From contig NZ_CP009291.1 of NCBI RefSeq assembly GCF_000767465.1, positions 434,001 through 498,000 on the forward strand: a stretch of DNA of 64,000 bases, in the 5' to 3' direction. The notes below the pieces were generated by a model that did no database searches, was not told the DNA's origin, and worked only from the letters and a program-made list of their open reading frames with translations. Positions 1-64,000 of this stretch are shown here, one piece after another. The stretch comes from Novosphingobium pentaromativorans US6-1 (GTDB lineage Bacteria; Pseudomonadota; Alphaproteobacteria; Sphingomonadales; Sphingomonadaceae). The translations under genes and the position numbers were made by a program. Each line of letters starts with the position of its first letter. Within the stretch, counting starts at the first letter, position 1.

Positions 1-10
1 GGCTGCGGGC

Positions 11-37
11 AAAAAAATAGCGGCCCGAAGACCGCTG
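11..37 (-). terminator. Rho-independent terminator of tRNA-Asn
   Basis: Read on the minus strand, a 7-bp GC-rich stem (arms 30-36 and 19-25) with a tetraloop is followed by a run of seven T. It lies about 30 bases downstream of tRNA-Asn and would end its transcript. Confidence 0.8.
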
Positions 38-67
38 ATTTTTTCCTTCTTGGAAGAAGGAGGAAGT

Positions 68-142
68 TGGCTCCCCGAGTAGGATTCGAACCTACGGCCA
101 TTCGATTAACAGTCGAATGCTCTACCGCTGAGCTATCGGGGA
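68..142 (-). tRNA. tRNA-Asn (GTT)
   Basis: A cloverleaf reads on the minus strand: 7-bp acceptor stem (136-142 with 72-78), D arm with GCTCAGCGGTAGAGC, anticodon loop CTGTTAA giving anticodon GTT, and a T arm with TTCGAAT. The 3' CCA is encoded (68-70). A terminator follows it. Confidence 0.95.
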
Positions 143-262
143 GCAGCCCTGCAGTGTCTCCACCGCGGGGCAGGGGTGCGCCTATAAGCGGCACTGATTG
201 GGTTGGCAAGCCCGGGGCGAGGAAATTTTGACAAAATTTCCTCGCCCTTGCTTTCGCGCGGC

Positions 263-1057
263 TCAGACCTGGAACTGTTCGGCGAAGATACGCTCTTCCA
301 GCGTGTAGCCGGGGTCGAACAGGATCGTCAGCTCCTTCTCGGTTGCCGCGCGGATTCGCACCGATTGGACCTCGCGCACTTCCTTCTGGTCGGCGACGGC
401 GGCGACGGGGCGCTTTTCCGGTTCGCGAATCCGGAATTCGACCTCGGCGCTTTCGGGCAGGATCGCACCTTTCCACCGGCGCGGACGGAAGGGGCTGATC
501 GGGGTCAGGGCCAACATGCGCGAGCCCAGCGGCAGGATCGGTCCGTTCGCAGAGAGGTTGTAGGCCGTGGATCCCACCGGTGTCGCCACCAGGATGCCGT
601 CGCCCGCCAGTTCCTCCATGCGCACGCGGCCGTTGATGCGCACTTCCAGCTTCGCGGTCTGGCGCGTTTCGCGCAGCATCGAGACTTCGTTGATGGCGTA
701 GTAGCTGAATTCCACGCCGGAGCGATCCACAGCGTCCATGCGCAGTGGGCTGACGGGGACGGGGTGCGCTTCTTTCACGCGCTGGCCGATGACCTGATGC
801 CCATGCGGGTGGTTCATCAGGAAGCCAACGGTGCCCAGGTTGAGTCCGTAGCAGGGCTTGAGCGTGTCCCTGTCGAGCATTTCGTGCAGGACGTGGAGCA
901 GGAAACCGTCTCCGCCCAGGACTACGAGGATGTCCGCCTCCTCCGGCGAAACCCAGTCGTGAGACTTGCGCAGCGTGTCGGCCCCGGCCTGCGCCTTGGC
1001 GCTGTTCGAGACGACGAGGGCAAGCTTCTGTTCGCTACTCAAGGAATGTTCCCCCAT
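263..1057 (-). CDS. nadK: NAD kinase
   Basis: 264 residues. The enzyme phosphorylates NAD to NADP in the cytoplasm, the only de novo source of NADP. The sequence shows the family GGDG motif (residues 48-51, in VVLGGDGFLL), a GLNLGTVGFLMN segment, the NEVS motif, and the DGILVATPVGSTAYNLSA segment that binds nucleotide. The length is typical of the short alphaproteobacterial form. The ATG start lies only a few tens of bases from the divergent EAL gene, so the two probably share a promoter region. Family assignment is secure. Confidence 0.95.
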   Translation of the reverse strand: MGEHSLSSEQKLALVVSNSAKAQAGADTLRKSHDWVSPEEADILVVLGGDGFLLHVLHEMLDRDTLKPCYGLNLGTVGFLMNHPHGHQVIGQRVKEAHPVPVSPLRMDAVDRSGVEFSYYAINEVSMLRETRQTAKLEVRINGRVRMEELAGDGILVATPVGSTAYNLSANGPILPLGSRMLALTPISPFRPRRWKGAILPESAEVEFRIREPEKRPVAAVADQKEVREVQSVRIRAATEKELTILFDPGYTLEERIFAEQFQV

Positions 1058-1095
1058 ATTCCATGTGCCCGGGATCGGGGCGGGTGTTGCCCGAG

Positions 1096-2484
1096 ATGCT
1101 TGGGCTGAAAAATTTTGAACGGTTTGGCAAGGCCTTTGCGCTAAGGCTGCACGTTATGGGTGGCACACAGCAAGGGCTGGCATTGAGCGGGGCACGAGGT
1201 ATCGAGGCGCGTCTGACCGGGATTCCCGGTCTGGACGTCGTGCGCGAGCGAATTGAACATTGGCGCAGCGACGGTGCCTGCGGTCCGCAGCATGCCCATG
1301 TCCATGCACTGCTTCTTGGCCTGAGGCGGCTCGATGCGATCAATATCGCCTATGGCGCAGCGGCCGGAGACGGCGCGCTTGAGGAAGTCGCCGCGCGGAT
1401 CAGCCACTTTGCGGAAGACGAACTGGATGGGGCCTGGATGGTGGCGCGGGCAGGCGGGGGTACCTTCCTGCTGATCGCCAACGAGGCCTGCAGCCGCGAG
1501 CGCTGGCAGCTTTTCGCAGACCAGTTGGCCGAAGCCATTGCGCGCCCGATCGCGGTGCCATCGGGCGTCCTGCGCCTGTCGCCCCGAATCGCGCTGATTC
1601 GGGCGCTCGACGACGAGAGCGTGGATTCGATGCTCGATCGGCTCGGCCATGCGCTGCAGGGCGTCAACGAGCAGCAGAGCGGCCGACTCGCATGGGCAGA
1701 CGGCGAAGTCACGCCGCCGGGGCGCTCGGCCGCTCAGCTTGAGACCGACCTGCTTGGCGCCATCGACCGCGATGAAATCGAGATTCTGTTCCAGCCCCAG
1801 TTCAGCCTGGCAGACGACCGCCTGACCGGCGCCGAGGCCCTGGCGCGCTGGAACCATCCCGAACTCGGCCGTATCGGCGCCGGGGCGCTGTTTTCCATTG
1901 CCGAACGCGCCGACCACGTGGCGCCGCTTTCGCGTCATATCGCGCACAAGGCGCTGGCCGCAGCGCGCGACTGGTCGGGCGACCTGCGCCTCTCGATCAA
2001 CGTCACGCCCGCCGATCTCGCCTTCGGCAGCTATGTGCGCCAGATGCTCGACCTGGTGCGCGAAAGCGGCTTTCCCTTGCGCCGCCTGACGCTGGAAGTG
2101 ACCGAGCAGGCGATGATCAGCGACGTGACCCTGGCCGCGCAGACGATGGCCGAATTCTCCTCGCAGGGCATCCGCATCGCGCTCGACGATTTCGGGGCGG
2201 GGTTCTGCAACTTCCGCTACCTCAAAGTGCTGCCGATCCATTACCTCAAGCTCGACCGTTCGATGATCGAGGGCGTTGCCAGCGACAAACGCGACGTGGC
2301 CGTGCTGCGCGCGATCGTGGCCATGGCCGAGGCGCTCGACCTGCAGGTCATTGCCGAAGGTATCGAGGAAGAAGCCCAGCGCGAAGTCGCGGCGAAGGAA
2401 GGCTGCGCCTATTATCAGGGTTTCCTGCGCGCGCAGCCGATGAGCGCGGCGATGTTCGAGAAACTGGCGCGCGCGGAGGGCTGA
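1096..2484 (+). CDS. EAL-domain cyclic-di-GMP phosphodiesterase with degenerate GGDEF domain
   Basis: The C-terminal half is an EAL domain that should hydrolyse c-di-GMP. The EALARW motif, SINVTP, the EVTEQ glutamate, DDFGAG, LKLDRS, AEGIE and the YYQGF glutamine are all present, so the metal- and substrate-binding set looks intact. The preceding GGDEF-like domain carries RAGGGTF where RxGGDEF is expected, so it should not make c-di-GMP and may be regulatory. There is no membrane segment. The start is uncertain: an in-frame ATG at 1063 leaves only 6 bases from the divergent nadK start, so 1096 or 1156 is more likely. The frame ends at 2484. Confidence 0.88.
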   Translation: MLGLKNFERFGKAFALRLHVMGGTQQGLALSGARGIEARLTGIPGLDVVRERIEHWRSDGACGPQHAHVHALLLGLRRLDAINIAYGAAAGDGALEEVAARISHFAEDELDGAWMVARAGGGTFLLIANEACSRERWQLFADQLAEAIARPIAVPSGVLRLSPRIALIRALDDESVDSMLDRLGHALQGVNEQQSGRLAWADGEVTPPGRSAAQLETDLLGAIDRDEIEILFQPQFSLADDRLTGAEALARWNHPELGRIGAGALFSIAERADHVAPLSRHIAHKALAAARDWSGDLRLSINVTPADLAFGSYVRQMLDLVRESGFPLRRLTLEVTEQAMISDVTLAAQTMAEFSSQGIRIALDDFGAGFCNFRYLKVLPIHYLKLDRSMIEGVASDKRDVAVLRAIVAMAEALDLQVIAEGIEEEAQREVAAKEGCAYYQGFLRAQPMSAAMFEKLARAEG

Positions 2485-2503
2485 TGCCCGGACCCGCGAG
2501 CGA

Positions 2504-4057
2504 TCAGATCCTCTCGTAGATTTCCACCTGTCCCATCCGCCTAACGAGGCGGTAGCGCGCGCCCAGCCAACCGTCGATGTCCCGGCCGGCATCGCGTACC
2601 CATGCCCGGCCTCGGCCCATGCTGTCGGTGACGATGAAGCGCGGCGTGCTCGCCATGATCCGGCCGATTTCATCGTGGCCGACATAGTCGTGGTCCGCCA
2701 GCGTATCGATGATGGCCTTGCGGGACAGATTGCTCGGATAGACCCCGGCGCGCGAAAGCGGCGGTGTATCGAGATAGAAAAGCGCAAGGTGCATGTGGAG
2801 GGCCCAGACCGGCGATCCGGTGCCGCCCCGGGCGCGGATCCACTGCGCGGCATCGTGGATGGAGTGATCGGCAGAATCCGGGTTCGCCGCAAGTTTTACG
2901 GTCTGCGCGGTTCCGGTTACCAGCACGGCGATCACCGGGCTGGCGGCAAGCGCCGCTGCGCCGACAACGGCACTCGGCGCCAGTCTCCCGAGGCGCGATG
3001 CGGCGGGAAAGGCAAGGGCGGCGAAGATGGCAAGGAAGGGCATGACCTGCAGCCAGTAATGCGGATAGGCCGCTCCTCCGATCAGCAGTGAGGCCAAGAC
3101 TGCAACCATTCCGGTCCACTGGACGAGGGCGAACCAGGCCTTGTCCGGATCGCGGCGATGCCTGACGAGCAGCGGCAGGCTGGCCCCCATGCCAGCAAGT
3201 GCGAGCAGGGTCGTCGGGACATAGATCAGCGGGGCAAGCTGCGCGGTATAGTAATATTGCGCCGCGTGGAGCCGCAGCACGTCAAGAGCCGAAAGCTGGC
3301 CGGAATAGGCCAGTGGAACGTCGATCATCGCCAGACGGAACGTCGCCAGCTCTCCGGCAAGAGCATAGACCAGCGTCAGCATGGCGAGCGGGACCAGCCC
3401 GGCAAGGCCATAGGCCAGCCAGGCGTGACGCGCGCACCGCGCCGGGCGCATGACCGCCAGGGCAAGGAGTAACAATCCGAAGGCCAGCGCCACCACCGCC
3501 AGATTGGTGCGCGTCAGAACCGCCAGCGAGACGAGCAGACCGCACAGTGCGGCATCGGCGAGGGTTACGGTCTCGCGGCGCACCAGCAGCCATGTGGCCG
3601 GCATCATGAAGGCGATGGCAGGCAGTTCCGAACTCGTATCGAGCCCGAGTGTGCCCGAGCAGAGCGCGACGCTCATCAGCGCTGCGGCCAGAGCCGGCCA
3701 GGCGCCGGTGGCGCGCCGCGCGATCAGGAAGGTGAAGAACGCGGCAGTGAACACCGCAAGGGCGCCGATCAGGCGGATCGCGAGCAGGCTCTTGCCGAAT
3801 GTGGCGATGACCGCGCCGAACAGCAGGAAGACGACCGGCGGCTTGAGGTCGAACTGGTGGACGAAGGGCAGGTGGCCCTTCGCCACGTCCGCGCCCATCA
3901 GGATGTAGCTCCATTCGTCCGAATCGATGTGTTCGGTCAGGAACGCGCCGCCGCGCGCGAGCAGCACGAAGAGCGCGATGACAACGGCTGCCGGCAGGGT
4001 TGCAGGAGCAGACCCGGCGCGCGCGAGTCGCTGCGGTGTAAATGCACGGCTTGCCAT
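2504..4057 (-). CDS. GT-C fold membrane glycosyltransferase (family 39-like)
   Basis: A 517-residue polytopic protein. About ten hydrophobic segments follow a short basic N terminus. In the first periplasmic loop is HIDSDEWSY, the acidic motif typical of GT-C glycosyltransferases (PMT/ArnT type) that use polyprenyl-linked sugars. A soluble C-terminal region follows, as in that fold. The acceptor is unknown. The gene is convergent with the EAL gene and lies downstream of mfd on the same strand. An upstream in-frame start at 4117 exists, but the ATG at 4057 (MASRAF) is preferred because it puts a normal basic N terminus before the first membrane helix. Confidence 0.75.
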   Translation of the reverse strand: MASRAFTPQRLARAGSAPATLPAAVVIALFVLLARGGAFLTEHIDSDEWSYILMGADVAKGHLPFVHQFDLKPPVVFLLFGAVIATFGKSLLAIRLIGALAVFTAAFFTFLIARRATGAWPALAAALMSVALCSGTLGLDTSSELPAIAFMMPATWLLVRRETVTLADAALCGLLVSLAVLTRTNLAVVALAFGLLLLALAVMRPARCARHAWLAYGLAGLVPLAMLTLVYALAGELATFRLAMIDVPLAYSGQLSALDVLRLHAAQYYYTAQLAPLIYVPTTLLALAGMGASLPLLVRHRRDPDKAWFALVQWTGMVAVLASLLIGGAAYPHYWLQVMPFLAIFAALAFPAASRLGRLAPSAVVGAAALAASPVIAVLVTGTAQTVKLAANPDSADHSIHDAAQWIRARGGTGSPVWALHMHLALFYLDTPPLSRAGVYPSNLSRKAIIDTLADHDYVGHDEIGRIMASTPRFIVTDSMGRGRAWVRDAGRDIDGWLGARYRLVRRMGQVEIYERI

Positions 4058-4133
4058 GATCGCGCGACCATGCCGGCAATTGCTTGCGATCGGGTTACGC
4101 GCCGCGCCCGCGCCCACCCCCGTCCCGGAGGAT

Positions 4134-7100
4134 TCAGCCCTTGCGGGCGACGGCGCTCAGGCCCTTGGTCAGCTGGAAGAGGCCATTGAGGCGCGACTTG
4201 GGATCGCCCCATGCGCGCGTGAGGACGAGCTTGTTGTCCGGGCGCAGCTTGACCGTGCCCTGCAGCCTTTCCGCATAGGCGATGAGGCCGGCCGGGTTGG
4301 GGAAGCTGTCGTTGTGGAAGCTGACCAGCGTGCCGCGCGAGCCGACGTCGATCTTGGCGATATGCGCCTCGATAGCCTGACGCTTGATCTCGATGAGCTT
4401 GATGAGGTTGATCGTCGGCTGGGGCAGGGCGCCGAAGCGGTCGATCATCTCTGCGGACAGGGATTCGATCTCCTGCTGGCTCTCGGCATCGTTGAGGCGG
4501 CGATAGAGCGCCATGCGCACGGCGAGATCGGGGACGTAGTCGTCCGGAATCATGATCGGCGCATCGACGGTGATCTGCGGGCTGAGGCCCGAGGTGTCCT
4601 TCTCCAGCCCGACGCCGCCCGCGCGGGCGGCCATGATCGCGTCTTCCAGCATCGACTGGTAGAGTTCGAAGCCGACTTCGCGAATGTGGCCGGACTGTTC
4701 GTCACCCAGCAGGTTGCCCGCGCCGCGAATGTCGAGGTCGTGACTGGCGAGCTGGAAGCCCGCGCCCAGGCTGTCGAGATCGCCCAACACCTTGAGGCGC
4801 TTCTCCGCGACTTCGGAAAGCGCGGTGGCTGCAGGCGTCGTCAGGTAGGCATAGGCACGCAGCTTCGAGCGCCCGACGCGGCCTCGGAGCTGGTAGAGCT
4901 GGGCGAGACCGAAGCGGTCGGCGCGGTGAATGATGATCGTGTTGGCGCGCGGGATGTCGAGCCCGGATTCGACGATGGTCGTCGACAGCAGGACCTCGTA
5001 CTTGCCCTCGTAGAAAGCGCTCATGCGCTCTTCCACTTCGCCTGCGCTCATCTGCCCGTGTGCGGTGATGCACTTCACTTCGGGAACGTGCTTGTGCAGC
5101 CAGTCCTCGACTTCGGCCATGTCCGCAATGCGGGGGACGACGATAAAGCTCTGGCCGCCGCGATGGTGTTCGCGCAGCAGTGCCTCGCGCATCACCATGT
5201 CGTCCCATTCCATCACGTAGGTGCGCACCGCAAGGCGGTCGACCGGCGGGGTCTGGATGGTCGACAGCTCGCGCAGGCCCGACATCGCCATCTGCAGCGT
5301 GCGCGGGATCGGCGTCGCGGTCAGCGTCAGGACGTGGACGTCGGTGCGAAGCTGCTTGAGCTTCTCCTTGTGGGTGACGCCGAAGCGCTGCTCCTCGTCG
5401 ACGATGACCAAGCCGAGGCGCTTGAACTGCACCGACTTCGACAGGATTGCATGGGTGCCGCAGACGATGTCCACGGTGCCCGAGGCGAGCCCTTCGCGGG
5501 TGGTGCGCGCTTCCTTTTCGGGGACGAGGCGCGAGAGGCGGCCGACATTGAGCGGAAAGCCTGCGAATCGCTCTGCAAAGCCGGAGTAGTGCTGGCGCGC
5601 GAGCAGCGTGGTCGGCGCGACGACGGCGACCTGCTGCCCGGCCATGGCAGCGACGAATGCGGCACGCAGGGCGACCTCGGTCTTGCCGAAGCCGACGTCG
5701 CCGCAGACGAGGCGGTCCATCGGCTTGCCCGCGGCAAGATCGTCGAGGACATCGGAAATCGCGTTGTCCTGGTCTTCGGTTTCCTGCCAGGGGAAGCGGT
5801 CGACGAACTGGTCGTAGGCCGATCCTTCGGGAACCATCGCCGGAGCCTGCCGCAAGGCCCGCTCGGCGGCTGTCTTCATCAGCTCTCCGGCGATTTCCTG
5901 GATGCGCTCCTTGAGGCGCGCACGGCGCTTCTGCCAGGCTTCGCCGCCCAGCTTGTCGAGCATGACGCCTTCGCTCTCGCTGCCATAGCGCGAGAGGACG
6001 TCGAGGTTCTCCACCGGGATGTAGAGCTTGTCGCCGCCCGCGTAAGTCAGCATCACGCAGTCGTGCGGGGACTGGCCCACCTGGATCGACTGCAGGCCTT
6101 CGTAGCGACCGATGCCGTGATCCATGTGGACGATCAGGTCGCCGGGCGTCAGCGCCGCCAGTTCGGCAAGGAAGGCGTCGGAATCCTTCTTGCGCTTCTT
6201 GCGGCGCACGAGGCGGTCGCCGAGGATGTCCTGCTCGGTGATGACCTCTACGGTGTCGTTGGCAAAACCGGTTTCGAGCGGCAGCACCAGCGCGGCCGAG
6301 CGGCCCTGGACGGCCAGACCCAGCGCTTCTTGCCAGGTGTCGGCAAGGCGCGGTTCGGGGCCCCACTTGTTGGTCTGGCTCGCTTCGCCGAGGATCGAGA
6401 CGAGCCGCGCGCGGCTGCCGGTCGAGTAGGCGGCGAGGATCGGCTTGCGCCCGGCTTTGCCGACGGCGTGGAGGTGCTTGGCCGCAGCCTCGTAGGCATT
6501 GTCGCCGCGGGCGCGCTCGGGCGTGAAATCCCGGGCGTTTGCAAAGCCGAAGTCGATGATCTTGCTGCCTTCGGGCTTGGCGAAGGCATCGGCGCGGTGG
6601 ACCGGGAAGCCGGACAGGGCCTGCTCCAGTTCCTCGCCGCCAAGGTAAAGCGCGTCGATCGCGAGAGGACGGTAGCTTCCCGCCTTCTGACCCGAGGTGT
6701 CGAGGCGCGCCTTGTGATAATCGGCGATGTCGCCCAGCCGCTCTTCGGTTGCACCGACGGCGGAAGTGTCGGCGACGATCAGGTCGTCGTCCGACAGATG
6801 GTCGAAGAGGCTGACGAGGCGGTCCTCGAACAGCGGCAACCAGTGCTCCATCCCGGCCAGGCGACGTCCGTCGCTGACTGCCTGGTAGAGCGGGTCGGCG
6901 GTGGCATGGGCGCCGAACATCTCGCGGTAGCGACTGCGGAAGCGCTTGACCGTATCGTCGTCGATCAGGGCTTCGCTGGCAGGTACGAGCAGGTGCTCGG
7001 CGATGGTGCCGGTCGAGCGCTGCGTGCCGGTATCGAAGAGGCGCAGCGTCTCCAGCTCGTCGCCGAAAAAGTCGAGGCGCAGGCCTCCTTCAAGGCCCGA

Positions 7101-7661
7101 AGGCACGATGTCGAATATCGAGCCGCGCACGGCGAACTCACCCGCGTCGATGGCGGTGTCGGTGCGCTGGTAGCCCTGGCGGCGCAGCAGACCGATCAGA
7201 CTTTCGTGGCCGATTTCCATGCCGGGTTTGATCAGGCGAACCGATTCCCGGATACGGAACGGGGTGAGCACGCGCTGAAGCACGGCATTGGCTGTGGTGA
7301 CCAGCAATTGCGGTCCGCTGCGCTTCGCCTGAAGCCGGTAGAGCGCTGCAAGCCGCCGCGCGCTGACCGAGAGGGCAGGGCTGGCGCGGTCGTAGGGAAG
7401 GCAGTCCCACGCCGGGAACTCCAGGACGTCGAGCTCGGGCGCGAAGAATTTCGCCGCCTCGGCAATCGCGCTCATCGCCGCCTCGTTGTCGGCAATGAAA
7501 ACGGCGCGTCCTTTTGCCGCGCGGGCGAGATCGGCCATCACGAGCGGCTGCGCGCCGCGCGTCACCGCGGCGAGGGTCAGGGGCGTCTTGGCCGAGAGAA
7601 GTCGCTGGAAATCGGGCATGGCGGAAAGCGGGGCTGATAAGGCGTCAGCAGGGAATTTCAA
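4134..7661 (-). CDS. mfd: Transcription-repair coupling factor Mfd
   Basis: 1175 residues, the full family length. Mfd displaces RNA polymerase stalled at DNA lesions and recruits UvrA. In order: a UvrB-like N-terminal region, the CarD-like RNA polymerase interaction domain (GDLIVHMDHGIGRYEGL), a RecG-type helicase/translocase with Walker A GDVGFGKTEVA near residue 654 and DEEQ near 754, TATPIPRT, the LRGRVGRS motif VI, and a C-terminal TRCF domain. It sits head-to-tail after sdhE, a neighbourhood common in alphaproteobacteria. A very long open frame on the opposite strand is a GC-driven shadow. Confidence 0.97.
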   Translation of the reverse strand: MKFPADALSAPLSAMPDFQRLLSAKTPLTLAAVTRGAQPLVMADLARAAKGRAVFIADNEAAMSAIAEAAKFFAPELDVLEFPAWDCLPYDRASPALSVSARRLAALYRLQAKRSGPQLLVTTANAVLQRVLTPFRIRESVRLIKPGMEIGHESLIGLLRRQGYQRTDTAIDAGEFAVRGSIFDIVPSGLEGGLRLDFFGDELETLRLFDTGTQRSTGTIAEHLLVPASEALIDDDTVKRFRSRYREMFGAHATADPLYQAVSDGRRLAGMEHWLPLFEDRLVSLFDHLSDDDLIVADTSAVGATEERLGDIADYHKARLDTSGQKAGSYRPLAIDALYLGGEELEQALSGFPVHRADAFAKPEGSKIIDFGFANARDFTPERARGDNAYEAAAKHLHAVGKAGRKPILAAYSTGSRARLVSILGEASQTNKWGPEPRLADTWQEALGLAVQGRSAALVLPLETGFANDTVEVITEQDILGDRLVRRKKRKKDSDAFLAELAALTPGDLIVHMDHGIGRYEGLQSIQVGQSPHDCVMLTYAGGDKLYIPVENLDVLSRYGSESEGVMLDKLGGEAWQKRRARLKERIQEIAGELMKTAAERALRQAPAMVPEGSAYDQFVDRFPWQETEDQDNAISDVLDDLAAGKPMDRLVCGDVGFGKTEVALRAAFVAAMAGQQVAVVAPTTLLARQHYSGFAERFAGFPLNVGRLSRLVPEKEARTTREGLASGTVDIVCGTHAILSKSVQFKRLGLVIVDEEQRFGVTHKEKLKQLRTDVHVLTLTATPIPRTLQMAMSGLRELSTIQTPPVDRLAVRTYVMEWDDMVMREALLREHHRGGQSFIVVPRIADMAEVEDWLHKHVPEVKCITAHGQMSAGEVEERMSAFYEGKYEVLLSTTIVESGLDIPRANTIIIHRADRFGLAQLYQLRGRVGRSKLRAYAYLTTPAATALSEVAEKRLKVLGDLDSLGAGFQLASHDLDIRGAGNLLGDEQSGHIREVGFELYQSMLEDAIMAARAGGVGLEKDTSGLSPQITVDAPIMIPDDYVPDLAVRMALYRRLNDAESQQEIESLSAEMIDRFGALPQPTINLIKLIEIKRQAIEAHIAKIDVGSRGTLVSFHNDSFPNPAGLIAYAERLQGTVKLRPDNKLVLTRAWGDPKSRLNGLFQLTKGLSAVARKG

Positions 7662-7812
7662 TCGTGTTGATGGTTCCCCGGCCGGAAAGCCCGTGCCAGG
7701 TGCAACCCGCGGCGCCTCTTCGGGGCGCTTGCGGACCTGGTCGCAGGCAAGCCTTGATTCCTCGCGCTAGATGACCGGGCTCATCTTTCCGGTCGATGGC
7801 AGGCAGGTCAGA

Positions 7813-8097
7813 TCAGCGCGGGATCTCGACATAATCGAGCTTCATCATGCGCTCCAGCATCGGTCCGCGGTATTCCTCCGGGATCGTCTGGGTGCCAAGC
7901 GCCCAGGCCATGATGTCGACATCCTCTTCGTCGATGATCTTCTCGAACAGGTCGAGGTCGGCTTCCGACCAGGTATGGTGGAAGCGGTCGAAGAAGCAGC
8001 CGATCATGTAATCGGCTTCGCGCGTGCCGCGATGCCAGGCGCGAAACTTGATGCGCGCGAGACGGGGCGAAAGTTCGGAAGCGTTTTCGTCGGCCAT
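7813..8097 (-). CDS. sdhE: FAD assembly factor SdhE
   Basis: 94 residues from the ATG at 8097 (MADENA). SdhE promotes covalent attachment of FAD to the succinate dehydrogenase flavoprotein. The RGxxE signature is present (WHRGTREAD, near residue 23), followed by the acidic helical segment FEKIIDEEDVDIMAWALG typical of the family. In-frame ATGs at 8127 and 8133 exist upstream. A 15-bp perfect hairpin (8094-8129) covers the chosen start codon, which may limit translation. The gene lies between the host-attachment gene and mfd on the same strand. Confidence 0.92.
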   Translation of the reverse strand: MADENASELSPRLARIKFRAWHRGTREADYMIGCFFDRFHHTWSEADLDLFEKIIDEEDVDIMAWALGTQTIPEEYRGPMLERMMKLDYVEIPR

Positions 8098-8129
8098 GAC
8101 AGCGCCGTTACGCGACGGCGCTGTCATGG
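8094..8129 (-). promoter_or_regulatory. Perfect 15-bp hairpin over the sdhE start codon
   Basis: The arms 8094-8108 and 8115-8129 are exact reverse complements around a 6-base loop. The sdhE ATG (8095-8097 on the minus strand) is in one arm and an upstream in-frame ATG (8125-8127) is in the other. No T-run follows, so this is not a standard terminator. It could sequester the start codon or protect the transcript. Confidence 0.6.
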
Positions 8130-8148
8130 GCAAGTAGGGCAGGGGGGC

Positions 8149-8571
8149 TCAGTCGTGCAGGGCGCGCACGATCTCTGCGGCCGGGCGACCGGTCATCGTC
8201 TTGGCCACTTCGCCGACCAGCACCTGCTTGAGTTCCTTGTGATAGTGGCGGCGCATTTCACCCAGCGAGCGGGGATCGGCAACCACGATCAGCTGCTCGA
8301 TCTCGCGTTCCAGCACCTTGCGGTTGAGCCAGTCGGTCACCGCGGCGACGTGGGCGCGCTCATCCAGCGAGTCGTTGCTGGGGTCGCCGGTACGGGCCTT
8401 GTGGCGCGATCCGGCATCGTGTTCACGCGCGCCTGCGCTGAAATTCGTGGGCTCGAGTTCGGGAACCGTCAACGCCGTGAGCCGCGGCTCGGCTTCGATC
8501 CCGGAGTTGCGATAAAGCTCGAACTTCTCGCCGTCGACGACTGCGAACACGGTTCCGTTGGGCAAGAGCAT
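8149..8571 (-). CDS. Host attachment family protein (Pfam Host_attach-like)
   Basis: 140 residues with an N-terminal strand-rich segment (NGTVFAVVDGEKFELYRN), a charged middle rich in His/Asp/Arg (AREHDAGSRHKARTG), and a C-terminal IVVADPRSLGEMRRHYHKEL region. This pattern matches the family first described as required for attachment of bacteria to host cells; related folds occur among release-factor-like (baeRF) proteins. No signal peptide is seen, so it is probably cytosolic and the family name may mislead. It is followed on the same strand by sdhE and mfd. A possible EcfG-type promoter lies about 35-60 bases upstream. Confidence 0.8.
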   Translation of the reverse strand: MLLPNGTVFAVVDGEKFELYRNSGIEAEPRLTALTVPELEPTNFSAGAREHDAGSRHKARTGDPSNDSLDERAHVAAVTDWLNRKVLEREIEQLIVVADPRSLGEMRRHYHKELKQVLVGEVAKTMTGRPAAEIVRALHD

Positions 8572-8605
8572 GCGATTCTCCTTTTCCGGTCATGCCTGTA
8601 AGGCC

Positions 8606-8631
8606 AACAACGCTGTCCCCATCCCTGTTCC
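8606..8631 (-). promoter_or_regulatory. Possible EcfG (general stress sigma) promoter
   Basis: On the minus strand GGAAC (8627-8631) is separated by 17 bases from TGTT (8606-8609), one base off the alphaproteobacterial EcfG pattern GGAAC-N16/17-CGTT. It lies upstream of the host-attachment gene at a plausible distance. Short motifs like this occur by chance. Confidence 0.3.
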
Positions 8632-8676
8632 CTGGCGTCTGGTGAAACGCTTCAGTATCGCGCTAAGAGGCTGCTC

Positions 8677-10734
8677 ATGAGGCCTGAAGCGCTCAATTCC
8701 CTGTTCGTCGAAGTCGATGCGCTCGACGGTGTCGGTCCGAAACTGCGTCGTCCGCTTGAAAAGCTTGGACTCACGCGGCTCAGGGACCTTGCATACCACT
8801 TGCCGGACCGGTTCGTCGAGCGCCGCGCGGTCGAGAATCTCGACGATGCCGGGGTGGGCGAAAACATCATCGTGGCCCTGACCGTCCGCGAGCACAGGGC
8901 GCCCGCCGGCAGGGGGCCGTTCCGGGTGATCGCTGAGGACGTGGCGGGCAATGTCTGCACGCTCACCTATTTCGGCCGCGCATCCTACACCGCCCGCAAG
9001 CTGCTGCCGGTGGGTGAAACACGCTGGATTGCGGGGCGCCTCGACCAGTACGGTCAGATGCTGCAGATCGTGCATCCCGAACATGTCGCGGAAAGCGGTT
9101 CGGCGCTTCACGGCCATCTTTGCGAGGCGGTCTATCCCCTGTCCGAAGGGCTGACGCAGGGGCGCGTGTCCGGGCTTGTGCAGCAGGCACTCAAGGTCCT
9201 GCCGGAAATGCCCGAATGGATCGAGCCGGGCCTGCTCGCGAAGATGAAGTGGCCGGTCTGGCGCGAGGCGCTGCTGGAGGCGCACAAGGGCGTAAATGGC
9301 CCGGCGCGAGACCGGCTGGCTTATGACGAACTGCTTGCCAATGCCCTGGCTTTGATGCTGGTGCGGGAGAGCAATCGTGCCCAGTCCGGCACGCCGCTGG
9401 CAGGAGACGGCTCGCTGCGCGCGAAGCTGCGGCTGCCTTTCGAGCTGACCGGGGCGCAGAAACGCTCGATCGCCGAGATCGAGGGCGATGTTGCGCAGAA
9501 GTCGCCGATGCTGCGCCTGCTGCAGGGCGACGTCGGTTCGGGCAAGACAGTGGTCGCCCTGTCGTCGATGCTGATTGCAGTCGAAGCCGGGGCGCAGGCG
9601 GCGCTGCTGGCGCCCACCGAAATTCTCGCCCGTCAGCATCACGAGACTCTGTCCCGCATGGCCCAGGGCACCGGGGTCGAAATTGCCCTGCTGACGGGGC
9701 GCGACAAGGGCAAGGCGCGCGAATCGATCCTCATGGGGCTGATCGACGGTTCCATCGACATTGTCGTGGGCACCCACGCAATCTTCCAGGATACCGTCTC
9801 CTACAAGAACCTCGCGCTCGTGGTGATCGACGAGCAGCACCGCTTCGGCGTCGGGCAGCGCCTGATGCTGGCGCGCAAGGGACGGCGTACGCCGCATACG
9901 CTGGCGATGACCGCCACGCCGATCCCGCGCACGCTCACGCTTGCGCAATACGGCGAGATGGAAGTCTCGCGCCTCGACGAACTGCCGCCCGGTCGCCAGG
10001 CTATCGATACCCGCGTCGTCTCGGTCGAGCGGATGGAGGATGTCGTCGGTGCCATCGCCCGGCATCTGGAGACGGGGCAGCAGGCCTACTGGGTCTGCCC
10101 GATGGTGCGCGAAAGCGAGAGCGACGATCTCGCCGCGGCCGAGGCGCGCTATGCTGCGCTCAAGGAGCGGTTCGGCGAAGACATCGTCCTCGTCCACGGC
10201 CAGCTCAAGCCCGAGGCCAAGGACGCCGCGATGGAACGCTTTTCCGGCGGCGAGGCGAAAGTTCTGGTGGCAACGACGGTCATCGAAGTCGGCGTCGATG
10301 TACCGAACGCCACGCTGATGGTGATCGAGCAGGCCGAGCGGTTCGGCCTGGCGCAGTTGCACCAGCTTCGCGGCCGTGTCGGGCGCGGCAGCGAGAAGTC
10401 GACCTGCCTGCTGCTACGCGGACAGCAGCTCAGCGAAACCGCTCGCCAGCGTCTGGCCCTTATGCGCGAGACGCAGGACGGTTTCCGTCTGGCCGAGGAA
10501 GACCTCGAATTGCGCGGCGGCGGTGAACTGCTCGGCACGCGCCAGTCCGGCGATACGCCGTTCCGCCTCGCGACGCTGGAGCAGATCCAGAAGCTGCTGC
10601 CGCTGGCACACGACGATGCGCGGCTGCTGATCGAGCGCGACGGCGGCCTCTCTGGCCCGCGCGGGGAAGCGGCACGCCTCCTGCTCTACCTGTTCGAACG
10701 CGATTGGGGCGTGCAGCTGCTGCGGGGCGGGTAA
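8677..10734 (+). CDS. recG: ATP-dependent DNA helicase RecG
   Basis: 685 residues, the usual length. RecG remodels stalled replication forks and Holliday junctions. The N-terminal wedge/OB domain begins with a helix-hairpin-helix-like segment (DGVGPKLRRPLEKLG). The helicase core has Walker A GDVGSGKT near residue 284, DEQH near 385, TATPIPRT, and QLRGRVGRG as motif VI with the C-terminal TRG region behind it. It is divergent from the host-attachment/sdhE/mfd genes and convergent with the diguanylate cyclase. Confidence 0.97.
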   Translation: MRPEALNSLFVEVDALDGVGPKLRRPLEKLGLTRLRDLAYHLPDRFVERRAVENLDDAGVGENIIVALTVREHRAPAGRGPFRVIAEDVAGNVCTLTYFGRASYTARKLLPVGETRWIAGRLDQYGQMLQIVHPEHVAESGSALHGHLCEAVYPLSEGLTQGRVSGLVQQALKVLPEMPEWIEPGLLAKMKWPVWREALLEAHKGVNGPARDRLAYDELLANALALMLVRESNRAQSGTPLAGDGSLRAKLRLPFELTGAQKRSIAEIEGDVAQKSPMLRLLQGDVGSGKTVVALSSMLIAVEAGAQAALLAPTEILARQHHETLSRMAQGTGVEIALLTGRDKGKARESILMGLIDGSIDIVVGTHAIFQDTVSYKNLALVVIDEQHRFGVGQRLMLARKGRRTPHTLAMTATPIPRTLTLAQYGEMEVSRLDELPPGRQAIDTRVVSVERMEDVVGAIARHLETGQQAYWVCPMVRESESDDLAAAEARYAALKERFGEDIVLVHGQLKPEAKDAAMERFSGGEAKVLVATTVIEVGVDVPNATLMVIEQAERFGLAQLHQLRGRVGRGSEKSTCLLLRGQQLSETARQRLALMRETQDGFRLAEEDLELRGGGELLGTRQSGDTPFRLATLEQIQKLLPLAHDDARLLIERDGGLSGPRGEAARLLLYLFERDWGVQLLRGG

Positions 10735-10752
10735 ATCGCGGGCGAGTGAAAA

Positions 10753-11952
10753 TCAGGCGGCGAGGCGAACCTGGTCGCGCCCGCCGTGCTTGGCTTCGTA
10801 GAGCGCGCGGTCGGCCCGCTCCATCAGCTTGTTGGCATTCTCGCTGGGGTCCAGCTGCGCCACGCCGGAACTGATCGTGACAGGTACCGTGGCATCTCCG
10901 CTCAGTTCCATCGCCTGCGCCTGGATCTCCACACGCAGCCTTTCGCAAATTGCGCGGGCATGGTGCATGTCGACATTGGGCAGCAGTACGCCAAATTCCT
11001 CCCCGCCGATCCGCCCGACCAGATCGCACGCGCGCACGGTGCCGACCGCAAGCCTGGCTACACGCCTGATCACATCGTCGCCGGCGGCATGGCCGTAAGT
11101 GTCGTTGATGCTCTTGAAATGGTCGATGTCGAAAATGGCGAGAGAGAATTGCGACTGGTTGCGGCGCGCGAGGGCAATAGCCCGATCCAGGGCCGCCAGG
11201 AATTCGCGCCGGTTGGCGATGCCGGTCAGTTCGTCGGTCTGGGCGATATAGCGCAGTTCCCGCTGGAAGGCGCGTTCGCGCGCAATGGAGCGGCGCAGCG
11301 CGATGACGGTCAGCGATGTCGTGAAAAGCAGGCATACGCCGGTACCGGTCATGGCGAAAAGGTACATCAGGAGGATATTGTTGACCGATCGTGTCCTGGC
11401 GTTGAACTCACTGAGTCGAGCGCGTTCGCGCGTGATGATCTGATGGACGTCGGCATTGATCCGGTTGATCGAATTGCGGGCGTGGCCAGTGCGCACGATA
11501 TCGATCGTTTCTTTCCTCATTCCGGCCTTGTCGAGGACGAGCACCGTGCGCAGGTCCATGAAATAGCTCTGCACTTCGTCTCCCAGTCGCTGGAGCTCCC
11601 GGTTGTTCTCCTCGTTGCCGTCGATGTGACTGCGCAGGTTGGCCATGTAGCCGGGAAGGGCGCGTTCCGCTTCGAGCATGGGCTCGAGATATTCGGGGTC
11701 GCGGGTCAGAAGGTAGCCGCGTTCGCCGCGCAGAGCTTCCAGGGCGATGAGCCGGATACGGTGGGCATCGCGCAGGAGTGCGATGGTTGCGGAATTGAGC
11801 CGTGCCAGTTCCTGCTGCTGCACATTCGCCCGCCAGGCAATAAGGCTCGATCCGACGAGGAGCGAGCCGAACAGGACTGTCGACGCGATGAAAAGACCGA
11901 CGCGTGAGGAGAGGCCGTTGACCGCATTCAGGAAATTTCGGGATCTTGTCAC
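10753..11952 (-). CDS. Membrane diguanylate cyclase (CHASE3-like sensor, GGDEF)
   Basis: 399 residues. A first membrane helix (about 19-40) and a second (about 195-215) enclose a helical periplasmic region containing LRGERGYLLTRDPEYLEP, as in CHASE3 sensor domains. The C-terminal GGDEF domain has DELTGIANRR, FDIDHFKSIND and an intact GGEEF active site. RACD lies five residues before it, which fits the RxxD inhibitory I-site. It should make c-di-GMP and be product-inhibited. It faces recG convergently and is divergent from the histidine kinase at 12131. Confidence 0.9.
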   Translation of the reverse strand: MTRSRNFLNAVNGLSSRVGLFIASTVLFGSLLVGSSLIAWRANVQQQELARLNSATIALLRDAHRIRLIALEALRGERGYLLTRDPEYLEPMLEAERALPGYMANLRSHIDGNEENNRELQRLGDEVQSYFMDLRTVLVLDKAGMRKETIDIVRTGHARNSINRINADVHQIITRERARLSEFNARTRSVNNILLMYLFAMTGTGVCLLFTTSLTVIALRRSIARERAFQRELRYIAQTDELTGIANRREFLAALDRAIALARRNQSQFSLAIFDIDHFKSINDTYGHAAGDDVIRRVARLAVGTVRACDLVGRIGGEEFGVLLPNVDMHHARAICERLRVEIQAQAMELSGDATVPVTISSGVAQLDPSENANKLMERADRALYEAKHGGRDQVRLAA

Positions 11953-12130
11953 GTTCTCACTCGGTGGCGCGAGATCGTTTCTTATTCGGCGATAGTTATT
12001 TTCACGTAAATTCAGCTGCGGCCGCCGGCTTGCGGGGAGAATGAAGCATTGACCTCAACGGACACTCGCAAGACATTGGGCGGACGATGAATTTCGGGAG
12101 GCTTTCCGTGCAGCACAGGGCGTCGATACC

Positions 12131-13978
12131 ATGCTTGATCTGACGCGGCGCGGCTTGGCTGGACTGGTCGCGCTCTATGCTGGCGTGGCCATCCTCGGCT
12201 GGATTTTCGATTTACCTGCACTGACGAGCTTCAATGTCGGAGCGGCGCAAGCGTCCTTTGCGACGGCGACTTGCGCGATACTCGTGGTGCTTGCCGTGCT
12301 GGCTCACGAGCCGGACGGGCGAGGGGAGCGGCGCGGAGCGCGCATTTTCGCCTGTTGCGTCGTTGCGGCCCTGGCGCTGACAGCTCTGGGGCAATATGCG
12401 CTTGGCCTGAAGGATGCAGGCTACCTGATGGGGCGCAGCATGGGGCGCTTTTCTCCCGCAACGGCGGCCAGCTTCCTGCTCCTGGCCGGGGCGCTGCTCA
12501 TGATCGGCTCCCAGCGCTACTACCTTGGCGCAAGCCTTGCCATCTGCGCCTTGACGGTCGCGGGTAGCGCCATCGTCGGTTATGCTTATGACGTCGCCGC
12601 GCTGACCCAGGTCCTGGGCTTTTCTGCAATGGCCTTCCCTACGGCGCTGGTCATTACGCTTCTGGCGATTGCCATATTGATGCTGGATCCCAGGCGCGGA
12701 TGGCTGCGGCACATGGCGTCCGGCACGCAGGCACGCAGCGCTTTCCAGCTGATGATGCCGGTTGCGGTGTTTGCGCCTTTCATCATCGGCGGCCTGGCGA
12801 ACTGGTCGGTCGGCGCCGGGCTCGTCGGCACTTCGTTCGGTTTTGCCGCCTTCGCCGTCATCATGATCATTACCCTGGGCGTGATGGTCGTCCTCACCTG
12901 CGCCCAGCTCGCCCGGATCGACCGGACCGATGCGCGGCTCGCCGCCATTGTCGAATCGTCGGACGATGCGATCATCGGCAAGAACCTGGAAGGCGTGATC
13001 ACCAGCTGGAACAGGGGAGGCGAGCGGCTTTTCGGCTACACCGCGCGCGAGGCGATTGGCCAACCGATGCAGATGGTGATCCCGCGCGATCGGACTGATG
13101 AGGAAGCCGAGATCCTGGCGAGAATCCACCGCAAGGAACACATCGACCATTTCGAGACTGTCCGTTGCCGCAAGGACGGGAGCACGTTCGACGTCTCGAT
13201 CACGGTTTCACCGATCCTGCTCGCGTCGGGCACGGTCATCGGCGCGTCTTCGATCGTTCGCGACATAAGCGCCCGCAAGCTCAAGGATCTCGAACTCCAG
13301 CGCAGCAACGCCGAACTGGAGCAGTTCGCCTATGTCGCCTCTCATGACCTGCAGGAACCCTTGCGCATGGTTGCCAATTACGTCGAGCTGCTCAGCCAGC
13401 GCTACAAGGGGCAGCTTGATGAGAGGGCCGACAAGTTCATTCATTATGCCTCAGACGGGGCACGCCGGATGCAGCAGCTGGTTTCGGATCTCCTGGCCTA
13501 TTCGCGCGTGGGATCGCAGGGCAAGCAGCCTGCACCGGTCGAGGCCAATGCCGTCGTCGACCGCATCATGCACACGCTCCAGCGCCGACTGGCCGAAACC
13601 GGCGGCACGGTGGAGCGCGGCGACTTGCCGCGCGTGATGGGCGATGAGGTGCAGCTTGGGCAACTGTTCCAGAACCTGATCGGCAATGCTCTCAAGTTTC
13701 GCGGAGAGGAACCTCCGCGGGTGCTCGTGCAGGCCGAACGCGAAGGCAGGCTGGTGCGCTTCGCCGTGCGCGACAACGGCATAGGAATGGACATGCGTTT
13801 CGCCGAGCGCATCTTCCAGATGTTCCAGCGCCTTCATGAACGGGCGGCCTTCGAAGGCAGCGGGATCGGTCTCGCCATCGCCAAGCGAATCGTCGAGCGG
13901 CACGGCGGAACCATCTGGGTCGACTCGGAACCGGGCCGCGGAACCGTGTTTTTCTTCACGCTTCCCAGCGAACTTTAA
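12131..13978 (+). CDS. Membrane PAS sensor histidine kinase (HisKA type)
   Basis: 615 residues. The N-terminal 260 residues contain seven to eight hydrophobic segments forming an integral membrane sensor of no recognised family. A PAS domain follows (about 266-380, SSDDAIIGKNLEGVITSWN), then a HisKA domain with phospho-acceptor His405 (YVASHDLQEPLR), and an HATPase domain with NLIGNAL, DNGIGMD, GSGIGLAI and GRGTVFFF. The DHp/ATPase part resembles phytochrome-like kinases that signal to single-domain CheY/Rcp1 regulators, and one such regulator is encoded next at 14209. Confidence 0.9.
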   Translation: MLDLTRRGLAGLVALYAGVAILGWIFDLPALTSFNVGAAQASFATATCAILVVLAVLAHEPDGRGERRGARIFACCVVAALALTALGQYALGLKDAGYLMGRSMGRFSPATAASFLLLAGALLMIGSQRYYLGASLAICALTVAGSAIVGYAYDVAALTQVLGFSAMAFPTALVITLLAIAILMLDPRRGWLRHMASGTQARSAFQLMMPVAVFAPFIIGGLANWSVGAGLVGTSFGFAAFAVIMIITLGVMVVLTCAQLARIDRTDARLAAIVESSDDAIIGKNLEGVITSWNRGGERLFGYTAREAIGQPMQMVIPRDRTDEEAEILARIHRKEHIDHFETVRCRKDGSTFDVSITVSPILLASGTVIGASSIVRDISARKLKDLELQRSNAELEQFAYVASHDLQEPLRMVANYVELLSQRYKGQLDERADKFIHYASDGARRMQQLVSDLLAYSRVGSQGKQPAPVEANAVVDRIMHTLQRRLAETGGTVERGDLPRVMGDEVQLGQLFQNLIGNALKFRGEEPPRVLVQAEREGRLVRFAVRDNGIGMDMRFAERIFQMFQRLHERAAFEGSGIGLAIAKRIVERHGGTIWVDSEPGRGTVFFFTLPSEL

Positions 13979-14208
13979 AGCAACGATTGCATCCCGAATT
14001 CGAGGCAAATCCGGCAATCGCTGTTTCATGCCGGACTTAAGCGGTTAAATCCTTGTCATCGCTCGAGACGTGTTACTGCCTTACTTGATTGTACCTATCC
14101 AATTGCTTTAACTTGCTTTCTCGCTGGCAGGACATATCGTGTCTTCGAAGCCTGCCGACGCAATGACAGATGCAGGCGTAAGTCTCTCACAAAGAAGGGG
14201 GTCAGGGG

Positions 14209-14634
14209 ATGGGCAGTCAGATTCGATTATTGATCGTTGAAGACAACGAAGCCGACGCCTTCCTGATAACCGAGACCCTGCAGCCCGGACCGCTCTCGTG
14301 CGATCCGGTCATTGTGAAGGACGGCGTGGAAGCCTGCGATTATCTTCATGCGCGTGAGCCATACGAAGGAGCTGCGCAGCCCGATCTCATCCTGCTCGAC
14401 ATGAACCTGCCGCGGCTCAACGGGCACGGTGTCCTGCGCGAAATCCAGCGGGACGAGCGCCTCAAGCGGATTCCGGTAGTGGTGCTCTCCTCATCCGATG
14501 CCGCTCCGGACGTGGAGCGGAGCTATGACCTTGGCGCCAACTGCTACGTCACCAAGCCGGTGGGACTGCACGAATTCCAGTCCCGGGTGAAGGAGATCGA
14601 GAACTTCTGGCTATCGGTTGCCAGGCTGCCGTGA
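14209..14634 (+). CDS. Rcp1-like single-domain response regulator
   Basis: 141 residues forming one receiver domain: acidic pair VEDNEAD, phospho-acceptor Asp64 in LILLDMN, the LSSS threonine/serine position, and the lysine in YVTKPV. There is no output domain. The DPVIVKDGVEACDYL segment and the long form resemble cyanobacterial Rcp1-type regulators, which are phosphorylated by phytochrome-like kinases such as the upstream one. Its last bases overlap the GTG start of the next gene (GTGA), so the two are translationally coupled. Confidence 0.92.
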   Translation: MGSQIRLLIVEDNEADAFLITETLQPGPLSCDPVIVKDGVEACDYLHAREPYEGAAQPDLILLDMNLPRLNGHGVLREIQRDERLKRIPVVVLSSSDAAPDVERSYDLGANCYVTKPVGLHEFQSRVKEIENFWLSVARLP

Positions 14635-16148
14635 ACGGATTGTTGGCAGGCGATCGGGATAATGGCCCGCGCGGCCATCAAGTCGAGGACATCGGCCCGA
14701 TCCTGCTGGTGGAAGACAATCCCGGCGATGCCGACTTCATAGAGGAGATCCTTGCCGATCAGCGGTCGCAGCTGATCCATGCGGCTTCCCTCTCGAGGGC
14801 GAGCGAAATCCTTCGCGACATTGCGGTAAACGCCATTCTGCTTGATCTCGGCCTGCCGGACGGCAACGGCATCGAATGCGTCCATGCCATTCGCAGCGTG
14901 GCCAGCGATGCGCCGATCGTGGTGCTGACCGGACTGGACGAGGAGCGCCTGGCGCTGCAGTGCCTGGAAGCGGGCGCGCAGGACTACATTCCCAAATCGG
15001 ACCTCAAGGGCACGTCATTGGCCCGCGCCATTCGCTATGCCGCGGCGCGAACGCGCGAAGCATCGGAACGCTCCCGCGCGGAGCAGTTGCGCGCGCTCCT
15101 GGCGGGCATCGTCGAGGCATCGGGCGACGCGGTGTTCAGCGGCGGGCCCGACGGGACGATCACCAGCTGGAACCCTGCGGCCGAGCGGATCTTCGGTTAT
15201 TCCTCCGCCGAGGCTATAGGCACCCGCGCCCATGACCTGCTGCGTGCCGTCGATGTCGAAAACGCAGTCGAGCAACGCGGTGTTCTGGCCGTTGCATTGC
15301 AGGACGGTAGCGTGGGCGAGCATGAGATTACCCTCTTGGCGCGGGACGGGCGGCAGATGACGCTGTCGATGGTCGCCTTCGGCCTGCCGGATGCGGAAGG
15401 AACGATCCAGCAGTTCGGCGCGATCTGCCGGGACGTCACCGAGAAGCGCAGACAGGAGGCGCAGATGCGCGCCCAGTTCGAAATGCTCAAGATCCGCGAC
15501 CGGCAGATGCGGCAGCTGACGGCGCGTCTCAATACCGTGCGCGAGGAAGAGCAGAAACGCATCGCCCGCGAAGTGCACGACGAACTCGGTCAATTGCTGA
15601 CTGCCTTGAAAATGGACGTCTGGTGGATGAACCGCAAGCTCGAAGCGGGTACGCCGCTGGCGGACATCCTCGTGCCCAAACTCAACGATGCCAGCGAGCT
15701 GATCGAAGCGACCATCGAGACAGTCCGGCGCATCGCCGCGGAGTTGCGGCCCAGCGCCCTCGATGTCCTGGGTCTGGCTGCCGCCGTCGAAGATGAAGCG
15801 CGCCGCTTCGAGATGCGCACCGGCCTGTCTGCGGTGTGCCGTGTCGACGAAAGCGATCTGCCTCCGCCGGAGATCGCTACGGCCTTCTTCCGGGTGCTGC
15901 AGGAAATGCTCACGAACATTATTCGCCACGCTCAGGCCAGCTGTATCCGGATCGATTTCACGACCACGCAGGAAGACTGGCGCTTGTCGGTGAGTGACGA
16001 TGGCAAGGGCTTTGCCGAGATTCCCAAAGAGGGCGCCTCGCTCGGCCTGCTGGGCATGCGCGAAAGAGTCGAACTGTTCGGCGGTTCCATTCGCATTGCG
16101 CCCAATTCCCCGACCGGGGCGGTCGTGAGCGCAAGGGTGCCGAAATGA
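14631..16148 (+). CDS. Receiver-PAS-histidine kinase (NarL-partner HisKA_3 type)
   Basis: 505 residues from a GTG that overlaps the previous stop by four bases. The order is a receiver domain (Asp72 in ILLDLGLPDG), a PAS domain (about 155-270, SGDAVFSGGPDGTITSWN), a coiled coil, a HisKA_3 dimerisation domain with His316 (REVHDELGQLLTALK), and an HATPase (LTNIIRHAQA, SDDGKGF, GLLGMRERV). There are no membrane segments, so it is a soluble kinase whose own receiver can take input, for example from the upstream kinase. The NarL-type regulator at 16145 is its evident partner. Confidence 0.92.
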   Translation: MNGLLAGDRDNGPRGHQVEDIGPILLVEDNPGDADFIEEILADQRSQLIHAASLSRASEILRDIAVNAILLDLGLPDGNGIECVHAIRSVASDAPIVVLTGLDEERLALQCLEAGAQDYIPKSDLKGTSLARAIRYAAARTREASERSRAEQLRALLAGIVEASGDAVFSGGPDGTITSWNPAAERIFGYSSAEAIGTRAHDLLRAVDVENAVEQRGVLAVALQDGSVGEHEITLLARDGRQMTLSMVAFGLPDAEGTIQQFGAICRDVTEKRRQEAQMRAQFEMLKIRDRQMRQLTARLNTVREEEQKRIAREVHDELGQLLTALKMDVWWMNRKLEAGTPLADILVPKLNDASELIEATIETVRRIAAELRPSALDVLGLAAAVEDEARRFEMRTGLSAVCRVDESDLPPPEIATAFFRVLQEMLTNIIRHAQASCIRIDFTTTQEDWRLSVSDDGKGFAEIPKEGASLGLLGMRERVELFGGSIRIAPNSPTGAVVSARVPK

Positions 16149-16792
16149 GGGAGATGGCAATCGGCAAAATCCTCGTGGCGGACGATCACGCCATCACCCG
16201 GTGCGGGCTGCTCTCGATGGTGCACGAGATCTTCGGCGATGTGGAAGTGGCGGAGGCCGGGGACTCGCAGTCCGTCGTCGAAAATGTCGCGCAAGGGGAC
16301 TGGGACCTCATCCTGCTCGACATGATGATGCCGGGCGGCATGGACATTCTCGAGGTCCTCGGGCGGATCAGGAAGGTCAATGCCGAAGTTCCCATCCTTG
16401 TCATCACTGCCGAGGGGGAGGCCTCGTTTGCAGTGCGATCGATCAAGGCGGGCGCCAACGGCCTGATCAACAAGCATCTGCCGCCTGACGAACTGGTGAG
16501 GGCGATAGAGAAAGTCGCGCAAGGCGGTACCTACCTGCATGCCGATGTCGCCGCGGCTATCGCCCGTTGCATCCGCGACGACGAACCGCTTCCGCACGAA
16601 AGGCTTTCCGAGAGGGAACTGGAAATCCTCAAGGGGCTGGCGATGGGGCGTGCGGTCAAGGAAGTCGCGGCCGACCTTGCCATCAGCGACAAGACCGTCG
16701 CCACCTACATCGCCCGGATCCGGCAGAAGACCGGTCTGGCAAATGCGGTGGAAATGGCGCGATACGCAATGCAGCACGATCTGGTGAACTAA
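16145..16792 (+). CDS. NarL/LuxR-family response regulator
   Basis: 215 residues. The receiver domain has ADDH at 12-15, Asp59 (LILLDMMMPGG) and a lysine in the NKHLPP segment. The C-terminal LuxR-type helix-turn-helix (LSERELEILKGLAMG... IARIRQKTGLANAVEMARYA) should bind DNA. Its ATG overlaps the stop of the kinase gene (ATGA), a strong sign of co-translation and pairing. The target promoters are not evident. Confidence 0.93.
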   Translation: MREMAIGKILVADDHAITRCGLLSMVHEIFGDVEVAEAGDSQSVVENVAQGDWDLILLDMMMPGGMDILEVLGRIRKVNAEVPILVITAEGEASFAVRSIKAGANGLINKHLPPDELVRAIEKVAQGGTYLHADVAAAIARCIRDDEPLPHERLSERELEILKGLAMGRAVKEVAADLAISDKTVATYIARIRQKTGLANAVEMARYAMQHDLVN

Positions 16793-17030
16793 CGCGGGCA
16801 TTCAGGGCCGCGATGCGCCTTGCCTCAGATCCGCCCGCAATTTGCTGGCGCCTGTGTAGTCAAATTTCTGACGTCGGCTGGCGAACGTTCCGACAAGACC
16901 TTGCAGCGCAAATCCCTATTCTGGGCCCATGGTCACCGAGGCAATTCACGGGGGGCAGTGTGGGGGCCTTGTCAAAAGCCAGGGGGGCGTTGGCAAGGTA
17001 CAGGCGCGGGCCAGCATGGGGGCGGCCCGA

Positions 17031-17411
17031 ATGGGGAAGCGACGCTGCGTGCTTATTGCGGACGATGCACGCAGCGTCGCTATCCGGCTGGCGGATCTCG
17101 TGGGGGAAACGGGGCAGTTCGAGGTCGTCGGTCCGGTTTTCGATGGATTGGAGGCAAAGAGGAGCTTTGAGGCCAAGCGACCGGACGCGGTCATCCTGGA
17201 TTTTGCCATGCCGCTTCTTTCGGGGTTGGAAGTGGTTCAGGCGATCCGCAAGGTCAGCAGCACCTGTTTCATCATCGTGCTGACGAACCAGCCGGACGCT
17301 TCGCTCAGGCGGAGCTGCCTGATGGCGGGAGCCGATAAGTACCTTCACAAGTCGCATGATTTCGAAGCGGTGCCCGGCATTCTTGCCAGCCACTTCGAGC
17401 GCATTCCCTGA
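17031..17411 (+). CDS. Single-domain response regulator
   Basis: About 126 residues from the ATG at 17031, chosen because a G-rich Shine-Dalgarno-like stretch precedes it; upstream in-frame starts at 16929 and 17016 would add a glycine-rich leader without domain character. It is a lone receiver: IADD, phospho-acceptor Asp in AVILDFAMPLLSG, LTNQ, and KYLHKS for the conserved lysine. No output domain is present. It closes the two-component cluster after a gap of about 240 bases and could be a shuttle or phosphate sink for the kinases upstream. Confidence 0.85.
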   Translation: MGKRRCVLIADDARSVAIRLADLVGETGQFEVVGPVFDGLEAKRSFEAKRPDAVILDFAMPLLSGLEVVQAIRKVSSTCFIIVLTNQPDASLRRSCLMAGADKYLHKSHDFEAVPGILASHFERIP

Positions 17412-17590
17412 GCCGCAAGCATCAGGGGGAGATCTGGGCGGGGCTCGGCGCTGGGGGGTGTCCGGCCCCGCTCAAACCGAAAAGGGTTTACGCAAGCAGA
17501 AGCCTTTCGGGTCGCACCAACCGCACAATGCGGGTAGAGAACAGGCATAGCGCCTGTATGGCCTCTCGGCATTGCCGGGAGGCCACGTCT

Positions 17591-18244
17591 TTATGGGGCG
17601 GTGCGTTGCGGCGCTGCGAAGCGGATGATCGGATCGCCCGGCGACCACGGCTTCACCCGCAGCATGATCGCCTTGAACAGATCGCTTTCGAGGTGGGCTT
17701 CCAGCCACGGTTTGAGGTGTCGCAGCGGCAAGGTATCGAACCAGGTCCTGTCGACGGCCGCGAACTGGCGTATGAACGGCATGATCGCCATGTCGGCCAG
17801 TCCGCGTTTTGCGCCGCAGAGCTGGCCTTTCCCGGCAAGGCGCGCGTCCAGGTCGAGCAGCACCTCCAGGCCGGCCTCGCGGTGGGCAAGGGCATCGGAG
17901 CCATGGCGCTCAGGGTACTTGTAGCGGTCAAGGTCGTGCTTGAATGTACTGTCGTTGCGGGCGATCAGGTCCGGGGCATCGCGCTCCAGCCAGCCCTCGG
18001 GATCGTTCTGAGCAAGCGATCGGCGCATGATGTCGATGCTCTCGTCGATGACTTCGCCTTCGGCGGTGACGAGTACGGGCACCGTTCCCTTCGGCGAGGC
18101 GGCCAGCATCGCCCCGGGCTTGGCCGACAGCTTCACCTCTCGCAGTTCGCAGGCGGTGCCACTCACCATCAGCGCCAGCCTTGCGCGCATCGCGTAGGGG
18201 CACCGGCGGAAACTGTAGAGGATCGGATCAGGCGCCGCGGTCAT
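17591..18244 (-). CDS. Glutathione S-transferase family protein
   Basis: 217 residues from the ATG at 18244 ([12 protein letters not shown]). The N-terminal thioredoxin-like domain has [13 protein letters not shown], a glutaredoxin-like CPxA active-site segment, a cis-proline in KGTVPVLV and an ESIDI glutathione-contact motif. An all-helical C-terminal domain follows. The substrate is unknown. The start overlaps the 3' end of trhO by 17 bases, so the two are co-transcribed. A longer frame up to 18370 overlaps trhO and is not credible as the start. Confidence 0.85.
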
Positions 18245-19217
18245 TGCGCTGTTCGGCCTGTACCTGTTCGAACCGGGCGCCGACATGGGCCTCGCCCCGG
18301 GCAGCGGCCAGCGCTTCCTGGCGGTGTCGTTCGCGATAGGATTCGCGCTGCTCTTCTGTGCGCTCGCCATGGCAGGCCGGACAGCTCACTCCCTCTTCGT
18401 ACATCGGTGAGGTGGCACCTTCCGCACTGACCGGACGGCGGCAGGCGTGGCACAGCGAATAGGAGCCTTCGACCAGCCCATGGCCGATGGTCACCCGCTG
18501 GTCGAATACGAAGCACTCGCCGCGCCAGAGGCTTTCCTCTTCGGGCACTGTCTCGAGGTATTTCAGGATGCCGCCCTTGAGGTGGTAGACGTCCTCGATG
18601 CCCTCCTGTTTGAGGAACGCCGTCGACTTTTCGCAGCGAATACCGCCGGTGCAGAACATCGCGACCCTGGGCGGCTTGCCGCTGCCCAGCAGGCGTTCGC
18701 GTTCCTGCCGGAACCACTCGGGAAAATCGCGGAAGCTGGGCGTTCTGGGATCGATTGCGCCTTCGAATGTGCCGACGGCCACTTCGTAGTCGTTGCGGGT
18801 ATCGATCACGATGGTCCGGGGATCGGAAATCAGCGCGTTCCAGTCCTGCGCCTCGACATAAGTGCCAACGCTCGCGCGCGGGTCGATGTCCGGCTGGCCC
18901 ATCGTCACGATTTCGCGCTTGAGGCGCACTTTCATGCGATGGAAGGGCATGACCGACGCGCTAGAGAGCTTCACATCGAGATCCGCGCAGTCAGGAAGGG
19001 CGCGAATATGCGCCAGCACTGTGTCGATGCCTTCCGGCGTTCCCGCAATGGTACCGTTGATGCCCTCGGCTGCCAGCAGCAGGGTGCCGCGAATACCCTG
19101 CTTCCGGCAGAGCCGGTCGAGCGGCTCGCGCAGGCTGGCGAAGTCCTCGAAGCGAGCGAAGCGATAAAGCGCAGCTACGCGCAGCGGCGCGTCGATGTCA
19201 CGGCAGTGTGTGTCCAT
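18228..19217 (-). CDS. trhO: tRNA uridine(34) hydroxylase TrhO (YceA family)
   Basis: 329 residues from the ATG at 19217. TrhO uses oxygen to hydroxylate U34 of tRNAs on the way to 5-methoxy/5-carboxymethoxy-uridine. The N-terminal acylphosphatase-like domain contains [19 protein letters not shown]. The rhodanese domain has [10 protein letters not shown] and the active-site loop [14 protein letters not shown]-terminal Cys-rich segment (CHACRRPV... CPACHG) could bind metal. It is upstream of and overlapping the GST gene. Confidence 0.92.
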
Positions 19218-19651
19218 GGCAGGCCCATAGCGCCATGCGGCGGCCGCGTCAGCAGCCCAGCGCGAGATCGCCACCATATGAAGGACCGCCCGGCGACAAT
19301 TTTGCTTGCGACCGGCCGAGCCTGCGGACGATCCGGAAGCTCCGTTTAAGTGCGTCGACCGGAATAGTGGACATCACGGGCAGGGGGCAGCGCTTCATTT
19401 GCGCGCGCCAGTTTCAGTCATCCAAGTGGCCTTTGAGTCACCCTTGAAGCTGCCGATCGTTTGGCAAATGCTCCGCGGCGCCGCGGCACAACAGATCGAT
19501 AATTCCTGTGACATGATACAAGGAAAGCGCGCTACGGTCGGATTCCAGTTTGAGGTAAGTTCGCTACGCTAACACAAGAAGACGCTTGCCCTCTTTGAGT
19601 TGTATGCCGATACCTGCTTTGTCACTTCTCTCAATTCAGTGGTGAGAATTT
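19218..19651. other. Intergenic region, AT-richer, between trhO and the araC-type gene
   Basis: About 430 bases with visibly lower GC than the flanking core genes. No convincing ORF, RNA gene or strong promoter was recognised. It probably contains the promoter of the AraC-family gene and marks the left transition into the accessory region. Confidence 0.5.
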
Positions 19652-20782
19652 GTGCACGGCCCGGTCCGCCAACCCTTGAGAAAGACGACGGAGGAGCACT
19701 CCGTTTCTTCTTTAGCCGACGCGCCCCCTCGCAAATACGATTACCGCAAAAGCGCACGGGCAGCCATTGCCGACCTCGGCAATGATGCGAGGTTCAGTGT
19801 GCCGCTTGGGGTGATCGGTCCGTTTTCACAATGGCTGGGGTGGCCGGACTGGCTGCGTGAGGGCACTTCGATACCGGGTTGCGGCAAACTGCCACAGCGA
19901 ATTTCGATGGCTGACGACATCACGATTACCGCCAACTTCCTTGAACGTGGGCATGGCCCTGAGCTGATAAGGAAAACTCTGCAGACAAATCGACTGATAA
20001 CCGGACCGACGGCTTCGATCATCATCAGGAATGCACCCACCCTTGAACAAGCGTTGATTCATCTGACCTCATTGATCGAAGCCACAAACATGAACGTCTC
20101 GCTTCAATTCGCTGCGACGGTTCGGCGGGCTGAGGTTAATGTCGTGCAGAAATTGCCCCTCGGTCCGATGCTGGATTTCGTGGCAGCCATCAGGCTCATC
20201 CTCGTGATGCGGACCATTGAGTGGTTCTTGCTGGCTGACCTGCAGCCGGTCGGCTTGACCCTTTCTCTTCCGTATGACCAATCGATCGAAGGCCTGTTCA
20301 GGGAGAAAGGGGTGAAGGTCGAGATGGGGGCAGACCACAATCGAATAAGCTTCCCTTCGGAATGGCGTGAGACGTCCAATTCGGATTACGACGCTTCCTT
20401 GTGGTATACTGCCTTGCTGCGCTTGAAAAAGGCGGACGAAATCAAGGGTAATCGAGAATTGGCAGCCCGCCTTCGCGGACAGGTTGCAACCAGCCTCGCG
20501 TCTCAGGGAAAGGTCTTGCGCCTGAAAGAAATTGCGGTGCGTGAAGGAGTAACGGTCCGCACTCTCGCTAGAAGGCTGTCGGCTACCGGAATAAAATTCC
20601 AGGAACTTGTAGATCAGGAACGCCGGCAGTTCGTCGATGGCTTGATGGCCGATGCCTCACTTACGCTGGCGGATGTCGCCAGCATGTCCGGTTTTTCGAA
20701 CTCGTCGAGTTTCGGCCGCGCATTCCAACAGTGGCATGGTCAGTCCCCCGGGGCGTATCGGGACGCGCTCAATCGGCATTGA
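19652..20782 (+). CDS. AraC-family transcriptional regulator
   Basis: 376 residues from a GTG; the true start may be slightly downstream. The N-terminal 230 residues resemble the arabinose-binding-like sensor domain of OruR/ArgR-type AraC regulators (LGVIGPFSQWLGWPDWLREG at the start, IRLILVMRTIEWF later). The C-terminal two-helix HTH is clear: RLKEIAVREGVTVRTLARRL and LTLADVASMSGFSNSSSFGR, ending HGQSPGAYR. Base composition is less GC-rich than in neighbours, hinting at transfer. It lies 358 bases upstream of, and in the same direction as, the envelope-protein operon, which it may control (inference). Confidence 0.88.
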   Translation: MHGPVRQPLRKTTEEHSVSSLADAPPRKYDYRKSARAAIADLGNDARFSVPLGVIGPFSQWLGWPDWLREGTSIPGCGKLPQRISMADDITITANFLERGHGPELIRKTLQTNRLITGPTASIIIRNAPTLEQALIHLTSLIEATNMNVSLQFAATVRRAEVNVVQKLPLGPMLDFVAAIRLILVMRTIEWFLLADLQPVGLTLSLPYDQSIEGLFREKGVKVEMGADHNRISFPSEWRETSNSDYDASLWYTALLRLKKADEIKGNRELAARLRGQVATSLASQGKVLRLKEIAVREGVTVRTLARRLSATGIKFQELVDQERRQFVDGLMADASLTLADVASMSGFSNSSSFGRAFQQWHGQSPGAYRDALNRH

Positions 20783-21140
20783 CAGCTGGTATGCAGCAAA
20801 GGTCCCACCTCATTGTCCTGATTTGTAGATGGTTTGTCACCAGATGTGCATTGCGCCGGGAGCCGATTCACACCTTAATGATCAACCTGAATTCTATGGC
20901 TTTATGCTGAATTGTCTTCTCGACGCATAGACACCGGGAGGTGTTGGATCAGGCTTCGGTCTGCGAGACACCAACACCGCAAATTCCCGCCCAACGTTGG
21001 GAGAGCTATCAATACTTGCATGTAGGAACGCACTTTTCCAGAAATGGGGTGCGTGCAAAGCGGAGTATCCGCACTGCGCCATGTTTGGGTGCAGTCGATC
21101 GAATATTATCCTGTGAAGAGCAATCGGATAGGGGGCATGC
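20783..21140. other. Regulatory-looking gap between the AraC gene and the envelope operon
   Basis: 358 bases, AT-richer than the surroundings, with no credible ORF. It carries a spaced inverted repeat and a 12-bp palindrome sharing a GTTGG half-site (20940-21001), and presumably the operon promoter near its right end. Confidence 0.5.
20940..21001. promoter_or_regulatory. Candidate operator: GTTGG-type inverted repeats
   Basis: GGTGTTGG (20940-20947) and CCAACACC (20971-20978) form an exact inverted repeat with a 23-base spacer. A perfect palindrome CCCAACGTTGGG lies at 20990-21001. All share the half-site GTTGG/CCAAC. They sit 140-200 bases upstream of the envelope operon start and downstream of the AraC gene. 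Binding by that regulator is inference. Confidence 0.4.
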
Positions 21141-21668
21141 ATGCACAAGTGTATCCGTAAAGTCGCTTATTGGACGATATTGCCTGCGGCCGTGATACTT
21201 TCTGCTACGGGCACCGTTGCCCAGGATCGCGACCGTGATGACGGATACTACGGCGGGATGGACCTGCACCTGGTCTGTTACGGTGAGGGAGAGAAGCCGA
21301 ACGTCCAGACTGTTCCGATCTTCCACTGGAGTCGGCGTCATCACGAATTTGATACCGATTACGCGACCGTCATGTCGCGCCGGCAATTCGACAGCATCGT
21401 CCAGATCGACATTCACGGCGACGAGGGCCACATCTGGCTGCCCAAGAAGTTGATCCCGCCGATCCATTCGGGCGGACAGGACGGCTGGTGGGAACTGCAT
21501 GACTTGCAGGTCGGCTACTCGGAAATTCACGCAAAGTATCGCCTCAACGGCCTGAACAAACCGAAGGTCAAGATCAACCGCCAGACCGGGCATATCAGTG
21601 TCGACGGGATCGAGGATTTCCGTGGCACTTGTGAAGAGCATAATTCCGGCGAACAACGCCGGTTCTAA
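21141..21668 (+). CDS. Exported protein of unknown function (envelope operon gene 1)
   Basis: 175 residues. A signal peptide with a basic start and hydrophobic core ends near ATGTVAQ (residue 28). The mature protein is polar and rich in His, Asp and Tyr, with MDLHLVCYGEGEKP at its start, a central IDIHGDEGHIWLPKKL segment and two cysteines (LVCYG and GTCEE) that could form a disulfide. I do not recognise a named domain. A G-rich Shine-Dalgarno (GGGGG) precedes the ATG. It is the first gene of the operon running to 27806, with a 27-base gap to the next gene. Confidence 0.8.
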   Translation: MHKCIRKVAYWTILPAAVILSATGTVAQDRDRDDGYYGGMDLHLVCYGEGEKPNVQTVPIFHWSRRHHEFDTDYATVMSRRQFDSIVQIDIHGDEGHIWLPKKLIPPIHSGGQDGWWELHDLQVGYSEIHAKYRLNGLNKPKVKINRQTGHISVDGIEDFRGTCEEHNSGEQRRF

Positions 21669-21695
21669 TTTCTCCTGAAAGTATAGGAGGTCCAG

Positions 21696-22148
21696 ATGCG
21701 TAGCGTTGTTCTGTCGGCAGGCCTTGCAATACTTCTCTACGGCTGTGGATCGGGAGCGAAGGCCCCTGCCGCTTCGGAGACGGAGGCAAGTTCGCCGGCC
21801 TCCGAACCGGCTTCTGCGCCGACGAGTGAAGCTTCCGCTGCTCCCCAGCCTGTAGCGCCTGTCGAAGCGCCGAGCGCAAGCGAACCCTCACCCGCTTCTG
21901 CCGCCTCGTTGAAGCCACGCATCCCGCTGTTCAATGCAATATGCGGTAACGCTATCGAGGTTCACGCCAACGAAGGCGGGCCGGTGTTCATCAATGGTGA
22001 GGAAACGAGCCTCAAGAAGTTCAACGACAACTATTTCGAGGCCTCACGAGATGGAACGACGATCTCCATTTCGTTCAATCCGGACGGCTCGTTGAGCCTC
22101 AGTTTCTCGGGACCCAACCGGGCCAACGGGATCTGCACGCTCAAGTGA
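21696..22148 (+). CDS. Small lipoprotein (envelope operon gene 2)
   Basis: 150 residues. The N terminus ends in LLYGC, a lipobox with Cys17, so it is a predicted lipoprotein. A low-complexity linker of Ala, Ser, Pro and Glu spans about residues 20-75. The compact C-terminal domain (about 80-150) has strand-forming segments ICGNAIEVHANEGGPVFING and TISISFNPDGSLSLSFSG and a pair of cysteines (ICGNA, ICTLK). No named family was recognised. The Ser/Pro tether suggests a domain held away from the membrane. An AGGAGG Shine-Dalgarno precedes the start. Confidence 0.78.
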   Translation: MRSVVLSAGLAILLYGCGSGAKAPAASETEASSPASEPASAPTSEASAAPQPVAPVEAPSASEPSPASAASLKPRIPLFNAICGNAIEVHANEGGPVFINGEETSLKKFNDNYFEASRDGTTISISFNPDGSLSLSFSGPNRANGICTLK

Positions 22149-22205
22149 AGAACGCGTGGCTGTCGCGCTCGGGTGCATTGCACGGCCACGCAATTTGGAG
22201 GAGTG

Positions 22206-22907
22206 ATGTCGATGATCAAGCATATTCTGGCTGGAGCGGGCCTTGTCGCGGCTCTCTGTGCCGCCCCCGCTCTGGCTCAGGAAGCGCCGCGGATATTTGC
22301 CGGCAGTAACGGCGAGATCGAGGCAACTTTCTCCAACAATTGCGTGGTTTATTACGGCGCCGACGGCAGGCGCAAGAGCGCCAACAGCAACTGCTCGCGG
22401 AGCCAGAGGAGTCAGGCTGACACTGGCGTAGCGGCCTATCGGCGGGAACAGGGAATGGATGGCTATCCCGGCAGCGAAGCGCCTCCGGGAGGCTTTGGAA
22501 GCCAAGGCAGTCACGCCGGTCACCACTACGGGCCGCCCGAGGTCGTGATGGATCGCCATGGGCGAAGCCATGTCAATGTCGGTGCTGCATGCATCGTCTA
22601 CTACGATCGCGATGGCGAACGTAATGGGACGAATGACCATTGCTCTCATTCGGACCGGAGCAAGGCCGATGACGCGATGGAATCCTATCGCAAGGAACAG
22701 GGACTGACGCAAAAGCATCACTCGGGCTACACATATGGCGTTCCGGTCCTGCGCCTGCGAAACGGCAATTATCAGGCGACCGTTTCGGGAACCTGCACGG
22801 TATATTTCAACGACAAAGGCGGTCTCATGAGCGCACTGCCGGGCTGCACGACAGGCGAAAAGGCAAACGCCGCAGTCGCCGTGCTTCAATATCGCAGGAA
22901 TAACTGA
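22206..22907 (+). CDS. Exported protein with three cysteine-containing repeats (envelope operon gene 3)
   Basis: About 233 residues from the ATG at 22206 (GGAGG just upstream; 22212 is also possible). The signal peptide ends near APALAQ. The mature part is three copies of a roughly 55-residue unit: a strand, then Cys-x-VY[YF], a D/N-x-x-G turn, a second Cys about 17 residues on in copies 1-3, and in copies 1 and 2 a YR-EQG ending. The third copy is the most diverged. A Gly/His-rich linker separates copies 1 and 2. The paired cysteines could form a disulfide in each copy. I do not recognise a family. Confidence 0.75.
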   Translation: MSMIKHILAGAGLVAALCAAPALAQEAPRIFAGSNGEIEATFSNNCVVYYGADGRRKSANSNCSRSQRSQADTGVAAYRREQGMDGYPGSEAPPGGFGSQGSHAGHHYGPPEVVMDRHGRSHVNVGAACIVYYDRDGERNGTNDHCSHSDRSKADDAMESYRKEQGLTQKHHSGYTYGVPVLRLRNGNYQATVSGTCTVYFNDKGGLMSALPGCTTGEKANAAVAVLQYRRNN

Positions 22908-22936
22908 TCGGGCTCGGGACAATCGGAGGAAGCGTA

Positions 22937-25003
22937 ATGGGCAAGGGCAAGCTGCTGGCTGGCGCAACCGGAGGTCTCCTGCTGCTGGCGAGCGGTTCTG
23001 CTCTTGCTGATGATGACGGGACGGACCCCACTCCGGATACTCTGGCCTTCTCGATCGAGAACATGGATCGGTCGGTCAATCCCGCCGATGACTTCCTGCG
23101 CTATGCGTCGGGCGGCTGGTTCGACCGGGTCAAACGGCCAGCCGATCAGCCGACCTTTGGTTTCATGCAGTTCATAGCCAACCGGATCAGCCGGCAAATG
23201 GCCAGCGTATTGACCGATGCCGCCGCGACGTCCTTCTCGGCGGCAAAGGGAAGCCCGGCGCAGCAGGTCGGAGCCTTGTACAGTTCCTATGTCGATGTCG
23301 ATCGGATCGATGCCACTGGCCTTGCCCCGATTGCCGGGGAACTCGCGCGGCTGGACGCCGTCGAGAGCAAGAAGGAGCTGGCGGCCTACCTCGGCACGTT
23401 CTCGGCGCACACCGGGCACTGGCCATTGGTCAGTCTCGATATTTTCCCGGAGCTGACCGATGTTTCGCGCAACGCAGTTTATATGGAGATTGGCGAGCGG
23501 GCGCTTTCTGTTGATGCCATCTACGAAAGTCCCGAAGACTCTCCGCTTCGCACGATTTACCGGGAATACGTATCGGCGATGCTGGAAGTCGCCGATGTGC
23601 CTGCGGAGCGTGCGAAGGCGATTGCCGCGACATCGCTCGCAATCGATTCCATGCTGCACGCAGGCGAACTCGATCCGGTCAAAAAGGTCGACAAGCGCAA
23701 CGTCAACAACCCGCGGACAATGACTCAATTGCGCGCCGAGTCAGCCGGTTTCGAAATCGATGCGTATCTTCAGGCTCTGGGCCTGCAGGAACCGGACCGG
23801 GTCATACTGGTCGATCCCGATGCGGCCCGCACACTCGGCAAGGTGATGGCTGCCTTCACCGTCGACGAGTTGAAGGATTATCTCAAGCTGCGCCTGCTCC
23901 AGGCATTCGGATCGGTTCTGAGCACGAAGTTCGAGGAACCGAAGAAGCAGGTGAACATCGCCTTGCTCGGTGCCTATTCCGAAAAACCGCGCGAAGAGAC
24001 GGTCGTCGAATTCATGGAGAAGTCGCTGGGTCAGCCTCTGGGGCACCTTTACGTCGACAACTTCTTTTCAAAACCGAAGGAAAATGCGGGCCTGGACATG
24101 ATCCGGCGCATCCAGGCTGCCTTTCGAAAGCGGATCGAAGCAAACGACTGGATGGCCGAAGCAACGCGGTCGGCGGCGCTCGAGAAGGTCGACGCGCTCT
24201 ACTACCGCGTCGGTTATCCCGACCGTTGGATCGACTATGGCAAGGTCGAAGTCGGCGACGATCCAGTGCAGAACCTGATCAACCTTCATGAATTCGAAAT
24301 GGCCCGGATGGCGGCGAAGCAGAACGCCCCGGTCGAGTTCTGGGCCTTTTCCGAACCGCTGCATACGACACCGACGGTAGTAAACGCGGCCTACGATCCC
24401 ACCATCAACGGGTTCCAGGTTACGGCCGCCATCGCGCAGCCGCCTACTTTTTCGGTAAATCGTGATGCGCCGCTCTATTTCTGCCGCCTCGGCGCGATAA
24501 TCGGCCATGAAATGACCCACGGCTTCGACACCGGTGGACGGAATTTCGATGCGAAGGGAAACCTTCGCAACTGGTGGACGGCCAAGGACGGCGCCCGCTT
24601 CGAAGCGGAGGCACAGAAGCTGATCGACCAGGCAAGTGCCTTCGAGGCGCTTCCCGGAACCTTCATGAACGGCGGCCTCACCGTGACCGAGAACCTTGCC
24701 GACATCGGCGGCATCGCACTCGCCCACGATGCCTTGATGAACTACCTTGCAGAGCATCCCGACGAGAACGTCGAGATCGATGGCCTCAGTCCGAGCCAGC
24801 GCTGTCTCATCGCCTATTCCCAGCTCTGGGCAGAGCAGCGATCGGACGGTTCGATGCGGGTGCAGCTGGAAGACAACCACGCGCCGGGCATCTATCGCGC
24901 CGTTGCTCCGCTGCAGCATCTGGATGCGTTTTACGAGGCATTCGACATCCACGAAGGTGACCCGATGTGGCTTGCCCCTCAGAAGCGGGTCGACATCTGG
25001 TAG
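22937..25003 (+). CDS. M13 (neprilysin-like) zinc metallopeptidase (envelope operon gene 4)
   Basis: 688 residues. A signal peptide (GGLLLLASGSALA) is followed by the peptidase M13 N-terminal lobe and the catalytic domain. The zinc motif HEMTH is near residue 524 (IIGHEMTHGFDTGGRNFD), the third ligand motif ENLADIGG near 584, and the chain ends in a Trp as in many family members. It should be a periplasmic or extracellular endopeptidase of short peptides. It is a full-length member, not degenerate. The gene starts 29 bases after the repeat protein and is followed 21 bases later by a membrane-protein gene. Confidence 0.92.
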   Translation: MGKGKLLAGATGGLLLLASGSALADDDGTDPTPDTLAFSIENMDRSVNPADDFLRYASGGWFDRVKRPADQPTFGFMQFIANRISRQMASVLTDAAATSFSAAKGSPAQQVGALYSSYVDVDRIDATGLAPIAGELARLDAVESKKELAAYLGTFSAHTGHWPLVSLDIFPELTDVSRNAVYMEIGERALSVDAIYESPEDSPLRTIYREYVSAMLEVADVPAERAKAIAATSLAIDSMLHAGELDPVKKVDKRNVNNPRTMTQLRAESAGFEIDAYLQALGLQEPDRVILVDPDAARTLGKVMAAFTVDELKDYLKLRLLQAFGSVLSTKFEEPKKQVNIALLGAYSEKPREETVVEFMEKSLGQPLGHLYVDNFFSKPKENAGLDMIRRIQAAFRKRIEANDWMAEATRSAALEKVDALYYRVGYPDRWIDYGKVEVGDDPVQNLINLHEFEMARMAAKQNAPVEFWAFSEPLHTTPTVVNAAYDPTINGFQVTAAIAQPPTFSVNRDAPLYFCRLGAIIGHEMTHGFDTGGRNFDAKGNLRNWWTAKDGARFEAEAQKLIDQASAFEALPGTFMNGGLTVTENLADIGGIALAHDALMNYLAEHPDENVEIDGLSPSQRCLIAYSQLWAEQRSDGSMRVQLEDNHAPGIYRAVAPLQHLDAFYEAFDIHEGDPMWLAPQKRVDIW

Positions 25004-25024
25004 GTCGGTTCGAAAGGCGGAAGA

Positions 25025-25783
25025 ATGGCTGACACGGAACTGAACGCAGCTGACGGATCTGAAAGAGACTATCCGTTCTACAACGGATGGCCGATCGAGA
25101 TTTCCGCCCTGAAGTGGCTGGTGCCGCTGGCAGCGGTCGGTTTGGCCGTTGCCGTTCTGCTGAGGCATTTGCCGATGTTCTCGCAGGGCTACCTGCAGCT
25201 TGCCCCGGGCATGCTGCTGACCCTTCTTCCGCTCCTTGGAATGGCCCTGGTCGCGGGCAGGCACTGGACCGCTTTGTTTCGACGGGTTCGCCTGAAAGAC
25301 ATCGGCTGGATGTTCGCCTTCGCGTTGCTCAACTACGTGATAGCGGTTCCTTTGGGCTTTATCGTGCTGAACTTCGTCGATACCGAAACAAACGCTGCTA
25401 TCGAGGGGTTGAAGACCTTCGGACAGGCAGACAGGGTTCTGTTCTTCGTGAACTCCATACCTCAGCTCATCGGGGAAGAGCTGATCTCGATCGTGCCCTT
25501 CCTTGCGCTGCTCTACTATCTGACGCGGAAGTTTGGGCTATCGAGACGGACCGCAGTGATTATCGCCTGGTTGGCTACTGCCGTGTGGTTTGCTGCCATC
25601 CATCTGCCGACCTACAACTGGAATATCCTCCAGTGCCTGATCCTCATCGGCGGAGCCCGGCTTGTCCTGACGCTGGCGTACCTCAAGACCAAGAACCTGT
25701 GGGTCTCGGCCGGGGCGCACATAATCAATGACTGGATGACGTTCACGTTGACATTGGTCGGCGCGAGCATGGGGGCCGGTTGA
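25025..25783 (+). CDS. CPBP/Abi-type intramembrane protein (envelope operon gene 5)
   Basis: 252 residues with about seven to eight membrane helices. The last part matches the CPBP (CAAX protease and bacteriocin-processing) layout: GEELISIVPF for motif 1, WFAAIHLPTYNW for the second, and AHIINDW for the last. Motif 1 normally reads EExxxR; here the arginine position is isoleucine. Catalysis is therefore less certain, though the Glu pair and both His are kept. The stop codon abuts the next ATG (TGAATG), so the two are coupled. Confidence 0.82.
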   Translation: MADTELNAADGSERDYPFYNGWPIEISALKWLVPLAAVGLAVAVLLRHLPMFSQGYLQLAPGMLLTLLPLLGMALVAGRHWTALFRRVRLKDIGWMFAFALLNYVIAVPLGFIVLNFVDTETNAAIEGLKTFGQADRVLFFVNSIPQLIGEELISIVPFLALLYYLTRKFGLSRRTAVIIAWLATAVWFAAIHLPTYNWNILQCLILIGGARLVLTLAYLKTKNLWVSAGAHIINDWMTFTLTLVGASMGAG

Positions 25784-26824
25784 ATGTCGAAATGGTCTTG
25801 CATGATCGCGCCAAAGATTCTCGTGCCGGTACCCACTGCAATGGCGCTGGCCATTTCGCTCTTGTCGATCACGTTTGTGTCGAAGGCAAACGCGCAAGGG
25901 GCCGTTGCCAGCTCTCCGCCGGAATTCGCGCGTGACATCGACAGGCTCAAGCCGGGGGAATGGGTTTGGGCACCCGAAGTTGCCCCCAGCGGTCCTGTCC
26001 TGATTTACGTCGATCTCTCGCGCCAGATCGCCATGGTCTATCGCAACGGCATTCGCATCGCGGCAACCACGGTCTCCACCGGAAGACCCGGCCACCCGAC
26101 GCCGACCGGCGTTTTCACCATCCTGCAAAAAGACGCAAGGCACCGGTCCAGCACTTATAACAACGCGCCCATGCCCTACCAGCAGCGGCTGACATGGGAC
26201 GGCGTGGCGCTGCATGCGGGCGGCCTGCCGGGTTATCCCGAAAGCCATGGCTGCGTGCATCTGCCGATCGGATTTGCACGCGAGCTGTTTGCAATCACCG
26301 ATCTGGGGGGAACGGTCGTCGTCGAAGGCGATGCCGCGGATCACGTAGTCACGAGCGAGAACAGCCTGCTCGCCCCGTTCAACGAGCGCGGGGAGGCGAT
26401 TGAGAAGCTGACCTTGCGGAGCGGCGAACGCTTTCGCTGGAATCCCGAACTTGTTGCCAGCGGTCCGCTTTCGATCATCGTCTCCAAGCTGGATCAGCGC
26501 ATCGTGGTATTGCGCAGCGGCGTGGAGATCGGGCGCAGTGTCGCCACCATCGATGATCCCGACCCCGGTTCGCATGTCGCCACCAGGATCATCCAGAATG
26601 GACAGGCGAAATGGACCTTTGTCGGCATGACAGGGCACGAGGATGAAGATGGCAAGGCCCTTGACGAAGCGCAACTGAACAGGGTCCGCATGCCGCGTGA
26701 ATTCCGTGAGCTGCTGATGGCGGCAGTCGAACCGGGCACGACAATGCTGATTACCAATTCACGCGTAGGCAGCGGAGCAAGACCGCATCTCACGCTGGTG
26801 GATGCGATCGAACATCATGAATGA
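25784..26824 (+). CDS. L,D-transpeptidase with a second degenerate YkuD-like half (envelope operon gene 6)
   Basis: 346 residues with a signal peptide ending near KANAQ. The first YkuD domain has TPTGVFTI, HAGG and the active-site SHGCVHLP with the catalytic cysteine near residue 155. This enzyme type cross-links peptidoglycan or attaches proteins to it. The second half (about 225-340) starts with a similar strand pattern (SGPLSIIVSKLDQRIVVLRSG against SGPVLIYVDLSRQIAMVYRNG in the first) but lacks the SHGC motif, so it looks like a duplicated, inactive domain. The start is coupled to the CPBP gene. Confidence 0.88.
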   Translation: MSKWSCMIAPKILVPVPTAMALAISLLSITFVSKANAQGAVASSPPEFARDIDRLKPGEWVWAPEVAPSGPVLIYVDLSRQIAMVYRNGIRIAATTVSTGRPGHPTPTGVFTILQKDARHRSSTYNNAPMPYQQRLTWDGVALHAGGLPGYPESHGCVHLPIGFARELFAITDLGGTVVVEGDAADHVVTSENSLLAPFNERGEAIEKLTLRSGERFRWNPELVASGPLSIIVSKLDQRIVVLRSGVEIGRSVATIDDPDPGSHVATRIIQNGQAKWTFVGMTGHEDEDGKALDEAQLNRVRMPREFRELLMAAVEPGTTMLITNSRVGSGARPHLTLVDAIEHHE

Positions 26825-26883
26825 TCGGTGGGGGTGCTTCCGACAAAATATCCGTGAAGGCTGATCGAAGGAGGAGAAACACC

Positions 26884-27279
26884 ATGATCTGCAAGAGTTC
26901 CGGAAGAAAGCTCATCTCGGCGAGCGCCGCGATGGCACTGATGCTTGCGCCAACAGGTGCTGCAATGGCGAGGGACCGCGACCACGATCATGAACGCCAC
27001 CGGCATCATGACGACGGCCACAGCGCGGCAGGTGTTATCGCCGGCGTCGCTATTGCGGGTGTGCTGGCTGCCGCCATCGCCAGCAAGAAGAAAAAGGAAC
27101 GCGAGCGCGAGCGATATTACCGCAATAACAGCTATTATTATCACCACGATCGCGAAGCTTTCGCACCCGAGGGTTCGAGAGACACATGGTGCTATCAGCA
27201 AACACGTTCGTGCTACACCCACGGCCACTATTCCAGCCGTTGGACGAGCTACGAATTCGGGCATGATCGGAGGTTCTGA
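26884..27279 (+). CDS. His-rich exported small protein (envelope operon gene 7)
   Basis: 131 residues from the ATG at 26884, which has a GGAGGAG Shine-Dalgarno; an earlier in-frame ATG at 26821 overlaps the previous gene. The signal peptide ends near GAAMA. A block of alternating Arg, Asp and His follows, then an Ala/Gly/Val hydrophobic segment of about 19 residues that could span a membrane, then a Lys/Arg/Glu stretch, and a Tyr/His-rich tail with two cysteines. The His/Asp block could bind metal ions. No family was recognised. The stop overlaps the next start (TGATG). Confidence 0.75.
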   Translation: MICKSSGRKLISASAAMALMLAPTGAAMARDRDHDHERHRHHDDGHSAAGVIAGVAIAGVLAAAIASKKKKERERERYYRNNSYYYHHDREAFAPEGSRDTWCYQQTRSCYTHGHYSSRWTSYEFGHDRRF

Positions 27280-27806
27280 TGAAAAAGGTGTTCAAGAACT
27301 GTGCCATGCTCGCGCTGCCGTTGGCTGCATTGCTTGCTGCCGGCTGTAGCCAAGGAAAGGCCGAAGCAGCGACTGAAAGCAGCACTGAAACGGCAGAGGA
27401 CGCCAATACCGTTCCTGCGGCCGTTCACATGCAGATGAGTGTCGACGATGCGCTGAATGAGGCGATGAAGGATTCGCTCAATACCGGCCAGATCACCATG
27501 CTCAAGAACATGGCCCACCAGGTCACCGTGGGTGAGCGCTGCGAGGGTTTCGAGGTTGATCAGGATCGTTTTGCCAAGGAAATGAACCTGATCCACTATG
27601 ATGAAGACGGAAAGCAGATGGATCTGACCGAAGCGGAGCTGAACACGCTTGAGAAAAAGGCTCTGCTCGGGTTTGGCATGGCAATGGGATCGCAGATGGC
27701 GATCGCCGCGTTCGACGTGAAAAGCTATTGCAATGCTGCCGAAGAAGAACGCGCCAGCCTGGCCAAGGACGACGATTCCTCTACTATCTGGAAGACGCCA
27801 GCCTGA
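27279..27806 (+). CDS. Lipoprotein (envelope operon gene 8)
   Basis: 175 residues. The signal ends in LLAAGC, a lipobox with Cys23. A short Ala/Glu/Thr linker leads to a mostly helical acidic domain with two cysteines (GERCEGF and KSYCNAA). Helical segments such as MSVDDALNEAMKDSLN suggest a small helical bundle. No family was recognised. It overlaps the previous gene by one base and is the last gene of the operon, with a hairpin 19 bases after its stop. Confidence 0.78.
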   Translation: MKKVFKNCAMLALPLAALLAAGCSQGKAEAATESSTETAEDANTVPAAVHMQMSVDDALNEAMKDSLNTGQITMLKNMAHQVTVGERCEGFEVDQDRFAKEMNLIHYDEDGKQMDLTEAELNTLEKKALLGFGMAMGSQMAIAAFDVKSYCNAAEEERASLAKDDDSSTIWKTPA

Positions 27807-27824
27807 TCAATCGCTTTGATACCT

Positions 27825-27861
27825 CACTGGATCGGCCGGTTTCATGCCGTCCGGTCCAGTG
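27825..27861 (+). terminator. Hairpin ending the envelope operon
   Basis: An 11-bp stem with one G-T wobble (arms 27825-27835 and 27851-27861) starts 19 bases after the last stop codon and is followed by GCTTTTC. The T-run is short, so it may be a weak intrinsic terminator. Confidence 0.55.
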
Positions 27862-27904
27862 GCTTTTCATGCAGGCAACCTGGCCGCGCTACCCTATGGC
27901 ATAT

Positions 27905-28207
27905 TCATCCGAACACCGCCATTCTCTCGGAGAAAACTCGATAGGAAGCCAGCACGGCAAGTACCGCTCCGGCTGGCAGGGAAAAACAGAGGAGCCAAGG
28001 TCCAAACAGCGGCCCGGGCCTGGTCTGCCGAAGATGCGCGCCAGTCCCGATGGCGGCGAAAACCACGCCCATGGTCAGATTGCGGATCGCTCCGCCGGGA
28101 TAGAGCAAGCCGCTGACGGATACGATCGCTGCCAACCCTGTCCAGAGCGCAAACGATGCGAGGCTCATCCTTCGAATTACCGACTGCCTGTCCATGAATT
28201 CGTCCAT
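27905..28207 (-). CDS. Small membrane protein
   Basis: 100 residues from the ATG at 28207 (a second at 28195 is possible). Three hydrophobic segments alternate with short basic loops: about 17-36 (ASFALWTGLAAIVSVSGLLY), 42-56 and 68-88. No signal peptide or named domain was recognised. It is convergent with the envelope operon, so it is probably not part of it. The hydrophobic pattern supports real coding, but identity is unknown. Confidence 0.5.
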   Translation of the reverse strand: MDEFMDRQSVIRRMSLASFALWTGLAAIVSVSGLLYPGGAIRNLTMGVVFAAIGTGAHLRQTRPGPLFGPWLLCFSLPAGAVLAVLASYRVFSERMAVFG

Positions 28208-28459
28208 TACGCTCGGGGCGCGCGATGCAGCCAGGTTTCGCCGTTTGCTAATTGCCAATGGGCTTGGCCACCTATTCTGCAAGCGCTTCCAGTTACACCG
28301 CATTTTGCCTCAATGGTATGTACGACAAGCGCTGCGACGATGTTACGTGTACCTTGCATGAGTGCAATGAGCCGCCCAACATTCACATTGCGCTGCGGAA
28401 ACAGTTGATTGCGTTTCTTCATGAATTTCGAAGCACGCGCATGCTGCTGGGGATTGGCG

Positions 28460-28660
28460 ATGAAAAAGCTGATGTGGTTTCTGCTGGCTCGATGGCTTGT
28501 CTTTGCAGGGCTGGCGATGGCGCTCTTTGCGGCGACTGCGAGCGATGCCGCGTCTCGCCAGCTTGAGGCGCCAAACGTCACTGCCCGGACGCCGGAAGCC
28601 ACGGCAGGCGAGCAATCTGAGGTGGTCCCGCCTTCCTGTACAGGTTTGCGGCTAAGTTAA
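28460..28660 (+). pseudogene. Exported ORF truncated by the IS element
   Basis: From the ATG at 28460 the frame encodes a signal peptide-like start (MKKLMWFLLARWLVFAGLAM and an alanine-rich end) and about 25 mature residues. It then runs into the left end of the IS near 28636 and stops at 28660 inside it. The C terminus is therefore IS-encoded and the original protein is lost. There is no clue to its function. It could also be a chance ORF. Confidence 0.4.
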
Positions 28661-28677
28661 GCTCATCCGGTTGTTGT

Positions 28678-29568
28678 TTACGCCGCCATTCTGGTGATCA
28701 GATCATGGGGGGCATGCCCCCCATGATCTGAAGCGTCGATTTGCCCATATGCCTCTGCCGGGGTTTTGCCTGCAAGGCGTGAGTGAGGCCGGTGATGGTT
28801 GTAATAGGCGAACCAGCGGGACAGGCCTGCGCGCAGTTCGGAACCCGTCTCGAAGGCGTGCAGATAGACGCACTCGTACTTCACCGAGCGCCACAGGCGC
28901 TCGATGAAGACGTTGTCCATCCAGCGCCCCTTGCCATCCATGCTGATTTTCACTTCGGCCGCCCGCAGCACGCCGGTGAAGGCCTGCGAAGTGAACTGGC
29001 TGCCCTGATCGGTGTTGAAGATGTCCGGCTTGCCAAAGCGGGCCATGGCATCCTCCAGAGCCTCGACGCAAAAAGCCGCGTCCATGGTATTGGACAATCG
29101 CCAGGCCAGCACCTTGCGGGTGGCCCAATCCATGATCGCAACGAGATAGAGGAAGCCTCGGCGCATCGGTAGATATGTCACGTCCGCACACCACACCTGA
29201 TTGGGCCGCTCGATCTTCATGTCCCGCAGCAGATAGGGATAAATCCGATGCTCCGGGTGCGGATCGCTCGTGCGCGGGCGCTGGTAGATCGCCGCCAGCC
29301 CCATCTGCGCCATCAGCCGTCGTACCCGGCGGCGGCCCACCGCATGACCAAGCCGCTGCAGGTGCCGCACCATCTGCCGGCTGCCGTACCACGGACAGTC
29401 CATGAACGTCTCGTCGATTACCCGCATCAGCGCCAGCGTCTCCTCGCTCTGAGGCGCAGGCGTATAATAATAGGAAGACCGGCTGATCGACAGCAGGCGG
29501 CACTGCGCCGCGATCGACAGGCGCTGGTGAGCAGGCTCGATCAGCAATCGCCTCTGGCCCGCGCTCAT
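28678..29568 (-). CDS. IS3-family transposase OrfB (DDE integrase)
   Basis: 296 residues. The rve-type catalytic core has the first Asp in VWCADVTYLPM, the second in FNTDQGSQFTS and the Glu in FIERLWRSVKYE, followed by the family ending YNHHRPHSRL. An HTH-like N-terminal region precedes it. Its ATG overlaps the orfA stop (ATGA), so expression could be by coupling as well as by the -1 frameshift usual in this family. A 32-bp perfect palindrome lies in its last codons. Confidence 0.93.
   Translation of the reverse strand: MSAGQRRLLIEPAHQRLSIAAQCRLLSISRSSYYYTPAPQSEETLALMRVIDETFMDCPWYGSRQMVRHLQRLGHAVGRRRVRRLMAQMGLAAIYQRPRTSDPHPEHRIYPYLLRDMKIERPNQVWCADVTYLPMRRGFLYLVAIMDWATRKVLAWRLSNTMDAAFCVEALEDAMARFGKPDIFNTDQGSQFTSQAFTGVLRAAEVKISMDGKGRWMDNVFIERLWRSVKYECVYLHAFETGSELRAGLSRWFAYYNHHRPHSRLAGKTPAEAYGQIDASDHGGHAPHDLITRMAA
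28696..28727. repeat. 32-bp perfect palindrome inside orfB
   Basis: Every base pairs with its mirror: eight bases, six G, CATG at the centre, six C, and the complementary eight bases. It falls in the last 20 codons of the transposase gene near the left IS end. As DNA or RNA it would form a very stable hairpin, able to block read-through in either direction. Confidence 0.85.
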
Positions 29569-29849
29569 CGACCGGAGGCTTTCGCCAAAAAATCCCGCTC
29601 CACCAGCAATTGCCCGATCTTGGCATGCAGCTTCTCGATTTCCGCTTCGGTCTCCGTCTTCGACGCCTGCTCACCGCCGTCGAACAGGCTGGCCATCCCG
29701 TCCACCGCCTGACGCTTCCATCCCCCGATCATCGTATGGTGGACGCCGTGCTTCGCAGCCAGTTCCGCCAGCGTCAGTTCACCACGGATCGCCTCCATCG
29801 CAACTTTCGCCTTGAATTCCGCGCTGTAGCGCTTTCTCGTCTTCTTCAT
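29565..29849 (-). CDS. IS3-family transposase OrfA
   Basis: 94 residues from the ATG at 29849 (MKKTRKRYSAEFK); the open frame extends to 29885 but the upstream part overlaps the IS end. The HTH DNA-binding domain is clear (ELTLAELAAKHGVHHTMIGGWKRQA), followed by the leucine-zipper-like helix KLHAKIGQLLVERDFL. It is upstream of and overlaps orfB. Confidence 0.9.
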   Translation of the reverse strand: MKKTRKRYSAEFKAKVAMEAIRGELTLAELAAKHGVHHTMIGGWKRQAVDGMASLFDGGEQASKTETEAEIEKLHAKIGQLLVERDFLAKASGR

Positions 29850-29894
29850 TCCCGTCCATTCCTTAGGTCGGGATGAGCTTAACACCCTGTCCAG

Positions 29895-30521
29895 ATTTCC
29901 AGCACCACGTCACTTGGCTGGGCGGTTAGAAACGGACCGAGGCTGCCCGGTCGTATTCCCATCTGGCTTCCAAAGTTAGTTGAAACGAAGCGCAGGCATT
30001 TGTCCCATGCGGAGTTCGAACGGTTCTACGCTAGCGTGTCAGCCGAGCACGCCAAGCTGTACGTGATGCTAGGCCTCTACTCGATGGCGCGCCCGACGGC
30101 GATCTTGCAGCTTGAGTGGGATCGGGTTGATTTCCATCGCAAGCAGATCGACTTCACTCCGCCTGGACATATTCGCACGACTAAGCGGCGCACGGTGGTC
30201 TCAATCTCCGATGACCTGCTGCCATTGTTAGAGGCCGCCTATTCCCAACGGACGAGCGCGTATGTGATCGAACGTGCCGGAGAGCCCATCAAGTGCATCA
30301 AAAAAGCCTTCCAGGCAGCGTCCGAAAGGAGCGGTGTCCATGCTACCCCATATACGCTGCGTCACACTGGAGCAGTCTGGGCGGCTGAGGCTGGCGTGTC
30401 GATGGCCGAACTTGCCCAGTTTATGGGCCATGACGACGATCGGACGACCCAAAAACACTATGCCAGGTTTAGTCCTGAGCACCTTCGTGGGGTCGCAAAC
30501 GCGATCCGTCGCCGGCCCTGA
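29895..30521 (+). pseudogene. Tyrosine recombinase (integrase), N-terminal part lost
   Basis: An open frame starts exactly at the right end of the IS and encodes 208 residues of the C-terminal part of a phage/island integrase. The first catalytic Arg is in SMARPTAILQLEW, the Lys in TTKRRTVV, the second Arg in TPYTLRHTG, His in FMGHDD and the nucleophile Tyr in KHYARF. The first His of HxxR is Tyr here. The N-terminal arm-binding domain is missing and is not found on the other side of the IS. The frame may still be translated from a TTG at 30000. It lies 69 bases from the 3' end of tRNA-Pro, the usual position for an island integrase. Confidence 0.85.
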
Positions 30522-30590
30522 AGGTTCAATCTGAACCTTCAACCCCTGTTCATAGGATGGATAAAAATGCTTAGATTTTATAGAGTTAGT

Positions 30591-30667
30591 TGGTCGGGGA
30601 GAGAGGATTCGAACCTCCGGCCCCTGCCTCCCGAAGACAGTGCTCTACCAGGCTGAGCTACTCCCCG
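30591..30667 (-). tRNA. tRNA-Pro (CGG)
   Basis: A cloverleaf reads on the minus strand with a 7-bp acceptor stem (30661-30667 with 30595-30601), D arm GTAGCTCAGCCTGGTAGAGC, anticodon loop TTCGGGA giving CGG, T arm with TTCGAAT, and encoded CCA (30591-30593). Its 3' end faces the integrase remnant, so it was probably the attachment site. Confidence 0.95.
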
Positions 30668-30753
30668 ACCGATCGTGCCACTTTGAAAGCGGCCCGAGGC
30701 AGGAGCGCGCCTATAGAGAGCGATTCCGGGGCTGGCAAGGGGCCAAAGTCACT

Positions 30754-32301
30754 TTATGCGGCTTGAGCGAGTTTTGCACAGGGGGCGTCCTGCTTGCCGG
30801 CAAGATTTTGGCCCGAAACGCGGAAATGGGCGACGGTGCGGGTCATGCCTTCAGCTTCGCTTGAGAGGTGGCGAGCCGCCGCGGTTCCTTCCTCGACCAT
30901 CGCTGCGTTTTCCTGCGTCGCGGAATCGAGCCGGGCGATACGTTCGTTGATGCGCGCGATCTCTGCCGCCTGTTCCTGCGACACGCTGGCGATGCGGGCA
31001 ATCGCTTCGTCGATCTCGGCAATGCCCGAGACGATCGTCATCAGCGATTCGCCCGACTGGCCGACGAGCTTCACGCCTTCGGAGACCTGAACCGAGGAGG
31101 TGCCGATCAGGTCCTTGATCTGGTTGGCCGCTTCGGCAGAGCGCTGCGCCAGCGCGCGTACTTCGTTGGCGACCACTGCAAAGCCCTTGCCCGCTTCGCC
31201 CGCGCGCGCGGCTTCGACGCCGGCATTCAGGGCGAGCAGGTTGGTCTGGAAGGAGATGCCGTCGATCAGCGTGATGATCTGGTGGATCTCGTCGGCCGAG
31301 CGTTCGATCTCGCCCATCGCGCCCACCGCGCTTGCGACTACGGAATTGCCCGATAGCGCATCGCTGCGCGCTCTGGCGACGTTGGCCTGCAGGTCCTGCG
31401 CGCTCTTGGCATTGGCCTGCACGGTGGTGCTGAGCTGGCGCAGGGTATTGGCGATGTCTTCCAGCGTCGCTGCCTGCTGCTCGGTGCGCAGCGCAAGATC
31501 GTCGCTGGCGCTGCGAATTTCGCGCGAGCCCGATTCGATCTGCCCGGCCGAGCGGGTGACGTCGCGCACGATGTCGTCGAGATCGCTGGCCGCTGAATTG
31601 AAGTATCCGCGCAGTTCCTCGTAGCCTTCGGGGAAGGATTCGGAGAGCCGCAGCGAGAGATCGCCCGAGGCAAGGCCGCGCAGACCACGGCCGATCTGTT
31701 CGATCACTTGTTTTTGGTCCTCGGCTGCCCGGGTGCGTTCGATCTGGGCGGCTTTCTCCGCATCGGCCCTTGCTTCATGCGCTGCCGCCTGGTCGATCAC
31801 CAGCCTCTCGAACCCGGCCGAGAGCACGACGAGAACGCCGGTTTCCAGCACGACGATGACGGCATGGAGCAGCACGCGGGCAAAGTCGGCGCCGTCAGGG
31901 AAGACGAGCGAGGGAGCCGCGAAATTGGTAGTGAGGTGATGAACCGCGGTCACGCCGGCAGCGAGCAGAACGGGGCGCCAGTCTGCGAGCAGGGTGAGCA
32001 TGGCAATGGCGGCAAAAAAGGTCATGTGGATGTCGAGCATCCAGTTCTGTCCGCTCCATTGCCACAGCATGATGGCCGGGTAGAGCGGCACGGCAAGGCC
32101 AAGGGCCAGCCGGGCCTGCAGGCCGTTGTTGCCAGCCATGACCTGCAGCGTCGGCACGATCGTGATCGCGGCTGCCAGCAGGGCAGGGGCCGGGCCGGAG
32201 CCGGAAGCCCAGGCGCAGCCGGCAATGATGGCTACGCTCAGCCAGGAAATGGCGAGGAGAATCTTGGCGCCCTTGCGGCGCATTTCATCGAGTTCGTTCA
32301 T
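30754..32301 (-). CDS. Methyl-accepting chemotaxis protein
   Basis: 515 residues. The N-terminal 175 residues hold about six hydrophobic segments and no large periplasmic loop, so sensing is probably within or near the membrane. A HAMP-like linker (IGRGLRGLASGDLSLRL) leads to the MCP signalling domain, with the conserved hairpin tip QTNLLALNAGVEAARAGEAG near residue 360 that contacts CheA/CheW. No chemotaxis or flagellar genes lie nearby. It is preceded 6 bases upstream by a small gene (32308-32643) on the same strand, so the two form an operon. Confidence 0.92.
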   Translation of the reverse strand: MNELDEMRRKGAKILLAISWLSVAIIAGCAWASGSGPAPALLAAAITIVPTLQVMAGNNGLQARLALGLAVPLYPAIMLWQWSGQNWMLDIHMTFFAAIAMLTLLADWRPVLLAAGVTAVHHLTTNFAAPSLVFPDGADFARVLLHAVIVVLETGVLVVLSAGFERLVIDQAAAHEARADAEKAAQIERTRAAEDQKQVIEQIGRGLRGLASGDLSLRLSESFPEGYEELRGYFNSAASDLDDIVRDVTRSAGQIESGSREIRSASDDLALRTEQQAATLEDIANTLRQLSTTVQANAKSAQDLQANVARARSDALSGNSVVASAVGAMGEIERSADEIHQIITLIDGISFQTNLLALNAGVEAARAGEAGKGFAVVANEVRALAQRSAEAANQIKDLIGTSSVQVSEGVKLVGQSGESLMTIVSGIAEIDEAIARIASVSQEQAAEIARINERIARLDSATQENAAMVEEGTAAARHLSSEAEGMTRTVAHFRVSGQNLAGKQDAPCAKLAQAA

Positions 32302-32307
32302 GACCAG

Positions 32308-32643
32308 TTATGTCTTCTTTGAAGGATCGGGCGAACCGCACAGGAATTCCGGAACCGAGATCAGCAGCGCGCCTTGCCGCAGGGCTTCCATGGCAAGATG
32401 ACCTTGCGGAATGCGCAGGATGAAAGCGCCCTCGTAAGGCCCCGGAGCGACCACTTCGGCACCGCGCTGGCGTGACCAGGCGACTGTATGGGCCGCTCCG
32501 CTTCCATCCAGGGGCAGGTAGATGGCTGCGCCCCCTTCTGCGGGAGACAGCGCGACGAGCATCACGAGGCCTGCGATGAGCCCTTGCAGCGCAAGAGGAG
32601 CGGGCAGGAATCGGGAAAGGACAGATCTGGGCGATGGGACCAT
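32308..32643 (-). CDS. Small membrane-anchored protein upstream of the MCP
   Basis: 111 residues from the ATG at 32643. One N-terminal hydrophobic helix (about 15-37, LQGLIAGLVMLVAL) looks like an anchor or uncleaved signal. The rest has AIYLPLDGSGAAHTVAW and a segment APGPYEGAFILRIPQGHLAMEAL. No family was recognised. It is probably co-transcribed with the chemoreceptor and may modulate it (inference). Longer frames up to 32838 run over the thyA start and are unlikely. Confidence 0.65.
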   Translation of the reverse strand: MVPSPRSVLSRFLPAPLALQGLIAGLVMLVALSPAEGGAAIYLPLDGSGAAHTVAWSRQRGAEVVAPGPYEGAFILRIPQGHLAMEALRQGALLISVPEFLCGSPDPSKKT

Positions 32644-32819
32644 GCAATCGATGATGCACCATGGGGTCCTGCATTGGCGCAAAGCCGATCCTAAGGGCGA
32701 ACCCGGATCGTCACATCCTTCGAAGGTAATGCATCGGGACCATTCATCATGGTGCGTCGGCGGGGAAATTGAGCGCGCCGCCTCTTTTCGCTCGGGGCCG
32801 GCGGGTCTAGGCTTTGCCC

Positions 32820-33794
32820 ATGAACGCGCCCTCGACACTGCTTCGATCCGAATCGCCAGCCAGCGGCCGCGTGCCGCATTGGGAGTGGCAATATCTCGAT
32901 CTCATGCGCCATATCTGGGAGCATGGCGACGAGCGGGTGGACCGCACCGGGGTTGGAACGCGGTCAGTCTTCGGCGCAACGATCCGCTTCGACCTTGCAG
33001 ACGGGGCCATGCCGCTGCTCAGCACCAAGCGGGTCTACTGGAAGACGGCGACGCGTGAGCTGCTCTGGTTCCTGACCGGCGACACCAACATCCGTTCGCT
33101 TTGCGCGCAAGGCGTGCAGATCTGGACCGACTGGCCGCTCGATCGCTATCGCCGCGAAACCGGCGACCAGATCTCGCGCGCGGACTTTTCCGACCGGATC
33201 GTTGCCGATGCCGCATTTGCCGAGAAGTGGGGCGACCTCGGACCGGTTTACGGCAAGCAGTGGGTCGATTGGCCGGTCTTTGAGGATGCCGGAAACGGAC
33301 TTTTCCGCCGGCGCGAGCAGGGCATCAATCAGGTTGCGCAGGTGATCGCATCCTTGCAGGAGAACCCCGGCAGCCGTCGCCACATCATCGAGGGGTGGAA
33401 CGTCGCCGAGCTGGACGCGATGGCTCTCCCACCCTGCCACAAGACCTATCAGTTCCATGTTGCGGGTGGCCGTCTTTCGTGCCTGCTTTACCAGCGCAGC
33501 TGCGATTTGGGCCTGGGATTCGCGTTCAACATGTGGTCGCTTGCCCTGTTGACCCGCATGTTCGCGCAGCAATGCAACCTGGAGCCGGGTGAAGTCGTTT
33601 GGACAGGGGGTGATGTCCATCTCTACCTCAACCATGGCGCGCTGGTGGAAGAGCAGATTTCCCGCAAGCCCGAGGGGCAGGCGACGCTCGAGATCCTGCG
33701 GCGTCCGCAAAGCGTCTTCGACTATCGTATCGAAGACTTCGAAGTGCGTGGATATGCGCCCCAGTCGCACATCTCCGCACCGGTTGCGGTCTGA
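32820..33794 (+). CDS. thyA: Thymidylate synthase
   Basis: 324 residues from the ATG at 32820. ThyA methylates dUMP to dTMP with methylene-tetrahydrofolate. The sequence shows RTGVGTRSVFG, the nucleophile cysteine in LPPCHKTYQF near residue 204, the RSCDLGLGFAFNM dUMP-binding segment and the DVHLYLNH end. It has an insert of about 60 residues relative to the 264-residue E. coli type, as several families do. It is divergent from the small gene at 32643. Confidence 0.96.
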   Translation: MNAPSTLLRSESPASGRVPHWEWQYLDLMRHIWEHGDERVDRTGVGTRSVFGATIRFDLADGAMPLLSTKRVYWKTATRELLWFLTGDTNIRSLCAQGVQIWTDWPLDRYRRETGDQISRADFSDRIVADAAFAEKWGDLGPVYGKQWVDWPVFEDAGNGLFRRREQGINQVAQVIASLQENPGSRRHIIEGWNVAELDAMALPPCHKTYQFHVAGGRLSCLLYQRSCDLGLGFAFNMWSLALLTRMFAQQCNLEPGEVVWTGGDVHLYLNHGALVEEQISRKPEGQATLEILRRPQSVFDYRIEDFEVRGYAPQSHISAPVAV

Positions 33795-33906
33795 TTGACA
33801 TTGCGGGGGTTTGTAATATTATGACTCAACCGTAGAATTTTGATACGCTCCGATTCTCCCGGTGCGTGGAGTTCTCACGGGCCGAAACTGGCGGGAGAGA
33901 ACGAAA

Positions 33907-35205
33907 ATGGGCGAAAGTCCGGTCAGGTCTGGAAAGCCGCGCGGCAACTTGCCGCCACTTGAACTCTATGTGCCCGAGCCGAAGTACAGGCCGGGTGACA
34001 AGGTCGATTACTCGGAGCTGGATATTCCCGAGCCGGGCGAGCTGGCGCGGCCCGACGAGGCCTGCGCGGCAAGCGAAACCTGGCCGCTTACGACCGACAT
34101 GATCCGCGTCCTGGGTGACGACGACAAGGCGGTCGGTCCCTGGAACCCCAATCTCGACCCGGAATCGCTGCGCCGCATGCTGCGCAACATGGCGCTTACC
34201 CGCGCCTTCGACGATCGGATGTATCGCGGCCAGCGGCAGGGCAAGACCAGCTTCTACATGAAGTGCACCGGCGAAGAGGCGATTTCGGTCGCCTGCGCAT
34301 TGGCGCTGGCCGGCGACGACATGGTCTTCCCCAGTTATCGCCAGCAAGGCATCCTGATCTCGCGCGGGTATCCGCTGGTCGACATGATCAACCAGATCTA
34401 CTCGAACCGCGCGGACCGATTGAAGGGCCGCCAGTTGCCGATCATGTACTCGGCGCGCGATTATGGCTTCTTCACCATCTCGGGCAATCTTGCCACGCAG
34501 TTCCCGCAGGCCGTGGGCTGGGCCATGGCAAGCGCGATCAAGGGCGACACGCGCATCGCCACCAGCTTCATCGGCGAAGGCTCCAGCGCAGAGGGCGATT
34601 TCCACGCGGCGATGACCTTTGCCGCCGTTTACAATGCGCCGGTCGTGCTCAACGTCGTCAACAACCAGTGGGCGATCTCGAGCTTTTCCGGCTTTGCAGG
34701 GGCCGAGCGCACGACCTTTGCCGCTCGCGCCGCGGGCTATGGCATTGCCGGGCTGCGCGTGGACGGAAACGATGCGCTGGCGGTCTATGCGGCGATGGAG
34801 TGGGCGGCCAACCGCGCCCGCGGCAACCTCGGTCCCACGCTCATCGAGCATTTTACCTACCGCGCCGAGGGCCATTCGACCTCGGACGATCCCAGCGCCT
34901 ACCGTTCGGCGCACGAGCGCGAGGAATGGCCGCTGGGCGATCCGATCATGCGGCTCAGGAACCATCTGATCGCGATCGGCGAGTGGTCGGAAGACCGGCA
35001 CGCCGACATGGACCGCGAACTGGCGGAAGAGGTGAAGGCGGCGACCAAGGAGGCCGAAAAGAACGGCATCCTCGGCCATGGCCTGCACCATCCGTTCCAC
35101 ACCATGTTCGAAGACGTCTTCGAGGAACTTCCCTGGCATCTGGACGAACAGGCCGAGCAGGCCATTCGCGAACGCCAGATGAAGTGGCCCGAGTGGAAGG
35201 AGTAA
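33907..35205 (+). CDS. bkdA: 2-oxoisovalerate dehydrogenase E1 alpha subunit
   Basis: 432 residues from the ATG at 33907. This subunit and E1 beta form the thiamine-diphosphate decarboxylase of the branched-chain 2-oxoacid dehydrogenase complex (Val, Leu, Ile degradation). The TPP/Mg motif GEGSSAEGDFH... NNQWAIS is near residue 222, and RAEGHSTSDDPSAYR is the phosphorylation-loop segment. The N-terminal 80-residue extension (VPEPKYRPGDKVDYS) separates it from pyruvate dehydrogenase E1 alpha. The next gene starts 5 bases after its stop. Confidence 0.94.
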   Translation: MGESPVRSGKPRGNLPPLELYVPEPKYRPGDKVDYSELDIPEPGELARPDEACAASETWPLTTDMIRVLGDDDKAVGPWNPNLDPESLRRMLRNMALTRAFDDRMYRGQRQGKTSFYMKCTGEEAISVACALALAGDDMVFPSYRQQGILISRGYPLVDMINQIYSNRADRLKGRQLPIMYSARDYGFFTISGNLATQFPQAVGWAMASAIKGDTRIATSFIGEGSSAEGDFHAAMTFAAVYNAPVVLNVVNNQWAISSFSGFAGAERTTFAARAAGYGIAGLRVDGNDALAVYAAMEWAANRARGNLGPTLIEHFTYRAEGHSTSDDPSAYRSAHEREEWPLGDPIMRLRNHLIAIGEWSEDRHADMDRELAEEVKAATKEAEKNGILGHGLHHPFHTMFEDVFEELPWHLDEQAEQAIRERQMKWPEWKE

Positions 35206-35210
35206 GGGCA

Positions 35211-36263
35211 ATGCTCGAAGAAGAAGCTGTAAGCCTCCACGATGCCCCCACGCGCTCGCTCAACATGATCGAGGCGATCAACGAAGCGCTCGACGTCATG
35301 ATGGCGCGCGATCCCGATGTCGTCATACTAGGCGAGGACGTGGGCTATTTCGGCGGCGTCTTCCGCGCGACCGCGGGCCTGCAGGGCAAGTATGGCAAGA
35401 ACCGTGTGTTCGATTCGCCGATCAACGAATGCGGCATCATCGGCGCGGCAGTCGGCATGGCCGCCTATGGCCTGCGCCCGGTGCCGGAAATTCAGTTTGC
35501 CGATTATATCTATCCCGGCCTCGACCAGCTCGTGTCTGAAGCGGCGCGCCTGCGCTATCGTTCGGCAGGCGAATTCGTGGCCCCGATCACGGTCCGCTCT
35601 CCCTTCGGTGGCGGCATCTTCGGCGGCCAGACGCATAGCCAGAGCCCCGAGGCCCTGTTCACCCATGTCGCGGGCCTCAAGACGGTGATCCCGTCGACCC
35701 CGCACGATGCCAAGGGGCTGCTGATCGCCGCGATCGAGGACAACGATCCGGTCATCTTCTTCGAACCCAAGCGCATCTACAACGGACCCTTCGACGGCTA
35801 TTACGACAACCCGTCCAAGAGCTGGAAGAACCATGCCGGGGGCAAGGTGCCCGAGGGCTACTATTCCATCCCGCTGGGCAAGGCGCGGGTCGTGCGCGAA
35901 GGCGCGGCGATGACCGTGCTGGCCTATGGCACGATGATCCATGTGGTCGAGGCGGTGCTTGCCGAAAAGGGCGTCGATGCCGAAATCATCGACCTGCGCA
36001 CGCTTGTTCCGCTGGACATAGAGACTGTGCAAAAGTCGGTGGAAAAGACCGGCAAATGTCTCATCGTCCATGAGGCGACGCGCACTTCGGGCTTCGGCGC
36101 CGAGCTTTCCGCGCTCGTCCAGGAGCGTTGCTTCTATCACCTCGAGGCGCCGATCGAGCGCGTGACGGGTTTCGACACGCCTTATCCGCACAGCCTCGAG
36201 TGGGCCTATTTCCCCGGTCCCGTCCGCATCGGCGAGGCGGTCGACCGGCTCATGAAGGATTGA
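35211..36263 (+). CDS. bkdB: 2-oxoisovalerate dehydrogenase E1 beta subunit
   Basis: 350 residues from the ATG at 35211. It is the partner of E1 alpha in the branched-chain 2-oxoacid dehydrogenase. It shows LGEDVGYFGGVFRAT, the INECGIIGAAVGMA segment, EIQFADYIYPG and HSQSPEALFTHVAG of transketolase-like beta subunits, and the swivel domain ending WAYFPGPVRIGEAV. A longer frame in this phase runs back through the E1 alpha gene without its own protein signature and is ignored. The gene sits 5 bases after E1 alpha and 4 bases before E2. Confidence 0.94.
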   Translation: MLEEEAVSLHDAPTRSLNMIEAINEALDVMMARDPDVVILGEDVGYFGGVFRATAGLQGKYGKNRVFDSPINECGIIGAAVGMAAYGLRPVPEIQFADYIYPGLDQLVSEAARLRYRSAGEFVAPITVRSPFGGGIFGGQTHSQSPEALFTHVAGLKTVIPSTPHDAKGLLIAAIEDNDPVIFFEPKRIYNGPFDGYYDNPSKSWKNHAGGKVPEGYYSIPLGKARVVREGAAMTVLAYGTMIHVVEAVLAEKGVDAEIIDLRTLVPLDIETVQKSVEKTGKCLIVHEATRTSGFGAELSALVQERCFYHLEAPIERVTGFDTPYPHSLEWAYFPGPVRIGEAVDRLMKD

Positions 36264-36267
36264 TCCG

Positions 36268-37599
36268 ATGGGTCGCTATACATTCCGCCTCCCCGATATC
36301 GGGGAAGGCATTGCCGAAGCCGAGATCGTCGCCTGGCACGTGAAGATCGGCGACATGGTCGAGGAAGACGGCCGTGTTGCGGACATGATGACCGACAAGG
36401 CGACGGTCGAGATGGAAAGCCCGGTCTCGGGCAAGGTGATCGAGGTCGCCGGAGCGGAAGGCGACGTTATCGCCATCGGTTCGCCGCTGGTGGTGATCGA
36501 GGTGGAAGGCGAGGGTAACGAGCGGGACGGCAAGGGCGGTCGCCCCGCTGCTGCACCGGCGCCCGCTCCTGAGGAGACGGCCGCAAAGGAACCGGCCGCG
36601 GTGCCGGCCCCTGAACCCGCGTTTGAACCGGCTCCCGCTCCCGTTGCCGAAAAGAGCCCAGCGCCCGCTCCCGCGCCTGCACCGACGCCGAGCCCGGCCC
36701 CGGTGCCGGCCCGCGCGATGGGTCATACGCGCGTCATGGCCAGCCCGGCGGTTCGCAAGCGCGCGGCAGACCTCGGCATCGATCTGGGCGAAGTCCGCCC
36801 GGCCGAGGATGGCCGCATCCGCCATTCCGACCTCGACGCTTTCCTGTCCTACAATGCCGCGGGCGGGTTTCAGCCTGCCGGTCTGAAAGGCAAGGACGAG
36901 CAGGTCCGCGTCATCGGCCTGCGCCGCCGCATTGCCGAGAACATGGCGGCATCCAAGCGCCAGATCCCGCACTTCGCCTATGTCGAGGAATTCGACGTGA
37001 CGGCGCTGGAGGAAACCCGCGCGCAGCTCAATGAAGGGCGTGGAGATCGTCCCAAGCTGACGATGCTGCCGTTCCTGATCGCGGCGATCTGCAAGCTGAT
37101 GCCCAGGTACCCGATGCTCAACGCCCATTACGACGATGAGGCAGGCGTGGTGACGCGCTATGGTTCGGTACACCTGGGCATGGCAGCGCAGACTCCGGCC
37201 GGGCTGATGGTCCCGGTGATCCGCGATGCACAGGATCGCAACCTCTGGCAGCTTGCGAGCGAGATCTCGCGCCTCGCGCGGGCGGCGCGCGACGGTTCGG
37301 CCAAGTCCACGGAGCTATCCGGCTCGACGATCACGCTGACCTCGCTCGGCCCGATGGGCGGGGTGGCGACGACACCGGTCATCAATCGCCCCGAAGTGGC
37401 GATCATCGGTCCCAACCGCATAGTCGAGCGCCCTATGTTCGTGCGCGATGCCGGCGGCGTGGAGCGGATCGAGAAGCGCAAGACGATGAACATCTCGATG
37501 AGCTGCGACCATCGCGTCGTCGACGGATGGGATGCCGCCAGCTTCGCGCAGGACCTCAAGAAGCTGATCGAAGCACCGGCGCTCATTCTCGCCGGTTAG
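36268..37599 (+). CDS. bkdC: Branched-chain 2-oxoacid dehydrogenase E2 (dihydrolipoyl transacylase)
   Basis: 443 residues. A lipoyl domain (1-80) has the lipoyl-lysine in MTDKATVEME. A long Ala/Pro/Glu linker follows (about 92-145), then a peripheral subunit-binding domain (VMASPAVRKRAADLGIDLGE), and the catalytic acyltransferase domain ending in the active-site SCDHRVVDGWDAA. It forms the core of the complex and passes the acyl group to CoA. There is no E3 gene directly after it; dihydrolipoamide dehydrogenase must be encoded elsewhere. Confidence 0.95.
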   Translation: MGRYTFRLPDIGEGIAEAEIVAWHVKIGDMVEEDGRVADMMTDKATVEMESPVSGKVIEVAGAEGDVIAIGSPLVVIEVEGEGNERDGKGGRPAAAPAPAPEETAAKEPAAVPAPEPAFEPAPAPVAEKSPAPAPAPAPTPSPAPVPARAMGHTRVMASPAVRKRAADLGIDLGEVRPAEDGRIRHSDLDAFLSYNAAGGFQPAGLKGKDEQVRVIGLRRRIAENMAASKRQIPHFAYVEEFDVTALEETRAQLNEGRGDRPKLTMLPFLIAAICKLMPRYPMLNAHYDDEAGVVTRYGSVHLGMAAQTPAGLMVPVIRDAQDRNLWQLASEISRLARAARDGSAKSTELSGSTITLTSLGPMGGVATTPVINRPEVAIIGPNRIVERPMFVRDAGGVERIEKRKTMNISMSCDHRVVDGWDAASFAQDLKKLIEAPALILAG

Positions 37600-37667
37600 G
37601 AACCGAAGGAAAGGGCGGCTTGCGCCAGGGTGCGGGCCGCCGTCCTGCTTTCACCGAAAATCGGCTA

Positions 37668-38117
37668 TCAGCGCACGATGGCGCTGTAGGCGAGCTGGCC
37701 GCGGCCATTGGCGGCGCTGCCTGCCGGAATGCGCCAGCGTACATGGGTGACGTCCTCTGCCGTCGCCAGTCGCCCACCCTTGCGTAGAGCGCCGAGGTGG
37801 CCCCAGGTGCGGCCGCCGTCCACCGAGACTTCCTGTCCCTCGTTCGCGCTCGCCTCATAGGCAAGCTTCGTGGGCATCGGGTTGGTGATGACGAAGCCCC
37901 CGTTGCCGCCCATGCGGTACCAGGTGACAACGGTCACGACCTTGTCCCCGCGCGAAAGGCGCGCGGCCGGCTCGAGGCGGCTGCTCGAATCCGCCATGAC
38001 CTTCTCGACGAAGACGGCGCTGTCGGTGGCGACCGAAACCGGCGCCGCCGGTTGTGCCAGAGCCGGCGCGCACAGCGCCTGCGTCATGGCTGCGATAAAG
38101 ACGAACTTGCTTTTCAT
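37668..38117 (-). CDS. Exported protein of unknown function
   Basis: 149 residues from the ATG at 38117 (MKSKFVF). The signal peptide ends near APALAQ. The mature part (DKVVTVVTWYRMGGNGGFVITNPMPTKLAYE... DGGRTWGHLG) looks like a single beta-sandwich domain of the kind found in DUF11-like or repeat surface proteins. It is convergent with the bkd operon. A longer frame to 38441 runs through tRNA-Asp sequence and is spurious. Confidence 0.78.
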   Translation of the reverse strand: MKSKFVFIAAMTQALCAPALAQPAAPVSVATDSAVFVEKVMADSSSRLEPAARLSRGDKVVTVVTWYRMGGNGGFVITNPMPTKLAYEASANEGQEVSVDGGRTWGHLGALRKGGRLATAEDVTHVRWRIPAGSAANGRGQLAYSAIVR

Positions 38118-38333
38118 AGGTTCCGGACAGCCCCCGCTGGCCTGTTGGCGATGCGGGGGAGATTGACGGCCAATTCGCCAAAATATGGTTAACACGGACT
38201 TGATCGCGCAGGCCTCGTATCGGCGTGCCGGGGCAGGGCGCGCAAAAAAACCACTTACCCTCTCAAGGCAGTTGACAGCCCGGTGAGCCTGTCTTAGTGG
38301 CGCGGCTCCCAAGCGGACGCACCGCCTTAGAAC

Positions 38334-38410
38334 GCGGGTGTAGCTCAGTTGGTTAGAGTGCCGGCCTGTCACGCCGGAGGTCGCGGGTTCGAGCCCCGTC
38401 ACTCGCGCCA
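38334..38410 (+). tRNA. tRNA-Asp (GTC), copy 1
   Basis: 77 bases with an acceptor stem GCGGGTG/CACTCGC (one G-T pair), anticodon loop CTGTCAC giving GTC, T-loop TTCGAGC and encoded CCA. It is identical to copy 2, 66 bases downstream, and they are probably one transcript. Confidence 0.95.
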
Positions 38411-38476
38411 CTTGGGAAAAGCCTGTGAAAACAGGATACATAGAAAGAACTGAGGTGCAGTTCTTTTCACTGGTGA

Positions 38477-38553
38477 GCGGGTGTAGCTCAGTTGGTTAGA
38501 GTGCCGGCCTGTCACGCCGGAGGTCGCGGGTTCGAGCCCCGTCACTCGCGCCA
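38477..38553 (+). tRNA. tRNA-Asp (GTC), copy 2
   Basis: It is the same 77-base sequence as copy 1, with anticodon GTC and encoded CCA. An intrinsic terminator lies 36 bases downstream. Confidence 0.95.
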
Positions 38554-38589
38554 CTTCAGGAATGTCCTGAGGTGAATCATCAGAAGAAA

Positions 38590-38620
38590 AGGCCGGGCAT
38601 GTCCCGGCCTTTTTCTTTTT
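38590..38620 (+). terminator. Rho-independent terminator of the tRNA-Asp pair
   Basis: An 8-bp stem AGGCCGGG/CCCGGCCT with a 5-base loop (38590-38610) is followed by a T-rich run TTTTTCTTTTT. Confidence 0.9.
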
Positions 38621-38789
38621 GCGATCAGCGGCCTGTGAAAGACATCGTGCAGCCTCTCTGAGGGTGCCGGGGCAAGCGACTCGGTTACCCGCAGGACAGG
38701 CATCCACCAGGACGGCTCAGTGCCGTGCGGGCATGCCGATTGCGCAGCTTGTCATGTCGATGTTCGCGAAGGTTTGAGGCTGCCGGGGC

Positions 38790-39005
38790 TCAACCCCAGC
38801 GGCCGGTCTCCATCCATATCAGGAAGCGACGCATCGGCATGATCCAGGCGACGCCGAGCACGATGTAGACGGGCGTCTGCGCCAGGGCGTGCCAGTTACC
38901 GATCAGCGGCGGCACGTAAGTCGCGATGAGAATGCCGTAAACCGCAAGCGCGACGCACAGTCCCAGGACGCCGATCGGAATTCGCCATGTCGGGGTCTCG
39001 CGCAT
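38790..39005 (-). CDS. Small membrane protein (DUF2842-like)
   Basis: 71 residues with two membrane helices (about 8-30 and 42-58) and the ending MPMRRFLIWMETGRW typical of a small alphaproteobacterial family annotated DUF2842. Function is unknown. It starts one base after the stop of fau and is co-transcribed with it. Confidence 0.8.
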   Translation of the reverse strand: MRETPTWRIPIGVLGLCVALAVYGILIATYVPPLIGNWHALAQTPVYIVLGVAWIMPMRRFLIWMETGRWG

Positions 39006-39006
39006 T

Positions 39007-39609
39007 TCATTCGCTTCCTTGATAGATCCGGGTCGGCGTCACGACGGCGTCGAGATGCCGGTCGTGATCCTCGATCGGAAGCGCATCGGCGATCTGGCAG
39101 TCCCATGCAAGCCCGATGGCGCGCACCTGCGGATTGGCCTGGAGCCAGCGGTCGTAGTGTCCACCGCCCTGGCCGAGGCGTTCGCCGCGCTCGGTGAAGG
39201 CGATCAGCGGTACGACGACAAGATCGGGGATGAGCGCTTCGCCGGTTCGGTCCGGTTGCAGCCCGCCCCAGGGCGAGATTGCCAGTTCATCGTCCACGAA
39301 AGGATCGTTCCAGGCGCGAAATTCCATCGGGCTCTCGCGGGATTCGAAGGCGGGCAGGGCGATGCGGCGGTCATTCTCGACCAGCCAGCGCGCCCAGCCC
39401 AGTGAGGGTGCCTCGTCACCTACAGGATAATAAAGTCCGACCAGCGCCCCTTCAGGCATCATCTGCGCGATGGGAGAGGGCGGCCGGTTGAGCATGAGCG
39501 CACGCATGCCCTGGGGCAGCGCGGAGACATGTTCGCGCCGGGCGGTCCGGAAGGCCCTGCGCAGCCGGGCCTTTGCTTCATTCGCGGGAAATGGGGGTGA
39601 CGGGTCCAC
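39007..39609 (-). CDS. fau: 5-formyltetrahydrofolate cyclo-ligase
   Basis: 200 residues. The enzyme converts 5-formyl-THF to 5,10-methenyl-THF using ATP. The N-terminal basic segment (KARLRRAFRTARREH) and the C-terminal ATP/Mg motif ERLGQGGGHYDRWL match the family. It lies downstream of zapA and a probable 6S RNA, an order conserved in many proteobacteria, which supports all three calls. Confidence 0.92.
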   Translation of the reverse strand: MDPSPPFPANEAKARLRRAFRTARREHVSALPQGMRALMLNRPPSPIAQMMPEGALVGLYYPVGDEAPSLGWARWLVENDRRIALPAFESRESPMEFRAWNDPFVDDELAISPWGGLQPDRTGEALIPDLVVVPLIAFTERGERLGQGGGHYDRWLQANPQVRAIGLAWDCQIADALPIEDHDRHLDAVVTPTRIYQGSE

Positions 39610-39611
39610 CT

Positions 39612-39765
39612 TGGGTCGTTTTCCTAGAAATCCTCTGACGCCTCAACGTCAGGTGGGAGCCATGTGCGTCGGACCACGGTCCGGGCAGGGACAGCCCCCT
39701 TGGATTGCTTATAGCCTCAGGGATGTTCGAACGGCTCGTGCCGGGCAGATCCCGTCGAGCCCTAG
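39612..39765 (-). ncRNA. ssrS: Probable 6S RNA
   Basis: The interval between zapA and fau is the usual ssrS position. Read on the minus strand it contains CCCTGAGGCTATAAGCA, similar to the 5' side of the 6S central bubble, and a CTGACG/CGTCAG hairpin followed by AGGATTTC on the 3' side, as in known 6S RNAs. A GGCTCG/CGAGCC hairpin lies at its 5' end. The closing stem was not fully resolved, so the ends are approximate. 6S RNA sequesters housekeeping RNA polymerase in stationary phase. Confidence 0.6.
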
Positions 39766-40089
39766 TTAGGCGTTGCCGGCGTCAGCCTCAAGGAGGTTCG
39801 CGATATTTTCTATGCGGCCCGCGACCTCGGCGAGGCGCTCGGCCAGATCTTCGGGCAGTTCGCTTGCCGGGGCGGGGGCACTTGTGCCCGAACGACGCAG
39901 TTCATGCACCTCGTCCGCCAGCAGCAGCGCCGCGAAGAGCAGCATGCGCGTTTCGGTCTGACCTTGCGCGCCGGCCTGGCTGACCTTGGCGTCGATCAGA
40001 TCGCCCAGGTCGGAAACATGGGCTTCCTCGCCGTCGGCGCAAGCGACGGTGAAGCGGCGGGAGCCGATGGAAAGGGTGACGTTGCTCAT
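39766..40089 (-). CDS. zapA: Cell division protein ZapA
   Basis: 107 residues. ZapA bundles FtsZ filaments at the division ring. The N-terminal head MSNVTLSIGSRRFTVACADGEE and the following helix with TRMLLFAALLLADEVHEL match the family, and a coiled-coil tail ends the protein. The upstream gene also encodes a coiled coil, and the probable 6S RNA follows. Confidence 0.93.
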   Translation of the reverse strand: MSNVTLSIGSRRFTVACADGEEAHVSDLGDLIDAKVSQAGAQGQTETRMLLFAALLLADEVHELRRSGTSAPAPASELPEDLAERLAEVAGRIENIANLLEADAGNA

Positions 40090-40129
40090 GACTTCAGGGG
40101 CTTCGAAAATGTGATCTGGATCCGGCGGA

Positions 40130-40345
40130 TCATTTATCGGCCCGTCCGATCAGCCCGTCGATCCGGGAGAGCGATTGCTCGACGCTGGACTTGAGTGTCA
40201 CGTGCCGGGTGGCGAGAGCCTCGTGCTGCCCGATCAGGGCCTCGTGGCGACCGCGCAGGTCTACAGCCTGCCGGGTTGCGCCCTCGACACGCGCAAGCGC
40301 TGCCTCGATCCTTTGCAGTGCTTCACAGATCGCCGTCTGTTCCAT
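40130..40345 (-). CDS. Small coiled-coil protein upstream of zapA
   Basis: 71 residues from the ATG at 40345 (MEQTAICEALQRIEAAL). Nearly all of it is a heptad-patterned helix, with leucine, isoleucine and alanine at regular spacing. It lies 40 bases before zapA on the same strand. In size and place it resembles small division-associated coiled-coil proteins, but no specific family is claimed. It is divergent from the tkt gene. Confidence 0.7.
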   Translation of the reverse strand: MEQTAICEALQRIEAALARVEGATRQAVDLRGRHEALIGQHEALATRHVTLKSSVEQSLSRIDGLIGRADK

Positions 40346-40534
40346 CCTCCGTTGGCTACCGGAAAGAAGATAAAACGCAAGCAATTGGCCCTTGTTGTTC
40401 ACAATCATTTCGACGTGCGGCTCAACTGGTCGGTCGCGCGAAACTGACTGGCGAACTTGACGGGAAGCCGCCTCTCCCTAAAGGGGGTCCGGACTTTCGA
40501 ATCGCCCAGTAATTTCCGTATCCGGAGCCATCAG

Positions 40535-42522
<1,988 letters not shown>

Positions 42523-42536
42523 AGGAGGAGAATTTT

Positions 42537-43544
42537 ATGGCGACCAAGGTTGCTATCAACGGTTTCGGACGTATCGGACGCCTTGTCGCCCGGGCCATTC
42601 TCGAGCGCCCCGACTGCGGTCTCGACCTCGTTTCGATCAACGACCTGGCCGACACCAAGTCGAATGCTCTCCTCTTTGCCTATGACAGCACCCACGGTCG
42701 CTTCCCCGGCACCGTTGAGGCAGGCGAAGGCAAGATCACCGTCAACGGCAAGGACATCGTCGTCACTGCCGAGCGCGATCCGGGCAAGCTGCCGCACAAG
42801 GATCTGGGCATCGACATCGTGCTCGAGTGCACGGGCTTCTTCCAGTCGAAGGAAGCGTCGCAGCCGCACCTCGATGCGGGCGCGAAGCGCGTGCTGATCT
42901 CGGCCCCGGCCACCGGCGTCGACAACACCGTCGTCTTCGGCGTGAACCACGAGACGCTGACCGCCGATCACATCGTCGTGTCGAACGCTTCGTGCACCAC
43001 GAACTGTCTCGCCCCGGTTGCCAAGGTCCTCAACGACACCGTCGGCATCGAGCGTGGCTTCATGACCACGATCCACAGCTACACCAACGACCAGCGCATG
43101 CTCGACCAGATCCACAGCGATCTGCGCCGCGCCCGTGCCGGTGCCGCCAACATGATCCCGACCACCACGGGCGCTGCCCGCGCGGTCGGCCTCGTGCTGC
43201 CGGAACTCAAGGGCAAGCTGGACGGTTCGTCGGTCCGCGTGCCGACCCCGAATGTCAGCCTGGTCGACCTGTGCTTCGTGCCGAAGCGCGACACCACCAA
43301 GGAAGAAATCAACGCCGCTCTCAAGGCAGCGTCGGAAGGCCCGATGAAGGGCGTCCTGGCCTACACCGAAGAGCCGCTGGTTTCGTCGGACTTCAACCAC
43401 TACCCGGCGAGCTCGACCGTCGACAGCCTCGAGACGGCCGTCATGGAAGGCAAGTTCGTCCGCGTCGTATCCTGGTACGACAACGAGTGGGGCTTCTCGA
43501 ACCGCATGCTCGACACTGCGGGTGCGATGGCGAAGTTCCTCTGA
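42537..43544 (+). CDS. gap: Glyceraldehyde-3-phosphate dehydrogenase, type I
   Basis: 335 residues. It oxidises glyceraldehyde-3-phosphate to 1,3-bisphosphoglycerate with NAD. The NAD-binding INGFGRIGR starts the chain, the catalytic Cys is in [12 protein letters not shown] near residue 151, and it ends [13 protein letters not shown] strong AAAGGAGGAG Shine-Dalgarno lies 14 bases after the tkt stop. It is part of the tkt-gap-MOSC-pgk-fba cluster. Confidence 0.97.
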
Positions 43545-43546
43545 AA

Positions 43547-44041
43547 GTGAATCCGGCGACGGGCACACTCCTTGGCATAGCGCGGCGTTCGCGATCGCGT
43601 GGAACCATGGAGGAATTGTCGTCCGTCGCCGTCACTGCCGCCGCGGGAGTCCAGGGGGACTTTCGCGGCGCCGTGCGTCAGGGCCCCGATGGGGCAAGAA
43701 AGCAGCCGCGCCGGCAGGTCTCGCTGATCGAGGCCGAGAGCTGGCGCGCGGCCCTGCGCGATCTCGACATTCCCGACGACGCGTTCCTGCCGTGGCATGC
43801 ACGGCGGGCAAACCTGTGCGTCTCGGGCCTGCGCCTGCCGCGAGCGGCGGGTGCGGTAATCGCGATCGGGCCGACCTGCCGCATCGAGATAACCATGGAA
43901 TGCGATCCATGCAGCCGCATGGATGAAATCAAGCCCGGACTGATGGCCGCGCTGACGCCGGACTGGCGTGGCGGCGTGCTGGGCCGGGTTCTGGACGATG
44001 GCGAGATCGCCGTCGGAGACGAAGTAAGGATCGAGCAATGA
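43547..44041 (+). CDS. MOSC-domain protein
   Basis: 164 residues from a GTG at 43547, two bases after the gap stop. It begins [19 protein letters not shown] and contains [12 protein letters not shown] and a conserved-cysteine segment [11 protein letters not shown], as in MOSC domains that carry sulfur for molybdenum-cofactor enzymes. It ends with [15 protein letters not shown]. Its last codons overlap the start of pgk (ATGA), so it is translated with the glycolytic genes although no metabolic link is obvious. Confidence 0.82.
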
Positions 44042-45249
44042 GCGCTTTCAAGACCCTGGACACCCTCGAATCTGACCTGGGCGACGTGACCGGCAAGGTG
44101 GCGCTGGTACGTGTCGACCTCAACCTGCCGATGAAGGACGGCCTCGTTACCGACGAGACCCGCATTCGTGCATGTGCTCCCACGATCCTGGAACTGGCCG
44201 GGAAGGGCGCCAAGGTCCTGCTTCTGGCGCACTTCGGCCGTCCCAAGGGCGAGCGCTCCTCCACCATGTCGCTATCGATGGTGGTCGGTGCGGTCGAGAG
44301 GGTGCTGGGCAAGGAAGTCATGTTCGTGCCCGAAGTCGCCGGTCCGGTGGTTGCGCAGTCGGTCGGCATCCTGCGTGCCGGTGACATTGCGATCCTTGAG
44401 AACACGCGCTTCTGGAAGGGCGAGGAAAAGAACGATGCCGATTTCGTGAAGGCGATTGCCGAGAACGGCGACTTCTACGTCAACGACGCGTTCTCCGCCG
44501 CGCACCGCGCCCATGCGACGACCGAGGGCCTGGCGCGCGTCCTGCCCGCCTATGCGGGCCGCTCGATGCAGGCAGAGCTCGAAGCGCTGGACAAGGCGCT
44601 GGGCGCTCCGGAAAAGCCGGTGGCGGCCGTCGTCGGCGGAGCCAAGGTTTCCTCCAAGCTCGACGTGCTCAAGCACCTTGTCGGCCAGGTCGATCACCTG
44701 ATCATCGGCGGGGGCATGGCCAACACCTTCCTCGCCGCCAAGGGCGTCGACGTGGGCAAGTCGCTTTGCGAGCACGACCTGACCGGCACTGCCAACGAGA
44801 TCCTCGAGGCGGCCGACACGTCAGGCTGCACCGTGCATCTGCCCTATGAGGTCGTCGTGTCGAAGGAATTCGCGGCCAACCCGGCTTCCTTGCGCACCTG
44901 CAACGTCCACGAGGTCGCCTCTGACGAGATGATCCTCGACGTCGGTCCGCTGGCGGTCGAAGCCCTCGGCGATGTGCTCAAGACTTGCCGGACGCTGGTC
45001 TGGAACGGTCCGATGGGCGCCTTCGAGACGGTGCCCTTCGATGCGGCCACTGTCGCCCTTGCGCGCACGGCAGCCGCACTGACCGTCGAAGGTTCGCTGA
45101 TTTCGGTCGCCGGTGGCGGCGATACCGTGGCGGCGCTCAATCACGCGGGCGTGGCGCAGGACTTTTCGTATATCTCGACGGCCGGCGGTGCCTTCCTTGA
45201 ATGGATGGAAGGCAAGGAACTGCCCGGCGTCGCCGTGCTGGAGGCCTGA
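44038..45249 (+). CDS. pgk: Phosphoglycerate kinase
   Basis: 403 residues. It transfers phosphate from 1,3-bisphosphoglycerate to ADP. It shows [36 protein letters not shown], the hinge/ATP segment [10 protein letters not shown], and [14 protein letters not shown] near the C terminus. Its ATG overlaps the end of the MOSC gene. The next gene is class I aldolase, after 123 bases that contain a hairpin. Confidence 0.97.
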
Positions 45250-45269
45250 GCGCGATCCGCACCTCGCGA

Positions 45270-45303
45270 GGCAAAGGCGCTTGAGCGGATTAAGCCCTTT
45301 GCC
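45270..45303 (+). other. Hairpin between pgk and the aldolase gene
   Basis: GGCAAAGG (45270-45277) pairs exactly with CCTTTGCC (45296-45303), with further CTT/AAG pairing inside. There is no T-run, so it may be a processing or stability element, or a weak terminator. Confidence 0.4.
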
Positions 45304-45372
45304 GAGGTTGCGCGCCGGGTCCCCCGCCGATAGCCCCGATTACCAACAGGTGAGACAAACAGGAGGAGAACC

Positions 45373-46284
45373 ATGCAAGTTTCACAGATGACGGCCAAGA
45401 TGGCCGATGGCGACGGCTTTATTGCCGCGCTCGACCAGAGCGGCGGCTCCACGCCAAAGGCACTCAAGGGCTACGGCATCGAGGAAGGCGCCTGGTCGAC
45501 CGAAGAGGAAATGTTCGGCCTGATCCACCAGATGCGCAGCCGCATCATCTCTTCTCCTGCCTTCACCGGCGAAAAGGTCATCGGCGCGATCCTGTTCGAG
45601 CGCACCATGGACGGTCAGGTCGACGGCGTTCCCACTCCGACTGCGCTGATCAACAAGGGCATCGTGCCCTTCATCAAGATCGACAAGGGCCTCGAGGACG
45701 AGGCCAACGGCGTGCAGTTGATGAAGCCGATGCCGACGCTCGACGCGCTGCTGGAGCGTTCAAGGGCGCTCGGCGTCTTCGGTACCAAGGAGCGTTCGGT
45801 GATCAATTCGGCCAACGCCGAAGGCATCGCCGCCGTGGTCAAGCAGCAGTTCGAGATCGGCCAGCAGGTTCTCTCGCACGGCATGATGCCGATCATCGAG
45901 CCCGAGGTGAACATCAAGAGCGAGACGCGCGCCGAGTGCGACAAGATCCTGCTTGCCGAGATCCTCAAGAATCTCGACGCGCTGCCGGAAGGCCAGCAGG
46001 TCATGCTCAAGCTATCGCTGCCGGTCGTCCCGGGCACGTTCGACGCACTGGTCGATCACCCCAAGGTGCTGCGCGTCGTCGCGCTCTCGGGCGGATACGA
46101 GCGTCCCGAGGCCTGCGTCGAGCTGGCCAGGAACAAGGGCATCATCGCCAGCTTCAGCCGCGCGCTGCTGCAGGACCTGCGTGCGCAGATGAGCGACGCG
46201 GAGTTCGACGCCTCGCTCGGCGCGGCGATCGATGAGATCTACAAGGGTTCTACCCAGAAGGCCGGCGCTGCTGCGGCTGCCTGA
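45373..46284 (+). CDS. fba: Fructose-bisphosphate aldolase class I
   Basis: 303 residues. It reversibly splits fructose-1,6-bisphosphate by a Schiff-base mechanism. It shows FIAALDQSGGSTPKAL, IGAILFERTMDG, VPFIKIDKGL, and the lysine-bearing MLKLSLPVVPG segment, then VALSGGYERPEA. It belongs to the short bacterial class I group. A GGAGGAG Shine-Dalgarno precedes the start. It ends the cluster and is followed by a clear terminator. Confidence 0.95.
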   Translation: MQVSQMTAKMADGDGFIAALDQSGGSTPKALKGYGIEEGAWSTEEEMFGLIHQMRSRIISSPAFTGEKVIGAILFERTMDGQVDGVPTPTALINKGIVPFIKIDKGLEDEANGVQLMKPMPTLDALLERSRALGVFGTKERSVINSANAEGIAAVVKQQFEIGQQVLSHGMMPIIEPEVNIKSETRAECDKILLAEILKNLDALPEGQQVMLKLSLPVVPGTFDALVDHPKVLRVVALSGGYERPEACVELARNKGIIASFSRALLQDLRAQMSDAEFDASLGAAIDEIYKGSTQKAGAAAAA

Positions 46285-46309
46285 CAGGTCTGACCTTGCC
46301 GGAATGATG

Positions 46310-46342
46310 AAAGGCGGTGCCCCGGCGGGCGCCGCCTTTTTT
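46310..46342 (+). terminator. Rho-independent terminator of the glycolytic cluster
   Basis: A 12-bp stem with one G-T pair (arms 46310-46321 and 46328-46339) has its 3' side merging into a run of six T. It lies 25 bases after the aldolase stop. Confidence 0.9.
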
Positions 46343-46542
46343 CTTGCGACCATGGCGACATCCTGAGGGCGTTATACGTACATCTCCTGATGCCGGTCTG
46401 CGCTCCCGATCAAGCATGTGTGCGTAGCGTGGGCCGAGCGGCATGCGAATGCCGACAAGAATGACCGGGGCGCCAAGCATGTCCCCGGCACCGGAGAGCG
46501 GTTCTGCAGGCAGGGGAAAGGCAAGAGTCCGACAGGAGTGGT

Positions 46543-47565
46543 ATGCAGGATCAGATAATCGACCTCGCACTGGAACTGACGAAGGTCACCAAGGCCAAGA
46601 TTGCCGATCTCGACCAGATCATGATGCGCACGCAGATTCTTTCGATGAATGCGCGCCTGGAAGCCGCGCGCGCTGGCGAAGCGGGCAAGAGCTTCAGCGT
46701 CGTGGCGCAGGAGATGGGGTCGGTATCGCGCGAAGTGACGGAGCTGTCCGGCTCGCTCAACCTTGCGATCAGCGAGAATGCCGCGCGCATCCAGAATGCC
46801 GGCGAAGAAATGATGATGGGATTCAAGGGCAGCCGCTATGCCGACATGGCGCGCAATGCCGTGGAGATCATGGACCGCAACCTGTACGAGCGCTCCTGCG
46901 ACGTGCGCTGGTGGGCGACTGACAGCGCCGTGGTCAGCGTGGCCGAGCAGCCCGGCGCCGAAGCTGTTGCCCATGCGACATCCCGGCTTGCCACGATCCT
47001 GCGGTCCTACACCGTCTATCTCGATCTGTGGATCGCGGATCGTTCGGGCAAGGTTATCGCCAATGGCCGTCCCGACCGCTACCACGGGGTGATCGGAGCC
47101 GACGTCTCGCGCGAGGACTGGTTCCGGCGCGGCCTTGCAACCGCTGACGGCGATGATTTCGCGGTCTGCGACGTCGAGAAAGTTGCCCGTCTGGGCAATG
47201 CGCAAGTCGCGACATATTCCACTGCCATTCGCGCCGGGGGCGAAACCGGCGGCAGATCCGTGGGTGTGCTGGGGATCTTCTTTGACTGGGAGCCGCAGGC
47301 CCGGTCCATCGTCGAGGGCATTTCGCTGTCGCAGGAGGAGCGCAAGCACAGCAAGGTGATGCTGCTCGACTCCCGCTACCGCGTGATTGCCTCGACCGAG
47401 CCCGGTGCCTTCGGTAAGACCTATCCGCTCAAGCCTGAGGCCGAATGGGGCTATGGCAACAAGGACGGCAAGATCGTCGCCTATGGCCTGACACCCGGCT
47501 ACGAGACCTATCGCGGGCTGGGCTGGTACGGTTGCATCGAGAGCGCGATGAACGCTGCGGCCTAG
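46543..47565 (+). CDS. Soluble chemoreceptor-like protein: short MCP signalling hairpin followed by a Cache-type domain
   Basis: 340 residues with no membrane segment or signal peptide. Residues about 1-100 are helical and contain an MCP hairpin-tip sequence (RTQILSMNARLEAARAGEAG followed by KSFSVVAQEMGSVSREV). Residues about 120-335 look like a Cache sensor domain (YLDLWIADRSGKVIANGRPD, SREDWFRRGL, LLDSRYRVIAST). The order is reversed from normal receptors, and the signalling part is much shorter than the usual 250 residues. Function is inferred as cytosolic ligand sensing tied to chemotaxis-like signalling. Confidence 0.8.
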   Translation: MQDQIIDLALELTKVTKAKIADLDQIMMRTQILSMNARLEAARAGEAGKSFSVVAQEMGSVSREVTELSGSLNLAISENAARIQNAGEEMMMGFKGSRYADMARNAVEIMDRNLYERSCDVRWWATDSAVVSVAEQPGAEAVAHATSRLATILRSYTVYLDLWIADRSGKVIANGRPDRYHGVIGADVSREDWFRRGLATADGDDFAVCDVEKVARLGNAQVATYSTAIRAGGETGGRSVGVLGIFFDWEPQARSIVEGISLSQEERKHSKVMLLDSRYRVIASTEPGAFGKTYPLKPEAEWGYGNKDGKIVAYGLTPGYETYRGLGWYGCIESAMNAAA

Positions 47566-48041
47566 AGCCCGCCCATGAAGCGGAAGCCGAAGCGGTAGGT
47601 TCCCGGATCGATCACGCCGCCGCTTTCGCCTCCGGCTACCCGGTCGGGCCGTATTTCGACGAGTTCAAGGCTTCCGTCTGCTACCTGGAGCGGCTTGCCC
47701 GAGGTGATTTCGCGCGTGGCGCTGCCGGAACCGAGGTCGATGCGGATGCGCAGGCGGACCTGCCCGGCCCAGACGCAGCGGGCGTTCATCGGACAGCGGC
47801 TGTCCTCGAGGAGTTCCAGCGGCGTCACGCGCGGACCGTCGACATAGACGCTCTGGCCAAGCGCGGCGTAGGTGAGGTGCGCTTGGTCGTTTCCTGCGCT
47901 CTCGCTCGCCTGTTCCTGCGGCGGCGATGGCGGCGGCAGCGGGGCGGACTGCGGCTCTGCCGGAGGTATGATGGTGCACCCGGCAAGGGCGAAAGCGGCC
48001 ATGAAACCGGCGAGCAGGGCCTGAGATTGTCTTGCGATCAT
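47562..48041 (-). CDS. Lipoprotein of unknown function
   Basis: 159 residues from the ATG at 48041. The lipobox ALAGC ends the signal peptide. A Pro/Ser-rich tether follows, then a compact domain with the disulfide-like pair SRCPMNARCVWAGQVRLRI and a C-terminal ELVEIRPDRVAGG... YRFGF segment. No family name was recognised. It is convergent with the Cache protein, overlapping its stop by four bases, and divergent from thiE. Confidence 0.8.
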   Translation of the reverse strand: MIARQSQALLAGFMAAFALAGCTIIPPAEPQSAPLPPPSPPQEQASESAGNDQAHLTYAALGQSVYVDGPRVTPLELLEDSRCPMNARCVWAGQVRLRIRIDLGSGSATREITSGKPLQVADGSLELVEIRPDRVAGGESGGVIDPGTYRFGFRFMGGL

Positions 48042-48119
48042 GGGGGCAATCACAACATGTGGCAGATGAACCGCTCCGGAATGCTTGGCGCAAGCCGCGT
48101 GCAGGGCTAGAGGGCAGCC

Positions 48120-48791
48120 ATGACCGATCAAATCGACACCGACCAAGCCGAACAGGACGAAATCGAGCGCGAGCCGACGCTGCTCTACCTGATCTCTCCG
48201 CTCAAGGTGGACGGGGACTTCCCGCAGCGCCTGGCCCGCGCGCTCGACGCAGGGCCGGTGGCTGCCTTCCAGTTCCGCGTTAAGGACATCGACCAGCACG
48301 AGGCCGCGCGCCTTGCCGAGCCGTTGCAGGCGATCTGCGCCGAGCGGGAGGTTGCCTTCATCGTCAACGATTCGATCAGCCTCGCCAAGCGCCTGGGGGC
48401 GGACGGCGTGCATCTGGGGCAGGAAGACGGCACCGTCGAGGAAGCGCGCAAGGCGCTTGGCCGCGATGCGCAGATCGGCGTCACCTGTCACGACAGCCGC
48501 CACCTTGCAATGGAAGCAGGCGATGCGGGCGCCGACTATGTCGCTTTCGGTGCCTATTTCCCCACAACGACCAAGGACGTGAAGCACAAGGCGGGTCTCG
48601 ACCTGCTCGAATGGTGGCAGCGCATCTTCGAGATCCCCTGCGTTGCCATCGGCGGGATCACCCCGGAGAACTGCGGAGCGTTGGTCGCGGCCGGAGCGGA
48701 CTTCCTGGCCGTGTCGGGTGCGGTCTGGAATGGCGATGAGGCGGCCGCGGTGAAGGCCTTCAACGAGGCGATTGCTGCCGCGATGCCGTGA
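48120..48791 (+). CDS. thiE: Thiamine-phosphate synthase
   Basis: 223 residues with a TIM-barrel fold. It couples the pyrimidine diphosphate and thiazole phosphate of thiamine. It shows FQFRVKD, FIVNDSISLAKRLGADGVHLGQED, VTCHDSRH, GAYFPTTTKDV and CVAIGGITPEN. The substrate-contact segment reads QFRVKD where many family members have QLRxK, a mild variation. There is no TPP riboswitch in the short upstream region. Confidence 0.92.
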   Translation: MTDQIDTDQAEQDEIEREPTLLYLISPLKVDGDFPQRLARALDAGPVAAFQFRVKDIDQHEAARLAEPLQAICAEREVAFIVNDSISLAKRLGADGVHLGQEDGTVEEARKALGRDAQIGVTCHDSRHLAMEAGDAGADYVAFGAYFPTTTKDVKHKAGLDLLEWWQRIFEIPCVAIGGITPENCGALVAAGADFLAVSGAVWNGDEAAAVKAFNEAIAAAMP

Positions 48792-48809
48792 TGCCGTGAT
48801 GCCTTGCGG

Positions 48810-49904
48810 TCAGGCGAGGACCGCGGTGCTTTCGTAAACGAGGCGCACCAGTTCGGCCTGACCGCGCACGCCCAGCTTGGCGTATAGCCGCTTCGAATAA
48901 TTGCGCGCGGTCTCCAGCGTGAGCCCCATGCGTTCGGCGCTCTCGGCGATCGAATGTCCACCGGCAAGTTCCATGGCCAGCTCGGCCTCACGCGGAGGCA
49001 AGTCGTGAACCTGTGCCAGCCGCGCTGCGCCGTCTGCGGGCAATTCGCGGGGTAGCGGGACAAGCGCCAGGATGTCTCCGGGATATTCGCTGCCCGCGTC
49101 CATGGCCATGAGCAGCGCTTCCATCCGGGGCACCCGGCGCAGCAGAACGGCACGCGCCGCGCGGCCCGGATCATCCACAAGGTCCGCCATCGCTGCCGCC
49201 AGTTCGCGATCCGTGCCCTGATCGAGGCCGCGCAGCCGTTCGCCGATGCGCGGCTCGGTGCCGCAATGCGCTTCCCAGTAGGTGACGGTCTCGGGGTCGA
49301 TGGCGGTGAGGCGCTGGTCGAGATCGAAGGTCATCCAGCCCCGTCCGGCGCGGGCGAGGCTCAGGGCATTGATGCGCGCGAGCAGGCGGTCGCGTTCGGC
49401 GGCTACCAGATTGCCCAGCGCGATTCCGACATAGGGAGCAAGGTTGGAGAGCAGGGCGCTATCGGCGGCAGAGCAGGGTTTTGCGCGGGCCAGCATCAGC
49501 CACGCGGTGAAGCTGTCACCGTCGGTGATGCGGACCACGCGTTCGTCGGCAAGGCCGAGGTTGGCCATTCTGCGCGCGCGGGCCGCCCGCGCCACAGGGT
49601 CGTGCTCGACGAGTTCGGAGAGGCTGTATACCCGGTTGGGGCGCAACTGTTCGAAAAGCGCGCGGTCGGTTTCGAATGGATCGGGACTGTTGGTCTCGGC
49701 CGCCCGGCGACTCAGATCCTCGCCCGCGAAATAGATGGACTTGCGGGCACCGGTCCAATCGTGCGTGTGATTGATAAGTCCGATATGGTTTGCATCGGTT
49801 CGGCGGCGCAGGCGCTCGAGGAACGTTGCAAAGCGCGGATTCTCATGCGTTCCCGTGAACAGGGGAAGGATCAGATCCGTTTCGTCGGTGCTGGTCAGGG
49901 CCAT
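48810..49904 (-). CDS. LuxR-type HTH transcriptional regulator
   Basis: 364 residues from the ATG at 49904 (an earlier in-frame ATG lies at 49931). The C-terminal LuxR helix-turn-helix is clear (LPPREAELAMELAGGHSIAE... LTLETARNYSKRLYAKLGV). The 290-residue N-terminal part has a GAF/PAS-like middle and no receiver phospho-site, so it is not a response regulator. The ligand is unknown. It is divergent from the cysD operon, with about 110 bases between the starts; control of that operon is possible but unproven. Confidence 0.85.
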   Translation of the reverse strand: MALTSTDETDLILPLFTGTHENPRFATFLERLRRRTDANHIGLINHTHDWTGARKSIYFAGEDLSRRAAETNSPDPFETDRALFEQLRPNRVYSLSELVEHDPVARAARARRMANLGLADERVVRITDGDSFTAWLMLARAKPCSAADSALLSNLAPYVGIALGNLVAAERDRLLARINALSLARAGRGWMTFDLDQRLTAIDPETVTYWEAHCGTEPRIGERLRGLDQGTDRELAAAMADLVDDPGRAARAVLLRRVPRMEALLMAMDAGSEYPGDILALVPLPRELPADGAARLAQVHDLPPREAELAMELAGGHSIAESAERMGLTLETARNYSKRLYAKLGVRGQAELVRLVYESTAVLA

Positions 49905-50012
49905 ACCCTCCCATATGGGAGGTTCGCGCAAAAGTCATCCCTGCAATGACATGCGCGACAGACGGGCGACGGCCGCGCCGATCCCCGCCGAAGCCCACGC
50001 GAAGGGATTGAG

Positions 50013-50915
50013 ATGAAGACACTGACCCACCTTGAGAGGCTGGAGGCCGAGAGCATCCACATCATCCGGGAAGTCGTTGCCGAGGCCGAACGGCCGGTGA
50101 TGCTCTACTCGGTCGGCAAGGACAGCGCCGTCATGCTGCACCTTGCGCGCAAGGCTTTCTATCCCTCGCCGCCGCCGTTCCCGCTGCTCCACGTCGACAC
50201 GACCTGGAAGTTCAAGGCGATGTACGAGCTGCGCGACAAGATGGCCGAACTCTCGGGCATGGACCTGCTCGTCTACCAGAACCCCGAAGCGCAGGAGAAG
50301 GGCATCAATCCCTTCGACCACGGTTCGCTGCACACCGACATGTGGAAGACCGAGGGGCTCAAGCAAGCGCTGGACAAGTACGGCTTCGACGCTGCCTTCG
50401 GCGGTGCCCGCCGCGACGAGGAAAAGAGCCGCGCCAAGGAGCGCATCTTCTCGTTCCGGACTTCCTCGCATGGCTGGGACCCAAAGAACCAGCGCCCCGA
50501 GCTGTGGAACCTCTACAATGCCAAGAAGGCGCGCGGGGAATCGATCCGCGTCTTCCCGATCTCGAACTGGACCGAGCTCGACGTGTGGCAGTACATTCAC
50601 CTCAACGACATTCCGATCGTGCCGCTCTACTTCGCCGAGAAGCGCCCGACCGTTGAGCGCGACGGCATGCTGCTGATGGTCGATGACGAACGCTTCCCGC
50701 TGCAGCCGGGCGAGGAGCCGGTCATGCGCTCGATCCGCTTCCGCACGCTGGGCTGCTACCCGCTGACCGGCGCTGTGGAGAGCGAGGCGAAGACTCTCCC
50801 CGAGGTGATCCAGGAAACGCTGCTCACCACCACGTCCGAGCGGCAGGGCCGCGCCATCGACAAGGATGCCGGCGGTGCCGGCATGGAAGTCAAGAAGCAG
50901 CAGGGGTACTTCTGA
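50013..50915 (+). CDS. cysD: Sulfate adenylyltransferase subunit 2
   Basis: 300 residues. With CysN it forms APS from sulfate and ATP. The PP-loop [10 protein letters not shown] is near residue 32. [17 protein letters not shown] and the [11 protein letters not shown] segment follow the family pattern. It ends one base into the start of cysNC (tgATGa), so the two are coupled. It is the first gene of a sulfate-activation operon. Confidence 0.97.
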
Positions 50916-52840
50916 TGACCGACACCAAGACCCACAACGATCCGGTGTACGTCGTCGACGAGCTGATCTCCAAGGATATCGACGCCTACCTCGAGCAGCA
51001 CGAACACAAGACGATGCTGCGCTTCATCACCTGCGGCAGCGTCGACGACGGCAAGTCCACCCTGATCGGGCGCCTGCTCTACGATTCGAAGATGATCTTC
51101 GAGGACCAGCTCGATGCGCTGACTTCGGATTCGAAGAAGGTCGGTACGCAGGGGCAGGAAATCGACTTTGCATTGCTGGTCGACGGCCTCGCCGCCGAGC
51201 GTGAGCAGGGCATCACCATCGACGTGGCCTATCGCTTCTTCAACACCGAGAAGCGCAAGTTCATTGTCGCCGACTGCCCGGGCCACGAACAGTACACCCG
51301 CAACATGGTGACCGGCGCCTCGACCGCCGACCTCGCGGTGATCCTGATCGACGCGCGCAAGGGCGTGCTCGTCCAGACGCGCCGTCACAGTTACCTGTGC
51401 CACCTGATCGGCATCAAGAACATCGTCCTGGCCGTCAACAAGATGGACCTTGTCGATTACAGCCAGGAAGTCTTCGACAAGATCGTTGCCGATTATTCCG
51501 CATTCGCCAACTCGATCGGGATCGAGAGCTTCACGGCCATGCCGATCTCGGGCTTCAAGGGCGACAACATCACCACGCTCTCGGCGAATACGCCGTGGTA
51601 CAAGGGGCCGACGCTCGTCGAGCATCTCGAGACCGTCGAAGTCATCAGCTCGGTCGACGCCGACAAGCCGCTGCGCATGCCGGTACAATGGGTCAACCGC
51701 CCGAACCTCGACTTCCGCGGTTTCTCGGGCCTTATCGCGACCGGCGCCGTGAGGCCCGGCGACAAGATCCGCGTCCTGCCTTCGGGCAAGACCAGCACGG
51801 TCAGCAAGGTCGTCACCTTCGATGGCGAGATCGAAGAGGCCGTGGCCGGCGAGTCGGTCACCGTCTGCTTCGAGGACGAGATCGACTGCTCGCGCGGTTC
51901 GGTGATTTCGATCGCCGACAATCCGCCGCAGACGGCCGACCAGTTCGAATCGACCATCGTATGGATGGCAGACGATGCGCTGGTGCCGGGCCGGGCCTAC
52001 TGGCTCAAGCTTGCCACGCAAACGGTCTCGGTGACGGTCCATGAGCCCAAGTACACGGTCAACGTGAACACGATGGAGCACATGGCGGCCAAGACGCTTG
52101 AACTGAACGAGATCGGCGTAGCCGAGATCGTGACCGACAAGCAGATCGTGTTCGAGCCTTATGCGGACAATCGCGCACTGGGCGGGTTCATCCTCGTCGA
52201 CAAGATGACCAACGCCACGGTTGCGGCGGGCATGATCAACTTCTCGCTGCGCCGTTCGCAGAACGTGCACTGGCAGGCGCTCGATATCGGCCGCAAGCAG
52301 CATGCCGCGCTCAAGAACCAGACCCCGGCGGTGCTGTGGTTCACCGGCCTTTCCGGCTCGGGCAAGTCGACCATCGCCAACATGGTCGAGAAGAAGCTGC
52401 ACCGGATGAACCGGCACACCTTCCTGCTCGACGGCGACAATGTGCGTCATGGCCTGAACAAGGATCTCGGCTTCACTGAAACAGACCGCATCGAGAATAT
52501 CCGCCGCGTCGGCGAAGTCTCCAAGCTGATGGCCGATGCCGGCCTGATCGTCATCACCGCGTTCATCTCGCCCTTCCAGGCGGATCGCGAAATGGTGCGC
52601 TCGATGCTTCCCGAGGGCGAGTTCTTCGAAGTCTTCATCGACACGCCGCTCAAGGTGGCCGAGGCGCGCGACGTCAAGGGCCTCTACAAGAAGGCGCGCT
52701 CCGGTGAGCTCAAGAACTTCACCGGCATCGATAGCCCCTACGAAGCGCCGCGCAGCCCGGAAATCCGGATCGACACGACCAAGATGTCGCCTGAAGAAGC
52801 GGCGAACCTGATCGTCGATACGCTTCTGGGAGACGCCTGA
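50915..52840 (+). CDS. cysNC: Bifunctional sulfate adenylyltransferase subunit 1 / adenylylsulfate kinase
   Basis: 641 residues. The N-terminal CysN GTPase has the P-loop [20 protein letters not shown] and NKMD; GTP hydrolysis drives APS synthesis. The C-terminal CysC kinase has the P-loop [12 protein letters not shown] near residue 475 and [16 protein letters not shown]. It phosphorylates APS to PAPS. The fusion is usual in alphaproteobacteria. Its stop overlaps the start of cysQ by one base. Confidence 0.97.
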
Positions 52841-53577
52841 TGACGATGACCGATGGCGATCTCGCCGCGCATCTGGCCGGGGTTGCCGGCAAGATCCTCA
52901 TCGAGGTCCGCGAATCCGGCATGTTCGAGGGCAAGTCCCTCGGCAAGGCGGGTGACCAGACCGCGAACCAGTTCCTCGTCCACGCGCTACGTCAGCAGCG
53001 CGCGGATGACGGGCTGCTGTCCGAGGAAGAAAAGGACAACGCAGAGCGCTTGTCGAAGGAGCGCGTGTGGATCGTCGATCCGGTCGACGGCACCCGCGAA
53101 TATGGCGAGGAGCGCTCCGACTGGGCCGTACATGTAGGCATGGCATTGAACGGCGCGCCGGTCCTGGGCGCCGTCGCGCTGCCCGGTCTTGGCGAGGTTC
53201 TGCGTTCGGACCAGCCGGGTCAAGTTCCCGTAGCGCCCGAGAAGCTGCGCATGGTGGTGAGCCGGACCCGCCCGGCCCGGGAAGCGACCGGCGTGTGCGA
53301 TGCGATCGGCGGTGAACTCGTGCCCATGGGCTCGGCCGGCGCAAAGGCCATGGCGATCCTGCGCGGCGAAGCGGATATCTACCTTCACTCGGGCGGCCAG
53401 TACGAATGGGATAGCTGCGCGCCAGCCGCGGTCGCGCTGGGCTGGGGCCTGCATGTGTCGCGCATCGACGGCAGCCCACTCGTCTACAACCAGCAGGACG
53501 TCTATATGCCCGACTTGCTGATCTGCCGTAAGGAACATGCCGCAATGGTCTTGCGCGAAGTGAAGGCCTTCCTCTGA
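52840..53577 (+). CDS. cysQ: 3'(2'),5'-bisphosphate nucleotidase CysQ
   Basis: 245 residues of the inositol-monophosphatase fold. It removes phosphate from PAP, the by-product of PAPS use. It shows the EEEKDN metal-binding glutamates, DPVDGTREY and the C-terminal QYEWDSCAPAAVAL motif. The gene is coupled to cysNC, which fits removal of the pathway's product. A hairpin follows the stop. Confidence 0.93.
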   Translation: MTMTDGDLAAHLAGVAGKILIEVRESGMFEGKSLGKAGDQTANQFLVHALRQQRADDGLLSEEEKDNAERLSKERVWIVDPVDGTREYGEERSDWAVHVGMALNGAPVLGAVALPGLGEVLRSDQPGQVPVAPEKLRMVVSRTRPAREATGVCDAIGGELVPMGSAGAKAMAILRGEADIYLHSGGQYEWDSCAPAAVALGWGLHVSRIDGSPLVYNQQDVYMPDLLICRKEHAAMVLREVKAFL

Positions 53578-53589
53578 TCGGATCTTCGC

Positions 53590-53619
53590 GGGAAACCGGT
53601 CGGTAGAGGCCGGTTTCCC
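53590..53619 (+). terminator. Hairpin at the end of the cys operon
   Basis: GGGAAACCGG (53590-53599) pairs exactly with CCGGTTTCCC (53610-53619). It is 13 bases after the cysQ stop, with no T-run behind it. Confidence 0.5.
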
Positions 53620-53696
53620 GACCGATGGCCAGTGGCGCACAGGGCTCCGCAATATTTTCACTAGTCAATTATAAGCAAGCCTACTAAGTTCGGGGC

Positions 53697-54143
53697 ATGG
53701 AACGAAGGTTTGGCACATTAGTGGGACAGGTTGCGCGTTTGATGCGCCGTAGCTTCGACCAGCGCGCCCGGGAAATCGGCGTAACGCGGCCGCAGTGGCA
53801 GGTCCTTTCCGTTCTCAGTCGCCGGGAGGGTATCAAGCAGGCCGAACTTGCTGAAATTCTCGAGGTCGAGCCGATTACCGCCGGGCGCATGATCGACCGT
53901 ATGCAGGACGCCGGGCTGGTCGAGCGTCGCGCCGATCCGGCAGACCGCCGCGCATGGCGTTTGTTCCTCACGCCGCAAGGCCAGAATCGCGTGGGCGAGT
54001 TGGGGCCCTTGTCCGAGGAAATATCCGATCTGGCGCTCACGGGCGTCAGCGATGCCGATCAAGCCCAGCTGTACGCTACACTGGAAATCATTCGGCTCAA
54101 CCTGTCAGGCAAGCCAGCAGCGGACGATAACGCCGGCAAGTGA
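53697..54143 (+). CDS. MarR-family transcriptional regulator
   Basis: 148 residues. It has the winged helix typical of MarR (TRPQWQVLSVLSRREGIKQAELAEILEVEP, then ITAGRMIDRMQDAGLVERRADPADRR). It carries no extra domain. The target is unknown. It lies between cysQ and the convergent AMP-binding gene. The upstream region is AT-rich. Confidence 0.9.
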   Translation: MERRFGTLVGQVARLMRRSFDQRAREIGVTRPQWQVLSVLSRREGIKQAELAEILEVEPITAGRMIDRMQDAGLVERRADPADRRAWRLFLTPQGQNRVGELGPLSEEISDLALTGVSDADQAQLYATLEIIRLNLSGKPAADDNAGK

Positions 54144-54194
54144 GCGTCATGGCCGCACGCCATGGCATTCGTGCTGACCTGCGCAAATTCCCCC

Positions 54195-55190
54195 CTAGAA
54201 GTCGATCGAACGCGCTGGCGGAACTTGGGCGCCCAGAATTGCCGCAACGTCGGCGAGAGCGTGCTGAGGGCGCTCGTGTGCGAGCACCGTGATCGTATCT
54301 GCCACGCCTTCAGGGCCCCAGGCACTGGTGAAGTCGGCTTCGGGAAACAACTCGAGCGCGCGGCGCATCACCTCAAGGGGCATCTCTGCCCCGGCGCAGG
54401 CAATGGCCCGCAGGGTCGTGAGGTCACGGCCCACGCCCGCTTCCATATCCTCGACGATGCACGCCAGAAGCGCCGGTACGACCAGGGCTTGCGACACCCG
54501 CTGGCTCTCTACGAGAGTGAACCAGGCTTCGGCGGCGATGTAGGGGAGCAGGACTGCCTTTCGACACTCCTGCACCGCAAAGAGCAAGGCCAGAATGCCG
54601 ACGATATTGTGCGGAGGAACCGCCAGCAGAATGACGTCCGAGCGCTCGGATCGCGGAGCGGACGCAGCCTTGGCTAACTGGTCGAGCAATTGGGAATGCC
54701 GGAAGATTTCGGCACGGGGCGAATCCCGGGTGTCGCGCGTGAAGATCTCGATGGCGACGCCGCCGCCGGGGTCGTATTCGCGGGCATTGTCGTCAGGCAC
54801 TGTCTCCTGAGCCTTCAGGCTGAAGTCCTCTCGCGAAAAGATCATGTGCCCTTGGGTGCCGGCAATGCGCGTGGCGCGCTCTTCGTCGCCGATAACGATG
54901 GCCGGGGCCAGTCGCTGCAGTTCGGCGCCGAGAACCTCATCCGCCAGCGTGCTGTCGAGCGGGCAGTACGGCACGCCTGCCAGGGCCGCGCCGAACAGCG
55001 CGAAGACGCTGGCCTCGCTGCAGTCGTCCAAGATTGCAACTGCTTCCGCTTCGCTTTCCTGGATCAGTTCGAAAGCTCCGCGCGCCGCGTCCAGAAGATC
55101 GCCGTAGCGCCATGATCGCTCCTGGCAGACCAGGCCGATCCGGTCGGGAGCGGCCGCAGCCGCACGTTCTAGAATGAGCGCTATATTCAT
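54195..55190 (-). CDS. Truncated, degenerate AMP-binding (ANL family) protein
   Basis: 331 residues, against about 500 or more for a normal acyl-CoA synthetase or adenylation domain. The N-terminal layout is recognisable (APDRIGLVCQERSWRYGDLL... FGAALAGVPYCPLDSTLADE). The AMP/phosphate-binding TSGTTG-like loop is replaced by IFTRDTRDSPRAEI. The A5 YGxTE position reads WGPEG, and the whole C-terminal domain is missing. It is therefore probably inactive in adenylation, either a decaying gene or a repurposed binding protein. Confidence 0.75.
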   Translation of the reverse strand: MNIALILERAAAAAPDRIGLVCQERSWRYGDLLDAARGAFELIQESEAEAVAILDDCSEASVFALFGAALAGVPYCPLDSTLADEVLGAELQRLAPAIVIGDEERATRIAGTQGHMIFSREDFSLKAQETVPDDNAREYDPGGGVAIEIFTRDTRDSPRAEIFRHSQLLDQLAKAASAPRSERSDVILLAVPPHNIVGILALLFAVQECRKAVLLPYIAAEAWFTLVESQRVSQALVVPALLACIVEDMEAGVGRDLTTLRAIACAGAEMPLEVMRRALELFPEADFTSAWGPEGVADTITVLAHERPQHALADVAAILGAQVPPARSIDF

Positions 55191-55558
55191 CTGTTCTACT
55201 CAGCCTGAGGGACGATTGCAGCGGCAGTTGGGGAGAAGGGTGCGCTCGTTGCGCAGGATGGCGGCGCGAACGGACCGGCGCATGTGAGCGAGATAGCTTG
55301 GCAAACGCGGTGTGTGAGGCAGGCGCAAGGGCTGAGGTGGGCGCTCAGCCAAGTGTTCCGGTTCTTTCAGGCGCGTCTCGACCATGGCCTAGACATCCTC
55401 ACCGCGTTTCTTGTGCTTTCGTCTGAATGTAGTGCTTTTCGCAGCAAAAGTCAGGGGGCGGCCTGCTTTTGGTGCATCGCCGGTTCGCTCAAGCAAACCA
55501 CCTGCATGCCGCAGTCGTCCCGGCTGCAGCCCCAGATGCCCGGGAGGGGATGCAGGTC
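55191..55558. other. Region without a convincing gene between the ANL gene and the MarR gene
   Basis: About 370 bases. A 61-codon minus-strand frame (55200-55385) has no recognisable features and was left out. No RNA gene was seen. It likely carries the promoter of the degenerate AMP-binding gene and the end of the efflux transcript. Confidence 0.4.
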
Positions 55559-56047
55559 TCAGCCGCGGCTGACGTTCTCGTAGATGCGCAACATGAAGTC
55601 GAGCAACTGGTCGACTTCTTCGTCCGAGAAATTGTTGAACATGCGATCCTCGCTGGCCAGGGCGATTTTCTGCAGTTGCTCGAGCAGAGGCGCCGCCGCG
55701 TCCGTCAGATAGACGGCGCGCGCGCGGCGGTCGTCCCGGCGGTCGCGCCGTTCCAACAGGCCTTCGGCGCACAGCCGGTCGATCAGGCGCCCGGCCGAGG
55801 CTTCCGACATTTCGAGATGTTCGGCAATCACCCGCTGGGTGGCGCCCGGAATGCGCGAGACGACGGCTATCATCGCCCATTGCGAGCGTGTGACGTTGAG
55901 CGCCGATACCTTGCGATCGAAATTGTTGCGCATGAGGCGGGCGATTACGGTCAGGCTCAGGGCGATTTTCCGCCTCGCGCCCTCATCCTCGTTGGTGAAG
56001 GTCTGGGTCAGGATGTTCGGGGAGGTTTTCTCGGTTTCGCTCGCCAC
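55559..56047 (-). CDS. MarR-family transcriptional regulator, downstream of RND efflux genes
   Basis: 162 residues from a GTG at 56047 that has AGGAG five bases upstream; the open frame extends to 56179, but its only upstream ATG has no such support. The winged-helix MarR domain is clear (LNVTRSQWAMIAVVSRIPGATQRVIAEHLEMSEASAGRLIDRL, written here as the order of its helices, then RRDDRR wing). It lies 255 bases after the outer-membrane factor gene on the same strand, so it is a likely local repressor of the efflux operon (inference). Confidence 0.85.
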   Translation of the reverse strand: MASETEKTSPNILTQTFTNEDEGARRKIALSLTVIARLMRNNFDRKVSALNVTRSQWAMIAVVSRIPGATQRVIAEHLEMSEASAGRLIDRLCAEGLLERRDRRDDRRARAVYLTDAAAPLLEQLQKIALASEDRMFNNFSDEEVDQLLDFMLRIYENVSRG

Positions 56048-56301
56048 GCCTGCTCCTGGTCTGTAGCCGCCGGCAGGAACCGCGCGTCCCTGCCAGAAAG
56101 TCTGAACTTCATCGCCTCCGACCGACGATGTCGCCCCGGAGCCCGCTTTCAGACCCCGTGATGATGAGGCCGGATGCACGTTGCGTCGGTTGTGCCTCGC
56201 AGCCGCGCAAGGTCAAGCGCAGGCGTCGATTTTTTAACTCGGCGATGGGGAAATTAACGCGGCTATCGCAGGTTCGCTCGTGCCGGATGGCTGTCCCGGG
56301 C

Positions 56302-57747
56302 TCAGCGCGCGGGGGAAGTTTCGCTGGCCTGATCGCCGCCCAGCACCCGGTAAAGGGTGATCCGGTTCGATGCGGAGGCAAGGCGCACGGCGATTTCGGC
56401 CCTCCGCGCGGAATAGAGACTGCGCTGCGCATCGAGATTGACGAGATAACTGTCGATGCCTTGCTTGTAGCGTGCCTGGGTCAGCTTCGCGGTGTCGCTG
56501 GCAGCTTCGGTAAAGGCTTGTGCCGAGCGCAGCCGCTCGGCCAGCGTGCCCTGGTCGGCCAATGCGTCGGCCACTTCGCGAAAAGCGGTCTGGATCGTCT
56601 TTTCATAAGTGGCGAGGGCCGCGTCGCGGCGGGCCTTGGCGACATCGACATTCGCGGCCTTGCCACCTGCGTTGAAGATCGACCAACTGGCGTTGCCGCT
56701 TCCGGTGGCGGCAAATGCACCGTCGGTGAACAGGGACGAGAGCGAATTGCTGGCGAATCCCAGCAGCCCGGTAAGGGAGATCGAGGGAAAGAGCTGCGCG
56801 CGTGCCACGCCGATGTCGGCATTGGCGGCGCGCAGGTCGTATTCCGCGCCGATGACGTCCGGGCGACGCAGCAGAACCTGCGAACGCGTTCCGGCCGGCA
56901 GCATGGCGAGGCTTGCGTTGACCTGGTCTATGCCATCGGGAAGCAGCGTTTGATCGAATTCGGCGCCGATGAGCAGGCGTATCGCATTGATGTCCTGCGC
57001 AAGGGCCGACTTCTGCGAAGCCAGATCGCCGCGGGCGGTTTCGAGAATCTGCTGCGCCTGACGCAAATCCGTGCGCGGCGCGACGCCGGCATTCAGCAGG
57101 GCGCCAGTCAGCTCCACGCTGCGCTGTGCGTTCTGCGCGGTTTCCTGCGCAATGCGCAGCAGGTCCTTGTCCGCCGCGTAAGTAGACCAGGCGCGGGCGA
57201 GATCCGCGACAAGGCCGAGCCTAACGGTGCGCGCCGCCGATTCGGTCGATAGCGCCGCGTTGCGCTGCGCTTGCGTTGCATTGGCGAGCTTGCCGAAAAG
57301 ATCGAGTTCAAAGCTCGAGACGCCGCCTTGCGCCGAATAGGACCAGCCGTCGGCGCCACTGACGCCGCCATTGACGCCGCCACTGCCTGCCCCGCCATTA
57401 CGGTCGGTGTAAGTGGCGGAGCCATTGACGCCAAGCTCTGGGAATTGGTCGGAACGCACGACGCGCACTTGCGCGCGCGCAGCCGCGACATTGGCAGCAG
57501 CCACGCGCAAGTCCCGGTTGTTTGCAAGAGCCTGTCGGATCAGGGCCTGCAGACGCTCGTCGCGGAAGATCTCGGTGTAGGAAACGAGGGGAAGCGCTGC
57601 CTCGCTTTGGGTCAGGTAGGCATCGCCGACGGGCCAGGATACCGGAACCGGAGCATCGGGTTGAACGTATTTCGGCGCCATGGAGCAAGCACCGAGCGCC
57701 GCGGCGGGCAGGAAGACGGCAAGGCGGGTCCGGTGGGAGAGCTTCAT
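56302..57747 (-). CDS. Outer-membrane efflux lipoprotein (NodT/OprM family)
   Basis: 481 residues. The lipobox ALGAC ends the signal peptide. Two repeated halves, each with helical hairpins and a beta part (DAYLTQSEAALPLVSYTEIF, then DLFGKLANATQAQRNA, LRRPDVIGAEYDLRAANADIG), match TolC-like channel proteins. It forms the outer-membrane exit of the tripartite pump. Its start overlaps the RND gene by four bases (ATGA). Confidence 0.93.
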   Translation of the reverse strand: MKLSHRTRLAVFLPAAALGACSMAPKYVQPDAPVPVSWPVGDAYLTQSEAALPLVSYTEIFRDERLQALIRQALANNRDLRVAAANVAAARAQVRVVRSDQFPELGVNGSATYTDRNGGAGSGGVNGGVSGADGWSYSAQGGVSSFELDLFGKLANATQAQRNAALSTESAARTVRLGLVADLARAWSTYAADKDLLRIAQETAQNAQRSVELTGALLNAGVAPRTDLRQAQQILETARGDLASQKSALAQDINAIRLLIGAEFDQTLLPDGIDQVNASLAMLPAGTRSQVLLRRPDVIGAEYDLRAANADIGVARAQLFPSISLTGLLGFASNSLSSLFTDGAFAATGSGNASWSIFNAGGKAANVDVAKARRDAALATYEKTIQTAFREVADALADQGTLAERLRSAQAFTEAASDTAKLTQARYKQGIDSYLVNLDAQRSLYSARRAEIAVRLASASNRITLYRVLGGDQASETSPAR

Positions 57748-60700
57748 GCGCCATCTCCCGCCGCCGCGCGCCGTTCGGCCAGCTTGCGCCGCGCCGCTGC
57801 CAGCCCGTCGCGGACCCCGCGCCGGACCAGAACGAAAAACAGCGGAATGTAGAAAATCGCCAGGACCGTCGCCGTGAGCATGCCGCCGACCACGGCCGTG
57901 CCGATGGCAACACGGCTGTTCGCGCCTGCGCCTGTCGCCGCGGCGAGGGGAAGTACGCCGAAGATGAACGCGAAGCTGGTCATCAGGATCGGACGCAAAC
58001 GGATCCTTGCAGCCTCGAGCGCGGCGTCGATCACCCTCTTGCCCTGCCGTTCGGCCTGTTCGGCGAATTCGATCATGAGGATCGCGTTCTTGGCGGCCAG
58101 TCCCATCGTTGTGAGCAGGCCAATCTGCAGATAGACGTCGTTTTCAAGGCCGCGCAGGGTCACGAACACGATGGCCCCCAGCAGGCCTAGCGGGATGACC
58201 AGGATTACCGCGATCGGGATCGACCAGCTTTCATATAGAGCGGCAAGGCACAGGAACACGACCAGCAGCGAGAGGCCATAGAGCAGGGGCCCCTGACCGG
58301 TGGACAGCCGCTCCTGGTAAGACGAGCCTGCCCAGGCCACGCTCGTTCCGGGCACCTTGCTGGCCAGTTCCTCCATCACTTCCATGGCCGTGCCGGAACT
58401 GAGGCCCGGCGCGGGCGTTCCGGAGAATTCGTAGGCCTGCAACCCGTTGAAGCGCGACGTGCTGCTGGGTGCGGTTGACCAGCTTACATGAGAGAAAGCG
58501 GAGAACGGCGCCATTTGTCCGCTGGAGCCGCGCACGAACCACTGGTTCAGGTCTTCGGGGCGTGAGCGGAACCTGGCTTCGCCCTGCACATAGACTTTCT
58601 TGATCCGGCCCTCGTCGAGGAAATCGTTGACGTAGTTCCCGCCCCAGGCGGTGCTCAGCGTTGCGTTCACGTCACTTTGCGACAATCCGAAGGCGCTGAG
58701 GGCCTGGGTATTGGTATCGACCTTCAGCGTGGAAACGTCCGGCAAGTCGCTGAGGCGAACCTGTGCGAGACGGGAATCGCTGTTCGCCAGCGCCAGGAGC
58801 TTGTCGCGAGCGGCAGCGAAATCCTGGCGGCTGAGGCCGCCGCTGTTCTGTAGCTCCATGGTGAAACCGGAATTCTGCCCTAGACCGCGGATCGAGCCGG
58901 GAACCAGTGCGAAGACCTGTGCATTGCGCAAGGTGCTGAACGCCGCAGATGCGCGGTTGGCGATGGCCTGGGCGGTATTGTCGTCACCCGGCCGTTGATC
59001 CCAGTCGACGAGATTGAGGAACGCGCTGCCGGTGTTCTGCCCCGAAGCCCCGAGGCCACCGCCCGAAATCGTCAGCATGCCCGAGACGAGAGGCTTCTGG
59101 CCGCCGATGAAGTACTTGTCGATTTGCGACTGGACCTCCTCGGTCTTCGAGCGCGGTGTGCCGGCCGGGAGGCGCCATTGCACGAAAAGCGAACCCTGGT
59201 CCTCGTTGGGCAGGAACCCGGTCGGCAGCCTGATGAACAGGGCGTAAGTCGCCACGCAGACGATCGCGAACACTCCGAGCCAGCGCCACTTCTGCTCGAC
59301 CACGCGCTCGACCGCCCTGCCATAGCGCTCGGTTCCTCGCTCCATCGTGCGATTGAAACCGTTGTGAAACTTGCTCCAGGCCCGGGTGAGCCACGGCAGG
59401 CGTTTGTCGACCCATGTCGGTTCGTCGTCGCCATTCCTGGGCTTGAGCAGGGTGGAAGTGAGCGCTGGGCTGAGAATAAGCGCGACCAGCACCGAAAGAA
59501 CCATGGCAGAGACGATGGTCAGCGAGAACTGGCGGTAGATGACACCGGTCGAACCGCCGAAGAAGGCCATCGGCAGGAACACGGCCGAAAGCACCAGCGC
59601 GATCGCGACGAGCGCCACCTGTATTTCCTGCATCGACAGGATCGTGGCTTCACGGGCGCTCATGCCGGGGTTTTCCTCCATCAGGCGCTCGACGTTCTCG
59701 ACGACGACGATGGCGTCGTCGACCAGCAGGCCGATCGCCAGGACCAGCCCGAACAGGGTCATCGTATTGATCGAGAAGCCGGCGAGATAGAAGATGCCGA
59801 AGGTACCCAGCAGCACGACGGGCACGGCGATGGCCGGGATCAGAGTGGCGCGCCAGCTCTGCAGGAAGATGAACATCACCAGCACGACAAGGACGATAGC
59901 CTCGAAAAGGGCCTTCGCCACTTCGGAGATCGACAGCTTGATGAACGTCGTGGAGTCGTTGGCGTAGATGAATTTGAGTCCGTCGGGCAGCCGGGGCGAA
60001 AGGGCGTTCATGGCCTTCTTCACGCGTTCCGCGGTCTGCAGGGCGTCCGCACCCGGAGAAAGCGATATCGAGATACCGGCGCCGGGGTGCCCGTTCACGC
60101 GGGTAAGCGAGGAATAGTCCTCCGCTCCGATCTCCACCCGCGCGACGTCACCGATAGTAACGGCGGAGCCGTCGCTCTTCGTCTTGACGACGATACTGCG
60201 GAACTGATCTGGCGTCTGCAGTCGCGAACCGGCGGTGACGATGGCATCGAGCGCCTGGTCTTCGGTCGAAGGCAGGCCGCCCACTTCGCCGGCTGCGACT
60301 TCGGTGTTCTGGGCCTTGATCGCGGCGATGACGTCGCTGGGCATGAGCGAAACCGCGGCGAGCCGTGCCGGATCGAGCCAGATGCGCATGGCGTGCGGCG
60401 ATCCGAAGACGTGAACGTCGCCCACGCCCTCGACGCGCGAGAGCGGGTCCTGCATGTTCGATGTCAGATAGTCGGAAACGTCCTGGTTCGAACGCGTGTC
60501 GGTTTCGTCGAAGACTGCAACCACCAGCAACTGGTCGGGATTGGACTTGGTGACGCGAACGCCTTGATTCTGCACGGACTGCGGCAGGCGCGACAAGGCG
60601 GTCTGGACCTTGTTCTGGACCTGCACCTGGGCAATGTCCGGATCGGTTCCCTTGCTGAAGACCGCGGTAATCGTGCCCTGGCCGCGGTTGGTCGACTGCG

Positions 60701-60938
60701 AGCTGAAGTAGAGCAGACCGTCGATCCCGGTAAGCTGCTGCTCGATGATCTGCGTAACGCTGTTCTCGACCGTCTCGGCAGAAGCACCGGGGTAACTGGC
60801 GCGAATGTTGACTTCGGTCGGCGCGATGTCCGGATATTGCTCGTTGGGCAGCAGCGCGAGGGCGCCGATGCCCGCCAGCATGACGATGATCGCCAGCACC
60901 CAGGCAAAGATGGGGCGGTCGATGAAGATCCGGGACAT
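57744..60938 (-). CDS. RND multidrug efflux transporter (HAE1 family)
   Basis: 1064 residues, typical of AcrB/MexB. Twelve membrane helices and two large periplasmic loops follow the family pattern. The proton-relay aspartates are in GLLVDDAIVVVENVERLM in helix 4. NEQYPDIAPTEVNIRASYPGA opens the first porter region. It exports hydrophobic drugs and solvents, driven by proton flow. It sits between the membrane-fusion and outer-membrane genes with tight spacing, as one operon on the minus strand. Confidence 0.96.
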   Translation of the reverse strand: MSRIFIDRPIFAWVLAIIVMLAGIGALALLPNEQYPDIAPTEVNIRASYPGASAETVENSVTQIIEQQLTGIDGLLYFSSQSTNRGQGTITAVFSKGTDPDIAQVQVQNKVQTALSRLPQSVQNQGVRVTKSNPDQLLVVAVFDETDTRSNQDVSDYLTSNMQDPLSRVEGVGDVHVFGSPHAMRIWLDPARLAAVSLMPSDVIAAIKAQNTEVAAGEVGGLPSTEDQALDAIVTAGSRLQTPDQFRSIVVKTKSDGSAVTIGDVARVEIGAEDYSSLTRVNGHPGAGISISLSPGADALQTAERVKKAMNALSPRLPDGLKFIYANDSTTFIKLSISEVAKALFEAIVLVVLVMFIFLQSWRATLIPAIAVPVVLLGTFGIFYLAGFSINTMTLFGLVLAIGLLVDDAIVVVENVERLMEENPGMSAREATILSMQEIQVALVAIALVLSAVFLPMAFFGGSTGVIYRQFSLTIVSAMVLSVLVALILSPALTSTLLKPRNGDDEPTWVDKRLPWLTRAWSKFHNGFNRTMERGTERYGRAVERVVEQKWRWLGVFAIVCVATYALFIRLPTGFLPNEDQGSLFVQWRLPAGTPRSKTEEVQSQIDKYFIGGQKPLVSGMLTISGGGLGASGQNTGSAFLNLVDWDQRPGDDNTAQAIANRASAAFSTLRNAQVFALVPGSIRGLGQNSGFTMELQNSGGLSRQDFAAARDKLLALANSDSRLAQVRLSDLPDVSTLKVDTNTQALSAFGLSQSDVNATLSTAWGGNYVNDFLDEGRIKKVYVQGEARFRSRPEDLNQWFVRGSSGQMAPFSAFSHVSWSTAPSSTSRFNGLQAYEFSGTPAPGLSSGTAMEVMEELASKVPGTSVAWAGSSYQERLSTGQGPLLYGLSLLVVFLCLAALYESWSIPIAVILVIPLGLLGAIVFVTLRGLENDVYLQIGLLTTMGLAAKNAILMIEFAEQAERQGKRVIDAALEAARIRLRPILMTSFAFIFGVLPLAAATGAGANSRVAIGTAVVGGMLTATVLAIFYIPLFFVLVRRGVRDGLAAARRKLAERRAAAGDGA

Positions 60939-60944
60939 TCGCGA

Positions 60945-62150
60945 TCAGTCTTGCTTGCCGGAGGGCTGGAGTGACGCGTTGACCCGCTGCGGCGTTGATG
61001 CCGGCACCGGAGTTATCGCGTCGCCCTGCTTTAGGCCGTTCAAGCCGTCGACGATGATCTTTTCCCCGTCCGCAAGCCCATCGGTAACGACGGAGAACTT
61101 CCCGCGCGTTCTGTCGGTGATGACCTTGCGGCGCATCGCCTTGCCCTCCTTGCCCACGATCATGACATAGGCGCTGCCGTCGAAGTCGCGCAGGACCGCG
61201 CTTTGCGGCACCAGGTAGGCATCGTGCTGGACCGACTGGTCGAAGACTGCGTTCACGAACATGCCCGGCAGCAACAGGCCGTCGGGGTTCGGGAATTGAG
61301 CGCGTATGGTTACGGTTCCGGTCGATTCATCGACGGTTACTTCCGAAAACTTCACGGTGCCGCTCGCGCCGTACGCGTTCCCGTCCTGCAGCTTGAGGCG
61401 AACCGAAGTGCTTCCTGCGCTTGCACCGCCCTGGCTGAGTTTCTGGCGCAGCGCCGTCAGGTCCGTCGAGGACTGCTTCATGTCGACATAGATCGGATCT
61501 GTCCGCTGGATCAGGGCCAGCGGGTCGGCCTGGCTTGCGCTGGCGAGCGCCCCGACCGTAAACAGCGAGCGGCCGATGCGACCGCTGATCGGCGCCGGAA
61601 CCGTGGTGAAGCGCAAGTTGATGCGTGCGGTATCGAGTGCCGCGGCATTCTGGGCGACCGCTGCCTTCGCGACGCGGGCCTGGGCGAGTGCGTCGGTATA
61701 GTCCTGCTTGGCGATGGCTTCCATCTCGGCAAGCGGCTTGTAGCGCTCGGCCTTCACCGCGGCGGCATCGGCCGACGCGCGGGCGCTGGCGAGATTGGCC
61801 TCAGACTGGTTGACGGCGGCGCGGTACAGGCTGGGGTCGATCTGGAACAGCGGCTGCCCGGCACGCACATAAGCGCCTTCCGTAAAGTACCGCTTCTTGA
61901 TCACGCCGGAGACCTGCGGGCGCACTTGCGAAGTTTCATAGGCGACCGTGCGTCCGCCCAGCACGACTTCGACCGGCACATCGCTGGATTTGGCGACGAC
62001 GAAACCGACTTTGGGCTTTGGGGCGTGGCGATCCTGCTGCGAACCGCCGGAGCAGGCGGCGAGAGCCGTCAACGCGGCCATTGCAATGATCCCGCGCCGA
62101 AGCCGACCGGCGCTGACCGGATGAATGGAGGGTCGTTTCAAGACAAACAC
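60945..62150 (-). CDS. RND efflux membrane-fusion (adaptor) lipoprotein
   Basis: 401 residues from a GTG at 62150; the open frame runs to 62420 through tRNA-Phe and is spurious there. The lipobox ALAAC follows a hydrophobic stretch. The HlyD-like domain order is visible: barrel sandwich (TVAYETSQVRPQVSGVIKKR), coiled-coil hairpin (about 110-175), second lipoyl half (TTVPAPISGRIGRS), beta-barrel and membrane-proximal domain. It links the inner pump to the outer channel. Six bases separate it from the RND gene. Confidence 0.93.
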   Translation of the reverse strand: MFVLKRPSIHPVSAGRLRRGIIAMAALTALAACSGGSQQDRHAPKPKVGFVVAKSSDVPVEVVLGGRTVAYETSQVRPQVSGVIKKRYFTEGAYVRAGQPLFQIDPSLYRAAVNQSEANLASARASADAAAVKAERYKPLAEMEAIAKQDYTDALAQARVAKAAVAQNAAALDTARINLRFTTVPAPISGRIGRSLFTVGALASASQADPLALIQRTDPIYVDMKQSSTDLTALRQKLSQGGASAGSTSVRLKLQDGNAYGASGTVKFSEVTVDESTGTVTIRAQFPNPDGLLLPGMFVNAVFDQSVQHDAYLVPQSAVLRDFDGSAYVMIVGKEGKAMRRKVITDRTRGKFSVVTDGLADGEKIIVDGLNGLKQGDAITPVPASTPQRVNASLQPSGKQD

Positions 62151-62281
62151 CGTCTGCTGATCAGAGGGGCCTGCTATCCGTTCATTCCGCCGGCGCTGCA
62201 AGCATCCATTTCCCAATTGCGACAAATTCTTACAACGGCAGGAATGGCTGCTGCATTGCACCGGGCGCGCGGCGCGAGCCA

Positions 62282-62320
62282 AGCGCCGCATCAAGGCGCT
62301 TCGCAAGCGAACCGGTTCGC
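62282..62320. promoter_or_regulatory. Candidate operator region of the efflux operon
   Basis: Upstream of the adaptor start are AGCGCC/GGCGCT arms (62282-62300) and a perfect 14-bp palindrome, GCGAACCGGTTCGC (62307-62320). The octamer TTCGCAAG also occurs twice, at 62300 and 62316. Palindromes of this kind suit a MarR dimer, but the link to the MarR gene at 55559 is inference. Confidence 0.4.
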
Positions 62321-62384
62321 AAGTGTCGGTTTTTCGAGGCTTGTATCGTTGAGGCCACTCTGACCTTCCCGCGAGGGAGGAGAG

Positions 62385-62460
62385 TGGTGCCCGGGGACGG
62401 AATCGAACCGCCGACACCATGATTTTCAGTCATGTGCTCTACCAACTGAGCTACCCGGGC
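62385..62460 (-). tRNA. tRNA-Phe (GAA)
   Basis: A cloverleaf reads on the minus strand with a 7-bp acceptor stem (62454-62460 with 62389-62395), D arm GTAGCTCAGTTGGTAGAGC, anticodon loop CTGAAAA giving GAA, T arm with TTCGATT, and encoded CCA (62385-62387). Confidence 0.95.
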
Positions 62461-62561
62461 ATCTAGGCCAGCGACGGTTGCGATTGCGTCCCGTCGAGCG
62501 TTGGTGGCGGGCCTATGACGAAGCTCGCGCACCTTTGCAACCCCCTATCGGTCAGGAATTT

Positions 62562-62729
62562 TCATTCATCCTGTGGAATATCCGAAAAGCTGGGCGGACC
62601 GGGCAGGGCATAGCCGTCATCCAGCCACTGCAGCAGGTCTCGATCCCGGCACCGTTTCGAGCAGAAGGGACTGTGCTCGGCGACGCGGGGTTTGGAACAG
62701 ATCGGGCATTTGCGTTCGGAGCGGGTCAT
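62562..62729 (-). CDS. yacG: DNA gyrase inhibitor YacG (zinc finger)
   Basis: 55 residues from the ATG at 62729 (MTRSERKCPICSK). Four cysteines in CPIC... FCSKRC form the YacG zinc site, with DLLQWLDDGYALPG behind it. In E. coli YacG binds and inhibits gyrase. Its start overlaps the stop of the RNase gene (ATGA). Confidence 0.9.
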   Translation of the reverse strand: MTRSERKCPICSKPRVAEHSPFCSKRCRDRDLLQWLDDGYALPGPPSFSDIPQDE

Positions 62730-63700
62730 GATGCCACGGCCTGCGCGAATCCTCCGCCGAGTGCAAGGTTGCTGTCCGCCTCGATGCGAATGCGGCGCCC
62801 GGTGCGGCGTTGCAGTTCTTCCTGCCATGCAGGCGCAATCGCCGCGCAGACCTGCGGATGGGCCTTGAGCAGCAAGACGCCTGGGTCGCGCACCGATTCC
62901 GCACGGCGCAGCAGCAGTCTTGCAGCCGCCGCGAAAGGCTCCTGTCGCACGTGCTGGAGAATCGACGGGCGCTCGAGGCGGGCGACGAGCTGGACGAAAC
63001 CGAATCCGTTCATCGCCGTGCGCTGGTGGGGCCAACGATCGAGCGCTGCGCCGAGAGCCTCGTCCACGGCGCGCCGATCGTCCTTGCGCTCGAGCGAGGG
63101 GAAATCGATGCCGATCGAGCCCGCCAGGTCGAACTGGCCGATGGCGGCGGCGATCGCGGGAATTGCGGCTAGCGCAAGCAGCCGAGGTGGCAATGCGCCG
63201 TCGATGTCGATCAGGGTCATGGCAGGCGTGGGGCTGACGACGATCGAGCCGCCGTCGAAAGCCATAACGCCATCGAGTGCTTCGCTTACGATCTCGGGCC
63301 AGGGATCGTCTGGGAAGCGCTCGACCACGCGCACGTTAAGCCCTTCCTTGCGCAAGCGCTCGGCAAGCGTGGAGGCGGGGCGCACGGGCCGGTCGGTGAA
63401 GCGGGCCTGAGCGCGCTTGTGGCGCCCGGTCTCGGCAATGGCTGCGCGTAGTATCGTCGCGCGCACGAGGGCTCCCTCACTGGCACTGGCGGGAAGACCG
63501 TCGATCAGGGCTTCCTCGCCGCACGGGAAGCGCACCGTGCCCCGCTTGGCACCGCTTCGCCGGGAAACGAGCGTGGCATCGGCCGTTTCGCCTGCTGCCA
63601 GCCTGCCGGGCCATTCAAGCCGCGCGGCCAGCACTTGCCCGGCCTCGACGAGGATTGCCCGGGTTTCCCCGATCCCTTCCTCGACCAGCCACTCAGCCAA
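62726..63700 (-). CDS. Ribonuclease E/G family protein
   Basis: 324 residues, short for the family, which usually has about 490 or more. The catalytic part has two acidic sites expected to bind magnesium (MTLIDIDGA and SIGIDFPSLE). The N-terminal S1-like region is present, but the zinc-link CPxC motif is absent. It probably cleaves single-stranded RNA endonucleolytically. The arrangement maf-RNase-yacG is common in sphingomonads, and its start overlaps the end of maf by eight bases. Confidence 0.85.
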   Translation of the reverse strand: MAEWLVEEGIGETRAILVEAGQVLAARLEWPGRLAAGETADATLVSRRSGAKRGTVRFPCGEEALIDGLPASASEGALVRATILRAAIAETGRHKRAQARFTDRPVRPASTLAERLRKEGLNVRVVERFPDDPWPEIVSEALDGVMAFDGGSIVVSPTPAMTLIDIDGALPPRLLALAAIPAIAAAIGQFDLAGSIGIDFPSLERKDDRRAVDEALGAALDRWPHQRTAMNGFGFVQLVARLERPSILQHVRQEPFAAAARLLLRRAESVRDPGVLLLKAHPQVCAAIAPAWQEELQRRTGRRIRIEADSNLALGGGFAQAVAS

Positions 63701-64000
63701 TCGGGAATCCTGCCGCCTTGAGCAGGGCGCGGGTTTCGAACAGGGGCAGGCCGACGACGCCGGAATGGCTGCCGCCGATCCAGGCGATCAGGCCCTCGGC
63801 GCTGCCCTGGATGGCATAGCCACCGGCCTTGCCGTGCCATTCGCCGCCAGTGATGTAATGCTCGATCTCTTCGCGGCTGAGCGGCTTGAAGCGCACGACC
63901 GTCTCGGACAGGCGTTCGCGCACGGTGCCATCGGGGCTCTTGAGGGCAATCGCCGAAAGCACGCGGTGGCGCCGCCCGGACAGCAGGGCAAGGCACTCGC
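63693..64000 (-). CDS. maf: Maf nucleotide pyrophosphatase (3' part, cut by the window end)
   Basis: The visible 102 residues are the C-terminal half. They show CLALLSGRRHRVLSAIAL, FKPLSREEIEHYITGGEW, GYAIQGSAEGLIAWIGGSHSGVVGLPLFET and LLKAAGF, which are characteristic of Maf/YhdE proteins that hydrolyse non-canonical nucleotides. The start lies beyond base 64000. Its stop is just inside the RNase gene start. Confidence 0.9.
   Translation of the reverse strand, partial: ECLALLSGRRHRVLSAIALKSPDGTVRERLSETVVRFKPLSREEIEHYITGGEWHGKAGGYAIQGSAEGLIAWIGGSHSGVVGLPLFETRALLKAAGFPIG

Follow-up and report, generated by a model that had tools for sequence, protein, structure and literature searches.

The locus consists of eight co-directional genes, termed A to H, which extend on the + strand from position 21141 to position 27806 of the window, i.e., the whole stretch of 64,000 nucleotides that was analysed (Table 1). 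The intergenic gaps amount to 27, 57, 29, 21, 0, 59 and -1 bp in the order from A to H, and the gene calls behind this and all other loci are home-made. The genes are followed by a terminator-like hairpin with a minimum free energy of -28.2 kcal/mol for the 55-nt stretch 27818-27872, a value that was equalled by 0 of 200 shuffled sequences, and they are preceded by a gene for an AraC-type regulator, R. The start codon of R is uncertain as the longest open reading frame opens with GTG and a later start was set in one gene call. Sigma-70-like sites were not found on the + strand within 19400-30600.

Table 1. Genes and other features of the locus, with positions in the window.
Feature	Position	Strand	Basis or remark
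R, AraC-type regulator	19652..20782	+	HTH_18 1.8e-15, Arabinose_bd 3e-07
A, predicted exported, 2 Cys in mature part	21141..21668	+	no family above cut-off
B, likely lipoprotein, ~75-aa Cys domain	21696..22148	+	atypical lipobox LYGC
C, predicted exported, three ~55-aa Cys repeats	22206..22907	+	3 repeat matches
D, predicted exported M13 (neprilysin-type) zinc peptidase	22937..25003	+	PF05649 and PF01431
E, multi-pass CPBP/Rce1-like protein	25025..25783	+	PF02517 3.7e-11
F, predicted exported YkuD L,D-transpeptidase, extra C-terminal half	25784..26824	+	PF03734 2.1e-21
G, predicted exported, His-rich, C-terminal CY...YSSRWT motif	26884..27279	+	5-row alignment
H, predicted lipoprotein, helical domain	27279..27806	+	lipobox AAGC; model pLDDT 73.9
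Terminator-like hairpin	about 27824..27862	+	MFE -28.2, z -5.4; CTTTTC directly after
Putative MscS-type channel remnant, first ~50 codons	28460..28617	+	stops at IS3 element
IS3-family element	28618..29907	-	ORFs 28678-29568, 29565-29885
Integrase, C-terminal piece	30000..30521	+	173 aa
tRNA-Pro(cgg)	30591..30667	-	ARAGORN, Rfam

With a GC content of 0.580 compared to 0.633 for the whole window, the region from 19.5 to 28.0 kb is the lowest 8.5-kb stretch of the window, and synteny with four relatives ends at ~19254. To the right, the integrase, whose family we presume from its R-H-R-H-Y pattern, is present at the locus as a C-terminal piece only, next to the tRNA gene; a complete integrase, as an intact tRNA-integrated element would have, is absent, and no exact repeats of at least 11 nt are shared between 30520-30720 on the tRNA side and 14000-30000. 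The tight same-strand genes with their closing hairpin, the AraC regulator, the AT-richer composition and the integrase scar had all been proposed in the sequence-only reading and are found in their places. Between hairpin and integrase lies an IS3 element that is 100% identical to one on a plasmid of Novosphingobium sp. MBES04. It probably interrupts a ninth gene, which in Croceicoccus encodes an MscS channel and of which an N-terminal remnant would be left here. This assignment rests on 38% identity over 50 aa with the N-terminal end of the channel from Croceicoccus (0 of 2000 shuffles equal); in a search across the whole window the match is weak (E-value 0.093).

Proteins encoded by the eight genes

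All eight proteins are predicted to be exported or membrane-inserted by simple rules, i.e., hydrophobic N-termini, AxA sites (A, C, D, F and G), lipobox-like sites (B and H) and membrane segments (E). For the small proteins A, B, C, G and H neither Pfam nor NCBIfam searches gave a match above cut-off, as had been expected for five small proteins without recognised family. A-like proteins occur in 35 of 396 genomes of the order, the window included, and relatives were found for B (L043, L046 and L141; L numbers denote individual loci) and C (L039, L047, L048 and L121). The start of gene C is the ATG at either 22206 or 22212. In gene G, C103, C110, Y111, W120 and T121 are invariant in an alignment of five rows. 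The dN/dS values of C (0.076, compared with L039), G (0.121) and H (0.162) indicate purifying selection.

M13 peptidases are defined by the zinc motifs HExxH and ENxxD. Gene D resembles neprilysin, PepO and Zmp1 in its full-length match with both domains above cut-off (PF05649 6.4e-78, PF01431 7.2e-47) and in its intact motifs GHEMTH and ENLADIGG; HExxH is found in every M13 protein encoded at the test loci (22 of 22). Gene D differs from these known peptidases in forming a separate clade (support 0.93); the identity is 43-45% to the two plasmid relatives, compared to 29-34% to M13 proteins in the class sample. Its best solved relatives are 9eyg, 7k1v and 3zuk.

CPBP/Rce1-like proteases carry Glu-Glu and His motifs, and in gene E the residues E151, E152, H193, H232, N235 and D236 are invariant (4-row alignment), making E a predicted protease. 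Gene F was described earlier as a two-domain L,D-transpeptidase. However, the match to YkuD is confined to residues 73-180, with an invariant SHGC motif (5-row alignment), and no Pfam family matched the second half. F thereby shares the catalytic domain of ErfK/YbiS-type YkuD enzymes and differs from these by the extra C-terminal half and by the His following SHGCV, which is also found in Croceicoccus and L188, whereas other copies have Arg.

Recurrence of the gene set in other genomes

Different subsets of the components occur side by side in several alphaproteobacterial orders, the order names of the relatives' genera being our assumption except where given in the sequence record. The initial sequences of the family profiles came from the test loci themselves, and later iterations used non-control hits; relatives of D stem from at least 17 loci of a genome contig scan. 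A Croceicoccus contig has C-D-E-F-G-H in the same order, with a nucleotide identity of 78.5% across 5641 alignment columns and dN/dS values of 0.08-0.17. In other genera, M13 peptidase genes are accompanied by relatives of A, B, C, E, F, G and H. The sequence-only reading had asked whether the gene order recurs and had named lack of co-occurrence elsewhere as the outcome speaking against it; the order does recur in Croceicoccus and the partners do co-occur. Together, this shows a real envelope gene set rather than a chance grouping, and its linkage is well supported.

Among the matches listed, one or more partner genes are present in 16 of 20 D-clade loci, the window included, and two or more in 11; four are without partner, and of these L044 is truncated by the start of its contig. 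The H profile gave four matches in 19 genomes or records, all beside D. G and H are adjacent in nine of the 11 loci with an H match, both exceptions being weak matches; the weak H matches L139 and L140 have no partner gene. The E profile likewise gave four matches in 19 genomes or records, three beside D and the fourth beside a SH3+C gene, and two in 392 genomes with at most six candidates scored per genome, both in clusters. The 'E' assigned in L053 probably reflects drift of the profile towards CPBP proteins in general, as a stricter profile did not list this locus. Three plasmid relatives of E (43-45%) were found, one with a LysR gene only (L186) and two without M13 (L187 and L189); for A, M13 was seen in three of the 11 A-bearing loci examined beyond the window.

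Moreover, L141 and L142 were reached in searches with A, and L143 in a search with H. Each of the three loci has an M13 gene, whose product belongs to a second clade deeply separate from the D clade. The same partner genes accompany both M13 clades; in L142, R-type AraC genes also border the set. Further partners in relatives are SH3 (SH3_3) and PASTA-like proteins, MscS channels and LprI/MliC lysozyme inhibitors. Of 63 control M13 loci, 0 had a member of the fourteen partner families or of the LysR family; the control is weak as these loci are almost all from Bacteroidota.

This pattern bears on the explanation that exported accessory proteins were merely collected in islands and plasmids by shared mobility, with no joint action. 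The low GC content, the IS3 element, the integrase piece, the plasmid copies and the variable order and content between loci would fit such a collection. The G-H adjacency, the same partners accompanying two M13 clades, the operon order kept in Croceicoccus and domain fusions such as PASTA-like+C+A (in L048, A is joined to PASTA-like domains) and SH3+C argue against it, and we consider it improbable.

Possible wall protection and competing functions

The MliC domain is present at L041, L051, L052, L141 and L144. In 24 genomes or records, five of 17 MliC matches lie in clusters compared to 0.07 expected (binomial P 7.5e-9). MliC has 0 matches in the window's own genome, and the LprI_MliC profile gave no match over the window. 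To our knowledge, the known lysozyme inhibitors are single genes without M13, L,D-transpeptidase or CPBP partners. The gene set resembles lysozyme-inhibitor loci (MliC/PliC, LprI) by its small exported Cys proteins and by LprI+MliC proteins among the relatives' partners, such as that of Nitratireductor (L051), and differs in that the window copy has no inhibitor above cut-off.

The recurrence around M13 peptidases, sometimes with lysozyme inhibitors, suggests cell-wall protection. Tentatively, we read the operon as one version of a modular kit of exported proteins, which is exchanged horizontally and may protect peptidoglycan and periplasm, a function we regard as quite possible but short of probable. 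A dedicated regulator of AraC or LysR type would control the kit, the small Cys proteins (SH3, PASTA-like, A, B, C and G) would sit on or near the peptidoglycan and LprI/MliC proteins, where present, would block lysozyme. The L,D-transpeptidase might reinforce the wall, the MscS channel relieve pressure upon wall damage and the CPBP protein process or protect at the inner membrane. The M13 peptidase may destroy small attacking peptides; the closed cavity of neprilysin admits short peptides only. The attackers would be lytic enzymes and peptides from hosts, predators or competitors. Points against protection are the own genome lacking MliC, the partnerless D-clade loci and the occurrence of A and E also without M13. 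The LprI-domain protein ScwA of Salmonella counts against it as well, as it is reported to control peptidoglycan enzymes and to play no part in resistance to lysozyme (PMC7933661).

An alternative is that the genes serve to adjust the peptidoglycan of the cell itself in response to a growth or stress signal, with no role against attackers. The L,D-transpeptidase would cross-link, LprI-like and small Cys proteins would control the cell's own lytic enzymes and M13 would turn over the cell's own peptides. The YkuD domain of F, the SH3 proteins and MscS channels among the partners and the action of an LprI domain in ScwA are in line with this. ScwA is a disulphide-bonded protein of the periplasm that was acquired horizontally, has a low GC content and is linked to peptidoglycan enzymes, as may hold here, but it is a single regulator for which the abstract names no M13, L,D-transpeptidase or CPBP partners (PMC7933661). 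MliC domains beside M13 and the patchy, horizontal distribution point to an accessory function more than to housekeeping, though neither observation settles the matter, and we judge own-wall tuning somewhat unlikely. Envelope remodelling, as suggested earlier, may still apply in view of the L,D-transpeptidase, SH3 and LprI domains.

The other function suggested earlier, processing of an exported peptide, was not borne out. The CPBP and M13 proteases might process a small secreted product, possibly a Cys protein, and indeed two protease types share the operon with small Cys proteins and E weakly matches the MrtJ (JDVT-CTERM sorting) model NF033192 (0.014). The score of 16.1 bits is far below the cut-off of 75 bits, no precursor-like gene was recognised, none of the eight genes encodes a transporter and the small proteins persist where D or E is missing (L121, L144, L145 and L188), making such maturation very improbable.

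Implications of a putatively mobile exported-protein set

Wall protection could be extended to a mobile alphaproteobacterial wall defence, in which Cys proteins that bind the wall and can replace one another would recruit an M13 peptidase of either clade, an L,D-transpeptidase, lysozyme inhibitors and an MscS channel. Under an inducible regulator, the cell would then survive attack by lysozymes, bacteriolytic enzymes and small peptides of foreign origin, and the system would be the wall-level equivalent of the defence islands that act inside the cell; in this full form we think the proposal unlikely. No description of the gene set was found in literature searches, and the modular exported-protein set around alphaproteobacterial M13 peptidases is so far undescribed. 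It provides a shared context for A, B, C, G, H and partner domains, i.e., families without Pfam or NCBIfam match, so that a single deletion series could assign a role to each. If protection proves to be their function, alphaproteobacteria carry mobile kits against wall lysis, of which current annotation shows no more than isolated hypothetical proteins, 'M13 family metallopeptidase' and 'CPBP family' genes.

The operon and its counterpart in Croceicoccus

Gene calls, family search and folding bore out the positions that the sequence-only reading had assigned to eight genes, an AraC-type regulator gene upstream (R) and a hairpin. The genes A to H encode an M13 peptidase (D), a CPBP/Rce1-like protein (E), a YkuD L,D-transpeptidase (F) and five small, predicted exported proteins (A, B, C, G and H), which did not match any Pfam or NCBIfam family above cut-off. 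The intergene junctions range from -1 to 59 bp, and the operon stretch has a GC content of 0.580 compared to 0.633 for the whole window, the minimum among all of its 8.5-kb stretches. No sigma-70-like sites were found on the + strand between 19400 and 30600. In F, the residue following SHGCV is His instead of the usual Arg, likewise in the Croceicoccus and Sphingomonas paeninsulae plasmid copies.

The gene order, for which recurrence elsewhere had been proposed as a check, is kept outside the window: C, D, E, F, G and H follow in identical order in the Croceicoccus contig L039, which starts within C so that the comparison covers C to H. A colinear alignment of window positions 22208-27806 with L039 gave 78.5%, and dN/dS values are 0.076 for C, 0.161 for the tail of D, 0.174 for E, 0.134 for F, 0.121 for G and 0.162 for H. 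In the L039 assembly D is present as two ORFs; A has a relative at 60% in genome G837. As judged from sequence comparison, the operon genes are real and conserved.

In Croceicoccus, a gene encoding an 804-aa MscS channel follows 118 bp after H. We read a stretch downstream of H in the window as a remnant of such a gene: the remnant-channel pair aligns with an E of 1e-4 and none of 2000 shuffles was as good, although in the whole-window search the match is weak (E 0.093), with the Croceicoccus channel as the only match.

Features upstream of, within and downstream of the operon
Feature	Position	Strand	Remark
R, AraC-type regulator gene	19652-20782		
F, YkuD L,D-transpeptidase gene	25784-26824	+	
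Small membrane-protein-like ORF	27905-28303	-	between hairpin and channel remnant; counterpart absent between H and channel in Croceicoccus
Putative MscS channel N-terminal remnant	28460-28617		50 aa of the encoded peptide match the Croceicoccus channel N-terminus at 38% identity; stops at IS3 start
IS3 element	28618-29907		identical to one on Novosphingobium sp. MBES04 plasmid

Linkage of the M13 peptidase with envelope genes

Among 385 genomes of the class, the window's own excepted, the best M13 identity to D is at most 34%; two plasmid M13 genes, of Leisingera thetidis and Palleronia sp., are 44-45% identical, and the Leisingera neighbourhood contains relatives of G and H. Scanning genome contigs with the C-terminal portions of D and the two plasmid proteins yielded at least 17 loci with 53-85% identity over that part, followed, among the matches listed, by a step to 51% and less, nearly all in Bacteroidota.

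In single-sequence searches, relatives of A, B, C, E, F, G or H adjoin D in 11 of the 19 non-window loci of the D clade (L037, L039, L041, L042, L043, L046, L047, L048, L051, L052, L053). With iterated domain profiles for the recurring exported and envelope families (partner genes), at least one is present in 16 of the 20 loci, window included, and at least two in 11; L040, L044, L045 and L055 have none. None of the 63 control M13 loci contained any of the 14 partner families or the LysR family, while R-type AraC genes occur in four of them and AraC7 genes in two. The control is weak, as these loci are nearly all from Bacteroidota and the test loci themselves had served as seeds for the profiles. 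At the level of sequence, linkage of the gene set is shown.

Partners that may give a clue to function include LprI+MliC lysozyme-inhibitor domains (L051; with META in L041), SH3_3 domains (L037, L046, L047), DUF3772 MscS channels, AraC, CPBP and LysR-type genes, the last labelled by the annotated LysR of L186, which has the same profile match. MliC gave 17 matches in 24 genomes or records, five of them within cluster stretches (G837, G581, G591, G592, G459) compared to 0.07 expected.

Reciprocal searches

Relatives of A occur in 35 of 396 genomes of the order, window included, and six A-bearing loci were extended. L141 contains A, B, a PASTA-like protein, M13 and two LprI/MliC-like genes; L142 contains R, E, A, R, SH3N+CTD, G, H, M13 and an LprI-like gene; L146 and L147 contain MscS, and L148 and L149 were without separate partner. 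H relatives were found in 6 of 385 genomes of the class: H-G adjoins M13 in L143 (G236) and an LprI/MliC gene in L144 (G459), and is also present in L145 (G363). The weak matches L139 and L140 lack partners; their proteins resemble carboxymuconolactone decarboxylases. G and H are adjacent in 9 of 11 loci having an H match.

Within the 19 genomes or records that contain the D loci, all four H-profile matches and three of four E-profile matches adjoin D, the fourth E match adjoining an AraC and an SH3+C gene. In 392 genomes of the order, with at most six candidates scored per genome, the E profile gave two matches, in the window and in L142. The F profile gave 15 matches at 1e-20, and 6 of the best 10 adjoin D. 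A Sphingomonas paeninsulae plasmid carries LprI_MliC, F and PASTA-like+A consecutively without M13. On Paracoccus marcusii plasmids E lies behind an SH3N-type gene, and an AraC gene is present too (one record judged by annotation only). A second Sedimentitalea locus (L121) has AraC, SH3+C, E and a further CPBP gene without M13. Outside the profile set, a membrane protein whose start resembles LLYE.MSWLVFYP (about 222 aa long) recurs near A or E genes (L126, L132, L133, L187, L188).

Possible role and spread of the gene set

The reading we favour, at a probability somewhat below even, is that the operon may be a wall-protection kit; we infer this from the lysozyme inhibitors, the domains that bind the wall and what is known of M13 peptidases and L,D-transpeptidases. 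The main points against protection are that MliC gave no match in the window's own genome, that A, E, F and H-G are found also without M13, and that the Salmonella LprI-domain protein ScwA is reported to serve wall homeostasis rather than resistance to lysozyme (PMC7933661). A description of such a gene set was not found in the full-text collection searched, the coverage of which leaves out most subscription journals.

A tree built from 43 M13 proteins places window D and 18 relatives in one clade (support 0.93). Branches of this clade mix orders, one joining Novosphingobium mathurense, Sedimentitalea and marine bacterium B5-7 and another Nitratireductor, Leisingera, Mangrovicoccus and Poseidonocella (support 1.0 each), which together with the plasmid copies fits horizontal transfer. 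The M13 proteins of L141, L142 and L143 belong to a separate clade together with the other alphaproteobacterial M13 proteins, so that two M13 lines share the same partners, which argues that the enzyme activity, rather than one inherited block, is what is kept.
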